Positions 1-64,000 of a stretch of DNA of 64,000 nucleotides are shown piece by piece. The stretch is from Megalonaias nervosa (taxonomy: Eukaryota; Mollusca; Bivalvia; Unionida; Unionidae), in the NCBI GenBank assembly GCA_016617855.1, contig JAECUM010003660.1, forward strand, positions 1-64,000. Reading direction: 5' to 3'. The notes below the pieces were generated by a model that worked only from the letters and a program-made list of their open reading frames with translations, did no database searches and was not told the DNA's origin. Both the position numbers and the translations under genes were made by a program. Positions within the stretch are counted from its first letter, which is position 1; the number at the start of each line of letters is the position of its first letter.

Positions 1-71
1 TTTTTGGTACGGTACTAAAATAAAATCGAGGCTGTTCAAAAAGTACACTTATTACCTTACACCTAAGAGGG

Positions 72-80
72 TATAAAAAC
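72..80 (+). promoter_or_regulatory. TATA box of first Maverick gene
   Basis: TATAAAAAC lies about 75 bases upstream of the first usable ATG (155). The same TATAAAAA(C/G) form recurs at 1736 and 2508 before the next genes of the element, so it is likely the core promoter of this unit. Confidence 0.55.
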
Positions 81-154
81 GGACTACCATACCACGACCT
101 TTATCATTCGTGATACAACAGATTCCGTGGAAGGAAATCAATGACGCTATTCAA

Positions 155-771
155 ATGGTAGAGGATTACGATCGTCTATTACGAGAACTGTGTCCATTGA
201 ATTGGGGTCGACGTGTGGTGTGTGTCTTAGTGACTTCCTTTCTGGGATTTCGTTTACCAGCTGATTCCCTGTGAACTTTTACAAACAGTACATACCACTC
301 CAAAAAGCATGAAAGTGGTCCCTTTAAATGTACACGAAAGACTCATTCTGCTCAAAGCTTTGCGCTTTCATCTTGATACTTCTCAACCTCTACGGGAAAA
401 CAAGATTCGTCAACTTTTAGGCACTGAATATGTGTACGACGATGTGTGTGTAGCTTGTGACTTACACCCTCACTGGAAAGATGTACGTGACTGGAAAAGT
501 TGGGGTTTTGAGGCTTGGACAAAAGAAGTGGCACACTATGCAAAAGATTTGTAATCCTAAAAAATTCAAACATTCAGTGAAAAAAGTAACTTTTAAACCA
601 GTGTTAGTGACAGTGCCAGAAGAAGAAGAAGTCGTGACCGAGGAAAACCACTCTCTTCAGGACATGACCGTTATCGACATCCCCGAAAGGCCATTCCGGG
701 AGGACTCTTGTGTGACTGTGCCAAGGAGTGTAGAGACTCTAAGAACATTACACAATGCCCCTATGATTTAA
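155..771 (+). pseudogene. Unknown Maverick gene, broken by two frameshifts
   Basis: I do not recognise a family. Coding-like sequence starts at ATG 155 in frame 2 and runs to a TGA at 272-274. It continues in frame 3 from about 273 to TAA 552-554, and then in frame 1 to the stop at 769-771. Composition stays coding-like across both breaks (near 270 and near 545), so one gene with two indels is more likely than three small genes. The first part has a hydrophobic stretch (VVCVLVTSFLGF), the middle is Cys/Trp containing, and the tail is acidic (EEEEVVTEE). It is preceded by a TATA box and followed by an AATAAA at 911, and sits directly upstream of the packaging ATPase. Confidence 0.5.
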
Positions 772-910
772 CCTCTTGATCATCACAAATGTTGTACAGA
801 GACTTGTTTATATTCCACTATGATCGTTTTGATGTGTCTTTTATTCATGTACTTAACCATTTGGCTTTTATGTATTTTTGTCTTTTGTGTTGTTCACAAT
901 TAAAGATGAC

Positions 911-916
911 AATAAA
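911..916 (+). terminator. Polyadenylation signal AATAAA
   Basis: AATAAA about 140 bases after the stop at 771 and about 20 bases before the TATA-like box of the ATPase gene. Likely 3' end signal of the first gene. Confidence 0.5.
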
Positions 917-933
917 CGTGTCCTGAAAAAAAG

Positions 934-940
934 GATAAAA
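934..940 (+). promoter_or_regulatory. TATA-like box of ATPase gene
   Basis: GATAAAA(AC) about 55 bases upstream of ATG 991. The spacing matches the other TATA/ATG pairs in the element (48 to 62 bases), though the first base deviates from TATAAAA. Confidence 0.4.
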
Positions 941-990
941 ACTTTTGTCTTGTCTGTCTTCTTGTCAAAAGTGACATTTCTTACACTACT

Positions 991-1719
991 ATGGCTACTT
1001 CTACTGTCTCTGCTCCCTCTTCCTCTACTGTCAAAGTCATTGACGAACACATAGATCGGACTAGTTGGGAGGCCTTGTATCTTCGCAATCCCTTTAACAT
1101 GCTCATTGCCTGACCTAACGGTTCAGGCAAAACCGAATTTGTCAAACGTTTGATCGAACATAAACATCATTTGATCGATCGTCCACCTCAACGAATCGTT
1201 TGGTGTTACAAAGAGTGGCAATCGGCGCACAGCCTTCTGCCAGAAAGTCAAGGCGATTCCATCGTCTTTGGGGAAGGCATTCCTGGCGAGGACGCCGGGA
1301 TCGTGTCTGACCCTAGTCAAACTCATTTGGTTATTTTTGACGACATGTTAGGAGAAGATGAAGAAGAAATTAAACTCTGGTTTACGCGCAAAGGGCATCA
1401 TTGTAATGCCAGTGTCATTTACATCACCCAAAATTTGTTTCAACAAAGTAAAGCCCATCGTACCATCAGTCTGAATGGTCATTACGTGGTGTTGTTTAAA
1501 AGCCCTAGAGATAAATCGCAAGTGCAAGTCTTAGCCAAACAGTTAGGAACGCCTGGGCTGACTCATGCGTACGACGATGCCACTCAAACCCCACACGCTT
1601 ATTTACTCGTGGATTTAAAACCCACCACTCCCGATTATTTGCGATTTCGTACCCAACTCTTTCACCACTGGTGCCAAGACGGAGGACCTGTCGTGTACAC
1701 GTCCCCTTCGTCGACTTAA
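991..1719 (+). pseudogene. Maverick/adintovirus packaging ATPase (A32/FtsK-HerA type), nonsense in P-loop
   Basis: Family role: the ATPase that pumps viral DNA into capsids. One frame is open from ATG 991 to TAA 1717-1719 except for a TGA at 1111-1113. That stop falls exactly at the start of the Walker A loop; the codons after it read PNGSGKTEF. Walker B is VIFDDM (about 1330-1347), and YITQNLF (about 1420-1440) is the sensor-type motif typical of Maverick and A32-like ATPases. Length without the stop (242 codons) fits the family. Translation could restart at ATG 1150, but such a product would lack the P-loop and should be inactive. Promoter-like GATAAAA lies upstream, and AATAAA at 1724 follows closely. 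Confidence 0.88.
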
Positions 1720-1723
1720 CAAC

Positions 1724-1729
1724 AATAAA
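1724..1729 (+). terminator. Polyadenylation signal AATAAA
   Basis: AATAAAA starts 5 bases after the ATPase stop and directly abuts the TATA box of the next gene (1736), a very compact gene junction. Confidence 0.5.
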
Positions 1730-1735
1730 AAAAGC

Positions 1736-1744
1736 TATAAAAAC
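1736..1744 (+). promoter_or_regulatory. TATA box of core-protein gene 1
   Basis: TATAAAAAC 48 bases upstream of ATG 1784, in an intergenic space of only 64 bases. Confidence 0.6.
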
Positions 1745-1783
1745 CTCGGTCACTTTGGCTCTGTCTCACACATACTCAACATT

Positions 1784-2512
1784 ATGTCCCTTCAGTCTCA
1801 TCTTCCCATCAAATTGATTCGTGCCTTGTACGGTATCAGTCGCGAAAAAAGTCCACAAATACGTGCTCGTGTCTTAGAAGCTAGTCTCAAAGAAGTCTTA
1901 CGATGGTTTACGGTGGCAGCACGTCAATTACTGCAAGGCATCATTCAGATTCCATATCAAACCAAACGTTGTTTTTTTGAGAGAAACAAAGTATCCTTGA
2001 CGCAGCTAGCCGATCCTTGCATTGACACTCAAAACAAAAAGAAAATCAATTTGAAACCTGGAGGAAGCGGTTCTCTAGGAGGTGTCATCATTCGTTCCCT
2101 CTTAAAATGGGATCCTGATGCTCCCAAAGTCGTCCCCAAGAAAAAAGCCATGCCCAAACGTACCCAGAAGAAAAAGAAAAAGAGCAACGGTGTCAAGACC
2201 AGGTCACAGCCTCAGAAAGAGGAAAAGAAAAGTCCACAGAAAATGGCTTCTACCCGCAAGAGAGCGTCTCCAAAAACTTCTCCTCCAGCGGTGACACCCT
2301 CTTCCGCTTTAGCGGCAGTGGCTGATGCTCACAAAGTACCTGCCCCCAAAATCAAAGTCCAAGAGTGAACGGGTGAGTTACAGAGTTTACTGGGTTTGTC
2401 CAAGCAAGAACTGCCCCGATTTAGTCCGTTGCGAACTCCTCCACGACGTGTGTTGCCTGTTATCAAGTTGATACGACGTAAAGACAATCAATGGCGACGC
2501 ATTCCAGTATAA
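1784..2512 (+). pseudogene. Basic virion core-like protein 1, in-frame TGA near C-terminus
   Basis: The first 194 codons run from ATG 1784 to TGA 2366-2368. The same frame stays coding-like after that stop (Arg/Pro-rich) to TAA 2510-2512, so the TGA is probably a mutation. Residues about 35-105 carry the Maverick core-protein pattern: a helix ending LLQGIIQIP, a Lys-rich segment, then a Gly-rich patch (GGSGSLGG). The rest is strongly Lys/Arg/Ser/Pro rich (KKKKK runs), as in DNA-condensing core proteins. It resembles the next gene (2570-3102), suggesting duplication. Function as a DNA-binding or core protein is inferred from composition and position. Confidence 0.65.
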
Positions 2513-2517
2513 AAAGG
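2508..2517 (+). promoter_or_regulatory. TATA box overlapping stop codon of previous gene
   Basis: TATAAAAAGG, 62 bases before ATG 2570. Its internal TAA (2510-2512) is also the stop codon of the extended frame of the previous gene. Confidence 0.55.
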
Positions 2518-2569
2518 ACCTGAGGCAAACAATAAGGATTAGTGTTTTTCTGCTGCTGAACGCACAAAG

Positions 2570-3102
2570 ATGTCCCCTCCAAGAAGTGCACACCGTTACC
2601 ATCGTGTTCCTTCTTCGGTCCAAAAAGGAAAAGGAAAACGAAAAAGACAGTCACGGCATCCTAAAAAGCGCTTAGCCAAACAGATGTCACCCCAAAAATG
2701 ACATTCCTTTTCTACCCCCAAAGGAAAGAAAAGGAAAGGACTGCCACCTCGTTTAGCCAAACATTGGGACATGTTGTCCGTCCTGTCCAAAGCTTCTCCA
2801 CCCGTGCGAAAAAAACTCATTCAAATTACCTCCAAAGACGTGATCGATACCGTGTGCGAATGTTGTCTGATTGTCTTGAAAGGCACAATACCTTTGTTTA
2901 AACACCAGAAAGAATGCTTAGCCAAACATCGACACGTTCTTCGCCAAATGGTCCAAAAGAAAATACCTATTGGTCACAAGAAAAAGATGTTGGTGCAACG
3001 CGGAGGAATTTTACCCTATTTCCCATGTTGCTGAAAGGAGTAATGGGAACAATAGGAGGACCCTTGCTGAAAGAAGCATTGGGAAACATCCTGGGAGGAT
3101 GA
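2570..3102 (+). pseudogene. Basic virion core-like protein 2 (PX-type), one nonsense and one frameshift
   Basis: ATG 2570 opens a 43-residue Arg/Lys-rich segment ending at TGA 2699-2701. The same frame continues without another stop from 2702 (more Lys-rich sequence, then the core domain) to TGA 3032-3034. The core domain has VCECCLIVLKGTIP, a basic helix and VQRGGILPYF, a combination typical of a conserved small Maverick/adintovirus virion-core protein. After a frameshift near 3020 a Gly-rich hydrophobic tail (GGPLLKEALGNILGG) ends at 3102. A basic N-terminus with an amphipathic or Gly tail fits a DNA-condensing or membrane-active core protein, but that role is inferred. Confidence 0.7.
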
Positions 3103-3103
3103 A

Positions 3104-3131
3104 GATAAAAAGGGCCAAGAAGATATAAGGG
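3104..3131 (+). promoter_or_regulatory. TATA-like sequences before Pro-rich gene
   Basis: GATAAAAAGG (3104) and ATATAAGGGA (about 3124) lie between the stop at 3102 and ATG 3175. Either could serve as the core promoter; the second has the spacing (about 50 bases) seen elsewhere in the element. Confidence 0.35.
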
Positions 3132-3174
3132 ACCTTTGAAGTCAAAAGATCTCAGACGTGATCCTTGAAATCCG

Positions 3175-3749
3175 ATGGAAGGACGAAAACTGGCTTTAGT
3201 GCCTTGCAAACGATGGATGGAATACCATCGTTGGCAAGAACAACGAACCCGCATTTACAACTGCAACTCTTTCACCAGAATGCTTTCAACGAAACAGCTC
3301 TACCCACTCTGAAAGATTTTAAGACTGATGAAAAGTCCATCACCACCACCTCCAGTGGTCAAGACAGATGCAGCCCCACGGATGCCTGAGGAAGAAGAGG
3401 CACGAGCAGTCTTTCAAACACCGTCAGCAGCTCCCATCCCTAGTAAGATTGCAGCGTCCTTGTTCACCCTTCCCCTACACCGCAACGAGAAGAACTTAAA
3501 GCTTGGGTTAAAAAGATGATGTCCACTCCAACTTCGACTGAAGTGAAAAAGAAAGAAGGGAAACCAGAAGGGAAACAAGAAAAGAAGACCAAAGCCATTC
3601 CATTACCACCACCACCGCCACTACTACCAAAACTACCTTCGACTTCTACTCCTGTGGCACATCGGACACGTAAAGCCGTTTCTAAACCACTTCAGAGTAC
3701 CATCAGGGAAGAGTGGATCACTTATTTTAAAAAATGGAGAAGGTGTTAG
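3175..3749 (+). pseudogene. Pro/Lys-rich Maverick protein of unknown function, broken
   Basis: Not recognised as a family. Frame 1 is open from ATG 3175, has an in-frame TGA at 3310-3312, and goes on to the stop at 3517-3519. Around 3470 the coding-like reading moves to frame 3 and ends at TAG 3747-3749. Visible features: an aromatic/Arg-rich N-terminus, two poly-Pro tracts (SPPPPP-type near 3335 and PLPPPPPLL near 3605), a low-complexity Lys/Glu stretch, and a C-terminal segment EEWITYFKKW. The last 16 bases overlap the integrase start at 3734. Location just before the integrase in a Maverick suggests a structural or accessory role only. Confidence 0.45.
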
Positions 3750-4816
3750 CCAGCATTTATTACGATCCATCCCATCCTGCAGGTTACGGAGGGGTTCAGA
3801 AATTGTATCGTGCTGCCAAAACTCGACTGAAAAGTGTTCGTTTACCTCAAGTGCAACGCTGGTTACAAGAACAATCCACGTACACCTTACACAAACCCAT
3901 TCGATGAAAATTTTCCAGAAGTCGCCCCCGAGTGGAGGGCATCGATCATCAATGGCAAGCCGATTTAGCTGATGTCTCTCATTTGGCCACCTACAATCGT
4001 GGTTAGAAATATTTCTTTTGTGTCATCGACGTCTTTTCCAAATTTGCTTCGGTCGTGCCATTGACTTCCAAATCGAGCAGTGAGTTAGTGCGAGCCCTCA
4101 AACTGGTGTTGAAACAAAGCGGTCGTCACCCTCTTCGATGGCAAACAGACAAAGGCACCGAATTTCTGAACCAAGCTTTCCAAAAGGAATTGAAGAAACG
4201 TGACATTCATTTTTTCACCACCGAGAATCCCGAAACCAAAGCCAGCATCGTGGAACGTTTTCAACGCACCTTGAAAGAACGCATGTGGAAACATGTTACG
4301 CATCAACACACTCTCAAGTACATCGACGTCTTGCCACACCTCGTCCAATCGTACAACCAATCTTACCATCGGAGCATTGGGCGTGCCCCCCCAAGAAGTG
4401 ACTCCTGACAACGAAGTGACCGTCTTCGAACTCCTGTTTGGTACGTCCCCAACAGTGACTGTCCCCAAGAAAGGTGAGTGTTGGCAGCAGGAGATTGGGT
4501 ACGCATTGGCAAAACCAAACGCACTTTCGACAAAGGTTACTTACCCAACTGGACCACCAAATTTTTTCGTGTCAGTGAACGAGTGCGTGGCCGTTATCCT
4601 CCTGTCTATAAATTGGAAGACATGAACGGGGAAGTGTTAAAAGGAACGTTTTACTTGCCCGTGTTACAACGTGTGACCAAAAAAGAAGACGACGTGTACG
4701 AGATAGAAAGCATTCTCGATCGAAGAACTCGTAAAGTGGGAAAACGACGTGTCAAAGAAGTCAAAGAACGTTGGAAAGGATATCCTCCCAGTTTTGACTC
4801 TTGGATCGACACTTAG
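3734..4816 (+). pseudogene. Maverick retrovirus-like DDE integrase with chromodomain, heavily broken
   Basis: Family role: inserts the element's DNA into host chromosomes. Frame 2 from ATG 3734 holds the N-terminal part, with in-frame stops TGA 3905-3907 and TAG 4004-4006. The RNase-H-fold core shows the first acidic residue in QADLAD, the second in TDKGTEF, and the glutamate in SIVERFQRTLKE. There are 34 residues between the second D and the E. A frameshift at the C run near 4387 and a second near 4475 separate the core from the C-terminal part (4478-4816), which ends in a chromodomain-like segment (YEIESIL ... WKGYPPSFDSWI). Central placement beside the capsid genes is typical of a self-synthesising element. 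It cannot make active protein as it stands. Confidence 0.9.
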
Positions 4817-4828
4817 CAACTCATCGAC

Positions 4829-4837
4829 TATAAAAAG
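4829..4837 (+). promoter_or_regulatory. TATA-like box before membrane-protein gene
   Basis: TATAAAAAG lies only 20 bases before ATG 4849, closer than for the other genes. The match to the recurrent element motif is exact, but the spacing makes its use uncertain. Confidence 0.35.
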
Positions 4838-4848
4838 ATGCGACCATC

Positions 4849-5262
4849 ATGCCCTTCAACACAGCCTCAGCTACTGCAGTAACCACTCCGTCGCCCAGTT
4901 CTTCTCTTCAAGATCTACAAAAGCAACCCTTGTGGGTGTGATGTGGAGAACGTGTGCCTAAAACGGAAATCGTCTTTCTCCGCCAAATCTTTGTGGTGTA
5001 TTGTGTCATCAGTGCTGCCATTGCCAATTTGAGTTTGCAACAAGGAGACAAATAATTGTGGACCATTTTACTTAGCAGTTGCATCGGTTACCTTCTTCCC
5101 AATCCGTCCCTGAAATATTCCTCTAACGGAAACAACAACGGGAGTATTGTGTCCAACGTTAGTCCCCCTTCCAACAGTCACCAATCTAATCACAACAATC
5201 CTCTTTTAGACACTCCTCTGACTTCCAGTGACTCTTCGGACACTAGAACTCTGGAATTATGA
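4849..5262 (+). pseudogene. Maverick two-helix membrane protein, two in-frame stops
   Basis: Frame 1 from ATG 4849 to TGA 5260-5262 carries in-frame stops TGA 4939-4941 and TAA 5053-5055. The N-terminus is Ser/Thr rich. The middle holds two hydrophobic helices: IFVVYCVISAAIANL and, after the second stop, LWTILLSSCIGYLLP. The rest is a polar Asn/Ser-rich tail. Small proteins with an 'LLSS.LGYLLP' helix recur in Maverick/adintovirus genomes; their exact function is unknown to me, and a virion or host-membrane role is inferred. The stop codon overlaps the start of the next gene (ATGA at 5259), showing a tightly packed gene order. Confidence 0.6.
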
Positions 5263-6171
5263 ACAACCAATTTTACTTAACGTTACCCAGTGAAAGTTCC
5301 ATGGAGGTGTTTCCCAATAACACTTTATGCTTTTTCTCGGCCAGATTACCTCAAGCCATCCAATTGGATCACGAAGCCCATTGGGAAGTGGCTTTGGTGG
5401 AAATGATTCACCCTACACAAATCAAAAACATCGTCGAAAATGAAAACACTTTTACGGTGGAAGTTCATGACCCGCAAGTGCAACAAGCCATGGATGAACG
5501 CGCCACTATAGTTGACTTTATGAAAACACAAGACCCCAAAACTAATCGCTCCACTTATCTGTTGAAAATTCCTGCGGGCTATTATTTTAGTGGTCAACAT
5601 TTGGTGAACACCATTGCCGACAGGTTCAATTTCATGTTTGGTAAAGGCTTGGAGAAAGCCAGAAGAAGTGTCACGATCGAATACCACAAAAATTGCTCGT
5701 CGTCTACTGATCAAATTTTCAGAGGACAAAGTATTGGCCATTACATTTTGTCCTGAATTGTATGACATTTTGGGTGGAGACCCCAAGATGATCAAGATTA
5801 GAAACGAAATACCATCCGTGACCGGTAACTTGGATTTTGCGACATATTTTCGATTCCCTGTACAAATGATCCAAGGACTGAATTTGATGTTTGTGTACTC
5901 CGATGTGGTGGAGTACAACGTGGTGGGACACACCTCCGTGCCGTTACTGCGTGTCATTCCTTTCAAAATGGATTCTGCCACGGCTGCTGACGAGGAAGGT
6001 CGAAACACCTATCAAGTTCACCGCGAATTTGTACATCCTCACTATTCGCCCGTCAGTAAGTCTTATTTCGACACTGTCAACATTACTATAAAAGGAGATC
6101 TGAAACAAAATATTTCATTCACCAAAGGGAAAGTCACAGTGAAACTCCATTTTCGAAAACGATTACTCTAA
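5259..6171 (+). pseudogene. Penton-like minor capsid protein (single jelly-roll), one frameshift
   Basis: Family role: forms the pentameric vertices of the icosahedral capsid. The frame from ATG 5259 begins FYLTLPSESSMEVFPNN and has WEVALVEMIHP, the characteristic N-terminal signature of Maverick minor capsid proteins. A frameshift near 5690 moves the reading from frame 3 to frame 1, which continues to TAA 6169-6171 and ends with FDTVNITIKGD and KVTVKLHFR, the family's C-terminal signature. Combined length (about 300 codons) is normal for the family. ATGA overlap with the preceding gene. A TATAAAAGG at 6087 inside its 3' end may serve the next gene. Confidence 0.87.
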
Positions 6172-6184
6172 CTTTTTGTCAGTC

Positions 6185-6626
6185 ATGTATCCTGTGTACC
6201 AAGGAGTCACTCGACAGAGAGGACATGGTTTAGGTGATATGCTAAAATCAGCCTTTCGTACAGTGGTTCCCGTTTTGAAAAAGATGGTGACACGGACATT
6301 GCACGCCTTGAAAGATGCCGCGTTGACGCAAGGTAAAGAATTTCTCCAAAATGTCATCATTGACAAACAAAATCCCAGAGAAGCTTTCTTGAGAGCAGGC
6401 AAAAATGTCTTGTTTCAAACGGGAAAAGACATTTTTGGGCCGGCGAGAAACTCCTATAAATGCTCTGGGCGATGCTGAGTCAGGCATTCCTGCTTCCCCG
6501 ACGCCACAGCAAGGACAAGGCAGAAAAAGACGACGAAGACACCCCTTGATAGGACATCACACCCCTAGAGCTAGAAAGACTAAGAAAAGAAAAACCGTCC
6601 GAGAGTTAGACGTGCTTGATTACTAA
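6185..6626 (+). pseudogene. pVI-like small basic capsid-associated protein, one frameshift
   Basis: ATG 6185 opens MYPVYQGVTRQRGHG followed by an amphipathic helix region (LKSAFRTVVPVLKKMVTRTL) and further helix up to about 6450. The frame then ends at 6478. Coding-like reading resumes in frame 3 with a basic tail (GRKRRRRHPL, KTKKRKTV) and ends at 6624-6626. A Gly/Arg N-terminus, amphipathic helix and basic C-terminus recur in Maverick/adintovirus genes found between penton and major capsid genes. They have been compared with adenovirus pVI, the membrane-active cement protein. That functional parallel is inference here. The start at 6176 would use a TTG, so ATG 6185 is preferred. Confidence 0.6.
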
Positions 6627-6636
6627 ATCAGACAAA

Positions 6637-7938
6637 ATGATGCACCGAGAGTCTTGTGCTTGTTCCAGATCGGAACTGGATCTGTTTGCCATGCCATCCG
6701 CCATGATGACGATGCAAGAATCCCAATGGGTAGAATTTCATCCCGTCTCCTCTTTGACGGATTCAGCTCCCATCGAGTTTGAAATCAAAGGACAACCCGA
6801 AGATTACATCCATCTGAATAGCAGTTACTTATATCTGAAATTCAAAGTGATCAAAACCGACAGCACCAATCCGGAAGCCGATGCCAGAATAGCTCCCGTC
6901 AACAATTTCATGCATTCCTTGTTCTGCGAAGTGGATTTGTACTTGAATAACAAACTGGTCAGCAGTAGAATGGATACTTACCCTTACCAAGCGTACCTAG
7001 AAAATCTCCTGACGTATGGAAAAGAGACCAAGAACACTCATCTGGATGCTTGCGTGGTATGGAAACCTGACACCGCAGGTAAAGACACGTTTAACGACAC
7101 AGCTCTGACAGTCGATGTCAATCCTCACAATGTGGGTTTTAACAACCGTCGAAAGAAAACCCTGGAAACTCGTAGTTTAGAACTGATGGATCGCTTGCAT
7201 TTGGACATGTGGTTGCAAGACAGGTATTTGCTGAACGAAGTAGATATTCGCCTGAGACTCAATCGCAGCAGTGCTGCTTTCCATTTGATGGCTCATGCCA
7301 ATGAGTACAAAACCATCATCCAAGAAGCCAGACTTTACGTGCGTCGCGTAGAAGTGTTACCTAAAGCGGGAAACGACATCAGTCACACATTAAGCAAAAC
7401 GACCGCCAAGTATCCGATACGACATGTAAAAGTGAAAACGTTCACCATTGCTGCTGGACTCCGATCCAAGATCGAAGATCATCGGTTCCAAGGACAGTTA
7501 CCCAAGCGTTTAATCGTTGGCATCGTCAGTAATGCAGCCCTCAACGGAGCCCACGATCAAAATCCTTTCCAATTTAAGCACTACAGAGTGTCCAAGATCG
7601 AAGTCAGTCGCGATGGCAAGACCTTGTGTACCAGACCCTTCGACCCTAACTTTGCCCAGAAGAATTACTTGAGCTCGTACTTGTGCCTGTACGAAGCTAC
7701 CGGACAACTAGGAACCAACACCAGTCACGGTATTTCGTACGACGATTATGTAGGAGGTTACACTTTGTGGGCCTTTGATTTCACTCCAGACCAAGGCAGC
7801 GACGAGGAACATTTCCACCCTATAAAATCTGGTCAACTGCCTGTGGGACTTCAGTTTGCATAAGTTCTCACCGAGACGGTCAACGTCATCTTGTATGCCG
7901 AATTCAATAATAGCATCGAAATAAACAGTTTGAGATAA
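6637..7938 (+). pseudogene. Major capsid protein (double jelly-roll hexon type), late premature stop
   Basis: Family role: forms the hexagonal capsomers of the virion. ATG 6637 leads into CSRSELDLFAMP and WVEFHPVSSL, then IEFEIKGQPEDYI and NNFMHSLFCEVDLYLN, all hallmark segments of the Maverick major capsid protein. YPYQAYLENLLTYG and the C-terminal SYDDYVGGYTLWAFDFTPD also match. The frame is uninterrupted to TAA 7861-7863. Beyond it the same frame reads TETVNVILYAEF and ends at TAA 7936-7938, which is the usual C-terminal strand of the family. The stop therefore removes about 24 residues. This is the best preserved of the large genes; about 409 residues remain. A TATAAAT at 6455 lies upstream but far away. 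Confidence 0.92.
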
Positions 7939-7961
7939 GTCATTCTAGACTATTAGAAACA

Positions 7962-8468
7962 ATGGAAGACTCCTATCCCTCACTGAACGGTAGAGAATCT
8001 TTGGAAATGGAACGGGAGGATAGCGTGAAAACAGAACCCCAAGACCATGTCGAAGAGGAAGAGGTAGTGGTCACGTCCAGATGGCCAGAACAAGAACAAC
8101 ATTTAGTGTCCTGTTTTGCTAAGCACCTGGCGGATAAAAGTACGGAATTGACCAAGAGAGATTGCTATGGATGTCAAAATGATCATCCCAGTCAAATTCA
8201 ACACGATAAATGTCTGATGATGAGTCAAGAAGAAGAATTGGACGAGTATCTGGACGAAGCTTGGAGTCTCATCTCGGAAGAAGCAGTGTTGCATGAGTGG
8301 TATAAAGGCTTGCGTGATCATTCCTGCCCTGCATTGACTACTCTGGAAATCTATCGCATCGAAGCTCTCTTAGCCCACAGTTGGGAGACAAGGCGAAGAA
8401 ACGGCTACTTGACAGAGCGTTTCAAACAAAAAGTCAGAACTGAATTGATGACTTATCATTACGTGTGA
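7962..8468 (+). CDS. Conserved Maverick Cys/His protein, intact ORF
   Basis: An uninterrupted 168-residue ORF from ATG 7962, 24 bases after the full-length capsid stop. The first 40 residues are acidic. Residues 68-84 form a compact Cys/His cluster (C68, C71, H74, H81, C84, with DHPSQ between), which could bind zinc and recurs in proteins of this position in Maverick/adintovirus elements. The second half is helical and charged. Function unknown; structural or regulatory roles are both possible. It is notable as one of the few element genes here without a visible break. A TATAAAATC at 7821 inside the capsid gene may be its promoter. Confidence 0.7.
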   Translation: MEDSYPSLNGRESLEMEREDSVKTEPQDHVEEEEVVVTSRWPEQEQHLVSCFAKHLADKSTELTKRDCYGCQNDHPSQIQHDKCLMMSQEEELDEYLDEAWSLISEEAVLHEWYKGLRDHSCPALTTLEIYRIEALLAHSWETRRRNGYLTERFKQKVRTELMTYHYV

Positions 8469-8496
8469 AAAAACAAGAAGAAAAAAACAACAAAAA

Positions 8497-8960
8497 ATGG
8501 ATACCTGGGAAATTTATTACCTTTTGAACAATAGTTCGCATACTGCTTCTTTGAATCCTGTCGTGTGCGCTAAAGATGAACTACCTCATCGCAAACCTCA
8601 AGACCATCAAGCTTATGTCATCAACACGGTCGACAGTCATCTGCCAGGAACTCACTGGGTTGCCGTCTACTTCCCTCAAGTGGACTGTGTGGAATATTTT
8701 GATTCGTATGGATTACCACCTTGGAAGACGATATCATTGAATTTATGAGAAGGAATGCCCAGACGACACGATGCAATGATGTGAAATTACAAGGTACAGA
8801 TTCCATGGTGTGTGGACAATATTGTGTGTATTGTCTTCATCATCGGAGTATTGGATATCCTTTAGAACATTTAGTGACTTATTTTGATCGTCATTCTTCT
8901 AGAAACGATGAGAAAGTAGATCAATGGTTTTGTGACCATTATGGCTATCTTTGTCTTTAG
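8497..8960 (+). pseudogene. Adenain-type cysteine protease, one frameshift
   Basis: Family role: maturation protease that cleaves capsid and core precursors. The ORF from ATG 8497 has the catalytic histidine in GTHWVAVYF (residue 53) and the acidic residue in FDSYG (D69), positions close to those of adenovirus protease. A frameshift near 8725 moves to the frame read from about 8721 to TAG 8958-8960, which contains the catalytic cysteine in VCGQYC and the Gln-bearing context. A further coding-like stretch in a third frame (to TAA 9050-9052, Gln/His/Trp rich with a CQPC) may be the original C-terminus after another indel. The stop is followed by AATAAA at 9087. Confidence 0.87.
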
Positions 8961-9086
8961 CTAGGAAACGTAGTGTACATCAATGGCCTCATGACTTCCA
9001 TCAATGGAAATCTCACATGATTTCACAACGTTGTCAACCTTGTCAAAAATAATTTGTTTGATGTTATTGTTACTTGTTAGTTGAAT

Positions 9087-9092
9087 AATAAA
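9087..9092 (+). terminator. Polyadenylation signal after protease gene
   Basis: AATAAA(AAA) about 130 bases after the protease stop, marking the likely 3' end of the late-gene block. Contrast with the histone-type ends of the three cassettes that follow. Confidence 0.5.
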
Positions 9093-9224
9093 AAATGTTG
9101 TGTTTTGAAAAAATGTGTCTGTTGTTTGTTTTCAAAAAGCACTGTGAATATATGCTCTTTGACTTTCTCTCTATCCCTCACCATGACATTCGCTATCATA
9201 GCGTTCCGACACTAAAACCTAGTA

Positions 9225-9286
9225 GGGATGTTTTCTATCGCGTCCGCGTTTGAACCATATAAAGCGGGTTGGTCTCCAGTCTGGCC
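9225..9286 (+). promoter_or_regulatory. Cassette 1 promoter (GGGATGTTT / TATAAAG / CAGTCTGG)
   Basis: GGGATGTTT at 9225, then CGTCCGCG, TATAAAG at 9258 and CAGTCTGGC at 9277. The same three blocks with the same spacing (33 and 19 bases) precede cassettes 2 and 3. CAGTCT with a preceding pyrimidine resembles an initiator, but is closer to the TATA box than usual. Confidence 0.65.
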
Positions 9287-9309
9287 ATCCACTGTTGACT
9301 CGTCAGCCT

Positions 9310-9687
9310 ATGAAGATGCCTTCCAGACTAGCCAAGCTGAACGAAGCTTACGTCAATTTACATCGTGTTAGGCTAAACCTGATACCTAAGCCTGAAGAGA
9401 TAGAGAATGTCAGGATGTTAGCAATAGCCCAAGACCCGATAGAAGAGGTCTTCAGAGAGGAAATCAAGAAAGAACAAGAAGAATGGACAGAGAAGTTCAG
9501 ACTTCAGAAGCAGAGAGAACAGCAACAACAACAGCAGCAGCAGCAACAGCAGCAGCAGCAAGAACCAGACAGAGGTTTTGTCGACTGCCGTGTGGACACC
9601 AAAGAGTTCTCCTTCTCTTTCCGCAGAAGCAGGCCGTATCGTATTGGAAAGCCTGCTGCCGGACGGGGACGTAATCTTCGACAGTAA
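9310..9687 (+). CDS. Cassette 1 protein: charged, poly-Gln, basic C-terminus
   Basis: 125 residues from ATG 9310, the first ATG after the TATA box; upstream in-frame non-ATG codons lie inside the promoter. No family recognised. The N-terminal half is helical and charged (PSRLAKLNEAYVNLHRVRL, then EEVFREEIKKEQEEW). A run of 14 Gln (CAG/CAA mix) follows, then an Arg/Gly-rich tail (FRRSRPYRIGKPAAGRGR). The stop is 34 bases before a histone-type stem-loop. The mixed CAG/CAA codons argue for a selected or old Gln tract rather than a fresh microsatellite. The basic tail suggests nucleic-acid binding, which is inference. Confidence 0.6.
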   Translation: MKMPSRLAKLNEAYVNLHRVRLNLIPKPEEIENVRMLAIAQDPIEEVFREEIKKEQEEWTEKFRLQKQREQQQQQQQQQQQQQQEPDRGFVDCRVDTKEFSFSFRRSRPYRIGKPAAGRGRNLRQ

Positions 9688-9721
9688 AAAAGATTGCCAT
9701 CACTCCCCGTCAGCAAAAAAC

Positions 9722-9758
9722 AGCCCTTTTCAGGGATACCCCAATACTCTCGAAAAGA
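9722..9758 (+). terminator. Histone-type 3' stem-loop and downstream element, cassette 1
   Basis: AGCCCT-TTTC-AGGGAT (9722-9737) has a 6-bp stem with one G/A mismatch and the 4-base loop of metazoan histone mRNAs. CTCTCGAAAAGA (9747-9758) starts 10 bases later, like the purine-rich U7-binding element. It is followed by TTCAATTGCCA, shared in form with the other two cassettes. A back-up AATAAA is at 9806. Confidence 0.65.
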
Positions 9759-9814
9759 CATACTAATTCAATTGCCAAAACAAATTTGTGTTTTTGTATG
9801 TTTAAAATAAATAG

Positions 9815-9834
9815 AAGTGTGTCTATAAGCACTT
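9815..9834 (+). repeat. Imperfect palindrome around CTATAA, shared with cassette 2
   Basis: AAGTG..CTATAA..CACTT (9815-9834). A counterpart AGTGT-GACTATAA-ACACT lies at 10686-10703 after cassette 2. Both follow the histone-type 3' end by about 60 to 80 bases. Function unknown; it supports duplication of the whole cassette. Confidence 0.4.
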
Positions 9835-9946
9835 CGTTTCTCTGTCTTGTCAGATAATGTATATCTGTGTTTTTAAGTAAAAAAAAGGCAACGTAAGTGC
9901 TTCTTTTAGGTCCGCGCGTTTGATGTGATGGTAAGTTTTGGTGTTA

Positions 9947-10012
9947 GGGGATGTTTACCATCACGTCCGTGCTTCAAGTATATAAAGCGACGCGATCGTC
10001 AGTCTGGCTACC
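9947..10012 (+). promoter_or_regulatory. Cassette 2 promoter
   Basis: GGGATGTTT at 9948, CACGTCCGTGCTT, TATATAAAG at 9979 (TATAAA at 9981) and CAGTCTGGC at 10000: the same blocks and spacing as cassettes 1 and 3. A partial extra copy of the CGTCCG-type block (GTCCGCGCGTTTGA) is at 9910. Confidence 0.65.
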
Positions 10013-10038
10013 CATCGTCAACGAGACATCTATAAAGA

Positions 10039-10583
10039 ATGAGCAGAATAAGTAAATTGTTGGAATTCCAAATGCACCTGGAGTATGCCAGGCGCCTCCT
10101 GGATGAGCTGGCTATGGAGGCCATTGCAGAAGCAGCCCAGTTGGAAGAAGAGGAGGAAAATAGAAGAAAGAAGAGGAGAAGGAAAAGAAGCGAGGGATCC
10201 TGCCTCACCTCATACTAAGACCTCTGTGTGAGGTCAAGTCTGAGGTGAGGACACCAACGTCTCCACAGCCACCACTTCCACAACAAACACAGCCACAGCC
10301 TCTGCCACCAATACCAAGAGCCGATGTCCCCCAGAGAGAAACCTGGGAGGAGGAGGCATGGGAGGAATTGGAAAGACAGAGGCAAGAGTGGGAGCCTCGG
10401 CGTCAGCATCATCCCAGGGTGTGGAATAGAAGGAGGGCACAAGTGTTCACTATCCCTCAAACAGGAGTGGATAATGAAGCCAATCAACCTCCCTCTGCGC
10501 TCCCAACCACGCGCATAAATTGGGAGCAGGACTGGAGCCGGCGATGCATGTGTGGTACCCGCCCTGGGAGATGTCATCATTAA
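10039..10583 (+). CDS. Cassette 2 gene: helical/basic start and Pro/Arg-rich second frame
   Basis: ATG 10039 opens a 59-residue ORF (helix LLEFQMHLEYARRLLDELAM, acidic run, then RRKKRRRKR) ending at TAA 10216-10218. An overlapping frame, open from 10164 to the stop at 10581-10583, lacks an ATG near its start. It reads Pro/Gln-rich (QPPLPQQTQPQPLPP) then Trp/Glu/Arg-rich (WEEEAWEELERQRQEWEPRR) and ends in a Cys-containing tail. The histone-type stem-loop sits 29 bases after the second stop and 394 after the first, so the second frame is probably the real 3' part. The gene therefore either suffered a one-base indel near 10164-10215 or uses frameshifting. No family recognised. Confidence 0.5.
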
Positions 10584-10611
10584 CCAGGCGCATTTGGAGT
10601 TCTAAGAAAAC

Positions 10612-10647
10612 AGCCCTTCTCAGGGCTAACCAGATCTCTAGAAAAGA
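10612..10647 (+). terminator. Histone-type 3' stem-loop and downstream element, cassette 2
   Basis: AGCCCT-TCTC-AGGGCT (10612-10627) is a perfect 6-bp stem with a 4-base loop of the UYUN form allowed in histone mRNAs. CTCTAGAAAAGA (10636-10647) begins 9 bases later. TTCAATTTGCCA follows, as in the other cassettes. Confidence 0.7.
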
Positions 10648-10716
10648 GAGACTATTCAATTTGCCAGTTTGTGTGAATGTGAAATAGTGTGACTATAAAC
10701 ACTCACTTCTTTACTG

Positions 10717-10752
<36 letters not shown>
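10717..10752 (+). repeat. (GT)n microsatellite
   Basis: About 18 uninterrupted GT units directly before the 45-bp minisatellite. Confidence 0.9.
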
Positions 10753-10755
<3 letters not shown>

Positions 10756-11190
10756 TGTTCGCATTCGTTTGTGAGGATAGTATAGTGTGTATGTTTTATG
10801 CATTCTCGTTCATTGGTGTGGATAGTAAATATGGTGTTTTATGCATTCTCGTTCGTTGGTGTGGATAGTAATTATGTGCATTTTATGCTTTCGCGTTCAT
10901 TTGTGAGGATAGCAAATATGTTGTGTTTTATGCATTCTCGTTCGTTGGTGTAGATAGTAAATATGGTGTGTTTTATGCATTCTCATTCGTTGGTGTGGAT
11001 AGTAGATGTGGTGTGTTTTATGCATTCGCGTTTGTTAGTGTGGATAGTATATGGTGTGTTTTATGCTTTCGCGTTCGTTGGTGAGGATAGTAAATATGGT
11101 GTGTTTTATACATTCTCGTTCGTTGGTGTGGATAGTAAATATGGTGTGTTTTATGCATTCACAATCGTTGGTGTGGATAGTATATAATAT
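10752..11190 (+). repeat. 45-bp minisatellite, about 9 to 10 copies
   Basis: Unit of the form TTATGCATTCTCGTTCGTTG + GTGTGGATAGTAAATATGGT + GTGTT, with copies diverged by point changes and small indels. The period is a multiple of three, so it gives spurious open frames with a 15-residue repeat (HSRSLVWIV...). No start context or 3' signal suggests expression. It separates cassette 2 from cassette 3. Confidence 0.85.
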
Positions 11191-11205
11191 GTTAAGTGAG
11201 TGTAA

Positions 11206-11265
11206 GGGATGTTTTCGCTCACGTCCGTGCTTGACGTATATAACGCGGAACGCTAGTCAGTCTTA
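11206..11265 (+). promoter_or_regulatory. Cassette 3 promoter
   Basis: GGGATGTTT at 11206, CACGTCCGTGCTTGA, TATATAACG at 11237 and TCAGTCTT with CAG at 11258. Same spacing as cassettes 1 and 2 (33 bases to the TATAA core, then 19 bases). Confidence 0.65.
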
Positions 11266-11283
11266 AAAGACAGTTGGTATTGG

Positions 11284-11820
11284 ATGATGGATGGATCATA
11301 CGTACTGGATAGGCTTGAAAAGGAATGGAGATTCACAGGCAGCCAAGACTTGGTGGCCAGACTGAAAGTAGCCAGTTTTGAATTACAAGGAATGATAGTG
11401 GAGGAAGCGGAGAAGTTGAGAGTCTTCATACAACTTAAATATGTAAGAGTGGGAACTTTGAAACAGGTGATTGATATTGTTATAGAAGTCAGATGTTATT
11501 TGGAAGACATATTCCATTTAACCGAGTGGCCTTTTGTCAAAAAAGGCTTAGACGGCTTAAAGAAAGGAGAAGAGATTATGAAAAAGGTAATGGGAGAAGA
11601 GGTGAAGAAAATAAAAGAGATATGGACAAAAGAGAGAATGGAGAAGGAAAACCAAAAAAAGAAAAAGGACTTTGAAAGAATGAACATTAACTGGATGAAA
11701 ATACAGAAAAAATTTAGAGACATGGGTCATCGAGACTGGATTCCAGACGAAGAAAAGAAAAAGACGAAGAAAGGAATAATTGGAAAATTAAGAAGTTGGT
11801 GGAAGAGCTGGAGACAATAG
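11284..11820 (+). CDS. Cassette 3 protein: intact 178-residue Lys/Glu-rich helical protein
   Basis: Uninterrupted ORF from ATG 11284 (ATGATG; 11287 also possible). No family recognised. Residues 5-80 alternate hydrophobic and charged in three predicted helices: YVLDRLEKEW, a long one from about LVARLK to VFIQLK, and LKQVIDIVIEVRCYL. This layout is compatible with, but does not prove, a histone fold. Residues 90-160 are a very Lys/Glu-rich coiled-coil-like helix; the end is basic and Trp-rich (LRSWWKSWRQ). The TAG stop lies 14 bases before the most canonical histone-type stem-loop in the window. Its intactness beside a broken Maverick suggests recent origin or selection. Confidence 0.65.
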   Translation: MMDGSYVLDRLEKEWRFTGSQDLVARLKVASFELQGMIVEEAEKLRVFIQLKYVRVGTLKQVIDIVIEVRCYLEDIFHLTEWPFVKKGLDGLKKGEEIMKKVMGEEVKKIKEIWTKERMEKENQKKKKDFERMNINWMKIQKKFRDMGHRDWIPDEEKKKTKKGIIGKLRSWWKSWRQ

Positions 11821-11834
11821 AAGCAAAAACCAAA

Positions 11835-11871
11835 GGCTCTTTTCAGGGCCACTTCCTATGCCTCGAAAAGA
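11835..11871 (+). terminator. Histone-type 3' stem-loop and downstream element, cassette 3
   Basis: GGCTCTTTTCAGGGCC (11835-11850), preceded by CCAAA and followed by AC, fits the metazoan histone 3' end consensus GGCYCTTTTCAGRGCC exactly, with one G-U pair in the stem. GCCTCGAAAAGA (11860-11871) starts 10 bases downstream, where the U7-binding element is expected. Confidence 0.75.
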
Positions 11872-12184
11872 TATTTATTTTCACTTTGCCATATATGTGT
11901 TATCTATGTGTTATCTATGTCATATGTCTATGTCTCTCTATTGTATTTGTCTCTACCTAGAGTAGCTGCGCGTATTCAGGTCAGCCACTTGCTACATTGT
12001 TGCAAGTGTCCAGTACCGTGACGTCACCCTACCTGTTCCATTCCTATTGTCCCTATACAACATTCCCATTGAGGCTATAGTGCACCAGGGTGATATTTTG
12101 AAGCTATAAATCTTGAGGCTACGGTACAACCCCCTAAAATTAACATTACGGTCTACGTGAGGCTACGGTGCCCCCATATACTAC
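11872..12184. other. Junction between cassette array and gypsy relic, no gene seen
   Basis: Contains short direct repeats (GTTATCTATGT, and GAGGCTA(C/T)GGTGC-type motifs at about 12074, 12115 and 12161). No ORF, LTR end or Maverick terminal repeat could be recognised; the right end of the Maverick may lie here. Confidence 0.35.
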
Positions 12185-12415
12185 TCATGTACCATGTTTG
12201 TCACTGGGTTTAACCCTAACAACATCTCCTGTGTGTAATGGTTGTAACTCCTTTGCACTGCTATTGTAGTATTTCTCTTGTTTCCTTCTGTTTACGAACA
12301 ACTTAGATCTGGTACTGTCCTGTGACTGTGACCTTGGCATTAGGAGTCTTTTTGATATTGGCAGTAAAGTTCTTGTACGCCTATTGAACATGTGTTGTGC
12401 AGGTGACGAATGCAA
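12185..12415 (-). pseudogene. Gypsy integrase C-terminal region (truncated)
   Basis: Minus-strand frame with SPAQHMFNRRTRTLLP, then a Lys-rich stretch and LHTGDVVRVKP. This is the conserved region after the catalytic core of gypsy integrases, where 'SPAQ.L..RR.RT.LP' and 'GD.VR' are hallmarks. The final family segment (chromodomain or 'RRNRR' tail) is missing at 12,185. It is in a different frame from the catalytic core. Confidence 0.75.
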
Positions 12416-12467
12416 TCCTTCCGTTGGTGTATTACAGAAATCCAGTAGCGTGAGGTAAGGATCTGAT

Positions 12468-13079
12468 CTAGACTACTGTTTTCCTCATTAATCTCTTCAC
12501 TGTTTTCACCGCGTTCTCCACTCTTCCATTTGATTGAGGGTATCCTGGTGAGCTAGTTTTGTGTTTGAACTCGTAAGTACGTGCAAATTCTGCAAAATCT
12601 TTTCCTGAGAATGGTGGTCTATTGTCTGATACAAGTTCATCCGGTATTCCATACCTGGCCATGTGAGCTTTCATTTTTATGATGACTTCTTTGGCAGTCT
12701 TATCATAAAGTGTACCAACTTCAACAAAATTTGAATAATAGTCTACTGTGACCAGATATGCTTTCTTGTCAAAATCACATAGGTCTACACCTATCTTCTC
12801 CCATGGCCTTGTAGGCACATCGTGACTTATGAGTGGCTCCTTCTGCTGCTGAGAAAAATATGCATTGCATATTTCACACTTTGCAATATAGTTTTCTATT
12901 TCGCGATTCATGTTTGGCCAATATATAGCTTCTCTGGCTCTTTGCAGGCAACCTTGTATTCCTATATGACTGGAGTGCAGCCTTTCCATTATCGAATCTT
13001 TCAGTGTGGCGGGGATCACGACACAGTCACTTTTGAAAATCAGCCCATTCTGTAACAGATCTCGGAAACGCTTAATCAC
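12468..13079 (-). pseudogene. Gypsy integrase: zinc-binding and catalytic core
   Basis: The minus-strand ORF shows the HHCC zinc domain (LHSSHIGIQG ... CEICN) and the DDE core. The first Asp is in GVDLCDF, the second in LVSDNRPPF (family DNG replaced by DNR), and the Glu in SNGRVENAV. WPNM and YWP motifs precede the zinc Cys pair. The frame stops at 12,468 (after KRLMRKTVV), so it is cut off from the C-terminal part. Integration activity is unlikely. Confidence 0.85.
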
Positions 13080-13940
13080 GCGTATTTGGGCGCAAATTTT
13101 TTATCTGGGACGCAGAAAATCACGTATGCAGGAGTCCTTCGTACGCATGCAATTGCTGGACGGCAAATTCAAGGGCTTACCAGTCCTGCTTCAAACACCT
13201 GCTGAGTGGGAAAATGTGTTGATCAATTTACAATGACATAATTCAGTGGCTGAAAGACCCCCATATGTACATGTTGTCATTGTAAGAGTATATCAGAAGA
13301 ACACGAACACAATAGCTTGGCAGCAAGTTCAAAGAATTTAGCGGCTGAGAGGTGGGAAAATGTACTGATATTTACAATGACTGAATTCAGAGGCAGAACG
13401 ACCCTTTGATGTACTTGTGTATAAGAGTACATCAAATGAACAACTTTAGCTTTCATTATTGTGTTCATTTTCAGGAGTAGCCGAATAAGTAGTGCATGTA
13501 ACCTCGAAATCGACTTGTTGAGCGTTAGACAAAATGTTGTTTGCAAATTTGGACAAGTATTTTGGGGTTAATGGGCAAAATTGACGAAGATTGCATTGAG
13601 ATTCAGCATAGTGCTAAATTTGCTAGAATTTATAGTTCGTATGGAACACTTTGTGTGATGCCTAGCTTAGTGCTTGGAATAAGACCTTTCCTTGGCCTGA
13701 CATAATTCACTCTCACTCCAGTGGACAAACAAGAACTATATGTCAGTGATGTAAAGAAGTTAGAAAATTAAACTCAGTAGCAACCACTGGTTCAACTCAT
13801 CTGGAAATTTAGCTATTTCAGGTATGCCCAATATGCTTCTGGTAGGGGACTGCAACTTTTGCTGCAGAGACTCCTGTTTTTCCCAAACTAGAAGTCCTGG
13901 ACTCCTAGTTTTAAAATCCTAGCGAGACCTCTGTGTAATG
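13080..13940. other. Insertion inside gypsy pol
   Basis: The gypsy coding sequence stops making sense at about 13,940 (minus strand, after the RNase H-integrase spacer) and resumes at 13,079. The intervening 860 bases have no gypsy similarity. They include a diverged direct duplication: GTGGGAAAATGT.CTGAT..TTTACAATGA at about 13,208 and 13,353. No transposase or TIR seen. Confidence 0.45.
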
Positions 13941-14151
13941 TCAGTTCCTCTCGGAAATGAAAGTAATACTATAGTTCTTGTGGAAGTACCTTTTTTTCTC
14001 CTGGCCATCATCTCTGAATGACTTTTGTCGCTGTCTTAACTGAAAATCCGTTTCAGTTTCTCTCTGAATCTCAGTGATGCGTTCCATTGAAACTGGTAGA
14101 TACTCAACCATACTCACACTTTCTATTGCTTTCTCTGTGAATGAGCGGGTA

Positions 14152-14409
14152 TCAAACCTCAAACACTCTATCGCTATCCCTTACTTTCTTGGTGCAGGGC
14201 AAATATGCACGACTCAATGTATCAGCCATGTACATCTGTGTACCTTGCTTGTAGACTACAATGAAGTCAAATTTCTGTGGTTTTAAGAGCATTCTTTGCA
14301 GCCGCTTTGGTGCACTAACTAAAGTTTTCTTGCAGATTATTTCAAGTGGTTTGTGGTCACTTTCTATGACCACTCGTCTCCCGTGGATGTAGTTCTCAAA
14401 TCTTTCCAT
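14152..14409 (-). pseudogene. Gypsy RNase H C-terminal region
   Basis: Contains VIESDHKPLE, APKRLQRMLL, QKFDFIVVYK and ADTLSRAYLP, the conserved RNase H and tether motifs of Ty3/gypsy pol. The following frame (13,941-14,162) holds the spacer with EYLPVS and EIQRETETD, after which the insertion interrupts the gene. Confidence 0.85.
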
Positions 14410-14458
14410 TCCAAAAATTATTGCTTATAACTCCTTCTCGATTTGTGCATAATTTACC

Positions 14459-15008
14459 TCAGTCAGTGAGTGCACGTGAGGCATAGGCAACTGGGTGCCC
14501 CTCTTGGAGCAAACAAGCCCTTAGCCCCATTTTTGATGCATCTGGCGCTGGTGCTATACCAAATGGCATTCTCCTCCATCTGTATCGTCCCCATGGCGTT
14601 CCATATGTGGTGAGTCTGCTAGATTCCTCATCTATTTTAACATTCCAAAACCCATTTTTTGCATCCACAACAGTAAAAATTCTCGCCCTGCTCAGGTCTG
14701 GCAGAACATCTATTGTTGGAGTTGGTTAACGGTTCCTTTTCAAGACTTTTTTTTAAAGGTTGTGGGTCAATGCACAACCTTATTTTCTTGTTGTTTTTCA
14801 TAACCACCACCATGCTAGAAATCGAATCTGTTGGTTCTTTCTCCGGAGTCAATATTCCAAGTTTCACCAGTCGTTGAATTTCTGCCCTCAACTTCGGCAT
14901 AACAGCTAATGGAATTTTCCTCACTGGCAGTTTTACTGGTTTGGCTTGTTCTGTCAGTTGAAGGTGGAGTTCTTCTTCCAAGAGACCTTCTCCACAGAAT
15001 GTCTTCAT
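14459..15008 (-). pseudogene. Gypsy reverse transcriptase with internal deletion
   Basis: The first frame has the RT N-terminal motifs KLPVRKIPLAVMPKL, LVKLGIL and IRLCIDPQPL. Another frame continues DAKNGFWNVKIDE and RMPFGIAPAP. At this point, about 14,540, the reading jumps directly to the RNase H start (ASKMGLRACLLQEGHPVAY ASRALTD). The catalytic Y-D-D segment and connection domain, around 180 residues, are missing. The element therefore cannot reverse-transcribe itself. Confidence 0.85.
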
Positions 15009-15670
15009 ATTCCTGTATGAGATTTTGTGTTGTCTCTACTGTCATGATATGTTGTTTATTTACAGTAATAAGTTTCATTTTCTGCACTGCTTGTTCTCCA
15101 AGCAGGGGTCTTGCCTTCGCTTGTACAATTACAAACACTAAGATGTAAACTTCCTTATTCTTTGGATTTGTAATGTGTAATTTTCTTTTACCCAAGGCTC
15201 TCGTTTCACTGATGTTATACATAACAAGTGTCACATTGTTCGTTTCCAGGTGCTTCAGTTTGTCATCATGGCATACTGTCTTATAATCTGTTTCAGAGAT
15301 TATGTTAACTGCTGAGCCAGTCTAACTGGAAATTTATTTGACTCTCCCCTAAAGTCATTTTGGCAAATAATTTCTTTGGGTATGTTTCTATACCATTCAC
15401 TTCTTTGACTGTCAACACAAATTCATCACTATCACTGTCAAGACTTGAATCATTATCTATAACTTTTACCCCATCTTTCTGCTTGTATTTCTTTTTGTGT
15501 ACCTTCCATTTTGGAGTTTTCTGCTTGCACTTTAATGCAAAATGGTTCTTTAACCCACATTTTGCACACATTTTTCCAACGACCAGGCAAACCTCTTTCT
15601 TTGCTTCATGTTTTTTCCCCGCAGTAGTCACACTCTCTTTGCTGATGACTTTGCTTTTATGACTTTTCAC
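15009..15670 (-). pseudogene. Gypsy zinc knuckle and aspartic protease region
   Basis: Minus-strand ORF 15,305-15,670 contains a retroviral-type zinc knuckle (CAKCGLKNHFALKC), then an acidic linker (SSLDSDSDEF) and the protease start (INFQLD..). The catalytic Asp is followed by a stop and frame change. The protease body (VTLVMYN, KLHITNP, ARPLLGEQA) continues in the overlapping frame 14,815-15,234. Confidence 0.75.
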
Positions 15671-16324
15671 TCTTGCTTTGGGCTAATATCCACACTTCTT
15701 CCTGATGCATAGCTTTCATCTGTTCTTGCGATTTTTCGTTTACTCGACAAATATCTATGCAAGTTCTTAAGGTTAACTTCTTGTCTTGCAACAGTTTTCT
15801 CCTGGTGTTGTTGTCTCTTATTCCAATTACCATTCTATCTCGCAACAGACTGTCCTCTAAGTCACCGTAGTTACACGTTTGTGCTAGTGATCTTGACGCA
15901 GCGACGTAGGCATCAATCATCTCGTCTGCTTCCTGTTGTCGACAATTGAAATTGTACGTTCATAGGTTTCGTTTGTTTCTCCTATACAGTACTTTTCAAA
16001 CTTGTCAAGTACTTTGTCAGGTTTATCTCTGTCTCCATCATTCTCAAATGTGAAGGTATCGAACAGCTCTATGGTGTATGGCCCTAAACACGCAAGAAGA
16101 GTGGCTATTCTCAGTTTTGGCGCTTTTTCTGCCAGCCCCGTAGCTACTTCATAGTTCACCCAGACTCTCTTGACTTTTTTTCCAGTTCGCAGATCAATTT
16201 CCCCGAAGCTCCAGTTTCGGCGGAAAGGGTATTGATGATGTAGGCGAAGTTGCCACCCTTCTGACACTATGTAACGTCTTTCTATGACAAATTGAATACA
16301 TAAGACAGGGCTGTACTCAAACAC
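15657..16324 (-). pseudogene. Gypsy gag capsid region
   Basis: Two frames (15,917-16,324 and 15,657-15,920) with RIATLLACLGPYTIELFDTF, YCIGETNETYER and then SLAQTCNYGDLEDSLLRDRM and GIRDNNTRRKLL. This is the usual gag pattern of K02A2.6-like gypsy elements in invertebrates. A frameshift near 15,920 joins the two. The start at 16,324 is not certain. Confidence 0.75.
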
Positions 16325-17296
16325 GTTTAATCACTCCGCTCCGGGGGCGCTCACCAGTTATATCTACTTTTGAGAGAGTGATGTTTGTATGGTGAAGTTG
16401 TTTGCATTTAAAACATGCACAGTGGAGAGAATGTTGGCATACCTCTATTCTACTTTGATGTAATGTGGCTGACGTTTCTTTGAATATTGTACTTTTGGAA
16501 ATTGTAAATGATCTTAGCACACTGCTAACTAAAATGACTGCTCCCTTGTGCTCCAAAAATCAGCCTGAATTTGTCTAAAGTACACTATCTTTAGTAGCTT
16601 TAAAATAGGGAAAATGAATTTTGCCAGACTAGACAATGCCATCTTCTGAAAGTGTAATGAATGAATTACCAAATATATAAAATGCAAAAAAAAAAAAGTT
16701 ATCGGCTCTTTTTTACAATTTACCTCTGAAGTTCAGGAAGTGAAAATGACCAAGTGGAGCTAGCTCTTTTTGAAAGATGCACATCTGGAGTAAGGCCAAG
16801 CTGTATACTCTATAACCCATATTACACCCATCAATCATACACCAAAATAAAGGGAATTAAAGGTTCTTTGAACAATACCTAAGATATTCAAGGTCTTTAT
16901 TAAATAGCCAGTATAACTAGTGAGGAAACCCGGAGGAAGTCTTTTTCTTTAAAATTCTAAACTATGCAAAATACGAAACTGTAGTGGTCCACCTGTAGCA
17001 CATGTTGCACCGTTCTATTCTTTCAAAAAGAGAGCACAACAGTAATAAGGGAAATAATTCATACGACCTTAATTTGAACTGGACTAATACATGTACGTAT
17101 GCATTACGTTACAGCATTGATGGCAACTTTTTGAATTGCATCAAGCTGTTTAGTACACAATGGTTTTTTGGGGTGGGTGGGGACGGTTGTTATTTTTTCT
17201 CGAATTATAACCGAGGGAAAGGGCATACGTTTGTACTGTAAGCGTCCCTTTGTGCCAGAAATGACCTTCGGAAGTGAAGCATTCGGGTACTGGTTA
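16325..17296. other. Non-coding, no gene seen
   Basis: May contain the gypsy leader or 5' LTR next to 16,324, otherwise AT-rich sequence. A minus-strand Cys/His-containing frame (16,317-16,556) has no recognisable domain. Confidence 0.4.
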
Positions 17297-17501
17297 GAGA
17301 CCAATTCTCGCCGCGTACCAATTCTCGCCATAATAATAATAATAATAACTCTGTTAATAATAATTACCTGATGCTTATTTTCGATCGGGCTTGTCAGCTA
17401 TAATCACCCTTTTTATTTTTTAAACAGGAACCAAAACTTTGAGTGCGGTCGCGAGTTATTATTAATATGGCGACAATTGGTACGCGGCGAGAATTGGTCT
17501 C
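17297..17501. mobile_element. PIF/Harbinger-like MITE
   Basis: A 205-bp element with terminal inverted repeats of about 50 bp: left GAGACCAATTCTCGCCGCGT..., right end the reverse complement with one or two differences. It is flanked on both sides by TTA (17294-17296 and 17502-17504), the 3-bp target duplication typical of PIF/Harbinger. No coding capacity. Confidence 0.8.
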
Positions 17502-18924
17502 TTAACACTATAGCTATGTTGCTAGACCAACAAGCAGGTCTCGGTTTTTTTTTTTGTTGTTTTTTTTTGTTGTTTTTTTTTCTGACAGAGGAATGTCATG
17601 GGAACATCATTCACATGCTTTGCTTTAGTATAGCTGTCCAAAATATATGAACCTTTCCGACCTGACTTATTTTTAAAATGCATTTTGGTATTATTTGGAA
17701 GACTGTTGAGATGAGCCAACTGACTCCAGGAACGACGCTAGAGGGCGCTTGCGATCAATATTTAGATTTTCTCAAAATGTAAACCTCATTACCCTGGTAC
17801 TTTCTCCGCTCTCCTATCTAAAAAGCCGCCATTATTACACTCGAATGTATTCATGGTTTCAAGGTCAATTGTCTATATTTAGCGTGTGTGACATTGGACC
17901 TTTTTGTACAACATATTCGGCGAAACTAAACGAGAATATTAATTTTCAAAATGCAGTAAAACTAAATAAACGATTATATACGCTGACCTACGAGTACCTT
18001 TTAAATACTTTGGAGATCATATTACAAAAATAATGCTACAATGTGTGAGAATATTTGCGTTAAAGCCCAAAATTACGTCTTCAAATAGGTCACCCACGCT
18101 AGGAATAACAGTAACTCTTCCGGTACTTGGGTCCGTAAAAATGTTAAGTAATGGCACCAATACTGAATAAACTGAGTTCAAAAAGACACAAAACCCATTT
18201 TATGACAAAGCGGACATTTATACCAAGGAATCAGATTATACATATGTGTTTTCATTTATTATACTAAATATGTTATAAACGTGTGTTCCAATTTTGTGTT
18301 ATGTATTTTCGAGGTTAGACAGCCATGTTACTTGTGACAGATGATATCGAGATGCATTGGTAGGCGTATTTAAATGTACACTTTTCATGTTTAGTATATA
18401 GGCAACAAGAGGTAAAATTTTCGTGTTTAGTATAGGCAAAATGAGGTAAAATTTAAATTATTTTGAAGAAAAGAAAACCAATTCATGGCATATATTATAA
18501 ATATCAATTCTGAATACTGACATTATAAAGAACATTGATCTCTACCATATCACTCTGTTAAAAACATAAAATAATCATAAATGATAAATATTTCGTGAGA
18601 ACTGTGCACTCTCTGATTTCACAATTTAATACTACTTTATGAACTGTATAATATTGATCAAAATTGATCAGAATTATTAAGAAAGTATTAAAAAAAAAAA
18701 AAAATTTATACCAAAATTTATTGTTGCAACGTACACAATTTTACACCATATAAATGCATATTTACTGTAATAATAAATTAGTAGAAAACCTGTACAGTAT
18801 AAAAAAGTGAATAGGGAAAATCGCCGTGGCGTCATAGGGCATGATCACGTGGGGGGTTCCCTAGTCTGGTTGGCAGAAAGACCATAGGCTTACTCCACAT
18901 TCGATTGAATACACTTTTTTACCA

Positions 18925-18981
<57 letters not shown>

Positions 18982-19772
18982 TGTTTAACAGTGAAATTTA
19001 TTGCAGTAATCATTGATCAGGATAGGTCTTTATACAAAGACATGCAGTTAAAGCACTTCAAAACCAATACACCCACCCACATTAAAAAATGTTTCCAAGA
19101 TAGAACCACATTAAATTGTATCGTTTTGTCGTTGATAATGAGTAAAACAACATTAAACAATTCTCTCTCTCCAGCTGTTTATGCACATAATCTTTTATCA
19201 ACAAAGGAAATGTAAAGTTCAATGATAAAACCTGACAATGACGTGCATCACCTTCTCCTTATTCTGCATCATGGGTTTATGATGATGATGATGACGACGA
19301 GAAATGGATAATTGTCCATAGCTATTACATGCTAAGGAAACGAGGTTAGCCAAGTTTCCGTTTGATGAATATTTATGCGAGTGGCATATCATTGATGCAG
19401 CATTCATACTGTGCAAATAATTTATTTATACCACATGTTAATACACATATTTGCTCTTTGAACAGAAAGCAGAAAGTATTGCGATGAAATTGTGTATCCT
19501 GTTAAATTCATTTAGAAAACGGGGATAATTTATTTTCGCTAATGATTAAGGAGTGTAATTGCATTATTAATCTATAGGCCTAGAATTAACAGCACGCAGT
19601 TCCAATGTTTATATATGCGTATTATTGGACATTGACGAATCACAGTTTGATATGCCAATAGTATACCAATGGATATCAAATTGCTTGATACCCAAACTGT
19701 AAAAGCCATGTTATTTTTAATGTATATATATATATATATAAAATTAGTTAATGTAACAGAACATCAATATAC

Positions 19773-19819
<47 letters not shown>

Positions 19820-21891
19820 CACATATGTATATGTATATAAGGAAAGTGACAGTCTTAATGACCTAAATTATATACCCAACATCAGTATTGGGTATAGAAT
19901 TAGCACTGCCTATTCAATGGCTTAAGCTGATACATAGATCATCTTCCTTTGTCGCTATGGTGGTTCTGCCAACCAGAGCTCTGCCAATGCTTAGTTGTGA
20001 CGTCATATAGGGAATCTCCGATGAGGAAGTTTTCAAGAATTTCGTCTATGTGACTGACATCCTTTGTAGAATTGTGGAAGTATTCAATCTAAGTTATTTT
20101 TCTTTTTATTTTGTGTCAATAATTAAAGATATGAAAATTGACCAAAATTGTCTTATCATAATTTAATTCTAAAGTGGCAGTTGTTGTTTACTAAAATTGT
20201 GATTTGAGATCAACATATATGTGTACAAGAATGTTGTAATGATTATGCACTATTTTAAGAGTAAGATATAATTTTAACTTGTGTATGACTCGTCATTACG
20301 GTATTTTATGGAAAAAAAATTGGGGGAGGACACTTAAACAAGGCACAAAATGGTTTCAGAAGTACCCAAAACAATGAAAAAGTAAATTTATTATTAAAGC
20401 TGAAAGGTCACTAAACATTCCTATATTATCAAGTGTAAGAAATTTGCAAATTTCAGCTTGAAATAACCATGAGGTCAAGATTTGCAAAAAGTGACCAAGG
20501 ACCAGTATTAAAATGGTGGATGGTGCATGTGTTTGAATGCATGCTGTGAATTTATTTGAAATGACATCATAAAGATGAGTTCAATTTTTAATTCTGCACA
20601 CACAAATTATGCACAAAACATTAAATTTTAAGAGCAACATATATAATTTCAATATATGTATGACTCAAGAACATAGCATTTCATACAAACATGGGGGGGG
20701 GGCACTTGACAAAAAGGCACAGAAAGGATTCCAAAGTACCTAGAGCAGATGAAAAATCTATTTATTCTTATAGCTGAATGTTCACCCAACATTTGTATAT
20801 AAACATATGTAAGAAATATGCAAATGTCAGCCTGAAATAACATGAGGTCAAGATTTTGCAAGAAGTGACCAAGACAAATATTAAAAATGGTGATTGGGAC
20901 ATGTGTTTGAATGCTTCCTCTGAATTTATCTGAAAAGATATCATGAAGATGATTAAATTTTTAGATTCAGCACACTCAAATTATTCAGAAAACATTCCAT
21001 TTTTATTTATTCTAAAATTCTGAAAAATTCATCCCCAGTTGTTAGCAATTGCGTTTTTCATTTTTATGTTAGCACTATTACCTTTGTAACATTGTCTTTT
21101 AGGGTATTATTGCTAATCTCATAGGAGGACGTACAATTTAAAATTTTTAAATAGATGGATATATAGCTCTGAGTCCCCAGTCAGCAATGCCGATGGTCTA
21201 GGTGGATAATATGCAAAAAATAAAATGTGAGGAATAACAATTTAATAACAGATCTAAATATTCAAACAACACAAGTAAATTTCCACAATTCTCCACTCGG
21301 TCAGTCTATTTAATCTGCCATTTTCATCACCTGATGTGCAACGTGAGAGTGTTTCCACCTGTCCCTGCTACTTTACTCATCTGTATTGTTTCCTTTTCCT
21401 TGACTGGTACTCCAGTACCCCTTCCGTCCCTCAACTATGTCCTTCACACTTCCACTTCCTCCACTTCCGTTCTCCGGTCTGCCTTAAAACTTCTGCTTCC
21501 ATTATTCTATCCAGTCCCGTGACCTCTATAATAACTTCTCCCTACTTTGTCACCTTTTGGTGGCACTCGGTCCAATCCGAACAACTCCAAAAAAGCACCA
21601 AAAGCTTCTCTTTAAGAAGCTTTTCAAGCCTGAATTCCCGTTCTCCTTTTACGAATGATGTACATTCGGAGTAAGCCTATTACAATTCACTCCCTAACTT
21701 ACTAGACCTCTGTGTTGGTCAAAATCCTGGCGAGTACTGAAGTGATTGTAAAATGACCTGTAGAATAAGGGTCTGCTTCGGACAGGTGCCCCCACCCATA
21801 TTTCCCTAACTCTGCTCTGATTTGATACTGGTGTCTCTGAACTGTAGTCTGCCTAGTTTCTCATGCACATGTCAATTCCTTTCTCTTGCAG
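17502..21891. other. AT-rich host DNA with microsatellites, no gene seen
   Basis: Holds (TA)n runs at about 18,927-18,979 and 19,724-19,815, poly-T tracts near 17,545, and a possible inverted repeat (CTGGTTGGCAGAA near 18,866 and its reverse complement near 19,962). A large tandem duplication starts at 20,283. ORFs here are short and show no domain. Confidence 0.5.
20283..21005. repeat. Tandem duplication of about 360 bp, two diverged copies
   Basis: Copy 1 (about 20,283-20,630) and copy 2 (about 20,655-21,005) share a series of blocks in the same order. They include GTATGACTC, GGGGG.GG.CACTT, CATGAGGTCAAGATTT GCAA, GTGACCAAG, ATGTGTTTGAATGC and TCTGAATTTAT. Estimated identity is about three quarters. 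Non-coding. Confidence 0.7.
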
Positions 21892-22056
21892 CTAGGCCGT
21901 GGCTTGGGTGTGAATAAACAACCTTTTTCCGGTTTTACCAGTTACTTCGTCCCTTTGAAGATAGCCGACCTTTTGTTCCCTCCAGCGTTGATTCAAGCCG
22001 CAATCTTACGCAACAAAGGTCAGTTGCCAGTGTCGTGGCGACATTCTCCACCCCAG
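21892..22056 (+). CDS. Candidate internal exon, unrecognised
   Basis: A 165-base segment (55 codons, open in one frame, starting and ending in phase 0) lies between a strong acceptor (pyrimidine tract ending TTGCAG) and a strong donor (CAG|GTAAGT). The peptide has FTSYFVPLKIADLLFPP and LPVSWRHSPPQ. I do not recognise it. It does not resemble the DUF885 exons downstream and may belong to another gene or to a transposon-derived segment: the surrounding 21,300-22,060 is GC-richer than its neighbours. No partner exon was found. Confidence 0.35.
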
Positions 22057-24577
22057 GTAAGTTGTGTACATGAGGGCTGTCTTCACAACGTGACACTCAT
22101 CTTGATAAAGTAGTATGTTTAGGGCTTAACTTGCTACACATTGCTAAATAATGATGATTATAATTTATTTTCTTGCTCGTTCTGTATGTGTCAAGCTCTG
22201 TAGGCTTATTTTAATGAACGGTATTCTTATTTCAGTGTAGACACACAAAAACAATTGCATAACCTGTTGTCACATATATTTAAAAGAAATTTAACTCCAT
22301 AAGAGCAGTCATAACATACCACCAATGGAAAAGGTTTGCAAATATTAATTAATTTGGTATTTTGCAGGTAATATTTTGAGGAAGAAGAATTACAATTTTA
22401 GCACACCAACTTAGATTTTACCTTCCTGAGCCCACTGTGAAGTTTACATCTGGGATTCATATCTCACACTTACTGTAAGTGATAATATCTCATTGTTATG
22501 TATATATCTTGAAAGTTCTAGGATCAGAGGGGAAACAAAATCCTTAAAAATAAGAGGAGAATGTATTGGACATTATAGTTGATTCAGATGTGTCCTGTGA
22601 GGTCAATATTATGTCACAGAAAAATATTTTCACATTAATGTGATTGTCACATTCTGATTAGTTCAGAAAGTTTGCTGCTGTTAACAGTGCAGTTATTCCT
22701 TAGAAATTCTCATATTCACATTGAGTATTAAAAGAGCATCAGCATCACCTGTTTCTTTTCTTTTTCTAGTTCTCAGTTTGTATGGTAAATATTACAGTTA
22801 GTAAGTCATGCTGACAGAAGCACCACCTTGAACCAAATCCAGATATAAATCCAGAGCTAAATGCACAAGAGATTAACTATGACAGACAGACTTAGCTTGA
22901 TCTGCAAGAGTTGATTTGTGGTATGTACTAATTAGAAGCCATGCAGTTGAAACGCTTCCTGTCTTGAACTGAATTTTCCACTGTTAACATCATTTGTTCT
23001 ATACCTTATCTTACTACATACTATCATTTTGTGGACTCCAGAAATCAGAAAAGTCAGCTGTTACTGGGAGTCTGAGAAGAAATTGTATGGAGTATGTATA
23101 TATGTATTGTCCATTTCAGTGGCATTTTATCGTTATTTTGTTATATGCCACTCTGTTATCTTAGCATAGCCCCTCACAGCAGTATACCATTGTTCCAACA
23201 TCGACTAATGTTTGTTGATTAAACTTGGATCTCACCCAATTAGCAACACACACACATACCCACACACCATTGCTGCTGTTGCTATTAACACCATCAGAAC
23301 AGTAATGAAAGATTAGGAAATGTTTTTATCAGTCTAAAATTATTATTTATTTTATTGAAGTACATTATTGACTGAATTGTGTGTAGGCTTACTGCTAAGT
23401 TAGCTAGAACACTATAGACAGTCCTTTTAGTTTACACTGACAACAAACATAATATTTCTGTCATTCACTCATAAAATATTTAACTCAAATATCACTTCTT
23501 CTCATACAAGCATCATTGTAAAGGAATTGTGGTTAAGTCCTGATGCTGTAGTGGTAAACAAAGCATCTGATGTTGCATACAATTTTAAATCTCGGAACAA
23601 ATGCAGGCAGTCAAAGCTCACAATATACAGATTGCAATGGTTTGTAGCACAAAGTAGTCACTTTTCAAAAGTCATAACATTATTAGTTTTACATACAATA
23701 AAATTTTCCTTTATACCATCTTACTTGATAATGTTAAATAATGTCATATATACACAACTTTTGACAGAAACTATTTTGAGCAAAAAGTATAAGGTGTCAG
23801 GGGATAGTTTCATAATTGGCCCCAGACAAATTTCTTGAGGCAATAATATGCCTTTTTCCGCTATTATTGCTTAATAATTAAAGATAATTATACATTTGTG
23901 AATTAGGTGTTTTGTGTTGTTCTTGAAATTGATGTGAGGCATGTACACCTCTGACAGAGGTATTAATTTGGGGTTGAGGTGCATAAACTTATTTTGCTGT
24001 GAGCTGCCTTTGACTTCTCAAGTCAAGGAAATAATATTCTTAGTTTGACCTATAATATAGGTCAAGGGAATAATATTCAAATGCTTTGCTTTATTTTAGC
24101 TATGCCCAGAATATTGACCTTTCTGACCTCACTTGTGTATTTTATTTTGGATGAAGTTTTGTATTATGCAGGTGGAAGTGGCATTAAATTGTGTGTAATA
24201 TAACTCTCCCTTGCGCCCTGCCTTGATCTGAAACAGAAAATAAGACTGATATTGGAGGCTTGTCTTAGAGTACCTGGTATTGACGTGGTTAAGTATTTCT
24301 TTTCCTCCTTTCATAGAGATACTTCTCATTTATTCTGAAGCAATAGGTGTTTTTTTAAAACAAAGTAGATATATCAAATAACATTGATATATTTCCTTTA
24401 ATTCTTCTTGGCATGCTTTCAACCAGACAACCCCTTGTTGGAAAGTTCATGTATTACATCACTTTATTTTGAAGCACTTTCTGCCTGTGACACCATTGTA
24501 CATATGAGCCATTAAAATAATTAAATTACAGAGCAACATCAGTAGCACAAGGAGACTCAAGTTCATTGGAAGAATTA

Positions 24578-24579
<2 letters not shown>

Positions 24580-24615
<36 letters not shown>

Positions 24616-24641
24616 GAATGATAATAATAATAACTTTATTT
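24580..24641. repeat. (TAA)n / (AAT)n microsatellite
   Basis: About 18 ATA/AAT triplets with small interruptions, immediately upstream of a SINE. Confidence 0.85.
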
Positions 24642-24717
24642 AAAGAGGGTGAGACAGTTGTATGGAATTAATTCTCTTTGTGGCCCTCTTTTATATGTAT
24701 ATTTACATTTACATTTG

Positions 24718-25006
24718 GAGTAAACATTCTGGTGGCCTAAGTGGTTATTGTGTCTGCCTCAGATGTGGGAGATCGCAGGTTCGAATCCTAGCCAAGTCAT
24801 ACCAAAGACTTATAAAAATGGTACTAGTAGCTGCCTCGCTTGGTGTTCAGCATTGAGGTCAACCTGGTGTCAGGATAATGTGACTGGATGGGACATCATG
24901 CTACACGTCTGCAGCATGATGCCATAGTGCTAAACAGCACTATAAACTGCAACACTGCTTGCATCGTAGCGATATCACTAAAATTGTTAAAGATTGGTTA
25001 AAAATG
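24718..25006 (+). mobile_element. tRNA-derived SINE, copy 1
   Basis: The tRNA-like head has an A-box-like TGGCCTAAGTGG and B box GGTTCGAATCC. The body shares CATACC.AAGACTTATAAAAA, GGTGTCAGGATAAT and CACTATAAACTGC with copy 2 at 32,259. The tail is GTAGCGATAT.ACT.AAAATTGTTAAAG. I saw no clear target-site duplication. It is not a functional tRNA gene: the segment between the boxes does not fold as one and no anticodon arm is evident. Confidence 0.8.
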
Positions 25007-25214
25007 TAAATCACATGTACAGATTCAGAGTACATGTACATAGTTACACACACAAGATAAAAAAGAAAATAACAGCATTGATAATAAGCCAATTTATATA
25101 CTGACATAATAAACAACATTGGAATGAACATGCTCCAACTACTGTAGCTATGTTGTGTATATACACTACAAAAGTACTGAGACAACAAAGTGTAAGGTTA
25201 GTGGATTTGTATTT

Positions 25215-25975
25215 TAAGTTGAAGTGTATTTGTCAAATCCAACGGGTTCCACTTTTCATCCATTGAAATAGATTATAATTAAATGCATTTATATTTGTAC
25301 TTTCTCTAATTTCATGTGGGATTTTGTTCCAAATTGGTGATCCTGAATATTGGAAACTTTTCTTAAAGAGTTCTTTATTTTGTTTTGGGATGGAACAGTG
25401 GTTAGCTGAAATTGATCTTGGGAGTATTGCCTTGTATTCTAGAATAAAATAGTTAATCAAAATATAATGTGGCCATATTATTTGGAACGTTGTGCATAAG
25501 TCTAGCCTTTCTTAGAAATATTTGTTCATTGGCTGTTAACATTTTAATATCTTTCATTGCTTTGGGGATGTTTTCAACATGATCTAAGATGAGTCCTCAA
25601 GCTCTTTTATGCAAGCAGAATAACTTGTACATATTTTTGTCGGAAGTGTTTCCCCAGATAACATTACTGTAGTCTAGGCATGGTTCTGTATAGCATTCGT
25701 AATATATTAACCTATTTTTAGTTGACAGATATAGCCTTTTCTTGCTAAAGGACCACATACATGAATTGACTTCATGACATGTGACAAGTATGTTCATTCC
25801 ATTGTAAATTGTTGTCAACCATCGCCCCAAAGATTTTGTCATGGGTAACCATTTGTAGGTAAATTTAATTCAACTTAAAATTCAAATTGTTATTTTCCAA
25901 TTTTGCTGTATTTGGTTTGGTAGTGATCATTAACGCTTTGGTCTTGTCTGTATTTACTGTCATGCCATAAAGAAC
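25215..25975 (-). mobile_element. LINE reverse-transcriptase C-terminal fragment
   Basis: The minus strand encodes the end of a non-LTR reverse transcriptase in several frames: VNTDKTKALMITTKP (about 25,930), CLDYSNVIWG (about 25,665) and LHKRA (about 25,600). Then come GSPIWNKIPHEIRES and FNYNLFQWM (25,233-25,460). These are the usual thumb and post-RT motifs of Jockey/CR1-group elements. Broken and 5'-truncated. Confidence 0.75.
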
Positions 25976-27639
25976 ATGACTTAGCTTTTCTTATATTTAT
26001 CGTTATTTTGGTTTTGGGACAGATTTTGTTTCAGTAGTTAAAAGATTCAGAAAGGGAGAAAAATCATAATGGTCTTATAATAAAATCGTAAACTTGTCAC
26101 AAAGGAAAATATTAGATTTAGCGTATGAAATCTGTTTTTAAAATACTAATTAGTAGAATGATTATGCAGTCCTTGAATGTATGTTGGTTTTGGAACTTAA
26201 AACTGTTTTGCGTCCTTCATAACTTGTTTCTCCAGAAGTGCAAATGACCAGACAGAAGTCAGATATATAGGAAAAGGTTTTGTATTCAATTTATTATCAT
26301 TCTTACCATTATCAAACAAATTTTTTTTAAAAATTGGTCAAAATATGTTATATATCAAGATTATCATAAATTCGAATTGAAAATTTACTGTTTAAGTAAA
26401 ATAGCTTATTTATAAAATAGAAAATTCTAATACTTTGATTTAAAATAAACCAAAATTGTAAAAGTATATGTTTCTTGTAAATTTGCACAAAACTATAATA
26501 ACATAGAACCACCTTGGAACATCAGTAATGACAGAAAAACTTTAAACACTGTACACCATTCTAAACAGTGTTAGTAATGCAATAATCAGCTGTGAGTCAT
26601 ATTGCTTTCACATGTTGAGTTTCAGATTGGCTGCCTGTAATGTCAGGAAGTTGATTTGCTCCAATTAGTAATTAATTAATGATTAGTAAGAATTGTTATG
26701 AAGATTAACTGATTAGTAAGATGGAGGCATGTACCTTTGTGTCATTTCATCTAATTTTGGTAGGATTTTCAAAAAACATTTCTGTTAGTTTGGCTCTGTT
26801 GGTCAATGTTGTGGTCATTATGCCATTAAGAGATGCATTCTCTCAAGAACTATGAGCTTATGCCACAGCATGAAAATAGAGGTAGCATCAAAGTAGGGTA
26901 GCATAAAATTAAGGTAGTATGAAATTAAGATAGCATCAAAATAGGATAGCATCAGATTAAAGTCCCATCAAAATATAGGGGTGTGGGACAATATATTACA
27001 TATACAACACTGAAGATTAGTACAGTGCACAGTGGGGAACAATTTAAAGAGGAAGGCTGTCAAAAAGTACATTTTCACCTAGGAAGTAATAAAAAATGTC
27101 TTACAGACACATACACAAAGTATTGTCACAGGTGCTATTCAGTTCCAGAAACCAACCTAACCTCCTAGCAACACAAAAGATTAGGCATCATTTCATTGTG
27201 TTACTACTTAGAAATAAAAAAAAATGTTTCAGTGTTATTACTTACTTTGCTTATTTTATTGACTTGTATCAGTAACCAATGTGTGACGCATTGGTCACAG
27301 TGAAAGATCTTAATTTCTGATGAACTCTGGTGTGCCAAATTGCTGGCAATTTTGAGGTGACTGATGACAGAAAGTACTCTGTAGATAGCATGTTACCACA
27401 GCAGTTGAGAAATACAGTGACTGTTGATAGTATGGTATCAAAAAGTTGGGAAATGCTATGTAAAGACAACACATTTTCACACTCCGATTTATACATTTAA
27501 TTAATATCTTTGTATGCCTAAGCTGTTGTAGCTCCATTCAATAATTAGATATTGTTTTGTTATATTACTATGGCATATTTGTAGTTAACCCAAAATGAGT
27601 GAGAGGGTTCACTGACTTATCTTACTGATGTAAGAACCC

Positions 27640-27790
27640 ACATGGAGACAAACCTCACAATTTTGACAATACACCTTAATGGGCATCACCACCACCCCCC
27701 GAAACAAACCTCACAAGTTCAACAATACACCCTTAAAGGCATCCCACTCACACAAACCTCACACATTTGACAATACACCCTTAAAGACCT
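27640..27790. repeat. Short minisatellite, 3 copies
   Basis: ACAAACCTCACA..TT.(G/C)ACAATACACC.TTAA repeated three times with spacers of unequal length (period about 55 to 60). Confidence 0.7.
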
Positions 27791-27935
27791 GAGATTAGCT
27801 AGCTGTGATTTGAACCAAGAAAATAACAGTTCTCAGAAATGCTTAAATTTATGGTTGTGGTAATAGAACATCATAGTACTTGTATAACTAAACGAAATGA
27901 ATTAGTCTTTCCAACAATAAATGTAGAAAATATCT

Positions 27936-27940
<5 letters not shown>

Positions 27941-28024
<84 letters not shown>

Positions 28025-28036
28025 AGAGAGAGAGAG
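27941..28036. repeat. (CT)n then (TA)n then (GA)n compound microsatellite
   Basis: C7, (TC)n to 27,987, (TA)n to 28,020, then TGTGAGAGAGAGAGAG. The CT and GA arms around the TA core can form a hairpin. Confidence 0.85.
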
Positions 28037-28368
28037 ATATTGTTATGTATATTTAATTTGTATTGTGTGGTTGACCTTTGTCAGTAACTGAGGGTAGGAG
28101 GTTGACCCTATTTGTGTCATCTTATTCTTATTATTTTGTACAAATCACATAACACTACATTACAGATTAGTGAAGTAAAAAAGCTTTCAAGCTTGGTTTA
28201 GAGAGAATAAAAATAACAAGGATTATACCAAATAATGATGTTTGATAGCTTTGCATGTCAGACTGTACCTGTTTCTTAGTATTGACCCTAGCAGTTTTTC
28301 TCCCCATGATAACAAAACCAAAATAAGAAAAAAAACTAAAAGAAATCACAATAAACAAATAAATAAAA

Positions 28369-28374
<6 letters not shown>

Positions 28375-28463
<89 letters not shown>

Positions 28464-28482
28464 AAGAGAGAGAGAGAGAGAA
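28375..28482. repeat. (AT)n microsatellite with GA tail
   Basis: About 45 AT units followed by (AG)n. Open frames over it (Tyr-Ile repeats) are artefacts. Confidence 0.95.
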
Positions 28483-28605
28483 TTATAAATATACACTGGA
28501 AAGACGGGAAATGCTATCCCAGGATTCTGTAGGAGAATGCTTGATATTAGTAGGCAGAATTAATATTTAACAAATAATACTATCATACAGGTTAGAGAAT
28601 TTTTA

Positions 28606-28958
28606 ATTCATACTCTGCAGAGATTCGAACTCAGATCCACGGGCAAACGGCACCCATTGCTTTGCCTGCACACATCAGTCCATATACGATCACGACTAAG
28701 CACACATCCCAAAAATGATGCAACTGAGTAGGTGTTGTGTGCACTCGTGTATTGGAAGCAGACACTCGCATGATGACCTGGTAATTAATTCTCATCTATC
28801 TACACAGTCATGCTGGATTTCTATGAAAGAAATACAGTTGCATCATTTTTTGGTGATGTGTGCTTAGTTGTGATGGAATATGGACTGGTGTGTGCAGGCA
28901 AGGTGATGGTTGCCGTTTACACGTGGAGCTGGGTTCAAATCTACGTAGAGTATGAATT
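28606..28958. mobile_element. Foldback element with tRNA-like arms
   Basis: Inverted arms 28,606-28,726 and 28,835-28,958 (about 120 bases each, roughly 80 percent complementary) begin ATTCATACTC and end GAGTATGAAT. Both arms contain a B-box-like GGTTC(A)AATC / GATTCGAAC. This could be two head-to-head copies of a tRNA-derived SINE or a foldback MITE. Confidence 0.65.
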
Positions 28959-29444
28959 ATATATATATACATATGTTAAAATGACAACCTGCCTACTCTA
29001 ATTTTAAAACCCATGCAATAGGAAACACACATTTGGTGGGTGGGGACTAACTACTAATGGAAGTAAGGATACAGAGAGTGTAAATGAAAGGTGTAAGAAA
29101 TGGAAAAGGTATTTTGTGTTTTATGCTTTTCTTCCGAAAAGTTTATTTTTTATCACTATTCCTTCTTTATAGATAATAAATATATGGCGTGACCATAATA
29201 CTGTTACTGTGGATTTCTTTATGAAGTAAATATTCAGACTAAACATTTCTTCAGATAAATATCTTCAACTAGTAACCAGATATTGTAATATTTATGCAAC
29301 TCATCTTTTTAACACATTAAATTTTCTCCAGAGTTCAAGGTTGATATTCAGGATTCCATATGATTCTTCGCACTAATGGCTGTTGTGGAAATGACAGTGA
29401 ATGACAGGATCATTGAATCAGAGAAAGGTACATGTTCACCCTCA

Positions 29445-29446
<2 letters not shown>

Positions 29447-29481
<35 letters not shown>
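29447..29481. repeat. (AT)n microsatellite
   Basis: About 17 AT units. Confidence 0.9.
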
Positions 29482-29484
<3 letters not shown>

Positions 29485-30393
29485 TATTTATCAAATATGA
29501 TTTAGTGATCTGTTATAGGAGCTCACCTCACTTCAAACACTCAGGTTTATATGGACAAGTCTTGTCAGATGAGATGGAGAATATTATTCTGTGTATAATG
29601 TATATCTGTATTATGTGTGTTGAATTTTTATGACTAGATTGAAAGGGTCATTTATGAAATAACATATTAAATAGCTAATTTTTTTATGTTTGTTGATTTG
29701 TACACTAAGATGTGGACATTTTGTTTGAGCAAACACAGTATATAGTTTCAAGGCAGTGGGATGTACTTTTAATCAAAGTAAACATGTTGATGAGATGAGT
29801 ACATGTCATGGGATTCCAAGGGAAATCCATCTGACATAATTTCTGATTGGCTGACTGCTAAAGTACTGGACCTTGTTTACAGTTATAGTGATTAAGAAAT
29901 ACTTAGTTGAGCCTCATTCTGTTTTCTGTATCTGTTTTTTTTATACGAGGGATAATTTACTGGAAATTGATTATTGCTAGTATTGTCATCAGTCTTAGAA
30001 GAAACAAACAGTTGTGATCATTTGAGTGGATTTATTTCAGTTATTCATTGGAATTACAAAGTGCTCACTGACAGACTTTTCAAATTTGTAGATTTATTGA
30101 ATTACTGTGAATTTATTTAAAGACTTTTGGATTATATCATTAGTACATCAAGACTATTGGTACAACAGAGTGAACTTCACTGAGATTTCCAATGGAACTC
30201 ATTTGGATTGCTTGATATTTTTGGACTTGCGATAGACATTTTAGAACTATTTAGGATTTTATTCACCATACTATAAGTTATTTTTAATTTTTCACTTATG
30301 TTTTTGGGAAATAAATTATATTTTGAATTTTACAAAACTTGTAGGTTGTTACTCTTCTTTGTTACTTAGTTAAAGACCATAGAGTCATAACAA

Positions 30394-30395
<2 letters not shown>

Positions 30396-30472
<77 letters not shown>

Positions 30473-30484
30473 TATATAGATATA
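30396..30484. repeat. (AT)n microsatellite
   Basis: About 40 TA units ending with GATATATAGATATAT. Confidence 0.95.
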
Positions 30485-30661
30485 TCTTTGCTCACCTCTC
30501 CAGAAGTTCTCAGGATTTATACTTTAGTTACATGGTTTTAGATATTTCTCACCACATCACTTAGTTTCTCTTATTTAGCCTTTTCCATCCATCTTATTCT
30601 CTCTTAGTCTATTTGTATATATTATACGACACCTACTTCCCTTACATACAGAATATCATTG

Positions 30662-30870
30662 GCTAACCCTTACTAAATGAAAGACATGCACTTACCACCA
30701 AGTAACTAATTGCTAACCCTTACTAAATGAAAGACCTGCCCTTACCACCAAGTAACTAATTGCTAACCCTTACTATATGAAGGACCTGTCCTTACCACCA
30801 AGTAACTAATTGCTAACCCTTACTAAATAAAGGACCTGCCCTTACCACCAAGTAACTAATTGCTAACCCA
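30662..30870. repeat. 50-bp minisatellite, 4 copies
   Basis: Unit GCTAACCCTTACTAAATGAA + AGACCTGCCCTTACCACCAA + GTAACTAATT, very little divergence, indicating recent expansion. Confidence 0.9.
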
Positions 30871-31690
30871 ACATTTTAGAAGAATAGGACTCCATTCTTA
30901 AGATTGTCTTTGATTTCCAGACTCCCACAAGCTTAGTATCTTTTCAGCAGTCCCTGGTGTTGATATGCTTTCCAAATGCCTCTTCCCAACTTGTTGCTAA
31001 TTTGAAACCTGTTAATGGTAACTGTTGATATGTTATTTCAATTAAAGTTGGCCTATATAACCTTGCACACCAGTCTCTATGATCATAGTCATATCAACAT
31101 AAGGTTTCTTATGATATCTTGGTCCCAAGTGAAAATGGTGCCCTGCAGTCATTTAATGTGGCTACCACAATGAACATATTTAAAATCTTGTCATAAATAT
31201 CCTGCACTGATGGTCGTATTGGCATAGAGTTTTCACCCCCTCCCGTCAAATAATGCTGATCTTGCATCTGATATGCCTGCCACAGTGGCTAATTTGAAAG
31301 TCTTCTTGCTCAGAAAAAGAAAATTGGAGATGGTTCAACACTCAACAGTTAAAAAGAAGAAATGTCCTTATCTTGAATTCTTGGAAATTATTTTCAGATA
31401 GGCATCATTCTGTTCAAGTGATTCTTTGTTGTTTTTTTTTATGGTCAAGTTAAGCAGAACCCAGAAACTTTTGAATATGTCATTTTATTGGTATGTTCAA
31501 CATTAGGAGAAATACAAACACTAAAATAGCTACATGGTTAATGCCTATTAATTTTAATGGATTGTGAAATGACTGAAGTATCATGCTGAAAATAGCTATT
31601 AGTGAATGTATTGCAAGAATTGTCTGCACTGTATTAGTAATTTAGGTGTTAGTGCATGCATAGCAAAATTTGTCTGGCATTATATTTTAG

Positions 31691-31836
31691 GTGCGAATAG
31701 ACAGCTGGACAAGATTACCAGTAATTACTACAGCTGGAGACTAGAAATTGAACCGGAATGGTCTACAAAAGTGGGTGTTTACAAACATAATGATAAACTC
31801 GAGTCCTGGAACTACAGGGATTTTGAGAGTCGTAAG
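31691..31836 (+). CDS. DUF885 gene, exon A
   Basis: Acceptor ATATTTTAG at 31,690 and donor AAG|GTAGAT at 31,837. Reading needs one base from a preceding exon, then ANRQLDKITSNYYSWRLEIEP and STKVGVYKHNDKLESW. This matches the N-terminal DUF885 pattern 'L..i...Y..W.le..P......G.......L.dws'. DUF885 proteins are putative zinc peptidase-like enzymes, named from a domain of unknown function; the presumed HExxH-type motif is in the C-terminal half, not seen here. The upstream exon (start and possible signal peptide) was not found. The exon ends in phase 0, joining well to exon B. Confidence 0.72.
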
Positions 31837-33510
31837 GTAGATTATTTAAGTAGCTATGTATTTACCTGAATCAAGTTTCAGATATGCCTATCATTGTGCA
31901 CTTCCATTGTTTATTGTAATTCAAATGAAAAATACAATTTAAGTCATCTTTGACATATTATTTTTGTTCTGATGCCTTTAAGTTGAGGCATGTGCCCACA
32001 AAAGTTGTCTTCTGTTTGTGAAAATTGAGCATGATTTCTGGTGACAGTTTTATTCTTCCTGCACAACAATGGCTTAATCTTGCCATTACTATGACAGTGC
32101 TATGATCTCACTTGTTACATCAGTGAAGTGTAGCATTAGAAATTATTAGAGAATTTAAACATCTTTATGGTGCAATTACATCAGCGTTTTGACCTTAGTA
32201 CATTGTTGAAGTATAGCATTAGCAATTATTGGGGAATTGAACATTATTTTGGTGTAGACTGCTCCGGTGGCCTAGTGGTTAGAGCATCTGCATCTGCATC
32301 AGATGCGGGAGGCTGCGGGTTCGATCCCTGGCCGAATCATACCAGAGTCTTATAAAAATGGTACTAACAGCTGCCTCACAAGGCACTCAGCATGAAGAGG
32401 TTAGTGTTGGGACTGGTCAGCTTGGTGTCAGGATAATTTGAAGGGGTGGGACATGACGCAGCATGATGCCTCAGTGCTAGACGTCACTATAAACTGCCAC
32501 ACTGCAGACATTGTAGCGATATGATTGAAAATTGTTAAAGCTACGTTAAAAATCCAAAAAACACACACATTATTTTGGTGCAGATTATGTCATTACTGTC
32601 ACCTTCTTTATTATATTACTGAAGTGGCGCAGTTACATTTTTGCTTTATAAATCTTGAAAAAGAAAGTACAGACAATTTAAAAAATGCAGCCATTGTAAA
32701 ATAAAACTAATGAGACTGTGAAAATTAAAAAAAATTAAGAAAATTTTTTAAAATTCTCTGATATGTATGACATGCCAAAAATCACCTCCACCATCTTTCT
32801 AATGTAGTTATAAAGTTTCATTCTCACTGAGAGTGATATAAAGGAAATGTTTACTTAGGTATATGTTCTATACTTCCCGTATGAAGTGAGAAGAATGTAT
32901 GATCTTCAACTTGAAAATTGTTTTGTATAAATTTTAAATGTAAAGTTATTGAAAGGATTTTTGTTGACAGTGTGTAGCTTCCTGTGTGTTACTTATACTC
33001 TCAAATTATCCGTTTTTAGAGCATACATTTTGTAGATGTTAATGCAGTAAAATGCACACCAGTCTGTGGATTTCTAAGCATTTTAAAATTCTTTCATCTT
33101 TAAGCAATGCAACATTTGGTTTTTGTTAAATGCTTCAAATCGTCCTTAAATGGAAAGAAGGAAACACCAATTTCCTATTCTTTCAGTTTTGTTTTTTTTA
33201 GGTCTGTTTGTCACAGTGTCTGTAGGTCAAAATTGCCAGACTGAGCAATGATTGTTCCTTGCATGAAACACTTTAACTGTACGCATTCTTACCAATGCTA
33301 TAATTGCAAAATAACAAAGTTAAACTTGAAAACTAAATGAGTTCACTGAAGGTTTACAAGAACAAATAAAATATACACCATTATCAAATATTGTTTGTTT
33401 CTTTTCTAAATGGATTAAATAGATATAGAAATTGAGAATTGCTTCAGTTAGTGTTAACACTTACTCTCTTGAAACCCATATTATTTTGTATTTTCATGTT
33501 AATCACACAG
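31837..33510 (+). other. Intron A-B of DUF885 gene
   Basis: AT-rich, contains the SINE copy at 32,259. No further coding signal. Confidence 0.6.
32259..32566 (+). mobile_element. tRNA-derived SINE, copy 2, with target-site duplication
   Basis: Head with A box TGGCCTAGTGG and B box GGTTCGATCCC, body as in copy 1, tail CCAAAAAACACAC. Flanked by an 18-base direct repeat ACATTATTTTGGTG(T/C)AGA (32,241-32,258 and 32,567-32,584, one mismatch). This shows target-primed insertion into the intron. The tail resembles those of LINE-dependent SINEs in molluscs (inference). Confidence 0.88.
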
Positions 33511-33641
33511 AACAAGGCTCAAGTGTTTCTGGATCAATTGATGTCAGTCAAGAGGTCCAATTTAGACAAGACACATGCAGTCAGCTATGACATTCTGAAG
33601 GACATTCTTACAACATATATAGATGGATATCGATGGTGGAA
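33511..33641 (+). CDS. DUF885 gene, exon B
   Basis: Acceptor AATCACACAG and donor GGTGGAA|GTAAGT. In phase 0 from exon A it reads NKAQVFLDQLMSVKRSNLD, then SYDILKDILTTYIDGYRWW, fitting the DUF885 helical segment 'L..l..i....L.......y..l...l'. It ends two bases into a codon, whereas the next recognised exon (42,431) starts in phase 0. A small exon is therefore missing between them, or an alternative donor is used. Confidence 0.75.
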
Positions 33642-33784
33642 GTAAGTCATTAAATACCTGTTGTTTGTTATTTTTTATTTTTATGGTCCAAAGAATGAGT
33701 AACTTCTTTAAAAGACATGATACATACAGCCATTTATAAGTATCACACCAGGATAAAAATATAATCAAGTGGGTGAGAGAGTTA

Positions 33785-34530
33785 TAATTTTGTTCAAAGT
33801 TGGACTCGATCAAGTGTCATGTGTAGTAACATCTATCATCTAGCTCTCATGCACCAGTACCCTAATCCAAACAGCCTTGCATCTGTCCTCCAGAAGTATG
33901 CAAAAAAAATCAAAGGAATGGTCTTCTGTTGTATGAGGACTCACTCATTAAGCAAGTGGAATTTAACACTTGGCTCTATGCACAAACTGATTAGATTTCG
34001 TTTTAGAAATGCAGTGTATGTACATGAAATTGACACCTACTGATAAAAACAGATGAAAGTGCTTATCCCTTGATCACATTATTTAATGGATAAATGATTA
34101 TATAAAAGAAGTTTATGAAAATGACACCAAATAAGTCAGAGACTTATAAATCTTTCCAGGCAGTGCTTAAACCTGTACCACAGGTGATAGCATCTAAAAA
34201 GGTTCTCCTACACTAACCAATATGGCCATGCGCTTTTCCCCCAAAATGATGAGCACTCACTAAGCAGGCTGAATTTAACAGTCAGTTATATGCACTAATC
34301 CACTGATTTCTATTTAGAGATGCATGGTATATGCACAAAATTATAAATTGTTGCCTGTATATGAAACAAATGAAATCATTTTTATCCATGGATCCCACAT
34401 TTTATGTTAGACACTTGCTTACATGTATGAAAAAGAAATCTTTACAGAATAATACCAATATAATCAAACATGTCAGAGTTATAATTCATTCCAGGCAAGA
34501 TTAGAACCTATGTGATTAGTAACTGCACTT
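33785..34530. repeat. Degenerate tandem duplication of about 340 bp
   Basis: Recurring landmarks: GAG.ACTCACT.A..AAGC followed by GGAATTTAAC at about 33,938 and 34,248; AGAGTTATAA.T..TTCCAGGCA at about 34,140 and 34,476. Diverged and non-coding. Confidence 0.5.
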
Positions 34531-34670
34531 GCTGCTTAGCTTGCATGTACCTGTGCCCAACTGTACACAGCCATGCATTGATCCAGAAAATGGATGGAAT
34601 CTGTTCAAGGAAAAAAAAGCCCTCAAAGGTGTATCAGCAAATCCACAAAGCCACTTGATTTTTATTAGTA

Positions 34671-34675
<5 letters not shown>

Positions 34676-34702
<27 letters not shown>
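34676..34702. repeat. (AT)n microsatellite
   Basis: About 13 AT units. Confidence 0.85.
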
Positions 34703-34705
<3 letters not shown>

Positions 34706-35347
34706 GGGTGAAACAATTCATCGATATATCAATGCATTGATACTTTTGCTATAACAATACACATATTGATACAAGAGATGGAGAATCAATACGAAACAGT
34801 ACTTACTGTATGCAAGTTATTTTAGTTTTCAGCAGCCATGAATAATTATTGTTAGTTTGCCTTATTCCTCTTTAAATTTAGAATTCAATGGAAACAGTAT
34901 TTGCAGTCGCAGGCACTCATTTTTATTAGCAAAAAATATACAGACTCTTGAGAATGCTTGCTTTCCATCTATAAATTAACACAAAGTGACATGGTTCATA
35001 ATCTGCCCCACCCCCCATTCCATGCTAAATATGTTAACCAAGCAGCATGTTCAGCATATAGGATACATTCCAAACATGTTCCACATGTATAATGAAGTAC
35101 TTTACTTGTCATTTAAGAACCACTTTTTTTGCGAAGTTTCTACATTGAATTGTATCGGATTTACATTGATCGATTTGAAAGCCACACTACCAGTGTGTCA
35201 CATGATGAAATATGTTACTTTGAACTCTCATTGGTGGTTATTGCTTGTCCCAGTCCAGGTAGAATAATAACCACCAATCAGAAATTAATATAGCTTATTC
35301 CCTGCGTGACAAACAGGAAATATTGGTGAAGCAATAGAGAAACTTCA

Positions 35348-35691
35348 AAAGTCATTAATTGATATTTAAAGTCATTAATTGGTATCTAAAGCCATTAATT
35401 GATATCTAAAGTCATTAATTGATATCTAAAGCCATTAATTCATATCTAAAGTCATTAATTGATATCTAAAGCCATTCATTCATATCTAAAGTCATTAATT
35501 GATATCTAAAGCCATTAATTCATATCTAAAGTCATTAATTGATATCTAAAGCCATTAATTCATATCTAAAGTCATTAATTGATTTCTAAAGCCATTAATT
35601 CATATCTGAAGTCATTAATTGATATCTAAAGCCATTAATTCATATCTAAAGTCATTAATTGATATCTAAAGCCATTAATTCATATCTAAAG
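35348..35691. repeat. 20-bp minisatellite organised in 40-bp dimers
   Basis: Monomers AAAG(T/C)CATTAATT(G/C)ATATCT, about 17 in total. From about 35,420 on, a 'GTC...GATAT' monomer alternates with a 'GCC...CATAT' monomer, giving a 40-bp higher-order unit. Confidence 0.9.
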
Positions 35692-37109
35692 TACTTAAAT
35701 GTAGATACTGTCATAGTGTGTGATTGCGTGAATCGCGCAAAATTTGTACGAATTTGCACACTTGGAGAACAGTGATGCACAAGAACTGCAAATTTGATGA
35801 AAGTCCTACACATAAAAATGTGCTTCGTGAAGTATAAATATTTATTTAACCATTCTTGTTGCGACATCTGTTTTTTGGGTAGGCAACTGTTTACACTTCT
35901 GGGTTCTTCATTGGCATGACATGAATGGTTGTTAAACTAATTTTATTTGCACAGTGTGCCCAGGAATAAGCATTATGCCATAGTTTGAACCTTCCATCAA
36001 GAAAGGTTTACAAATTCGTGTTTAAATTACGGGTTACCTTGAAAACCCAAATGTTTGAATCCCAGCTTCTTTTTGTTATGTTTTCATTTGGCAAATACTG
36101 GCTGATGATAGTAATGGTGACAATAATTTTTAAACTTATGAAGTATATTGGATTGTTTGAGCTGGAAAAGTGTTAATGGATATACCAGTGAGTGAGTTTG
36201 AGCCCAAAAATGTTGTTAAACACAAGTCAGATATACATGTTGGATGGACAAAATAGACGGCATGACAGTCAATCTCCCTCTATGTGGTATTTTAAAATTA
36301 AATGAAGAAGGGCAAAATACTGAGCCTAACTAAGATACAGACAATTAAAAGTAGAAAGTAATTTATTTTTAATCAATTAATTTAGCCCTGCAGATAATAT
36401 GCTACAAAACCATACATTCATATCATTGCTAAGGTAAACTGAATAAATAAGGATGAAAAAAATAAAATTAAGAAATAAAGATATTTATTTGAATACCTGT
36501 CTGCACAAGCAGACTATGGCATTGATGGACTAAAAACCATAATACAGCATTATGGAACAGATAAGAAATCTGGCATAGTGTAATGGGTGGGGTGGGGTTT
36601 ACAACAATAAAGCCCCTTTAATTGATTTGGCAGTCGTTAACTAGGGAATGACCTCTCACAGTGTTATTGCCCAGTGTGGATGGATAGATGGAATGGTAAC
36701 AGATAACTGAGCAAGGCTATTGAAAGAAATAAACAACTACGAGCCCCCTTTACTAATAAATAAAAATAAATTTAATTAATTAATACATAAACAAAATTTC
36801 ACTTTCAATCCAACAGATTTACATTGATGGAATTTAGTTGCAGTGTTCAATTTACATCATGTTACGAGTGGTGAATTAGAGAGTACAATTTCCACGCTTG
36901 ACAGCATCACCTGGCGTCTCTCTCCTCCTCTCTTGTTTTTCCACGTCTAATGTGTACGCTTTGGTCCCCTTTCTGACCCTGATTCTTCTGACCTCTCTTA
37001 GATGCGGATTTCCCTCTGACTCATCGGGTTTTCCTGTTCTCGGAAGGGTATAAAACTGTTCCCTTAAATACAAGAGTATTGCGAAAGCTATATAATGTTT
37101 CACCACTTA

Positions 37110-37116
<7 letters not shown>

Positions 37117-37155
<39 letters not shown>
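37117..37155. repeat. (AT)n microsatellite
   Basis: About 19 AT units. Confidence 0.9.
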
Positions 37156-37159
<4 letters not shown>

Positions 37160-38609
37160 CTCTTTGTTTGTATTCAGATTAGCAATTCACACTGCATAAA
37201 TTCTGACATAATGTGATCTTAACAAATAACTATCCTTACAGATTTCCGTATTTCGGTAAGGTACACCGTTATATTTAGTACAAATGACCTTAGCTTGACA
37301 GTTCATTGCCCTCGCTGCACGGCAATTGATTAGAAATTACCACATGCTCTATACAGACAAACGCGACCGTATATACCAGCATACATTACTACACATCTTA
37401 TTTACATTTGACTAGTCAATTTTGTTCAATCAGATAAATATTCAGTTACTTATGGCATAATATTCACTAAATCTAGCTACAGTAACCAATAACCTGCGAG
37501 ATCATTTAAGCATTGCGAAATCATATCTAAATATACAATTGTCATTAACTCACGATAACATTATCATCCTACACAGGAAATCAATTCATTAATCTAATCA
37601 TAAGAAATATGACACATCGGCATATTAGGGTTAATTCATAAATCCCTATGAAATACTGCATATTTGAACATTCTTTTGGATTACATCATAAATCCCCATG
37701 AAATACTACACATTGAATATTTGATTACATGCAGTCCATCAATTCTATCAATGAACTAATAACTGTTAAATTAAAGAATTAAATTGCATAACACTCTAAC
37801 ATATCAACAGAGTCCTACGAAATGAATACACGATACATGCGTGAATCATAAGCATATCAACACATTTGCATAAAACCAAACAAATGAAGTAGAATATTAT
37901 ATGGAAACTAAAATTGCATACCTTAATGCTGTTTCTTTCCACACAAACCGTGCGTCCTAGCACTATAGCCTGTCTTCCTTTCAAGACAGCTATCTGGCCT
38001 TTCTGCGAGGGAAAACACTATTCTCAAGTTTCCCAAGGAGTCAGACCTTTTGTCTTCTCACAAGGCAAAATCGGACTGAAGAAATTTGTCTAAAGTTGCT
38101 CCTATAAATTCTCAGTCTCCCAAAGTGTACGCCTCAAGGTTTTCTGACCAATCGGAAACAACTGTTCCTAAACCTTCCCCCCAAAATAATCATGTCTTTC
38201 GTCAGATTTTAACAACCTAAAATATGCTGCAATTAGCTTTCCTTTGAAGATCAATTATTTGACATAAAGTCTCCTCCAACCGATACGGTTGGTAATTCTA
38301 ATGTACTCTCTGTCACTATACCGTTACGATGACTCGGTCAATTCCACTGAAGCTTAAACGTAGACCCTTTTATGTTTCAGAGATGAAATAAGAGAAATAT
38401 CAGTGAACTTTCTCAAGACCTTTCTGGCTTGACTATGATAACTTCAGTGCACAATTTATTCAATTTATTCAACATTAAGTTTCAATAAGTCTTCAAAATT
38501 TGCCACATTACACATAGTAACCAGTAAACTACTGATTCATGAAAGCAAGTTTATGTGAAATATCCAATTCTGTAGCATATGTATCCAATAGATAATATCT
38601 GTGAGCTCT

Positions 38610-38730
38610 GGAAAATTGTACATAAGAGCCATAAAGATCAGTTTCCCATGGAAAATTGTACATAACAGCCATAAAGATCAGTTTCCCATGGAAAATTGTA
38701 CATAACAGCCATAAAGATCAGTTTCCCAAC
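38610..38730. repeat. 40-bp minisatellite, 3 copies
   Basis: GGAAAATTGTACATAA(G/C)AGCC + ATAAAGATCAGTTTCCCAT, three nearly identical units. Confidence 0.9.
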
Positions 38731-39848
38731 ATATTCAAGCTGACAAAGCTAGCTATATACATGCTACTTCAAAAGGAGGCACAGAACAATATTCATACAC
38801 AGATATGGAACAGAATATGCTCAGAAATAATTAACAGATTTGCTTATACATCTAGAGGGGAAATCTATTAAAGATTTATTGCAGTAGAGTTCTAAGAAAA
38901 GTGGAGCAGGAAGAAAGAGGGACAGATATTGAAGTGTCAGGTAAATATCGAACTGTGGCCATTTCCTCCTCCTCCTCCTTTTCTACTCTACCCACCCCTT
39001 TATTTCTATGACAAAGGGTGAGGTCCCCCTTAAAATAAAATCTTTGCAGCATATCTTCTTAAATTGTACATGGGGAACAAATTTGGAATTTCTCTTTTTA
39101 TGCAGAGATATTTAACCAATTAATGAATGTGCCTGTAGAATAAATAAAATTAGCACAGACTCTGCAATAGGCTGGATTTCAAACTGCTCAAATTTATCAC
39201 CTTGTGTAAATTTAAAACAAAATTTATAGAATAGGACTGGGTGTTGTCAATAATTTTCCTTCTTCACTAACAAATTCAATTACTGGTGGCCACAGCAATC
39301 TTTGGCATCTGTTGGAGGTAGAATGTGGTAGATTTTGTTGATATTCATCCTCATTCCCATGCCAGGGTTTGTTCTAGATGAGATTTTCTTTGCACGAGGA
39401 AATTTGCCTTATTTCTTCTGTTTTGAAGATAACATTGTAATGTCTTCCAAGTATAAGTGAGACATGAAATTGGTAATAAGATGTTTCAAATCATTCATGC
39501 CATGCAAAACAAATGGCCTTGTGGCTAAAGTGAGTTGAATTGAGCCACTGTTAAATGGCCTAAAATGTTGAATAAAACTGACTGACAACCAACATTTAGT
39601 CTGTTTGAAATTATTTTTGTCATCTTGTTATTGATGAAAACTGCATATAAATATATTATAACTCTATGTCTATCTGTAATCTGCATATTGGAAATCCAAA
39701 CAGGATGTCAACATACATTAACAGGCACCACCCACCTTCCAAAGATGGAAAGACCATCAAGTTCATGTGAATCAATATGTATCATATCATAGGCTGTGTA
39801 TCATGAATCATATCAATATGGGCCACAGGTGTATCATTTTTTTAGTAG

Positions 39849-39962
39849 ATATATGGAAATTTGTCATGAGTGGAATGGAAACATTTTACTGTCATGAGTG
39901 GCAAAACTCCAAGTGACAATACAAAATGTTTCCACATCATGAGAGGAATATTTCCATATATC
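39849..39962. repeat. Palindromic foldback of about 110 bp
   Basis: ATATGGAAAT..TCATGAG.GGAATGGAAACATTTTAC is repeated in inverted order at ACAAAATGTTTCCA..TCATGAGAGG..ATTTCCATAT. Arms about 45 bases with a short loop; no coding capacity. Confidence 0.65.
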
Positions 39963-42430
39963 CACTCACAATATGTCGATATTCTTTTTATTATAAATTT
40001 TTTAAAGGCAAAGCCATTACATAACATGGGTTTTCTCCATTCTGTGTCAGTGTGATTAACTGTTGCATTACTAAGAAGTTCCTAAATTTTACAGTAAATT
40101 TGGGACAACAATGTTTTACAAATTAACCTGTAGAAATCCTGCTTCAAATTTTTGTATTTTGTCAGAATAATGACTGTTTACATATGAAAATGAAGAAATT
40201 TATTTTTGTTAACACATTTCATGAGCAGATTGATACTGTTAAAGTAATGGTTACTAGACGCATAACAGAGCAGCTGTGTCTGGCAGGTTTTAGAGCATAA
40301 CATCTTTAACACAAGATTTTAATGATTCTGAGTTGTAAGGGGATTTTCATTCTTGACATTGTTTCTACATTCAGATGTAAATTTTTGTGTGACCTTGGAA
40401 AGCTTAGAGTCTAGCTAGGTAGTAGAAATTATATTGAATTTTTGATTGTCACTTAATTTCGGATTGCAATCAACACTAATCAACACTGATTTATCCATCA
40501 CTAAAAATATTGTATGGTTATATTTAATCACAAGTTTTCTTTTCTTCTGAAAAATGGGTACCGTTTGTCATTGAGTATTACAAATATACAATACCGCATG
40601 GGTGACACAGAGCAAAAGGTCATGTAAGTTCATTCTTTGACAGTTTCCCTGATTCATATAGAAAACTAAAATGTTGATATGTGAAGTCTACGTTTGTGTT
40701 GTTTTTTTGTTTTTAGTTTATTTTTGAGCACCTCTTGATGTCGCCACATTGCTTGCATAAATGTACACTAGAGGATCTACAGCTGACACATTTATTGATT
40801 TGTACATCTTGATCTGGAGGGAGAGCATGAAAGGGAGAGAGAGAAGGAGCAGCAGAATAAGAAAAATGAAATAGACCTAAATATGGAAATGCAGATCTGA
40901 ATAATGCACATAACAGCATATATACTTCCTAAATTGAAAATGATGAAGTGATATTGTCATTGTGGCAATATCATTTTTCTACCACATATTTTTCAATATA
41001 TTATTATGATATATGTATATATATAAGAGGTCCTGAAATCCCTGCATTTGTTAGACATGCCCAGTTGATCAGAAGTTTTGACCAGCACACATCTGCCATA
41101 GAAATTCTCAGAATGTCATTATATCAACTTGTCTTTATTTGTTTATCCATGAAACTGGCAAATAAACAACCTTCACGAAAAGGTAAATTTCAAAGTTCAC
41201 TATTTATGGATTGTTTCATTCTATTGTCAAAATGAAAACTGAGAATGGAAATATCTGCATTCAATGTGACTGAAATGTGTGAGTGCATGCATATCCCTAA
41301 TTAAGCAGATATTAATGTTTTGTGCACATTTTACAAGCAGATAAAGTAGAAACACTGAAATATTATCAAGATATTTTAATTAAATGATAAAGTCCGTGAC
41401 CGAGATATACATTGAACAATGATATGTGATTTTGTGATGGCAAGTAACCAAGAGTTTTGATCAAGCTAAACTGATATGGATTCTGTTTAGACACCTGTCC
41501 CAGTACGTGAATCAACTTGTATCACTTATTAAGTCACCATTGATCAACAATTGGAATGCCTTTGATCAGACTGTTATGAGCCTTTAATAGCACTTGGTAT
41601 TTCTGTAATACATATTGACATAGTTGCACTCACTTCCATCAGTCTAGTGTACAAATAAACTTTCCCTCTTTCTCTCTCACTCTCTTCCTCTTTCTCCTCA
41701 TCACATTTTATTTTTACTTGGAAAATACAATTTAGTTTTGGTAATACCATTGTAATTATAATGGCATGAGATTATTTTTTATTGTGTTTTTTTTATTCCT
41801 GATATTTCTAACTCAGTTATGTTGGCTTCAAGATCCACAAATTAGTTTCTTTTAGATCCATAAACAATGACACCTGTTGCAGAGACTTTAAAACCCCAGA
41901 ATACATTTTGAAAAGTGTGAAAGGTGCATGTGTTGCATATAATACAACACACAAGTAAAAAGAATGAAATAAAGTTTCAGAAATGTAGATAATTATGTAA
42001 ATATGTGTCAAAAATACTTTGTGTATAACATTTGTTGTTTTAAAACTGTGATCTTATATAATGTATGAATACATTTTTTCATGTAAGGTTTTTTTGGTCT
42101 TTGTAAGGTTTTTATTGGTCTGGCATACAGGTTTCATCTCAAGGGGTTGACACCTATGTAATTATAAATAAAATGGGAAATGGATTTTTGATGAGCTTGC
42201 TGCATGTTTGTTTGCTGCTTTTCTTCAGAATCTGGTATTTACAACACTTAGTTACTGTTTATCAAATTTTATTCATGTGTGTTGTTTTCTGAATATTACT
42301 TTGAAAATTTTCTTATTGGTCCAGATGACTCCAGATATCATTATGTTTTAATGCATTTTATCTTTACTGAACACTAAGTATGTTACAAGTAAAAATGTAC
42401 TGAATTTTTCAAATTTTATGAAGATTTCAG

Positions 42431-42559
42431 CCATTGAATCCATTCACTTTCCTTGAGGGATTCATAATCAATCCAGGAAGATTTGTAGATATGACACCTT
42501 TTGACACCCAGGGTGACTTTCTGAATTTCATTATTCGGATTGAGAAGATGCCACAGCAG
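42431..42559 (+). CDS. DUF885 gene, exon C
   Basis: Acceptor GATTTCAG and donor CAG|GTACGA. 43 codons in phase 0: PLNPFTFLEGF, then FVDMTPFDTQGDFLNFIIRIEKMPQQ split over the exon. It matches the most diagnostic N-terminal DUF885 block, 'lP.n...G......l...pF.t..Df.nyi.Rl...p.q'. It ends in phase 0, in register with exon D. Confidence 0.85.
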
Positions 42560-43181
42560 GTACGATTCTACTACAGAAGGTTTATCTCTATTCAGATATA
42601 TTTATGCGAATTCTCCGTTTATTTATTTTATTTTTTCACTTGTCCAATTTTGAGCAAGTTGAGATTTGATAACAGGCTAGATCTTCTCAGACCCTCTCCA
42701 ATGCACAAGACACTCTGATTTTATGAATAATAGCATAAGAACTCATTCCAGGAATAATGAATAGATTGTACAGTTGTAATTTACAATAAAGTTTAAACAT
42801 ATAAAGTTCATAAATTCAACAGTCATAAATAAATATTATATATTTCTTTTTCTTGTTTCAGTTTGTTTGATAATAATGAAGATATTTTCCATGCTTGTCA
42901 TATTAAGTGTGTCTTTACCATCCAAGCTAAAATACTGATGGTACTGTTGTTAATGTTCAACCAGTAAAACTTTTTTCTACAATGCAATAATAATAATAAT
43001 GCCCAGTAATAATAATACAATTTTAAAAAATGGTGTTATTTAATTAAAGCTTCATCTGAAATGTCTGACCATATGCCATGATAGAAACTACTTTCTGTAC
43101 TGAACATTATTTTGGCAAGAAAAAAGAGCATTATACAGAATGCTTTAAATTTGATATCTTATTTATTGTTTGTAAAATAAT

Positions 43182-43230
43182 CTATCTATCTATCTATCTA
43201 TCTACCTATCTATCTATCTATCTATCTATC
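43182..43230. repeat. (TATC)n microsatellite
   Basis: About 12 units of TATC with one variant; more units continue on the other side of the inserted TIR element (44,791-44,820). Confidence 0.9.
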
Positions 43231-43232
43231 CA

Positions 43233-44790
43233 CACCACTCCCTTGATAACTCGTGCCCTGATAACTCATGAACCTGCTTATAATGTGGGGTCAGGCATGG
43301 ATCCCATTTTTTAAATCAGAAAATACCCCAAAATTGATCCCTATTTATTGAACTTGAAGAAAATCGCTATCAAAATTGGTAATGCAAACTTTGATATATC
43401 GCTCGTTTTATCATCAAAAACGGTAGATAGTACCTGAAATTTCAATCAACATTATGAAATATCAAATTTAAAAATAAATCATACAATTTTTTACATTTTC
43501 TTTCCAAACAGTAGTACACCGCAATTAACGATATGTAAGGAAATTTTGATCAATGAAAATGTTACTTGCCAAGTGGAGGCAGTACTTTATAAATAAATAC
43601 AGATTAAATAATTTTTTTATCAATTGAAATTTATGTTCTAGTTCTATCTTTTAGTTCCTTTTAAGTGTAATTATCATAAATACAATGTGTCCTCTTGTAG
43701 TTAAACATAAAATGTGTCAATCTACCATAACAGCTATGTCCGCGAGCGTTTCTCTGAGAACCTAATTAGGTGCCGACCGTGTTTTGATAACTGACTTGCG
43801 GAAGTATTTGTTGTATTGTTGCACTGAATTAGAAGCTGGCCTTCTTTGTATTATCACGTTAATTATGTCTTTTGAATCAAATAAAGGAGCTGGAATAAAA
43901 GAAAAGTTAAAAGGCACAAAAATCCTACAAACTTAAAATCTAGTGGCCCCAGTCGTATGTCGGGTGAACTCACTTCATTTGATCAATCGCTGTTATAAAT
44001 GTTATTGTGTATATAACATAAACTACCTTAAATTAACCGACTTATTGGTAACTGTGATCAAAGATAGCAAGGCAACCAAGCGAAATGAATACTTCGTAAC
44101 ATAAAGAGCTTGGTTTCACTGATACGGACCATTGTGGGCAAGCGAGATTCAGAGAATTCTTGAACTGGCACTTAGATATATCCTCAAGGATGATAAGAAG
44201 TTTCATTATTACGTCCAATGAAATCATGACATCAATACAGTACTAATTGAACAATGCAAAAATTGAGATTTGACGTAGATGATTGTCTCGAAAAATAAAT
44301 TTCACTTGTTTTTGAAGAAAAGGAATCTTGTTTGGTGGTGTATCGACAGTTAGTCTAGTTTCCCGCTCTTTTGACTCCCGATTTGGCAGGATAGTATTAA
44401 CTACCACTCCGGGAACCAGACTCATCAAGAAAACAAAAAGCAGTGACGTAATACACAGATGTTTTCACGTACACTTGATGGTTGTTGAAACCAGTTGGAA
44501 CAATCTTTCACATGTTGGATATTTTGAAAATAAATGTTATTTAAACAGAATAACGAACAACTTCATTAGAAAAAGCGTGTTATTTAAAATTATTATTGAT
44601 GTGATTGTAAAATGAACATTCATTCATTAAACAGCCCAGTTCTTTAACCCTGACCCCCTCCTCCGCTGTTTTCTCGATGTCTGAGTGAATTTTTTCAACT
44701 TTTGGAGGTCCCTCGGTAACTCGCGCCCTCGCTTATAGTGCAGTCTATATTTGTGGACCCCGTTTTGCACGAGTTATCGAGGGAGAGGTG
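43233..44790. mobile_element. Non-autonomous TIR element (pogo/Tigger-like ends)
   Basis: Left end CACCACTCCCTTGATAACTC and right end, reverse-complemented, CACCTCTCCCTCGATAACTC, both continuing GTGC. About 1.56 kb, no transposase ORF. TA follows on the right, CA precedes on the left (degraded TA duplication). End type resembles pogo/Tigger elements of the Tc1/mariner group. Confidence 0.65.
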
Positions 44791-44906
44791 TATCTATCTA
44801 TATATATCTATCTATCTATCTGTCAACCTATCTAATCTGATCTAATCTGTCTGTCTGTCTGCATGTTTATGTTCCTTGAAATATACTGTTCAATATTTAT
44901 TTCCAG

Positions 44907-44975
44907 TATAATGAAATGATGGAAGCTGCAAGACTGGCCATACATTATAACCACACTCTTAGTAGTGTATCTGTG
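44907..44975 (+). CDS. DUF885 gene, exon D
   Basis: Acceptor TTATTTCCAG and donor GTG|GTATGT. 23 codons, phase 0 to 0: YNEMMEAARLAIHYNHTLSS. This fits the DUF885 helix 'i...i.lmr.Gi..g.t...v'. Small exon size and in-register phases support it. Confidence 0.8.
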
Positions 44976-45256
44976 GTATGTACCTGTTATGGTCTTGCAA
45001 GTATTTTACTGTTGATTGTGTAAAAACAAAACCTGCTTTTAGGAACCAGTGAAAAAATTATTCAGAGAGGTTTCCTTATTGACTCATGATATTTAGTGCT
45101 AAACAATAATTTCAGCAATTATTGTTGTCCATTAAATTTTTTATATGATTTACTGCAGTCCATACATTATCTTTACAGTGATAACCATTTATATATATTT
45201 GTGAACTGTCTATTGCCATCAGTTCTAACTCATATACATGTAAATATACATAACCT

Positions 45257-45288
<32 letters not shown>

Positions 45289-46635
45289 TTTTTAAGAAAA
45301 AAGAGTTGCTTACTTTAAGATAAATTATTCAGGTAATAATATAGTTGGATTGAGTTTGTTCTGTGAGTCATACCAGTACATTCTGAAATTGAACTGACAA
45401 TTTCCAGAGAGTGTTGTCAAAATAAACAGAATACTTGTTAACAAAAGCCATGCACTTTAATGCATTGCTTTTTTATATTCCTTGTTGAGAATGCTATCAA
45501 GAGTTTCACTTCAGTACTTTATGACAGGCCACAGCATTTGATGATGTGCTATCATGGAATTCTTGAAATCAATAACCTGAAACTAGCTCTCTTTAATGAA
45601 ATAATTAATTAATTAATTATTAATTAGTGATTGTTAATTAATTGATTAATTATTATTAATTAGTGATTATTAATTAAATGCTTATTTATTATTAATTAGT
45701 GATTGTTGCTTTTCAAAGCAGAGCACAAGATTTGTTCAGTTTTCTTTGGCATAACTTATCCTCCCCCCCTTTATTTTCTTTCTTCTTCCTTTTTTGGGGG
45801 GTGATAAATATTTGGGCATTTTTGTGCCTTAATTTGCAAATAGTCTAAGCAAGGTTTGGGATAAGCTATAGAAACAGAGATGGTCCATTCAACAAAACCC
45901 TTGTATCTAAAGAGTTATAATACTACTTCAGCATGAAAATTAGCTGGATTCAAATGCTCAGAAACATAGTGCTTCATTGTGAAAACATGATGTGACTTTT
46001 TTGTTAAAATTCCATCTTAAAATTACTTTGATGGAGTGTTACAGCGCAAAAGAGGGGAAATCAACAGAAAATGATGAATAACTCAGACACACACTGAAGT
46101 ACACAAGAGAGAAAAGCATTATGTGATGGTTTGTGATGTGCATATGGTATCAACTGCTAAACAGAATTCATGAATATGCAGTTGGCAGGCACTCGAGTAT
46201 TTCTGCAGTGTTTTTCCAGTGATTGGTGGAAACATCCATGTGTGTTCTGATTGATTTAGTTGTTCGTACCGATATACTTTAGGCACAAGCATATGGCCAG
46301 GCTTTTGTTACTTTCAAGATGTGTCCTCAACTAAGAATTTTATGCTGAGGCAAGTTTCAGTGGCAAAAAGTGGGGGCAAAAAAACATTGACATCAGATCT
46401 GGAATTATTATGGACTGAATTAATTATTTTATTTTGGTTTGGACACTTAAAAATAGATTTTGGGTCAAAATATAAGAAATTTAAAAAATCTCGTTACACG
46501 TACTACAATTTCAATGTAAGAAGTCTTTTTTATGTGAAGATGTTACACAAGGATATTGCATAATATAATATGTGTCACATTATATATTGATTTAATTTTG
46601 TTTTAAATTTTAGAAGGAACATTTATTAATTTCAG
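44976..46635 (+). other. Intron D-E of DUF885 gene
   Basis: AT-rich with a (TG)n at about 45,261-45,285 and TTAATTA repeats near 45,605-45,700. No coding signal. Confidence 0.6.
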
Positions 46636-46742
46636 AATCGGATCCCAGGCATAATAGATGAATTCATAGCAAATGAATCTTCATTTCCCCTAATCAAACC
46701 ATTTTTGGAGGATAAAGCAGCCATTGTCCTGGGTGACACTCT
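46636..46742 (+). CDS. DUF885 gene, exon E
   Basis: Acceptor TTAATTTCAG, reading NRIPGIIDEFIANESSFPLI in phase 0 and on to LGDTL. The donor CT|GTGAGA leaves two bases, completed by the first base of exon F to give Leu. It corresponds to the DUF885 segment after the 'v..v..qi......sp...pf' turn. Confidence 0.8.
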
Positions 46743-49071
46743 GTGAGAAAGTTTTGTTTTTTTACACAGTCTTGTTTAATTATGAAAGAACCTGTTTATG
46801 TCAAGCGTTTTGGTCTGGTCCTGAAAAAATCCTTCTTTGTTATGCTAATTTTTCCCCACTTATCTCAACCCCTGTTAAGTCAATAACCCTGTTATGTCAG
46901 GCATAAGTTTTGGTCCAAAGTAACATGGACCTGATTTTTTTCAATGAAATGATTCAAAAGCATTTCCATACATACTCTAAGCTCAGCACCTGCAACACTT
47001 AACTACAAACAATTTCATTTTTTTTAATACATTCAGCCATTTCTCTGTAGCTTCATCATGTGCATAATTATAAAATTCCTACTGAGCAATGCCACTGGTG
47101 TTCGCGATCTCATCAGCCATTGATTCAAGACATATTTCTGATGAAAGCAATGAAATCTGATAAAGTGTTGCATTTTTCATAGTTATCTGTGATTGAAACA
47201 GATTTATTTTGTGCAGGTTTCGTTTTCTCTGGGTTAATCATAATTATATGCATTACTGTATACTGGAATTTGTGTGTATTTTTAAAGATTACAAGTTTTA
47301 CTTGTGCTGAATTAATATAAAGAAAACATGGTGACTGGTTTTTATTTCCCTATGTCATTGAGTAGCCACTTTCCCTTGGTAGCTTTATAAAAAGTTTATG
47401 GTGACCGGTTTTCATTTCCCTATGTCATTGAGTAGCCTCTTTCCCTTGGTAGCTTCATAAAAAGTTTATGGTGACCGGTTTTCGTTTTCCTGTGTCATTG
47501 AGTAGCCTCATTCCCTTGGTAGCTTCATAAAAAGTTTATGGTGACTGGTTTTCATTTCCCTATGTCATTGAGTAGCCTCTTTCCCTTGGTAGCTTCATAA
47601 AAAACTTATGGTGACCGGTTTTCATTTCCCTATGTCATTGAGTAGCCTCTTTCCTTTGGTAGCTTCATAAAAAGCTTATGGTGACTGGTTTTCATTTCCG
47701 TATGTCATTCAGTAGCCTCTTTCCCTTGGTAGCTTCATAAAAAGTTTATGGTGACCGTTTTTCATTTCCCTATGTGATTGACTAGCCTCTTTCCTTTGGT
47801 AGCTTCATAAAAGTTTATGGTGACCAGTTTTCATTTCCCTATGTCATTGAGTAGCCTCTTTCCCTTGGTAGCTTCATAAAAAGTTTATGTTTGTTGTCTC
47901 AGGCATTGAGGCAGCCCAAAATCTAGGACAGTGCATGTCATGGTTAATTGTTTGTTTAGACGTGTTGGTTGCCAATGGATTTGTACATAAAACGAGACTA
48001 CAATTCTTTTTTTTTACAGTATTATGAATTTATTCAGTGTCTGAAAATCGCTGAATTGTTTTTTTTTTTAATTAAAAAATCTTAATAATAAATATAAATT
48101 ATTTAGAGCACATGTGTTCATCTCAGTAGCCATTTGAATGAAAAGAAAATCATTTCTTTTAGCCATCACAATGTATTAGGTGACGTTGGATGTTTATTAA
48201 CGTTTTTTTTTAAAAATTCTAATTCTGTCTTCATCCTGTAAAATTTGACATAGCAACTCATCACAGTGTATCAATTTCCATTAAATAATATCTGTATTTA
48301 GATTTGTGGCAGCTATAGGTACATGTATATCATATTTCTTTCTTCGTCTGCGAAGACACAAGGAAATCCATTTCGCTTACACGTAGGTTGTCGGGTTTAG
48401 ATAAGTTCATATATTTTTAAAGTCAGCAGGTAAGGTTATTTTATTTACGGAGGAATATTAAAAGTGTATGTTCACTGTAAAATATACATAGACTGTTGAA
48501 TTAAAAAGAAAATAGAGTACCTTCTTTTCAGAGAGTGCACATGTACACACTCAGGAGTAATTTATTAACAACACTGTTCTTTTTGTATTGTCTGCTATGT
48601 GCAGCTGGAGTCTGAATTCTGTCTAAAAGGTATGAAATCACAACACTTGTTATTAAAATAAAGCTGTACACAAATATAGCAATATAATTAAATATTAATC
48701 TTAAAATTATGACCTGTTTGTCGGCAATATTCCAGTAAACATAAGAGTAAGAGACATGAATAAAGGTCAAGGACATCTTTAATATTACGTTTCCGGTTTT
48801 TATGAACTCTGATACCTCAGAAACCAGTTAAGTCGATGATTTTTTGATAGCCACAATGTACTCGAGAAAACTGGGTTTGACTGTATATTTATCGACACAA
48901 GCATATCAGTTCAGAAGTAACAATATTAATGGATGATTTCTAATACTTCACATTTTTTTCTTTTCACATTGTTTTGTATGAATTTAAAAAAAAGAAATGC
49001 CAGTAGTCATTTACTTCTGACAAAATTGGACAATATTTAACAGCTTTAATGAACCATAACCTTTATTACAG
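46743..49071 (+). other. Intron E-F of DUF885 gene
   Basis: Contains the 70-bp minisatellite 47,328-47,888; otherwise AT-rich, no coding signal. Confidence 0.6.
47328..47888. repeat. 70-bp minisatellite, 8 copies
   Basis: Unit contains ATGGTGACCGGTTTTCATTT, CCCTATGTCATTGAGTAGCC and TCTTTCCCTTGGTAGCTTCA, ending TAAAAAGTTT. Copies differ by a few bases; period exactly 70 in most. Confidence 0.95.
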
Positions 49072-49153
49072 GCAAAATATGACAGAACGTATGAAGATGG
49101 CAACTAAGAACTTGATTCTGAAATTGAAAGAAGTCAAGTCATTCATACAGAAT
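49072..49153 (+). CDS. DUF885 gene, exon F
   Basis: Acceptor CTTTATTACAG and donor AAT|GTGAGT. The first base completes the split codon from exon E; then QNMTERMKMATKNLILKLKE and VKSFIQN. This is the amphipathic helix that precedes the 'yl...lr...g' region in DUF885 proteins. Confidence 0.78.
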
Positions 49154-51077
49154 GTGAGTAATGAGATGCCGGTAATGTGCCTGCTTTTTAAAATGACATT
49201 TCCCCTATTAATGAAAATGAAGCTAAAACGGTTCTTTGCTAATCGCTATTCCATAGATAATGGGGGGGGGGGGAGGGTCAGAAGGCACTTTTTATTTTCA
49301 CCAGCCTGGCGTAAAATATAATATCATCCCCCACCATGTGTGAAATTTAACCAAGCACGAATGCATATTACATTAAAAGACAGTCTTTAAGATGGCTTGT
49401 TTTTGAAATTGTCAGGATTTAGAATGCAGTATCTAGTGTTTGTTCACACTCCTGAGACAACAAATTTTGCATGAGCCTCCATAATCCGAGCTTTCTCTGA
49501 TCCTTCCCACCCCATTTGAGATATTTTGACATTAATGCTGTGTGTGGGGTCTGAATGCATTGCCTATTAAAAAAAATAGGAAAACAAACTTAAACAACCA
49601 TATATTGGACTATACCTGCATGAAATCAACAGAAGGATGAATTATCATCTCACATATTGCAAGTATCACATTTGTTATTTATTTACCCTCCAACCGATGA
49701 GGCAGAACTACAGCGTTGATGAAATTTGACCTGCTATTCACCATTTGCATTATTAGTCATATGAATATCCAAATCTCACAATATGTATATCCATGACATC
49801 AGAGATCCAATAGTCACAGGTTACCAACAAAAGACCTAGAAAATGTTATATGAAAGTCATGTAAATTTTAAAAATAATGAAAGCAAAGATCATAAATTTC
49901 TCAACACACTTTTCCAAGAATAACTACCAGAAACCTGTCAAAATCTCAGCAACCTGGAGAAAGACAGATTCACCAAGCAGAGAGCAGAGATAATAAATCA
50001 TCCTCTTATTGATTTGATGCAGGTGTGGCTCAGTGTAATGTTATTGAAGTCTACAAAGTCCGCTACCCTATGCCGACACTGTCTAGTGTAGGCAAGTTCC
50101 AACATTTTGAGAGTCAATGCACTCTGACCTCTCACCCCAACATAAATGTTGAGGTATCAGAATTGGGGTGAGAAGGGTGAAAGTGAACATGAAATTGCAA
50201 CTTCTGTTTTTTCATCATGTTGCACTTTTATGCTGGTTTTGGTTTAATATCAGTTCCATCACATGCCAGAAATCAGTGCCAGGCATAAATTAAAAATCAT
50301 TTTTGTTCTTATTTTGCATAATTTATAAATTAAGAGAAACACACCAAGCTGCTATCTGACCCTCTTCTGAATGAAAAATAGGTAATATCATACTTTGAGG
50401 GAAAGTCCATTTTAACTTACCCACATGAGGGGAAGTCCATTTTAACTTAACCACAGAAGAAAAAGTCCATTTTAACTTATCCACATGAGGGAAAGTCTAT
50501 TTAAACTTATCCACAGAAGGGAAAGTCCATTGTAATTTACCCACATGAGGGAAAGTCCATTTTAACTTATCCACAGAAGGAAAGTCCATTTTAACTTACC
50601 CACATGAGGGAAAGTCCATTTAAACTTATCCAGAGGTAAAGTCCATTTTAACTTGTCTACATAAGGGAAAGTCCAATTTAACTTACCCACATAATTATGT
50701 TCTTTCTGACTGTAATGATAGTAAATTATATTTGGATTTAACGAGCATGGTAATAGATCAACTAGAACTTGTTTTAATTTTGTTAGTTGGTTTTAAGAAG
50801 GGAAAGTTTTAAGTTAGAAATGCTGATTGCTGTTCATAATAATCAGTCTCACATGGGTAAAATTACATAGAGTGTCTTTTTGTCTTTTACAAATTAAGAT
50901 GAATCAATCATGCCTTCCTTTAAGGTGTAGTTTGTATGGATTACTGGTAATTTTACTGAATGTGACAGAGTATGATTTTTCTTTTAATGAAAAGCACAAG
51001 TAGGAATCTGACATTAAGGAATTTCTGGAACCCCCTAGTAAAGTCAGATATTTAGAAATCTGAGTTACCAATTTTAG
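49154..51077 (+). other. Intron F-G of DUF885 gene
   Basis: Contains a G11 run at 49,261 and the 30-bp minisatellite 50,398-50,692. No coding signal. Confidence 0.6.
50398..50692. repeat. 30-bp minisatellite with 60-bp higher-order pattern, about 10 copies
   Basis: GGGAAAGTCCATTTTAACTT + (A/T)(C/T)CCACA(T/G)(A/G)AG: units with ACCCACATGAGG largely alternate with units with ATCCACAGAAGG. Confidence 0.9.
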
Positions 51078-51245
51078 GAGTATATGCCCTGTACACGGAT
51101 GATCTGGGGAATACAAGGATGGGAGAATGGGAGGCAAAATTACAGAGATACACTACGGTGGCATACCTCCCTTAATGTAACGCCAGAAGATGTCCACCAG
51201 AAAGGTTTGGATGAAGTTGACCGAATTCACCAAGAAATGTTAAAG
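51078..51245 (+). CDS. DUF885 gene, exon G
   Basis: Acceptor CAATTTTAG and donor AAAG|GTAGAT. 56 codons, phase 0 to 0: EYMPCTRMIWGIQGWENG, then YRDTLRWHTSLNVTPEDVHQ, and KGLDEVDRIHQEML. It matches the signature central DUF885 block, 'G.....pnG...Y...lr.hT....tpeevH..Gl.eV.ri..eM'. The following half of the domain with the conserved HE..PGHH motif is expected downstream, but no exon for it is recognisable to 64,000. Confidence 0.9.
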
Positions 51246-52661
51246 GTAGATGGCAATATATTGGGCATATTTTGTATTTGTGTACACAGAATCCCTTTTC
51301 CAATATATTCTGACAGGACAATGTTTTACCTGCAAGAATTAGGTATTCTTCTGTACTTAGATTGGCTGGTATGACCTTCCAAGATAGGTCTTGTTGAATT
51401 CATTGCTCTCATGATATGAGCTATTTACTAAATAAATATTACATCAGTGGTTGAAAACTTTTATGTATCAATACAGCCAGTCTCTGTGCATGGTTTAGAA
51501 CATCTCTCTTTCACCCAATCTCTTCTTTCTCACCAGATAAATGTTTTTTGATCACCTAGCTATAAAAAATTTGAGCATATGGTTGGGCACTGACTGCATC
51601 ATTTATCTGCCCGTCAGCATTTGCTTGTTACAACTCAGGAGGTCATACTTTGCATGCTTGTATCGTTAATATCTCAAACAAATGAGTGAGAACTTGCATG
51701 CTGATTTGATCTTGAACCTGATTGTAACCGCAGTGGAGACAATGTTTCATTGAATACATTCCTTGATCACTTTAATGTTTGGAAGAAGGCTCGACTACGT
51801 CATGAATCTGGTTCATTCGACTTATACTCCACATTGACTTACAGGCAAGCAAATACAGTACTTCTCTGACACCTTTTAATACACCTACACCAGACATTAC
51901 AGACACTTTATTTGTTAAAGGCACCATGTGCAATACATTGGATTAAATGTTTGACAGGGTCAAAACTTTGTAGTCATACCATGCACAATTATTCACGATG
52001 AAAAATTAAAATATACAGTGATAATTCAAATAATCAGCAATCATCTTGATTTGTGTGGAAAATTCACAGTAGTGATGTGAACTTCGACCTCAGGTCTGTT
52101 GTTTGATTATTTTTCTTGTACAGTCAATTTTTATTCTTGCTTGCAGTCATTGATGTGCATGGAAAAATATCACCAACTTTCTGTATCTTTGTGACTCGAG
52201 TCCTACTCATTTTATCATTTCGTAATGACTGTGTGGATCAGGGTAGTATTTTGAGAGGATTTTCTTTATTTGTGTAGCATACATCCTCAGGCAATCTTGG
52301 GCAGAAGATGACTTGATCACTTTAGATTCTTGCAGATAATGTTAACTGAAGTTAGTAAGACTGCATCTGATAATTGGAGACAGCATGTCCCATGACCATT
52401 TCCAATGCAAAAAAAGAGTTGTATCCCTGGAGCAGCATCCAAAATGACTACTACTGGAAGTTTGATGTCGTATTTTGGAGGAAAATTATGTTCACACAAT
52501 GAACACAGAGAAGTTCATCAGATTGAAAGTTTTAGCCTTAGAAAGTGTGATATTTGAAGTGAAATATAGCCATTCAATTATCACGCATACATTTATGCAA
52601 TGGAATAGTGTGTTAGAAGAAGAGAACTATTCTCATCTAATGACCACACAATTTGAATTTG

Positions 52662-52840
52662 TGTTAGTAAAAGCATGATATATGAAGAGAAATTAGACTC
52701 ATTCATTGACAACACAATTTATGTTAGTAAAAGCATGGTATATGAAGAGAAATTAGACTAATTCAGTGACCACACAATTTGTGTTAGTAAAAGCATGGTA
52801 TATGAAGAGAAATTAGATTCATTCATTGACCACTCACACA
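52662..52840. repeat. 60-bp minisatellite, 3 copies
   Basis: TGTTAGTAAAAGCATG(G/A)TAT + ATGAAGAGAAATTAGACTCA + TTCATTGACCACACAATTTA, three units plus a partial one upstream. Confidence 0.9.
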
Positions 52841-53311
52841 TTACTAAGAAAGAATTGATAAGAGGTGACAGAATATCACCAGTGATCATCCAAACAAAGT
52901 TTTATGACTGCAATATGTCCCAACGTCAAGGCAAACTCCATTACATTTATACCACTGGGAGTTCCAAACAAATCTTCTTAGAGGACAGGAACTAAATGTT
53001 GAATATATAAATATTTCAAACTCATGAAATTGATCCCAGATGTAACATAAGTAGAAAAAAAATTACCAAATTTTGAATAATTAAAGAAATTGAAGTTCTT
53101 CAATTAAGTAGCTATGGGTCTTAAAATTTGTTAACTAGTGAAATTGCTAATGCAATAAAAATAATTCCAGAATAAACACTAAAATAAATTACAGAAAGTA
53201 ACCAAAATTCAAAAGTAAAGTAGACTTCCATGTCTTGCTATATTGACTCTTAAACTTGACTGTTACTTCCTGCTGAAGATACCCAAGAAAGTTAGGTTTC
53301 AGATGCTCGAT

Positions 53312-54195
53312 GATCTCTGCTTGTTATTATGACTATGTGGTCTCTGTGCTTGTTATTATGACTATGTGGCCTCTGTACTTGTTATTATGACTATGTGGTC
53401 TCTGTACTTGTTATTATGACTATGTGGTCTCTGTACTTGTTATTATGACTGTGTGGTCTCTGTACTTGTTATTATGACTATGTGGTCTCTGTGCTTGTTC
53501 TTATGACTATGTGGTCTCTGTGCTTGTTCTTATGACTATGTGGTCTCTGTACTTGTTATTATGACTATGTGGTCTCTGTGCTTGTTCGTATGACTATGTG
53601 GTCTCTGTACTTGTTATTATGACTATGTGGTCTCTGTACTTGTTATTATGACTATGTGGTCTCTGTACTTGTTATTATGACTATGTGGTCTCTGTGCTTG
53701 TTATTATGACTGTGGTCTCTGTGCTTGTTATTATGACTATGTGGTCTCTGTGCTTGTTATTATGACTATGTGGTCTCTGTGCTTGTTATTATGACTATGT
53801 GGTCTCTGTGCTTGTTATTATGACTATGTGGTCTCTGTGCTTGTTATTATGACTATGTGGTCTCTGTGCTTGTTACTATGACTATGTGGTCTCTGTGCTT
53901 GTTATTATGACTATGTGGTCTCTGTGCTTGTTATTATGACTATGTGGTCTCTGTGCTTGTTATTATGACTATGTGGTCTCTGTGCTTGTTATTATGACTA
54001 TGTGGTCTCTGTGCTTGTTATTATGACTATGTGGTCTCTGTGCTTGTTACTATGACTATGTGGTCTCTGTGCTTGTTATTATGACTATGTGGTCTCTGTG
54101 CTTGTTATTATGACTATGTGGTCTCTGTGCTTGTTATTATGACTATGTGGTCTCTGTGCTTGTTATTATGACTGTGATTTCTGTGCTAGTTATTA
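53312..54195. repeat. 29-bp minisatellite, about 30 copies
   Basis: Unit TCTCTGTGCTTGTTATTATG + ACTATGTGG. The left half mostly has TGTACTTG, the right half TGTGCTTG, and the last unit is degenerate. Near-identical copies show recent expansion. Confidence 0.97.
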
Positions 54196-55090
54196 TGACT
54201 TTATGGTCTTAAAATGAGTAATAGGAAAGAGCAAAAAGGAACAAGTTTTCTAAAGTTCAACAAACTATTTATTTCCCTAAAATACAAAGTGAAAATGTTA
54301 AAAAAAAACCTTTTGTTATTGCAAATTAAATACCATATAATCCTAGAATTTCTAACACAGGTCCGAATGATTAATGTTCTGAATAAACTTTAGTGATTTT
54401 CCAAAATAAATCCAATGCTGGAAGTATCGATGTGCCTGTGATGGCATGTGTTGTAGTAATGTGCCAACAATCTTAAATAATACAATCAAAGAATATATCC
54501 TTATTTGAAATTTCACTATAAATCCAAGTCTCTATTTCCATAAATGTTATTTTTGAGCACTTTGTATTTCCAGAGAAGAATAACTTAAATTAAGTAAATT
54601 GAATAAATAAATTCCAGTTCAAATGAAATACTTGACACAATAATACAACCGATTCTGCTCAGATCTTACAGGACGAATGAATAATATCTCGATAAACGAG
54701 ATTATAATCCTCCACTTATCTCAGGTCACAGTTACCTTTTTTTTTTTAAAAAACTAATACCTAATGGAAAATTTCATTTGGGAATGTTCCAAATGTTTAC
54801 AAGATAGAACTTTAATTATAATTTGAAGATCTGTTACAAAAATATTAATGTAAAATGTGGTAAATAACAGGCATTTCATGGGAAATTTGGAATGTTCTGG
54901 ACTCAGATTGAGATAAACATGTTATGTACAAAACTAAAATCAATAATTTATGTTAGATAGAAAATTAACTTGATTTTGTAATGAATTTTTAAAAAAAAGC
55001 AAACAAACAATGCAAATTGAATATACATGACATTGTGCTCCAGCTAGCTGGCTTCTGATTTGTACTGTTGTGAGCCTTTAATACTGTATA

Positions 55091-57358
55091 CAGTGTGACC
55101 ATGCTATAACACGGTAGTTGGGAGCCATAGAACCCGACCGTGTTATAGACTGAACCGTGTTATAAGCAACCAGGTCAGTTAGCTGAAGAAAATGCAGCAT
55201 GTACCCCAAAAAATTGGGGGGGGGTAGCTAATAAATGCGGGCGCAAAATTACATGCTTCATTGGGACAGTTACCATCTTAAATCGATGCATATTAAATGA
55301 GAAATACACCTGCAGTGAAAACAGAGAAGGTATACGTAATATTTTACTTTATTCAGAGACCCACGCATTGGTACATGTACGTGTATACTGTTTATATGTA
55401 CATGTCTAATGTATAGCATGAATAGAGTATCAACACCGTGTACTCACCCACGAATCTCATCACATACATTAAATCTACAAGTAATTCCATTGAAAATATG
55501 CACACACACACATTTAAAATATTCAGTAATTTGTCACAGGTCATATAGGTCTGAATTCAGTGGGGAAAAGTAGCACAATCACATAATGAATGATGAAGCA
55601 CATTTACGTTTCAGTACTTCCCAAGTTGGTAAAAGTTAGTTTGCGTTTTTAGCCACCGATGGTAGCGTTTGTAAGCATAAACTTTTTCCTGCAGAAAGAA
55701 AACTTTCACAGCACAGTAAACATGTTCCAGTCACGTTGGCAAATGAAACAATCCATCAGATTCCATTGCTTTTATTCAGTGGTGTCACTAGGGTTGGTGT
55801 CACCCGGTGCAGTAACTCATGGTGTCACCCCCATGGACCTCCTTCCTGCACAAAAATTCAAAAATTTGATAGACAGTCATGTGCGGTAACTCATGGTGTC
55901 ACCCCCATGGATCCCCTTCCTAGACAGTCATGTGTGGTAACTCATGGTGTTACCCCCATGGACCTCCTTCCTGCACAAAAATTCAAAAACTTTATAGACA
56001 GTCAGTTTGATGTCACCCCTCTGATGGTGTCACCTGGTGCAGTCCGTACCCCCTTAGTGACGCCACTGCTTTTATTTATGTTTGGTACTGACAGCCTTTG
56101 AAGACAGGTTCTTTGTTTTTATTGAAGATTGTAGTCGGCTTTCTTTGATGAAGGGTGCATGTGTTATTGAAGTCACCACTAAAGGACAGCTTTGGAGAAC
56201 CAAACAAATGTCCGTTTCTTATTGTGGTGGCAACATCAAATAATTGTATTGCATGAATGAGACAGACTTTTTTTTCCCTTTGCTTAGTATGTTTTCATAA
56301 CAATCTGTGGTTCAAAGGTAATCTGTTTTCTTTGAAATTTCAGCAAACTATTTTATCTGGGTACATTTTTAAACAGGGAATTGGCTGTCATTTAATCGAT
56401 TGTAGATACTGTACCTCCCTGCCTATTGAATAGTGCAACAAGTAAGATCTTGGTTTGGGGGGGGGGTTTACATTTGTGGTAGCGGAGTGATGCTTCCTTC
56501 CACGCATGCGTCAGAAATTTTAAAAAAGTGTCAAAGGTCGATAGAGATGCAGGTGTTCTGGTCTGATGACAGGGATTACTATAGAAAAATGTGAGTGTTC
56601 TGAATGATTTAATTCTGAGTAAAAAGAAGAGGAATTTTACTTATCACCCAAATATAAATGTCAGTCTGTGTAAATATATTTATTACTAGCGAGTGGCCGA
56701 AAATCCGACAAAAGATAGATTATGAGATAATGCCTCATCCGGTTGATCTCTGCTACCAGAAATGTCAAGAAAAAAAGTGGATATCTCACAACATACAGTA
56801 CTCATGCTAGATGTCAACATAAGCAGATTATGATATAACAATGCACTGTTAAGATGGTTTGTCAATATGGACAAAGAATTTGTTTCTGTAACAGTAGATA
56901 AATTTCAGTGCATTTTGTATCACGTTTGCGGCTTCCTTTCAAGGGGCCTCTGAATTTCTCCACTCCAAACCAATGGTTGTATATACAAGTCTAAAAGGCC
57001 AACAGTGTCGCCAATAAAAGTAAAAAAATCATATTTTTTGCCGCCAATAAGGAAAATAAAACACAATTTGCGACATTGGAGAAGCCCAGCACGATCGCTG
57101 AATAAACTTTTTACACGTTATTTTTCGTACTTTTAAGAAGAGGAAACTTTTTTCGTGTATGAGAAAAATACATATAAAATTTCAGGAGCCATGCAACAAT
57201 CATCTTGTATTATTCATACGTGATCTCTTCCCCAAAATGATAATAAACTTTTTACGTTTTTTTGTACTTTTAAGAAATATTTTTTTTTGTGTACGAGAAA
57301 ACTACATGTATATGAAATTTCGTGTTATAACAGAGCATGCTATAGCGCGGTCACATTG
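55091..57358. mobile_element. pogo/Tigger-like non-autonomous TIR element
   Basis: Left end CAGTGTGACCATGCTATAAC; right end, reverse-complemented, CAATGTGACCGCGCTATAGC. Both flanked by TA (55,089-55,090 and 57,359-57,360), the Tc1/mariner-type duplication. About 2.27 kb, no transposase ORF. The left end also carries internal copies of CCGTGTTATA. A hAT MITE is nested at 55,777. Confidence 0.75.
55777..56068. mobile_element. hAT-type MITE with 8-bp target duplication
   Basis: A 292-bp element with ends CAGTGG(T/C)GTCACTA, flanked by CTTTTATT on both sides (55,769-55,776 and 56,069-56,076). Internally it has an about 60-bp unit (GTAACTCATGGTGTCACCCC + CATGGACCTCCTTCCT) in three copies. Confidence 0.85.
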
Positions 57359-58549
57359 TACTTGGAATTTAGCTGGAAAACTGTTGAAAGTTGGAAGACT
57401 GTTGGAAAAGTGTTGGATATTGGATAACTTGGAAAATCGTTGGAAAACCCCAAGTTGTCCTGAGACTAGAAATCTATGTAAAAAGGATATTATTTTCAAT
57501 TAAGTATATATATTTTTACTTTATTGAAAATTTATCCTAAATCCATTGCTGAACTGCAGTTTGGTAACTTATATCCTCCTCGGTACAGGTGTATTATACT
57601 GGACCTATCCTACATTTGCTCAGTGGGCTATAAACAACAATGGCAGGCTAGATGTAGTCATGGATCAAATGAAGCCCCATATTTAGTATAAGAAGTAAGG
57701 CATTAAATAGAATTTTCTGTAAACAAACATTATCTCATTTACCTCCAATCTATAAAACTCCTCTTTATCACTTAAAACTTGCAAATTCATCTTTCGAAAT
57801 TGTTACTTGGTGACACATGTACACATTATTGTGTCTAATTAGCTAATTGTTCCAGCAAACCTTATTATTCTTAACTGTAACTTTTTTCTTCCTGTTTGAG
57901 AAATGTACATGCTAAAAAGAATTTTTGTATGTAGTGGAGCAATTGTGGTGACTTTATACATCGTAGATTATAGTGTTTGATGAACAGTCATCAATTATCA
58001 TAAAGACAAGATAAATTACACATGTTTCACTTATTTAAATAAGGAGCATTGAGCATTTGTATGTGCAAACACAAAAATATCAGGTTATTTTCCAAATTTT
58101 TAGATAATTTTTGTCATTCCAGAAAGTGATAGATGATGGCATTTAATGCAAGAAATTTAAAGCCACCAAGGATGTGCTTGAGACATGCCTAGCTTTTACC
58201 AAGTGTTCCTAACATGCAGCATGCAAGGTGTGTGCATCGTGGACAGAAGAACTCTGGTCCACAAGAGCTAAGAGATGTTTCAAGTCCAGAATGACTGATT
58301 GCAGTATCTGCATCCTATGATGTCATTTGGCCAGTGCATTGGTGGACATCATGATTGTCTCCCCCCATTTACAGTGATGCAACCAAAGAACAACAGTGAC
58401 CATTACATTGGGTCAGTTTGAAACAGAAAAACAGCATGTTGAAGAGTTGTTGATCCTGCATTAATCACATGTGTTGATGGAGTCACAGATATAGCAAATA
58501 GTGCAAGAGAAAAAGACACAGTTGCTGGGCTTGGGTAAATTTCTTTCCA

Positions 58550-59650
58550 GTTATCATTCTATACACTCAGCCACTCTCAAGTGTCATAGATCATCATCCA
58601 GTGTCTCACCAGTTGTATGCTGATGACACCCAAATATACAAATCCTAGCCATCCAACTGAAGTTGAAGCTACCATCCAAGGTGTAGAGAGGTGCATTTCC
58701 GATGTGAAATCATGGATGACATGTAACAAGCTGCAGATGAATGATGATAAAACTGAAGCCATTCTGATTACAACACAAAGACTCTCATTCACATCCTTTA
58801 CCTCAGACAATAAATATCAGCAACACCAACATTAAATTCACACAGTCAGTACGAAACCTTGGTGTTACTCTTGACAGTACTCTCTCATTGCACCAACATG
58901 TCATGAACATATGCAAGGCTGCATATCTTGAACTGAGATGCATCAGCTCCATTCACAAGTATCTTTCAGTTGATGCCACTAAAACACTTGTGTGTTCCTT
59001 AGTACTTTCAAGACTGGACTATTGAAACTCAATTCTGTCTGGTTTGTCTCAATATCTACTCCAGAAACTTCAAAAAGTTCAAAACACAGCTTCTCGGATC
59101 ATCCTTAGAGTACCACGATCAGAGCATGCCTCTCCACTGCTCTGTACCCTACACTGGCTATCCATACGATCCAGAATTAAACACAAAATTTGTTCTCTGT
59201 GCTACATTTCACTGATGGGCTTCAGTCCAACATACCTATCTGACCTCACCCATGTGTACACATCTGCAAGATACTTATGCTCCTCTTCTAACACTCGTAT
59301 TCTCATTATTCCCACTATGAAAATGAAATCATATGGACAACGCTCTTTTGCATACCAGGGCCCAGCGATGTGGAACGAATTGCCCACTGCACTTAGACAC
59401 AAAGACACAGTGATCTCATTCAAGAGCACTCTTAAAACTCACCTATTTCAACTGCAAGAACAGACTTAAAGACCTAATAATGTATTCTTATAATGTATCC
59501 TTACCTTAAATATTTACAGCATGTTTTCTGTTTCTAATTTCGTGGTGTTTGTTTTTATTTTTGTAATCATATCGTTATATATGTTTTTTAAGTGTTGTCA
59601 AATGTTGTAAAGCGCTTAGAGCTTCTAAAGATTAGGCGCTATACAAAGTC

Positions 59651-59682
<32 letters not shown>
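58550..59682 (+). mobile_element. L2/CR1-like LINE 3' fragment
   Basis: Begins in the RT palm with HQLYADDTQIY (catalytic YADD), then CISDVKSWMTCNKLQMNDDK and TEAILI in another frame. NLGVTLDSTLSLHQHV and LVLSRLDY precede an in-frame stop. The 59,044-59,469 ORF follows, with LQKVQNTASRIILRV, LHWLSIRSRIKHKI and GPAMWNELPTALR. The 3' end has TGTAAAGCGCTTAGAG and GGCGCTATACAAA before a (TTA)n tail, typical of L2/CR1-like elements. 5'-truncated and broken. Confidence 0.88.
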
Positions 59683-62600
59683 CCCTTACAACTCTCCAGT
59701 GATGACTTGGAGCTAATGGGAGACTGTCCTCCCTTTAATAGGCAGCCCAGTGCATGTAAGTTCCACTGCATGTCTAAGCAGGCCCTTAGGGCTTGTAACT
59801 CCAGGTACATGGTGTACATTTGGGACCAAGAAGCCATAATTTTGACAAGCTGTGCTGCACACCATCCAGCTGCACTATGGTATGCAGAGTTATACAGGGA
59901 TCTGGTTAGCTGATCTGTCGGTATCCAACATGTACCACCCACAAGATTGCTGAGCCTACCAGCGAGGCAACAAACAGATTGAAGAGTCAACTAACTAGAC
60001 AGTTCACTTCCCAGCAATGGATGCTGGCAAAGATAAGCCATGGCACTTGCCCACCCACCAATGCAATGCCGAATCAGTTCCTTACAGCATACTCATTCGG
60101 GAGATAGCAAACCTTGCACATGAATGATGGTACTGCCTCACCCTTGCCCTGGGAAATGCAGGGATAATCTCAAGGAAATGGCATACTCCAACCCAACAAT
60201 GTTGCAGACAAAGTGTCCTTTTAAGGAAACCAAGCAGAAAATGATGATTTCTTAATGTTACAACTGCCACTTGCAAGCCAAGTTGGCAGGAATAATGAAC
60301 CTTCTGAAGCTTTTGTCTTCATGAACTAGTTTTGCAGAGACAACAAATGAACCTGGTAGGTCTGCTGACTGCTGCCCAGACTTTCACCAGACCAGCTGAA
60401 ATCAGCACAATACAGCATGTCCACTGGATTTGCCTTAAATTTTTACTCAGTAAGAAAAACTCTTTGCTTCTTGTCTCTTATCCAGGTACAGTTGTCATAG
60501 CTTATGTGGCCATCATTTGTGCTGGTCTGAAGTTAGGAGTACAGTTTTTCCACATGTATGGAAAGCAGTCTTTTCCCTAAGAGGTGACATGGTAGAAGTA
60601 GCATGCAAAGCGTCTCCATTGACCCAATATCCTAACATTAATATGATCAAGGAATGTATTCAGACAAGAAGCAATTTTTTATTTCTGCAAGAATATTTAC
60701 ATGGTCACATTACTATTAAATCCTCTCACATCTCCCAGAAAAAGGGAAACATCATTGTTGGTGTATTATTCAAACAAGAATTGGGAAAACAACCATAGCA
60801 TTGCAGTGGTAAAGGGAGGTAATGGGTAAGAGTTTCTTACCATTCTCTAATTTAGATTGGAAAAAGAACACATTTTTTGTCATAGTTTGATTGATGGATT
60901 CAAGAGGTAGTGAACCTTCTTTCCAAACATTAATATGGTCAGGTAAGTTTTCTTGGAGAAACATAGATTTCCTAAAATATGTGGGTTTTGTTCAGATTTT
61001 GATCAAACTGGGACAGTGTGCTTATATCTTCAAAATTGTACACAAGTTAAGTTATAAGTAACATCCACACATCATTGAGGTGATCTTGCTTTTGATTGAG
61101 CTTGCTGCCACTCTGGAGTCATATCTGTCAACTCTAATGTCGGGAGAAAAAAATCTCCCTATTTTTGGGGTTGGTCCACACCTACCTCCTGATCTTGTAA
61201 TATTTCCCAATTTTTTTAAGAGAACTCCCAATTATTACATTATGTCTGTTGATATTCATTTCTCTACATAAATAAATATATTGTATGCAATCCACAGAAG
61301 CCATGTTCTATTTTATGACCTGTGAATATTGTTCTGATGAAACAATATCACACTACTAAAAAGGGTTTGTTTCTTCAATAAATAGAATGTGAAGTTTAAA
61401 CATTATTAACGTAAAGTTCAGAAATTTTTTAACAACAATACTATAGTCAAAAAATAAACCACAACAATAAAGTTGTCACCAATTAGTTTCATGATGAATG
61501 GTAACTCAAATGCTGTGTATTTTTCTCTACAAGCAAAATAGCATCTCCATTCCCACCAAAGAAACTGTACCATATATATGTAATTTAATCACCATGATTA
61601 AATTAAAAGAAGGAATGAAAAAATATACATCGCACTAAATGGTCCCCAAAAAGAACTAATTCAGAAGAAATATTTTATTTAGTAAATAGTGTTACATGCT
61701 ATATGAGTTGACCCTCAGGAAATAAGGTGAGATATAAAATGTGGGAACAACAGTTGCCACATGTACGGTAACTTGTCATAGGCATCGTAAGTTACAGCAA
61801 AATAGGGAATCATTTATTTGCCAATCAGTTGTTGGTGCTTACATACACACACTGCAGAACATGGTTTCATTGAAATATGTTTGTAGGGACAGTCCTTTTT
61901 ACAAGATAAATGTAATGATAAGGATTAACAGTTAATTAGTCACACTGGCTTTATTGCTTATGTACTTGAGTCTAATCTTTCTTTTTTCTTTTTTTTTAAA
62001 AATTGAACATAAGTTGTCAGGATTTTACATGCTCCCCTACATCACCACCTGACCAGGTGTATGGGCCATTACCTTAAGATTATTTTCAATCCTGAGCATT
62101 ACTCATCTTCCTTCGCTTTGATACAACATACATGCACACACACATTCACACAAAGACATATACACTCTCAAATACTGTACAAAAGAACCACTCATTTACA
62201 AACCCAAGGTGATTTACATTATCTGTTTGTTTCGTTGGTGTGAAAGTAAAGAAAACCCAAGTGAAACCAAAAGTTGACAAAAGGGTCCACTTTTTCTTAA
62301 ACTCGTCAGTTCTGTTACTCACTTTGGCAACATATTTTTCCAGCCTTTTGAACAATAATACACTATAATATGTTACAAATATGTAATTAAATTGCTTCTG
62401 TGTTAGTTTTAAATTCTTTTTATTTTATTTTTGTTTCATTACATTTTATTGTAATGATTATTTTCACGGGATTTTATATTTTTGAAAAAATATCAGTCTG
62501 ATTAGAATGTAAAAGGTATTACATGATCAGTATTGTTAGCTCACTTTGGTTCATAGATTTTGTAAACATTGAGTTAAGACGATTGGCTATTACCAAGGTC

Positions 62601-64000
62601 ATTTTGGCCCATGTGTTAACTAAATTGTAAACAGCCTTTCTTTTTTTTATATTTCCAGTGTGAGAATTTGATTCTTAGATAGGGCTATTGTAGCTATGTG
62701 CTAAATGTCATTTTTTTTATTGTGCTGTTCAAGTTAGAAATCACGTAGCCTATCACGTGAACTACCATGTGATTGAAATTCAAGGCTTAAAACAGCCAGT
62801 TGGTATTAAATTTATTCAGTCATATGTTTACATCTTGAAGGTACAAGGTGTTTCAATTGTTGATGTCCAATTGTTTTAAAGTTCATCTAATTTTTGGAAT
62901 TTAATAATTCATATTCTCTAGAAAACAAAACAAGTGCTTTTCTTCATGAAAATTCTGAGACAAAGATGTTTAGTGGAAATTTATTCTTGAATTCTAAACA
63001 GAACATTATAAATTGTGTTTCAGCGAGGAATTGTTGCCACTTGTACAATGACCTCATCTGACGTCATCACCTTCCATATTGGAATTTCATTGAGATTCGA
63101 ACCTGGATTCAATTAGAACTGTTTAGTGATAGGATTTATATTTTTCAATTTTTGGATTAAATTTTGGATTGTATTCACAAACCATAAGTCCTATTTCCTA
63201 TTTTTACATTGTTTTCTAGGGAAATAAATTATTTTGTTAAAATTTACAAAGCTTGTTGACTTTACTCTTTTCCTTTGTTACATTTGTACGAGCCTACACG
63301 TAACAAATAGGTGAGATTTGGGATTTTTGATGCGCAATGTGATTTGCATATATAACATATTTTGCAAGCATGATTAGAAAATTGACAAGATCATCAAAAA
63401 AATTTATTTCCTATAAAGAATCTTTTCATGTAATTTTAAAATTTAGGTCGTAAGTTTGGATCAGTTATACAGATAATTTCCAAAAATGTTCAGTAACTGA
63501 ACAGTCATAGGATAATTGATCTATTTGTTCTGTTCCCTCCTTTCAGAAGGTTTATTTATCATTATTACTTAAATTAATCCTTTTCAAAAACTGGTTTGTG
63601 GCAATAGTTCTGTGTAGAAATATAAATTTCAAGCTAATCAGTTTCGTATCTTTTTTTACAAAGTTTAGCCAAAAAAAAAGAGTTGGACCATTCATTTATA
63701 CCAATTGCACACCTTTACTGCCTGGACCATGTTTCATATTTCCCATATGGCTTTTGTATCTTGGTTTTTATTAGATCTTTGTAAATAAATTTATTCTTTG
63801 CTCTTACCCTAAGAAGTGAAGTTTTGTTGAGTATTACATGGAAAGTATTTCAACTTCCAAAAAAACTTTTTTTTCCACTTCACTGACATCTTTGATATAA
63901 GAGCAAAGTACTGTATAAAATTATTAGTTTGTCTTGTCTGTTTTATTTCAACAAAACTTAATAGAGATCCTTGTGCATCAAAAATGTGTTTAATAGGTAC
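59683..64000. other. Host DNA, no gene supported
   Basis: 59,690-60,300 is GC-richer with stop-containing ORFs of no recognised family, possibly old transposon sequence. The rest is AT-rich. About 62,970-63,290 is a copy of the dispersed repeat seen at 30,030-30,370 (shared GGGAAATAAATTAT...TTTGTTAC end). Confidence 0.45.

Follow-up and report, generated by a model that had tools for sequence, protein, structure and literature searches.

To our knowledge, the histone hairpin signal is in animals otherwise used for histone genes. The locus described here raises the question of why three short non-histone genes, located next to a Maverick/Polinton-type element, should each be followed by a signal of this form. 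Non-histone genes with a histone end would break the rule, and a mobile DNA element would be borrowing the histone 3' machinery. The window considered below is the whole stretch of DNA that was analysed, 64 kb of a Megalonaias nervosa contig.

Histone-type stem-loops downstream of three short genes

An earlier note on this DNA had placed stem-loops of the histone form after three consecutive reading frames, and all three are found on the forward strand where it had put them (Table 1). The 6-bp stem that it ascribed to each is complete after ORF2 and ORF3 (6/6 pairs), while after ORF1 only five of the six pairs form. The distances between stop codon and stem (34, 28 and 14 nt for ORF1, ORF2 and ORF3, respectively) agree with the 13 to 35 bases given before. 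Likewise, each stem is followed by an AAAAGA-type element and then by TTGCCA, as had been noticed; the gap from stem to GAAAAGA is near-constant (14, 13 and 14 nt), and that from GAAAAGA to TTGCCA is 13, 13 and 14 nt. The CTC trinucleotide, supposed to follow the stem after 9 to 10 bases, in fact lies at 9, 8 and 11 nt. The description as consecutive reading frames applies to ORF1 and ORF3, but the middle gene is spread over two overlapping frames. With these corrections, the presence of three histone-form stem-loops with a downstream element is confirmed.

Across the three copies of the stem, 17 of the 18 pair cells form; one pair differs at both of its positions (A-U to G-C), and another cell is mispaired. 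With the partners shifted by 1-3 columns at most 66.7% are paired, always short of the real arrangement; covariation is not above shuffles (163/500 equal it), three sequences being too few for proof. Folding energy by itself is unremarkable at the three sites (z of -0.52, -2.45 and -1.25). The ordinary folding energy, and a TTGCCA element with no assigned role, would suit hairpins that are not mRNA 3' ends but serve as DNA or RNA elements of some other sort, for instance in terminating transcription or as signals for replication or for packaging. We regard this as very improbable, because the sequence, the loop, the A-rich 5' flank and the downstream element jointly fit the histone signal three times, each time past a stop codon.

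Table 1. Features of the locus, in window coordinates
Feature	Position	Strand	Description
Structural and integration genes of Maverick	1114..8960	+	Left of the cassettes, same strand
ATPase	1114-1719	+	Similarity to L020; own Pfam match Pox_A32 below cut-off
Integrase with chromodomain	about 3740-4825	+	Pfam rve PF00665 (4.9e-10), Chromo PF00385 (1.3e-5)
Penton-like gene	5247-6171	+	Similarity and order as in L020
Capsid-like protein gene	6616-7863	+	Similarity and order as in L020; 244 relatives
Protease	8452-8960	+	Similarity and order as in L020
Putative promoter module, ORF1	9222..9282	+	Palindrome CGCGTCCGCG, ATATAA 9257, CAGTCT 9277; 70% identity to 9945 copy
ORF1	9310..9687	+	125 aa, Q-rich, basic C-terminus; no family; 8 homologues
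Histone-type stem-loop, ORF1	9722..9737	+	AGCCCT-TTTC-AGGGAT, 5/6 pairs, one G-A mispair; 14.6 bits
GAAAAGA, candidate U7 pairing element, ORF1	9752..9758	+	
TTGCCA, third element common to the ORF ends, ORF1	9772..9777	+	
AATAAA after ORF1	9806..9811	+	Possible alternative poly(A) signal
Putative promoter module, ORF2	9945..10005	+	Palindrome CACGTCCGTG, ATATAA 9980, CAGTCT 10000
ORF2 gene	10039..10583	+	Two overlapping frames, 10039-10218 and 10164-10583
Histone-type stem-loop, ORF2	10612..10627	+	AGCCCT-TCTC-AGGGCT, 6/6 pairs; 22.6 bits
GAAAAGA, candidate U7 pairing element, ORF2	10641..10647	+	GAAAAGAGAG
TTGCCA, ORF2 end	10661..10666	+	
Putative promoter module, ORF3	11203..11263	+	Palindrome CACGTCCGTG, ATATAA 11238, CAGTCT 11258; 80% identity to 9945 copy
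ORF3	11284..11820	+	178 aa, lysine-rich; no family; 5 homologues
Histone-type stem-loop, ORF3	11835..11850	+	GGCTCT-TTTC-AGGGCC, 6/6 pairs; 29.6 bits
GAAAAGA, candidate U7 pairing element, ORF3	11865..11871	+	
TTGCCA, ORF3 end	11886..11891	+	

Rfam scores and chance expectation

When short stretches were searched against all 4227 Rfam families, the histone 3' stem-loop family RF00032 matched at 11830-11876 (29.6 bits, E 5.1e-6), 10607-10651 (22.6 bits, E 2.1e-3) and 9717-9761 (14.6 bits, E 0.38). Over 20 kb, the two stronger sites have E-values of 6.8e-5 and 0.028, and the third has no listed match. The gathering score of 34 bits is reached by none of the three sites, and a gathering-level Rfam scan of the window is empty; they are therefore described here as probably working like a histone end, not as curated members of RF00032. 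A SCARNA7 match at 10631-10772 (26.6 bits, cut-off 65) sits on a TG repeat and was rejected.

The chance expectation was estimated with a filter that demands agreement with the consensus in 15 of its 16 letters as well as 5 pairs, with CTC..GAAAAGA as the downstream element. This filter is partly post hoc, since the consensus was widened (A being allowed in the outer pair) and the downstream element was borrowed from the finding itself. It retrieves three sites on the forward strand of the window, all with the downstream element, and none on the reverse strand. Three matches were obtained in 60 first-order Markov windows of 64 kb (both strands) and one in 600 local simulations of 3.1 kb, none of them with the downstream element. 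Relaxing the threshold to 14/16 letters adds six hairpins in the window, again with the element in none.

Among the viral contigs of IMG/VR, the exact consensus GGCTCTTTTCAGRGCC occurs in 19 stretches, none with GAAAAGA at 13-14 nt, and was taken as chance; GAAAAGA lies within 60 nt in three of the 19, at gaps of 45, 45 and 27. The two stretches with the 45-nt gap look like one sequence present twice. The combination CTTTTCAGRGCY..GAAAAGA was found in nine stretches, none with 6 pairs, and was likewise attributed to chance in a very large collection, including the two (L027 and L030) in which 5 pairs form and GAAAAGA follows after 13 nt. Exact-short-peptide searches of IMG/VR with the capsid protein, ORF3 and ORF1 gave no confirmed relatives, nor did histone H4, used as a yardstick; near records may escape such searches.

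The six weaker hairpins elsewhere in the window, together with L027 and L030, are what speaks for the three sites being a chance resemblance. That explanation is barely credible, given that all three sites fall within 2.2 kb and carry the downstream element, against none in the 60 simulated windows, and that the stem-loops coincide with a promoter module on the same genes.

The three genes and their common upstream module

All three products are basic, with pI values of 9.8 (ORF1), 9.1 (second frame of ORF2) and 9.6 (ORF3). For the same three sequences, Pfam searched at E up to 10 yielded no histone family and no accepted domain. The best matches in solved-structure searches have E-values of 0.13 and 0.11, and the best PHROGs match (E 0.0096) is to an entry of unknown function. 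The predicted model of ORF3 is helical, with a pLDDT of 58, a low confidence that does not permit a search by fold. We do not claim that the three proteins descend from one ancestor: hhalign probabilities are 2.0, 0.3 and 6.1%, and for ORF1 against ORF3 a BLAST E-value of 3e-5 is reached only with masking and composition correction switched off.

All eight candidates for ORF1 proved to be homologues, with 78-87% identity over the aligned part (one covers only 43%), as did five of the 111 candidates for ORF3 (53-70% identity). Each of these five has residues ahead of the first methionine of the window ORF3, so the copy in the window may have a shortened start. Within 10120-10218 of the ORF2 gene there is a single GT, at 10140; its double frame might conceal an intron, a frameshift being equally likely.

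A repeat search revealed a 61-nt repeat (D3) upstream of each of the same three genes. It contains GGGATGTTT, an inverted repeat (CGCGTCCGCG once and CACGTCCGTG twice, both half-sites varying in concert), ATATAA and CAGTCT. ATATAA starts 20 nt ahead of CAGTCT in every copy, and CAGTCT precedes the ATG by 33 nt in ORF1, 39 nt in ORF2 and 26 nt in ORF3. Two parts of the repeat, CGTCCG[CT]G and ATATAA[AC]GCG, are confined to the three modules on both strands of the window. Of the eight ORF1 homologues, two have predicted proteins that extend upstream and at whose front the ORF1 module is recognisable as translated DNA; the match scores 86 in P0128, against 36 for the best of 300 shuffles, and 63 against 43 in P0131. 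The same translated comparison of the ORF2 and ORF3 modules with the upstream parts of ORF1 homologues gave no score above shuffles.

The TATA and start-like motifs suggest that the 61-nt module is a promoter. Since this module and the 3' end are common to the same three genes, the observation is stronger than first reported, and it suggests that each gene forms a compact cassette, with the same type of start in all three and an end of histone type.

The surrounding Maverick

The order of the genes to the left of the cassettes (ATPase, integrase, penton-like, capsid-like, protease, where 'capsid' and 'penton' are presumed labels) is that of the tubeworm Maverick contig L020. Reading frames of L020 match DNA_pol_B_2, Adeno_IVa2 (ATPase), rve and Chromo, with Peptidase_C5 (protease) below the cut-off, and by these matches the element is identified as a Maverick. 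Of the characters of such elements, the window contains a retrovirus-like integrase with a chromodomain and, by similarity to L020, a packaging ATPase, a capsid and an adenovirus-type protease. Left of its ATPase, L020 has the protein-primed type B DNA polymerase (DNA_pol_B_2); the corresponding side coincides with the start of the window or lies outside it, and searching the window on the basis of L020 revealed no polymerase. No terminal repeats were recognised among the 25 longest inverted repeats, mostly AT repeats, and the left end of the element probably lies beyond the window. To the right, on the opposite strand, comes a retroelement that has integrase and RNase H domains.

Relatives of the capsid protein number 244, and those named among the 120 listed belong to Mercenaria, Ostrea, Crassostrea, Saccostrea and one Candidatus Thiodiazotropha MAG, which suggests a bivalve-like host; the closest among the matches listed are 75-90% identical. 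The named bivalve matches include no ORF1 or ORF3 homologue, and the ORF1 module starts 262 nt past the protease frame. From this adjacency and this absence we infer that the cassettes belong to the Maverick. No histone-type site is present in L020 or in a second tubeworm Maverick piece (L021), both found among GTDB contigs. The copy of the element in the window is decayed, the penton and protease genes each lying in two frames and the integrase and capsid similarities crossing stops; its stem-loop sites may therefore be out of use.

Two kinds of gene end

The ATPase, capsid and protease frames each have an AATAAA near their end, at 1724, 7920 and 9087, respectively, and none lies close to the integrase or penton ends. 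The tubeworm protease genes are likewise followed by AATAAA, at a distance of about 300 nt for L020 and 30 nt for L021. In contrast, neither AATAAA nor ATTAAA is found after ORF2 (to 11202) or after ORF3 (to 13760). Weaker variants are TATAAA at 10694 (ORF2) and 12105 (ORF3), and AGTAAA, four times after ORF2 and once after ORF3. ORF1 is followed by an AATAAA (Table 1). Some human histone genes bear both histone and poly(A) signals, according to the available part of PMC9756948, and thus the AATAAA after ORF1 is compatible with the histone route.

These signals bear on the possibility that the cassettes are relics, a host histone cassette (promoter and 3' end) having once been captured and copied, so that the genes now rely on polyadenylation and their stem-loops have lost any role. 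The AATAAA after ORF1, the variants after ORF2 and ORF3, the mispair in the ORF1 stem and the decay of the copy are in line with it; on the other hand, the spacing and all elements are retained in three genes despite differing surrounding sequence, and two of the genes have no AATAAA or ATTAAA downstream. On balance a relic seems unlikely.

A possible route to S-phase expression

The best explanation of the locus is probably that of accessory Maverick cassettes processed by SLBP and the U7 snRNP, whose proteins are timed to S phase. The Maverick would hold, past its protease gene, three short accessory genes in matching cassettes, in each of which a promoter of the common type and a histone-type end would flank a short coding region. 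Host SLBP would bind the stem-loop, GAAAAGA would base-pair with the U7 snRNP, and cleavage by CPSF73 between the two would leave the stem-loop, in place of poly(A), at the 3' end of the mRNA. SLBP-dependent mRNAs, as known for histone mRNAs, are made and kept mainly during DNA copying. For that reason the proteins are proposed to be made in S phase, at which time conditions in the cell are most favourable for copying foreign DNA. The cleavage, the absence of poly(A) and the S-phase timing are all predictions from the signals in the DNA.

An AAAGAG core pairs with CUCUUU of mouse U7, as described in the portion of PMC7026596 that was available. Compared with this core, which may not be that of the host, the GAAAAGA sites agree in 6/6 letters at ORF2 and in 5/6 at ORF1 and at ORF3.

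SLBP-like binding could also operate with no coupling to S phase, serving quick processing, export or translation of short intronless mRNAs, or an escape from a polyadenylation block. The short genes and short leaders would suit such a role, but in those animals that have been studied SLBP is itself present mainly during S phase, and we hold this version to be decidedly improbable.

For SLBP/U7 processing of the cassettes speak the three complete sites, each past a stop and with a near-constant gap to GAAAAGA, the RF00032 matches, the lack of a full site in any simulated window, the common promoter module, the homologues of ORF1 and ORF3, and the lack of AATAAA and ATTAAA after ORF2 and ORF3, as opposed to AATAAA near the ATPase, capsid and protease ends, and the likeness of GAAAAGA to the core that pairs with mouse U7. 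Against it are the sub-gathering Rfam scores, the ORF1 mispair and the AATAAA at 9806, the weaker poly(A) variants after ORF2 and ORF3, covariation within the range of shuffles, the decay of this copy, the lack of recognised terminal repeats, and the two tubeworm Maverick pieces without such sites. The proposal of the earlier note, that non-histone genes of a Maverick have 3' ends of histone type, finds support in the sequence and gains the promoter module. The wider claim, that these genes form a three-gene regulon of an animal virus-like element, with one promoter type and a histone-type end through which SLBP and the U7 snRNP couple expression to the host S phase, has about an even chance of being correct.

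If true, this would be the first known case of animal mRNAs other than those of histones, and also of viral mRNAs, with a histone stem-loop instead of poly(A). Such mRNAs would give a simple molecular route coupling the genes of a virus-like element to S phase, and would explain how such genes could escape poly(A)-selected RNA-seq.

Comparison with known systems

The three sites resemble the replication-dependent histone 3' end (RF00032) in the 6-bp stem, the 4-nt loop (TTTC or TCTC), the A-rich 5' flank, the purine-rich element 13-14 nt past the stem, and the nearby stop. They differ from it in that the genes encode no histone, the scores fall below the Rfam cut-off and one stem is imperfect. 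Histone mRNAs of the clam Lucina pectinata are reported to have the stem-loop, with purine-rich elements nearby only in some and at varied positions (PMC6210712, available part); the regular spacing in the window is thus not simply copied from that report.

As in Maverick/Polinton elements and adintoviruses, an integrase with a chromodomain, an ATPase, a capsid-like protein and a protease are present, here in the order of L020; unlike the locus, the two tubeworm relatives are without the cassettes. Among the papers that searches of the open PMC library listed, no title or abstract start describes histone-type ends for Mavericks, adintoviruses or other viral genes, although absence from print is unproven, and 'stem-loop' has no occurrence in the accessible parts of PMC11071296 and PMC11071308. 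A clam-associated adomavirus encodes a histone-like protein, 'Histoid' (PMC11071296, accessible part). As far as that part of the source goes, what the two cases have in common is that clam data yielded a small DNA virus sequence with a feature related to histones; there it is the protein that resembles histones, whereas here it is only the mRNA end.

Sequence elements of the three genes and their surroundings

In all three gene ends, the distance from GAAAAGA, the candidate U7 pairing element, to TTGCCA is constant; the histone 3' end signal is not known to include TTGCCA. Residues N-terminal to the first methionine of ORF3 in the window are present in all homologues compared (5/5), and at 11257-11300 the putative start-site motif CAGTCT directly adjoins coding sequence matching these homologues, so part of the 5' end may have been lost from this copy. 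A tandem repeat array separates the ORF2 end from the putative ORF3 promoter module.

The strongly basic 194-aa ORF, without a Pfam match, could encode a virion DNA-binding protein. The window also contains a broken retroelement, which is probably gypsy-like, and an inverted repeat that is perhaps a small transposon. The Maverick pieces L020 and L021 were found within a MAG of a tubeworm (Escarpia) endosymbiont and are probably host DNA binned together with the bacterium.

Features located in the window
Feature	Position	Details
Palindrome	9239-9248, 9962-9971, 11220-11229	one per putative promoter module (n=3)
TTGCCA	9772-9777, 10661-10666, 11886-11891	3' of GAAAAGA
ORF, 194 aa	1784-2368	net charge +31, pI 10.8
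Tandem repeat array	10744-11230	unit ~45 nt
Broken retroelement	12468-16330	minus strand; RNase H domain, integrase core and zinc-binding domains
Inverted repeat	17288-17510	arms 55 nt, 91% complementary, spacing 113 nt

The palindrome of the putative promoter modules occurs as CACG-TC-CGTG (two copies) and CGCG-TC-CGCG (one copy). Among these three copies the half-sites vary jointly between versions, a pattern that would fit a dimer-bound site.
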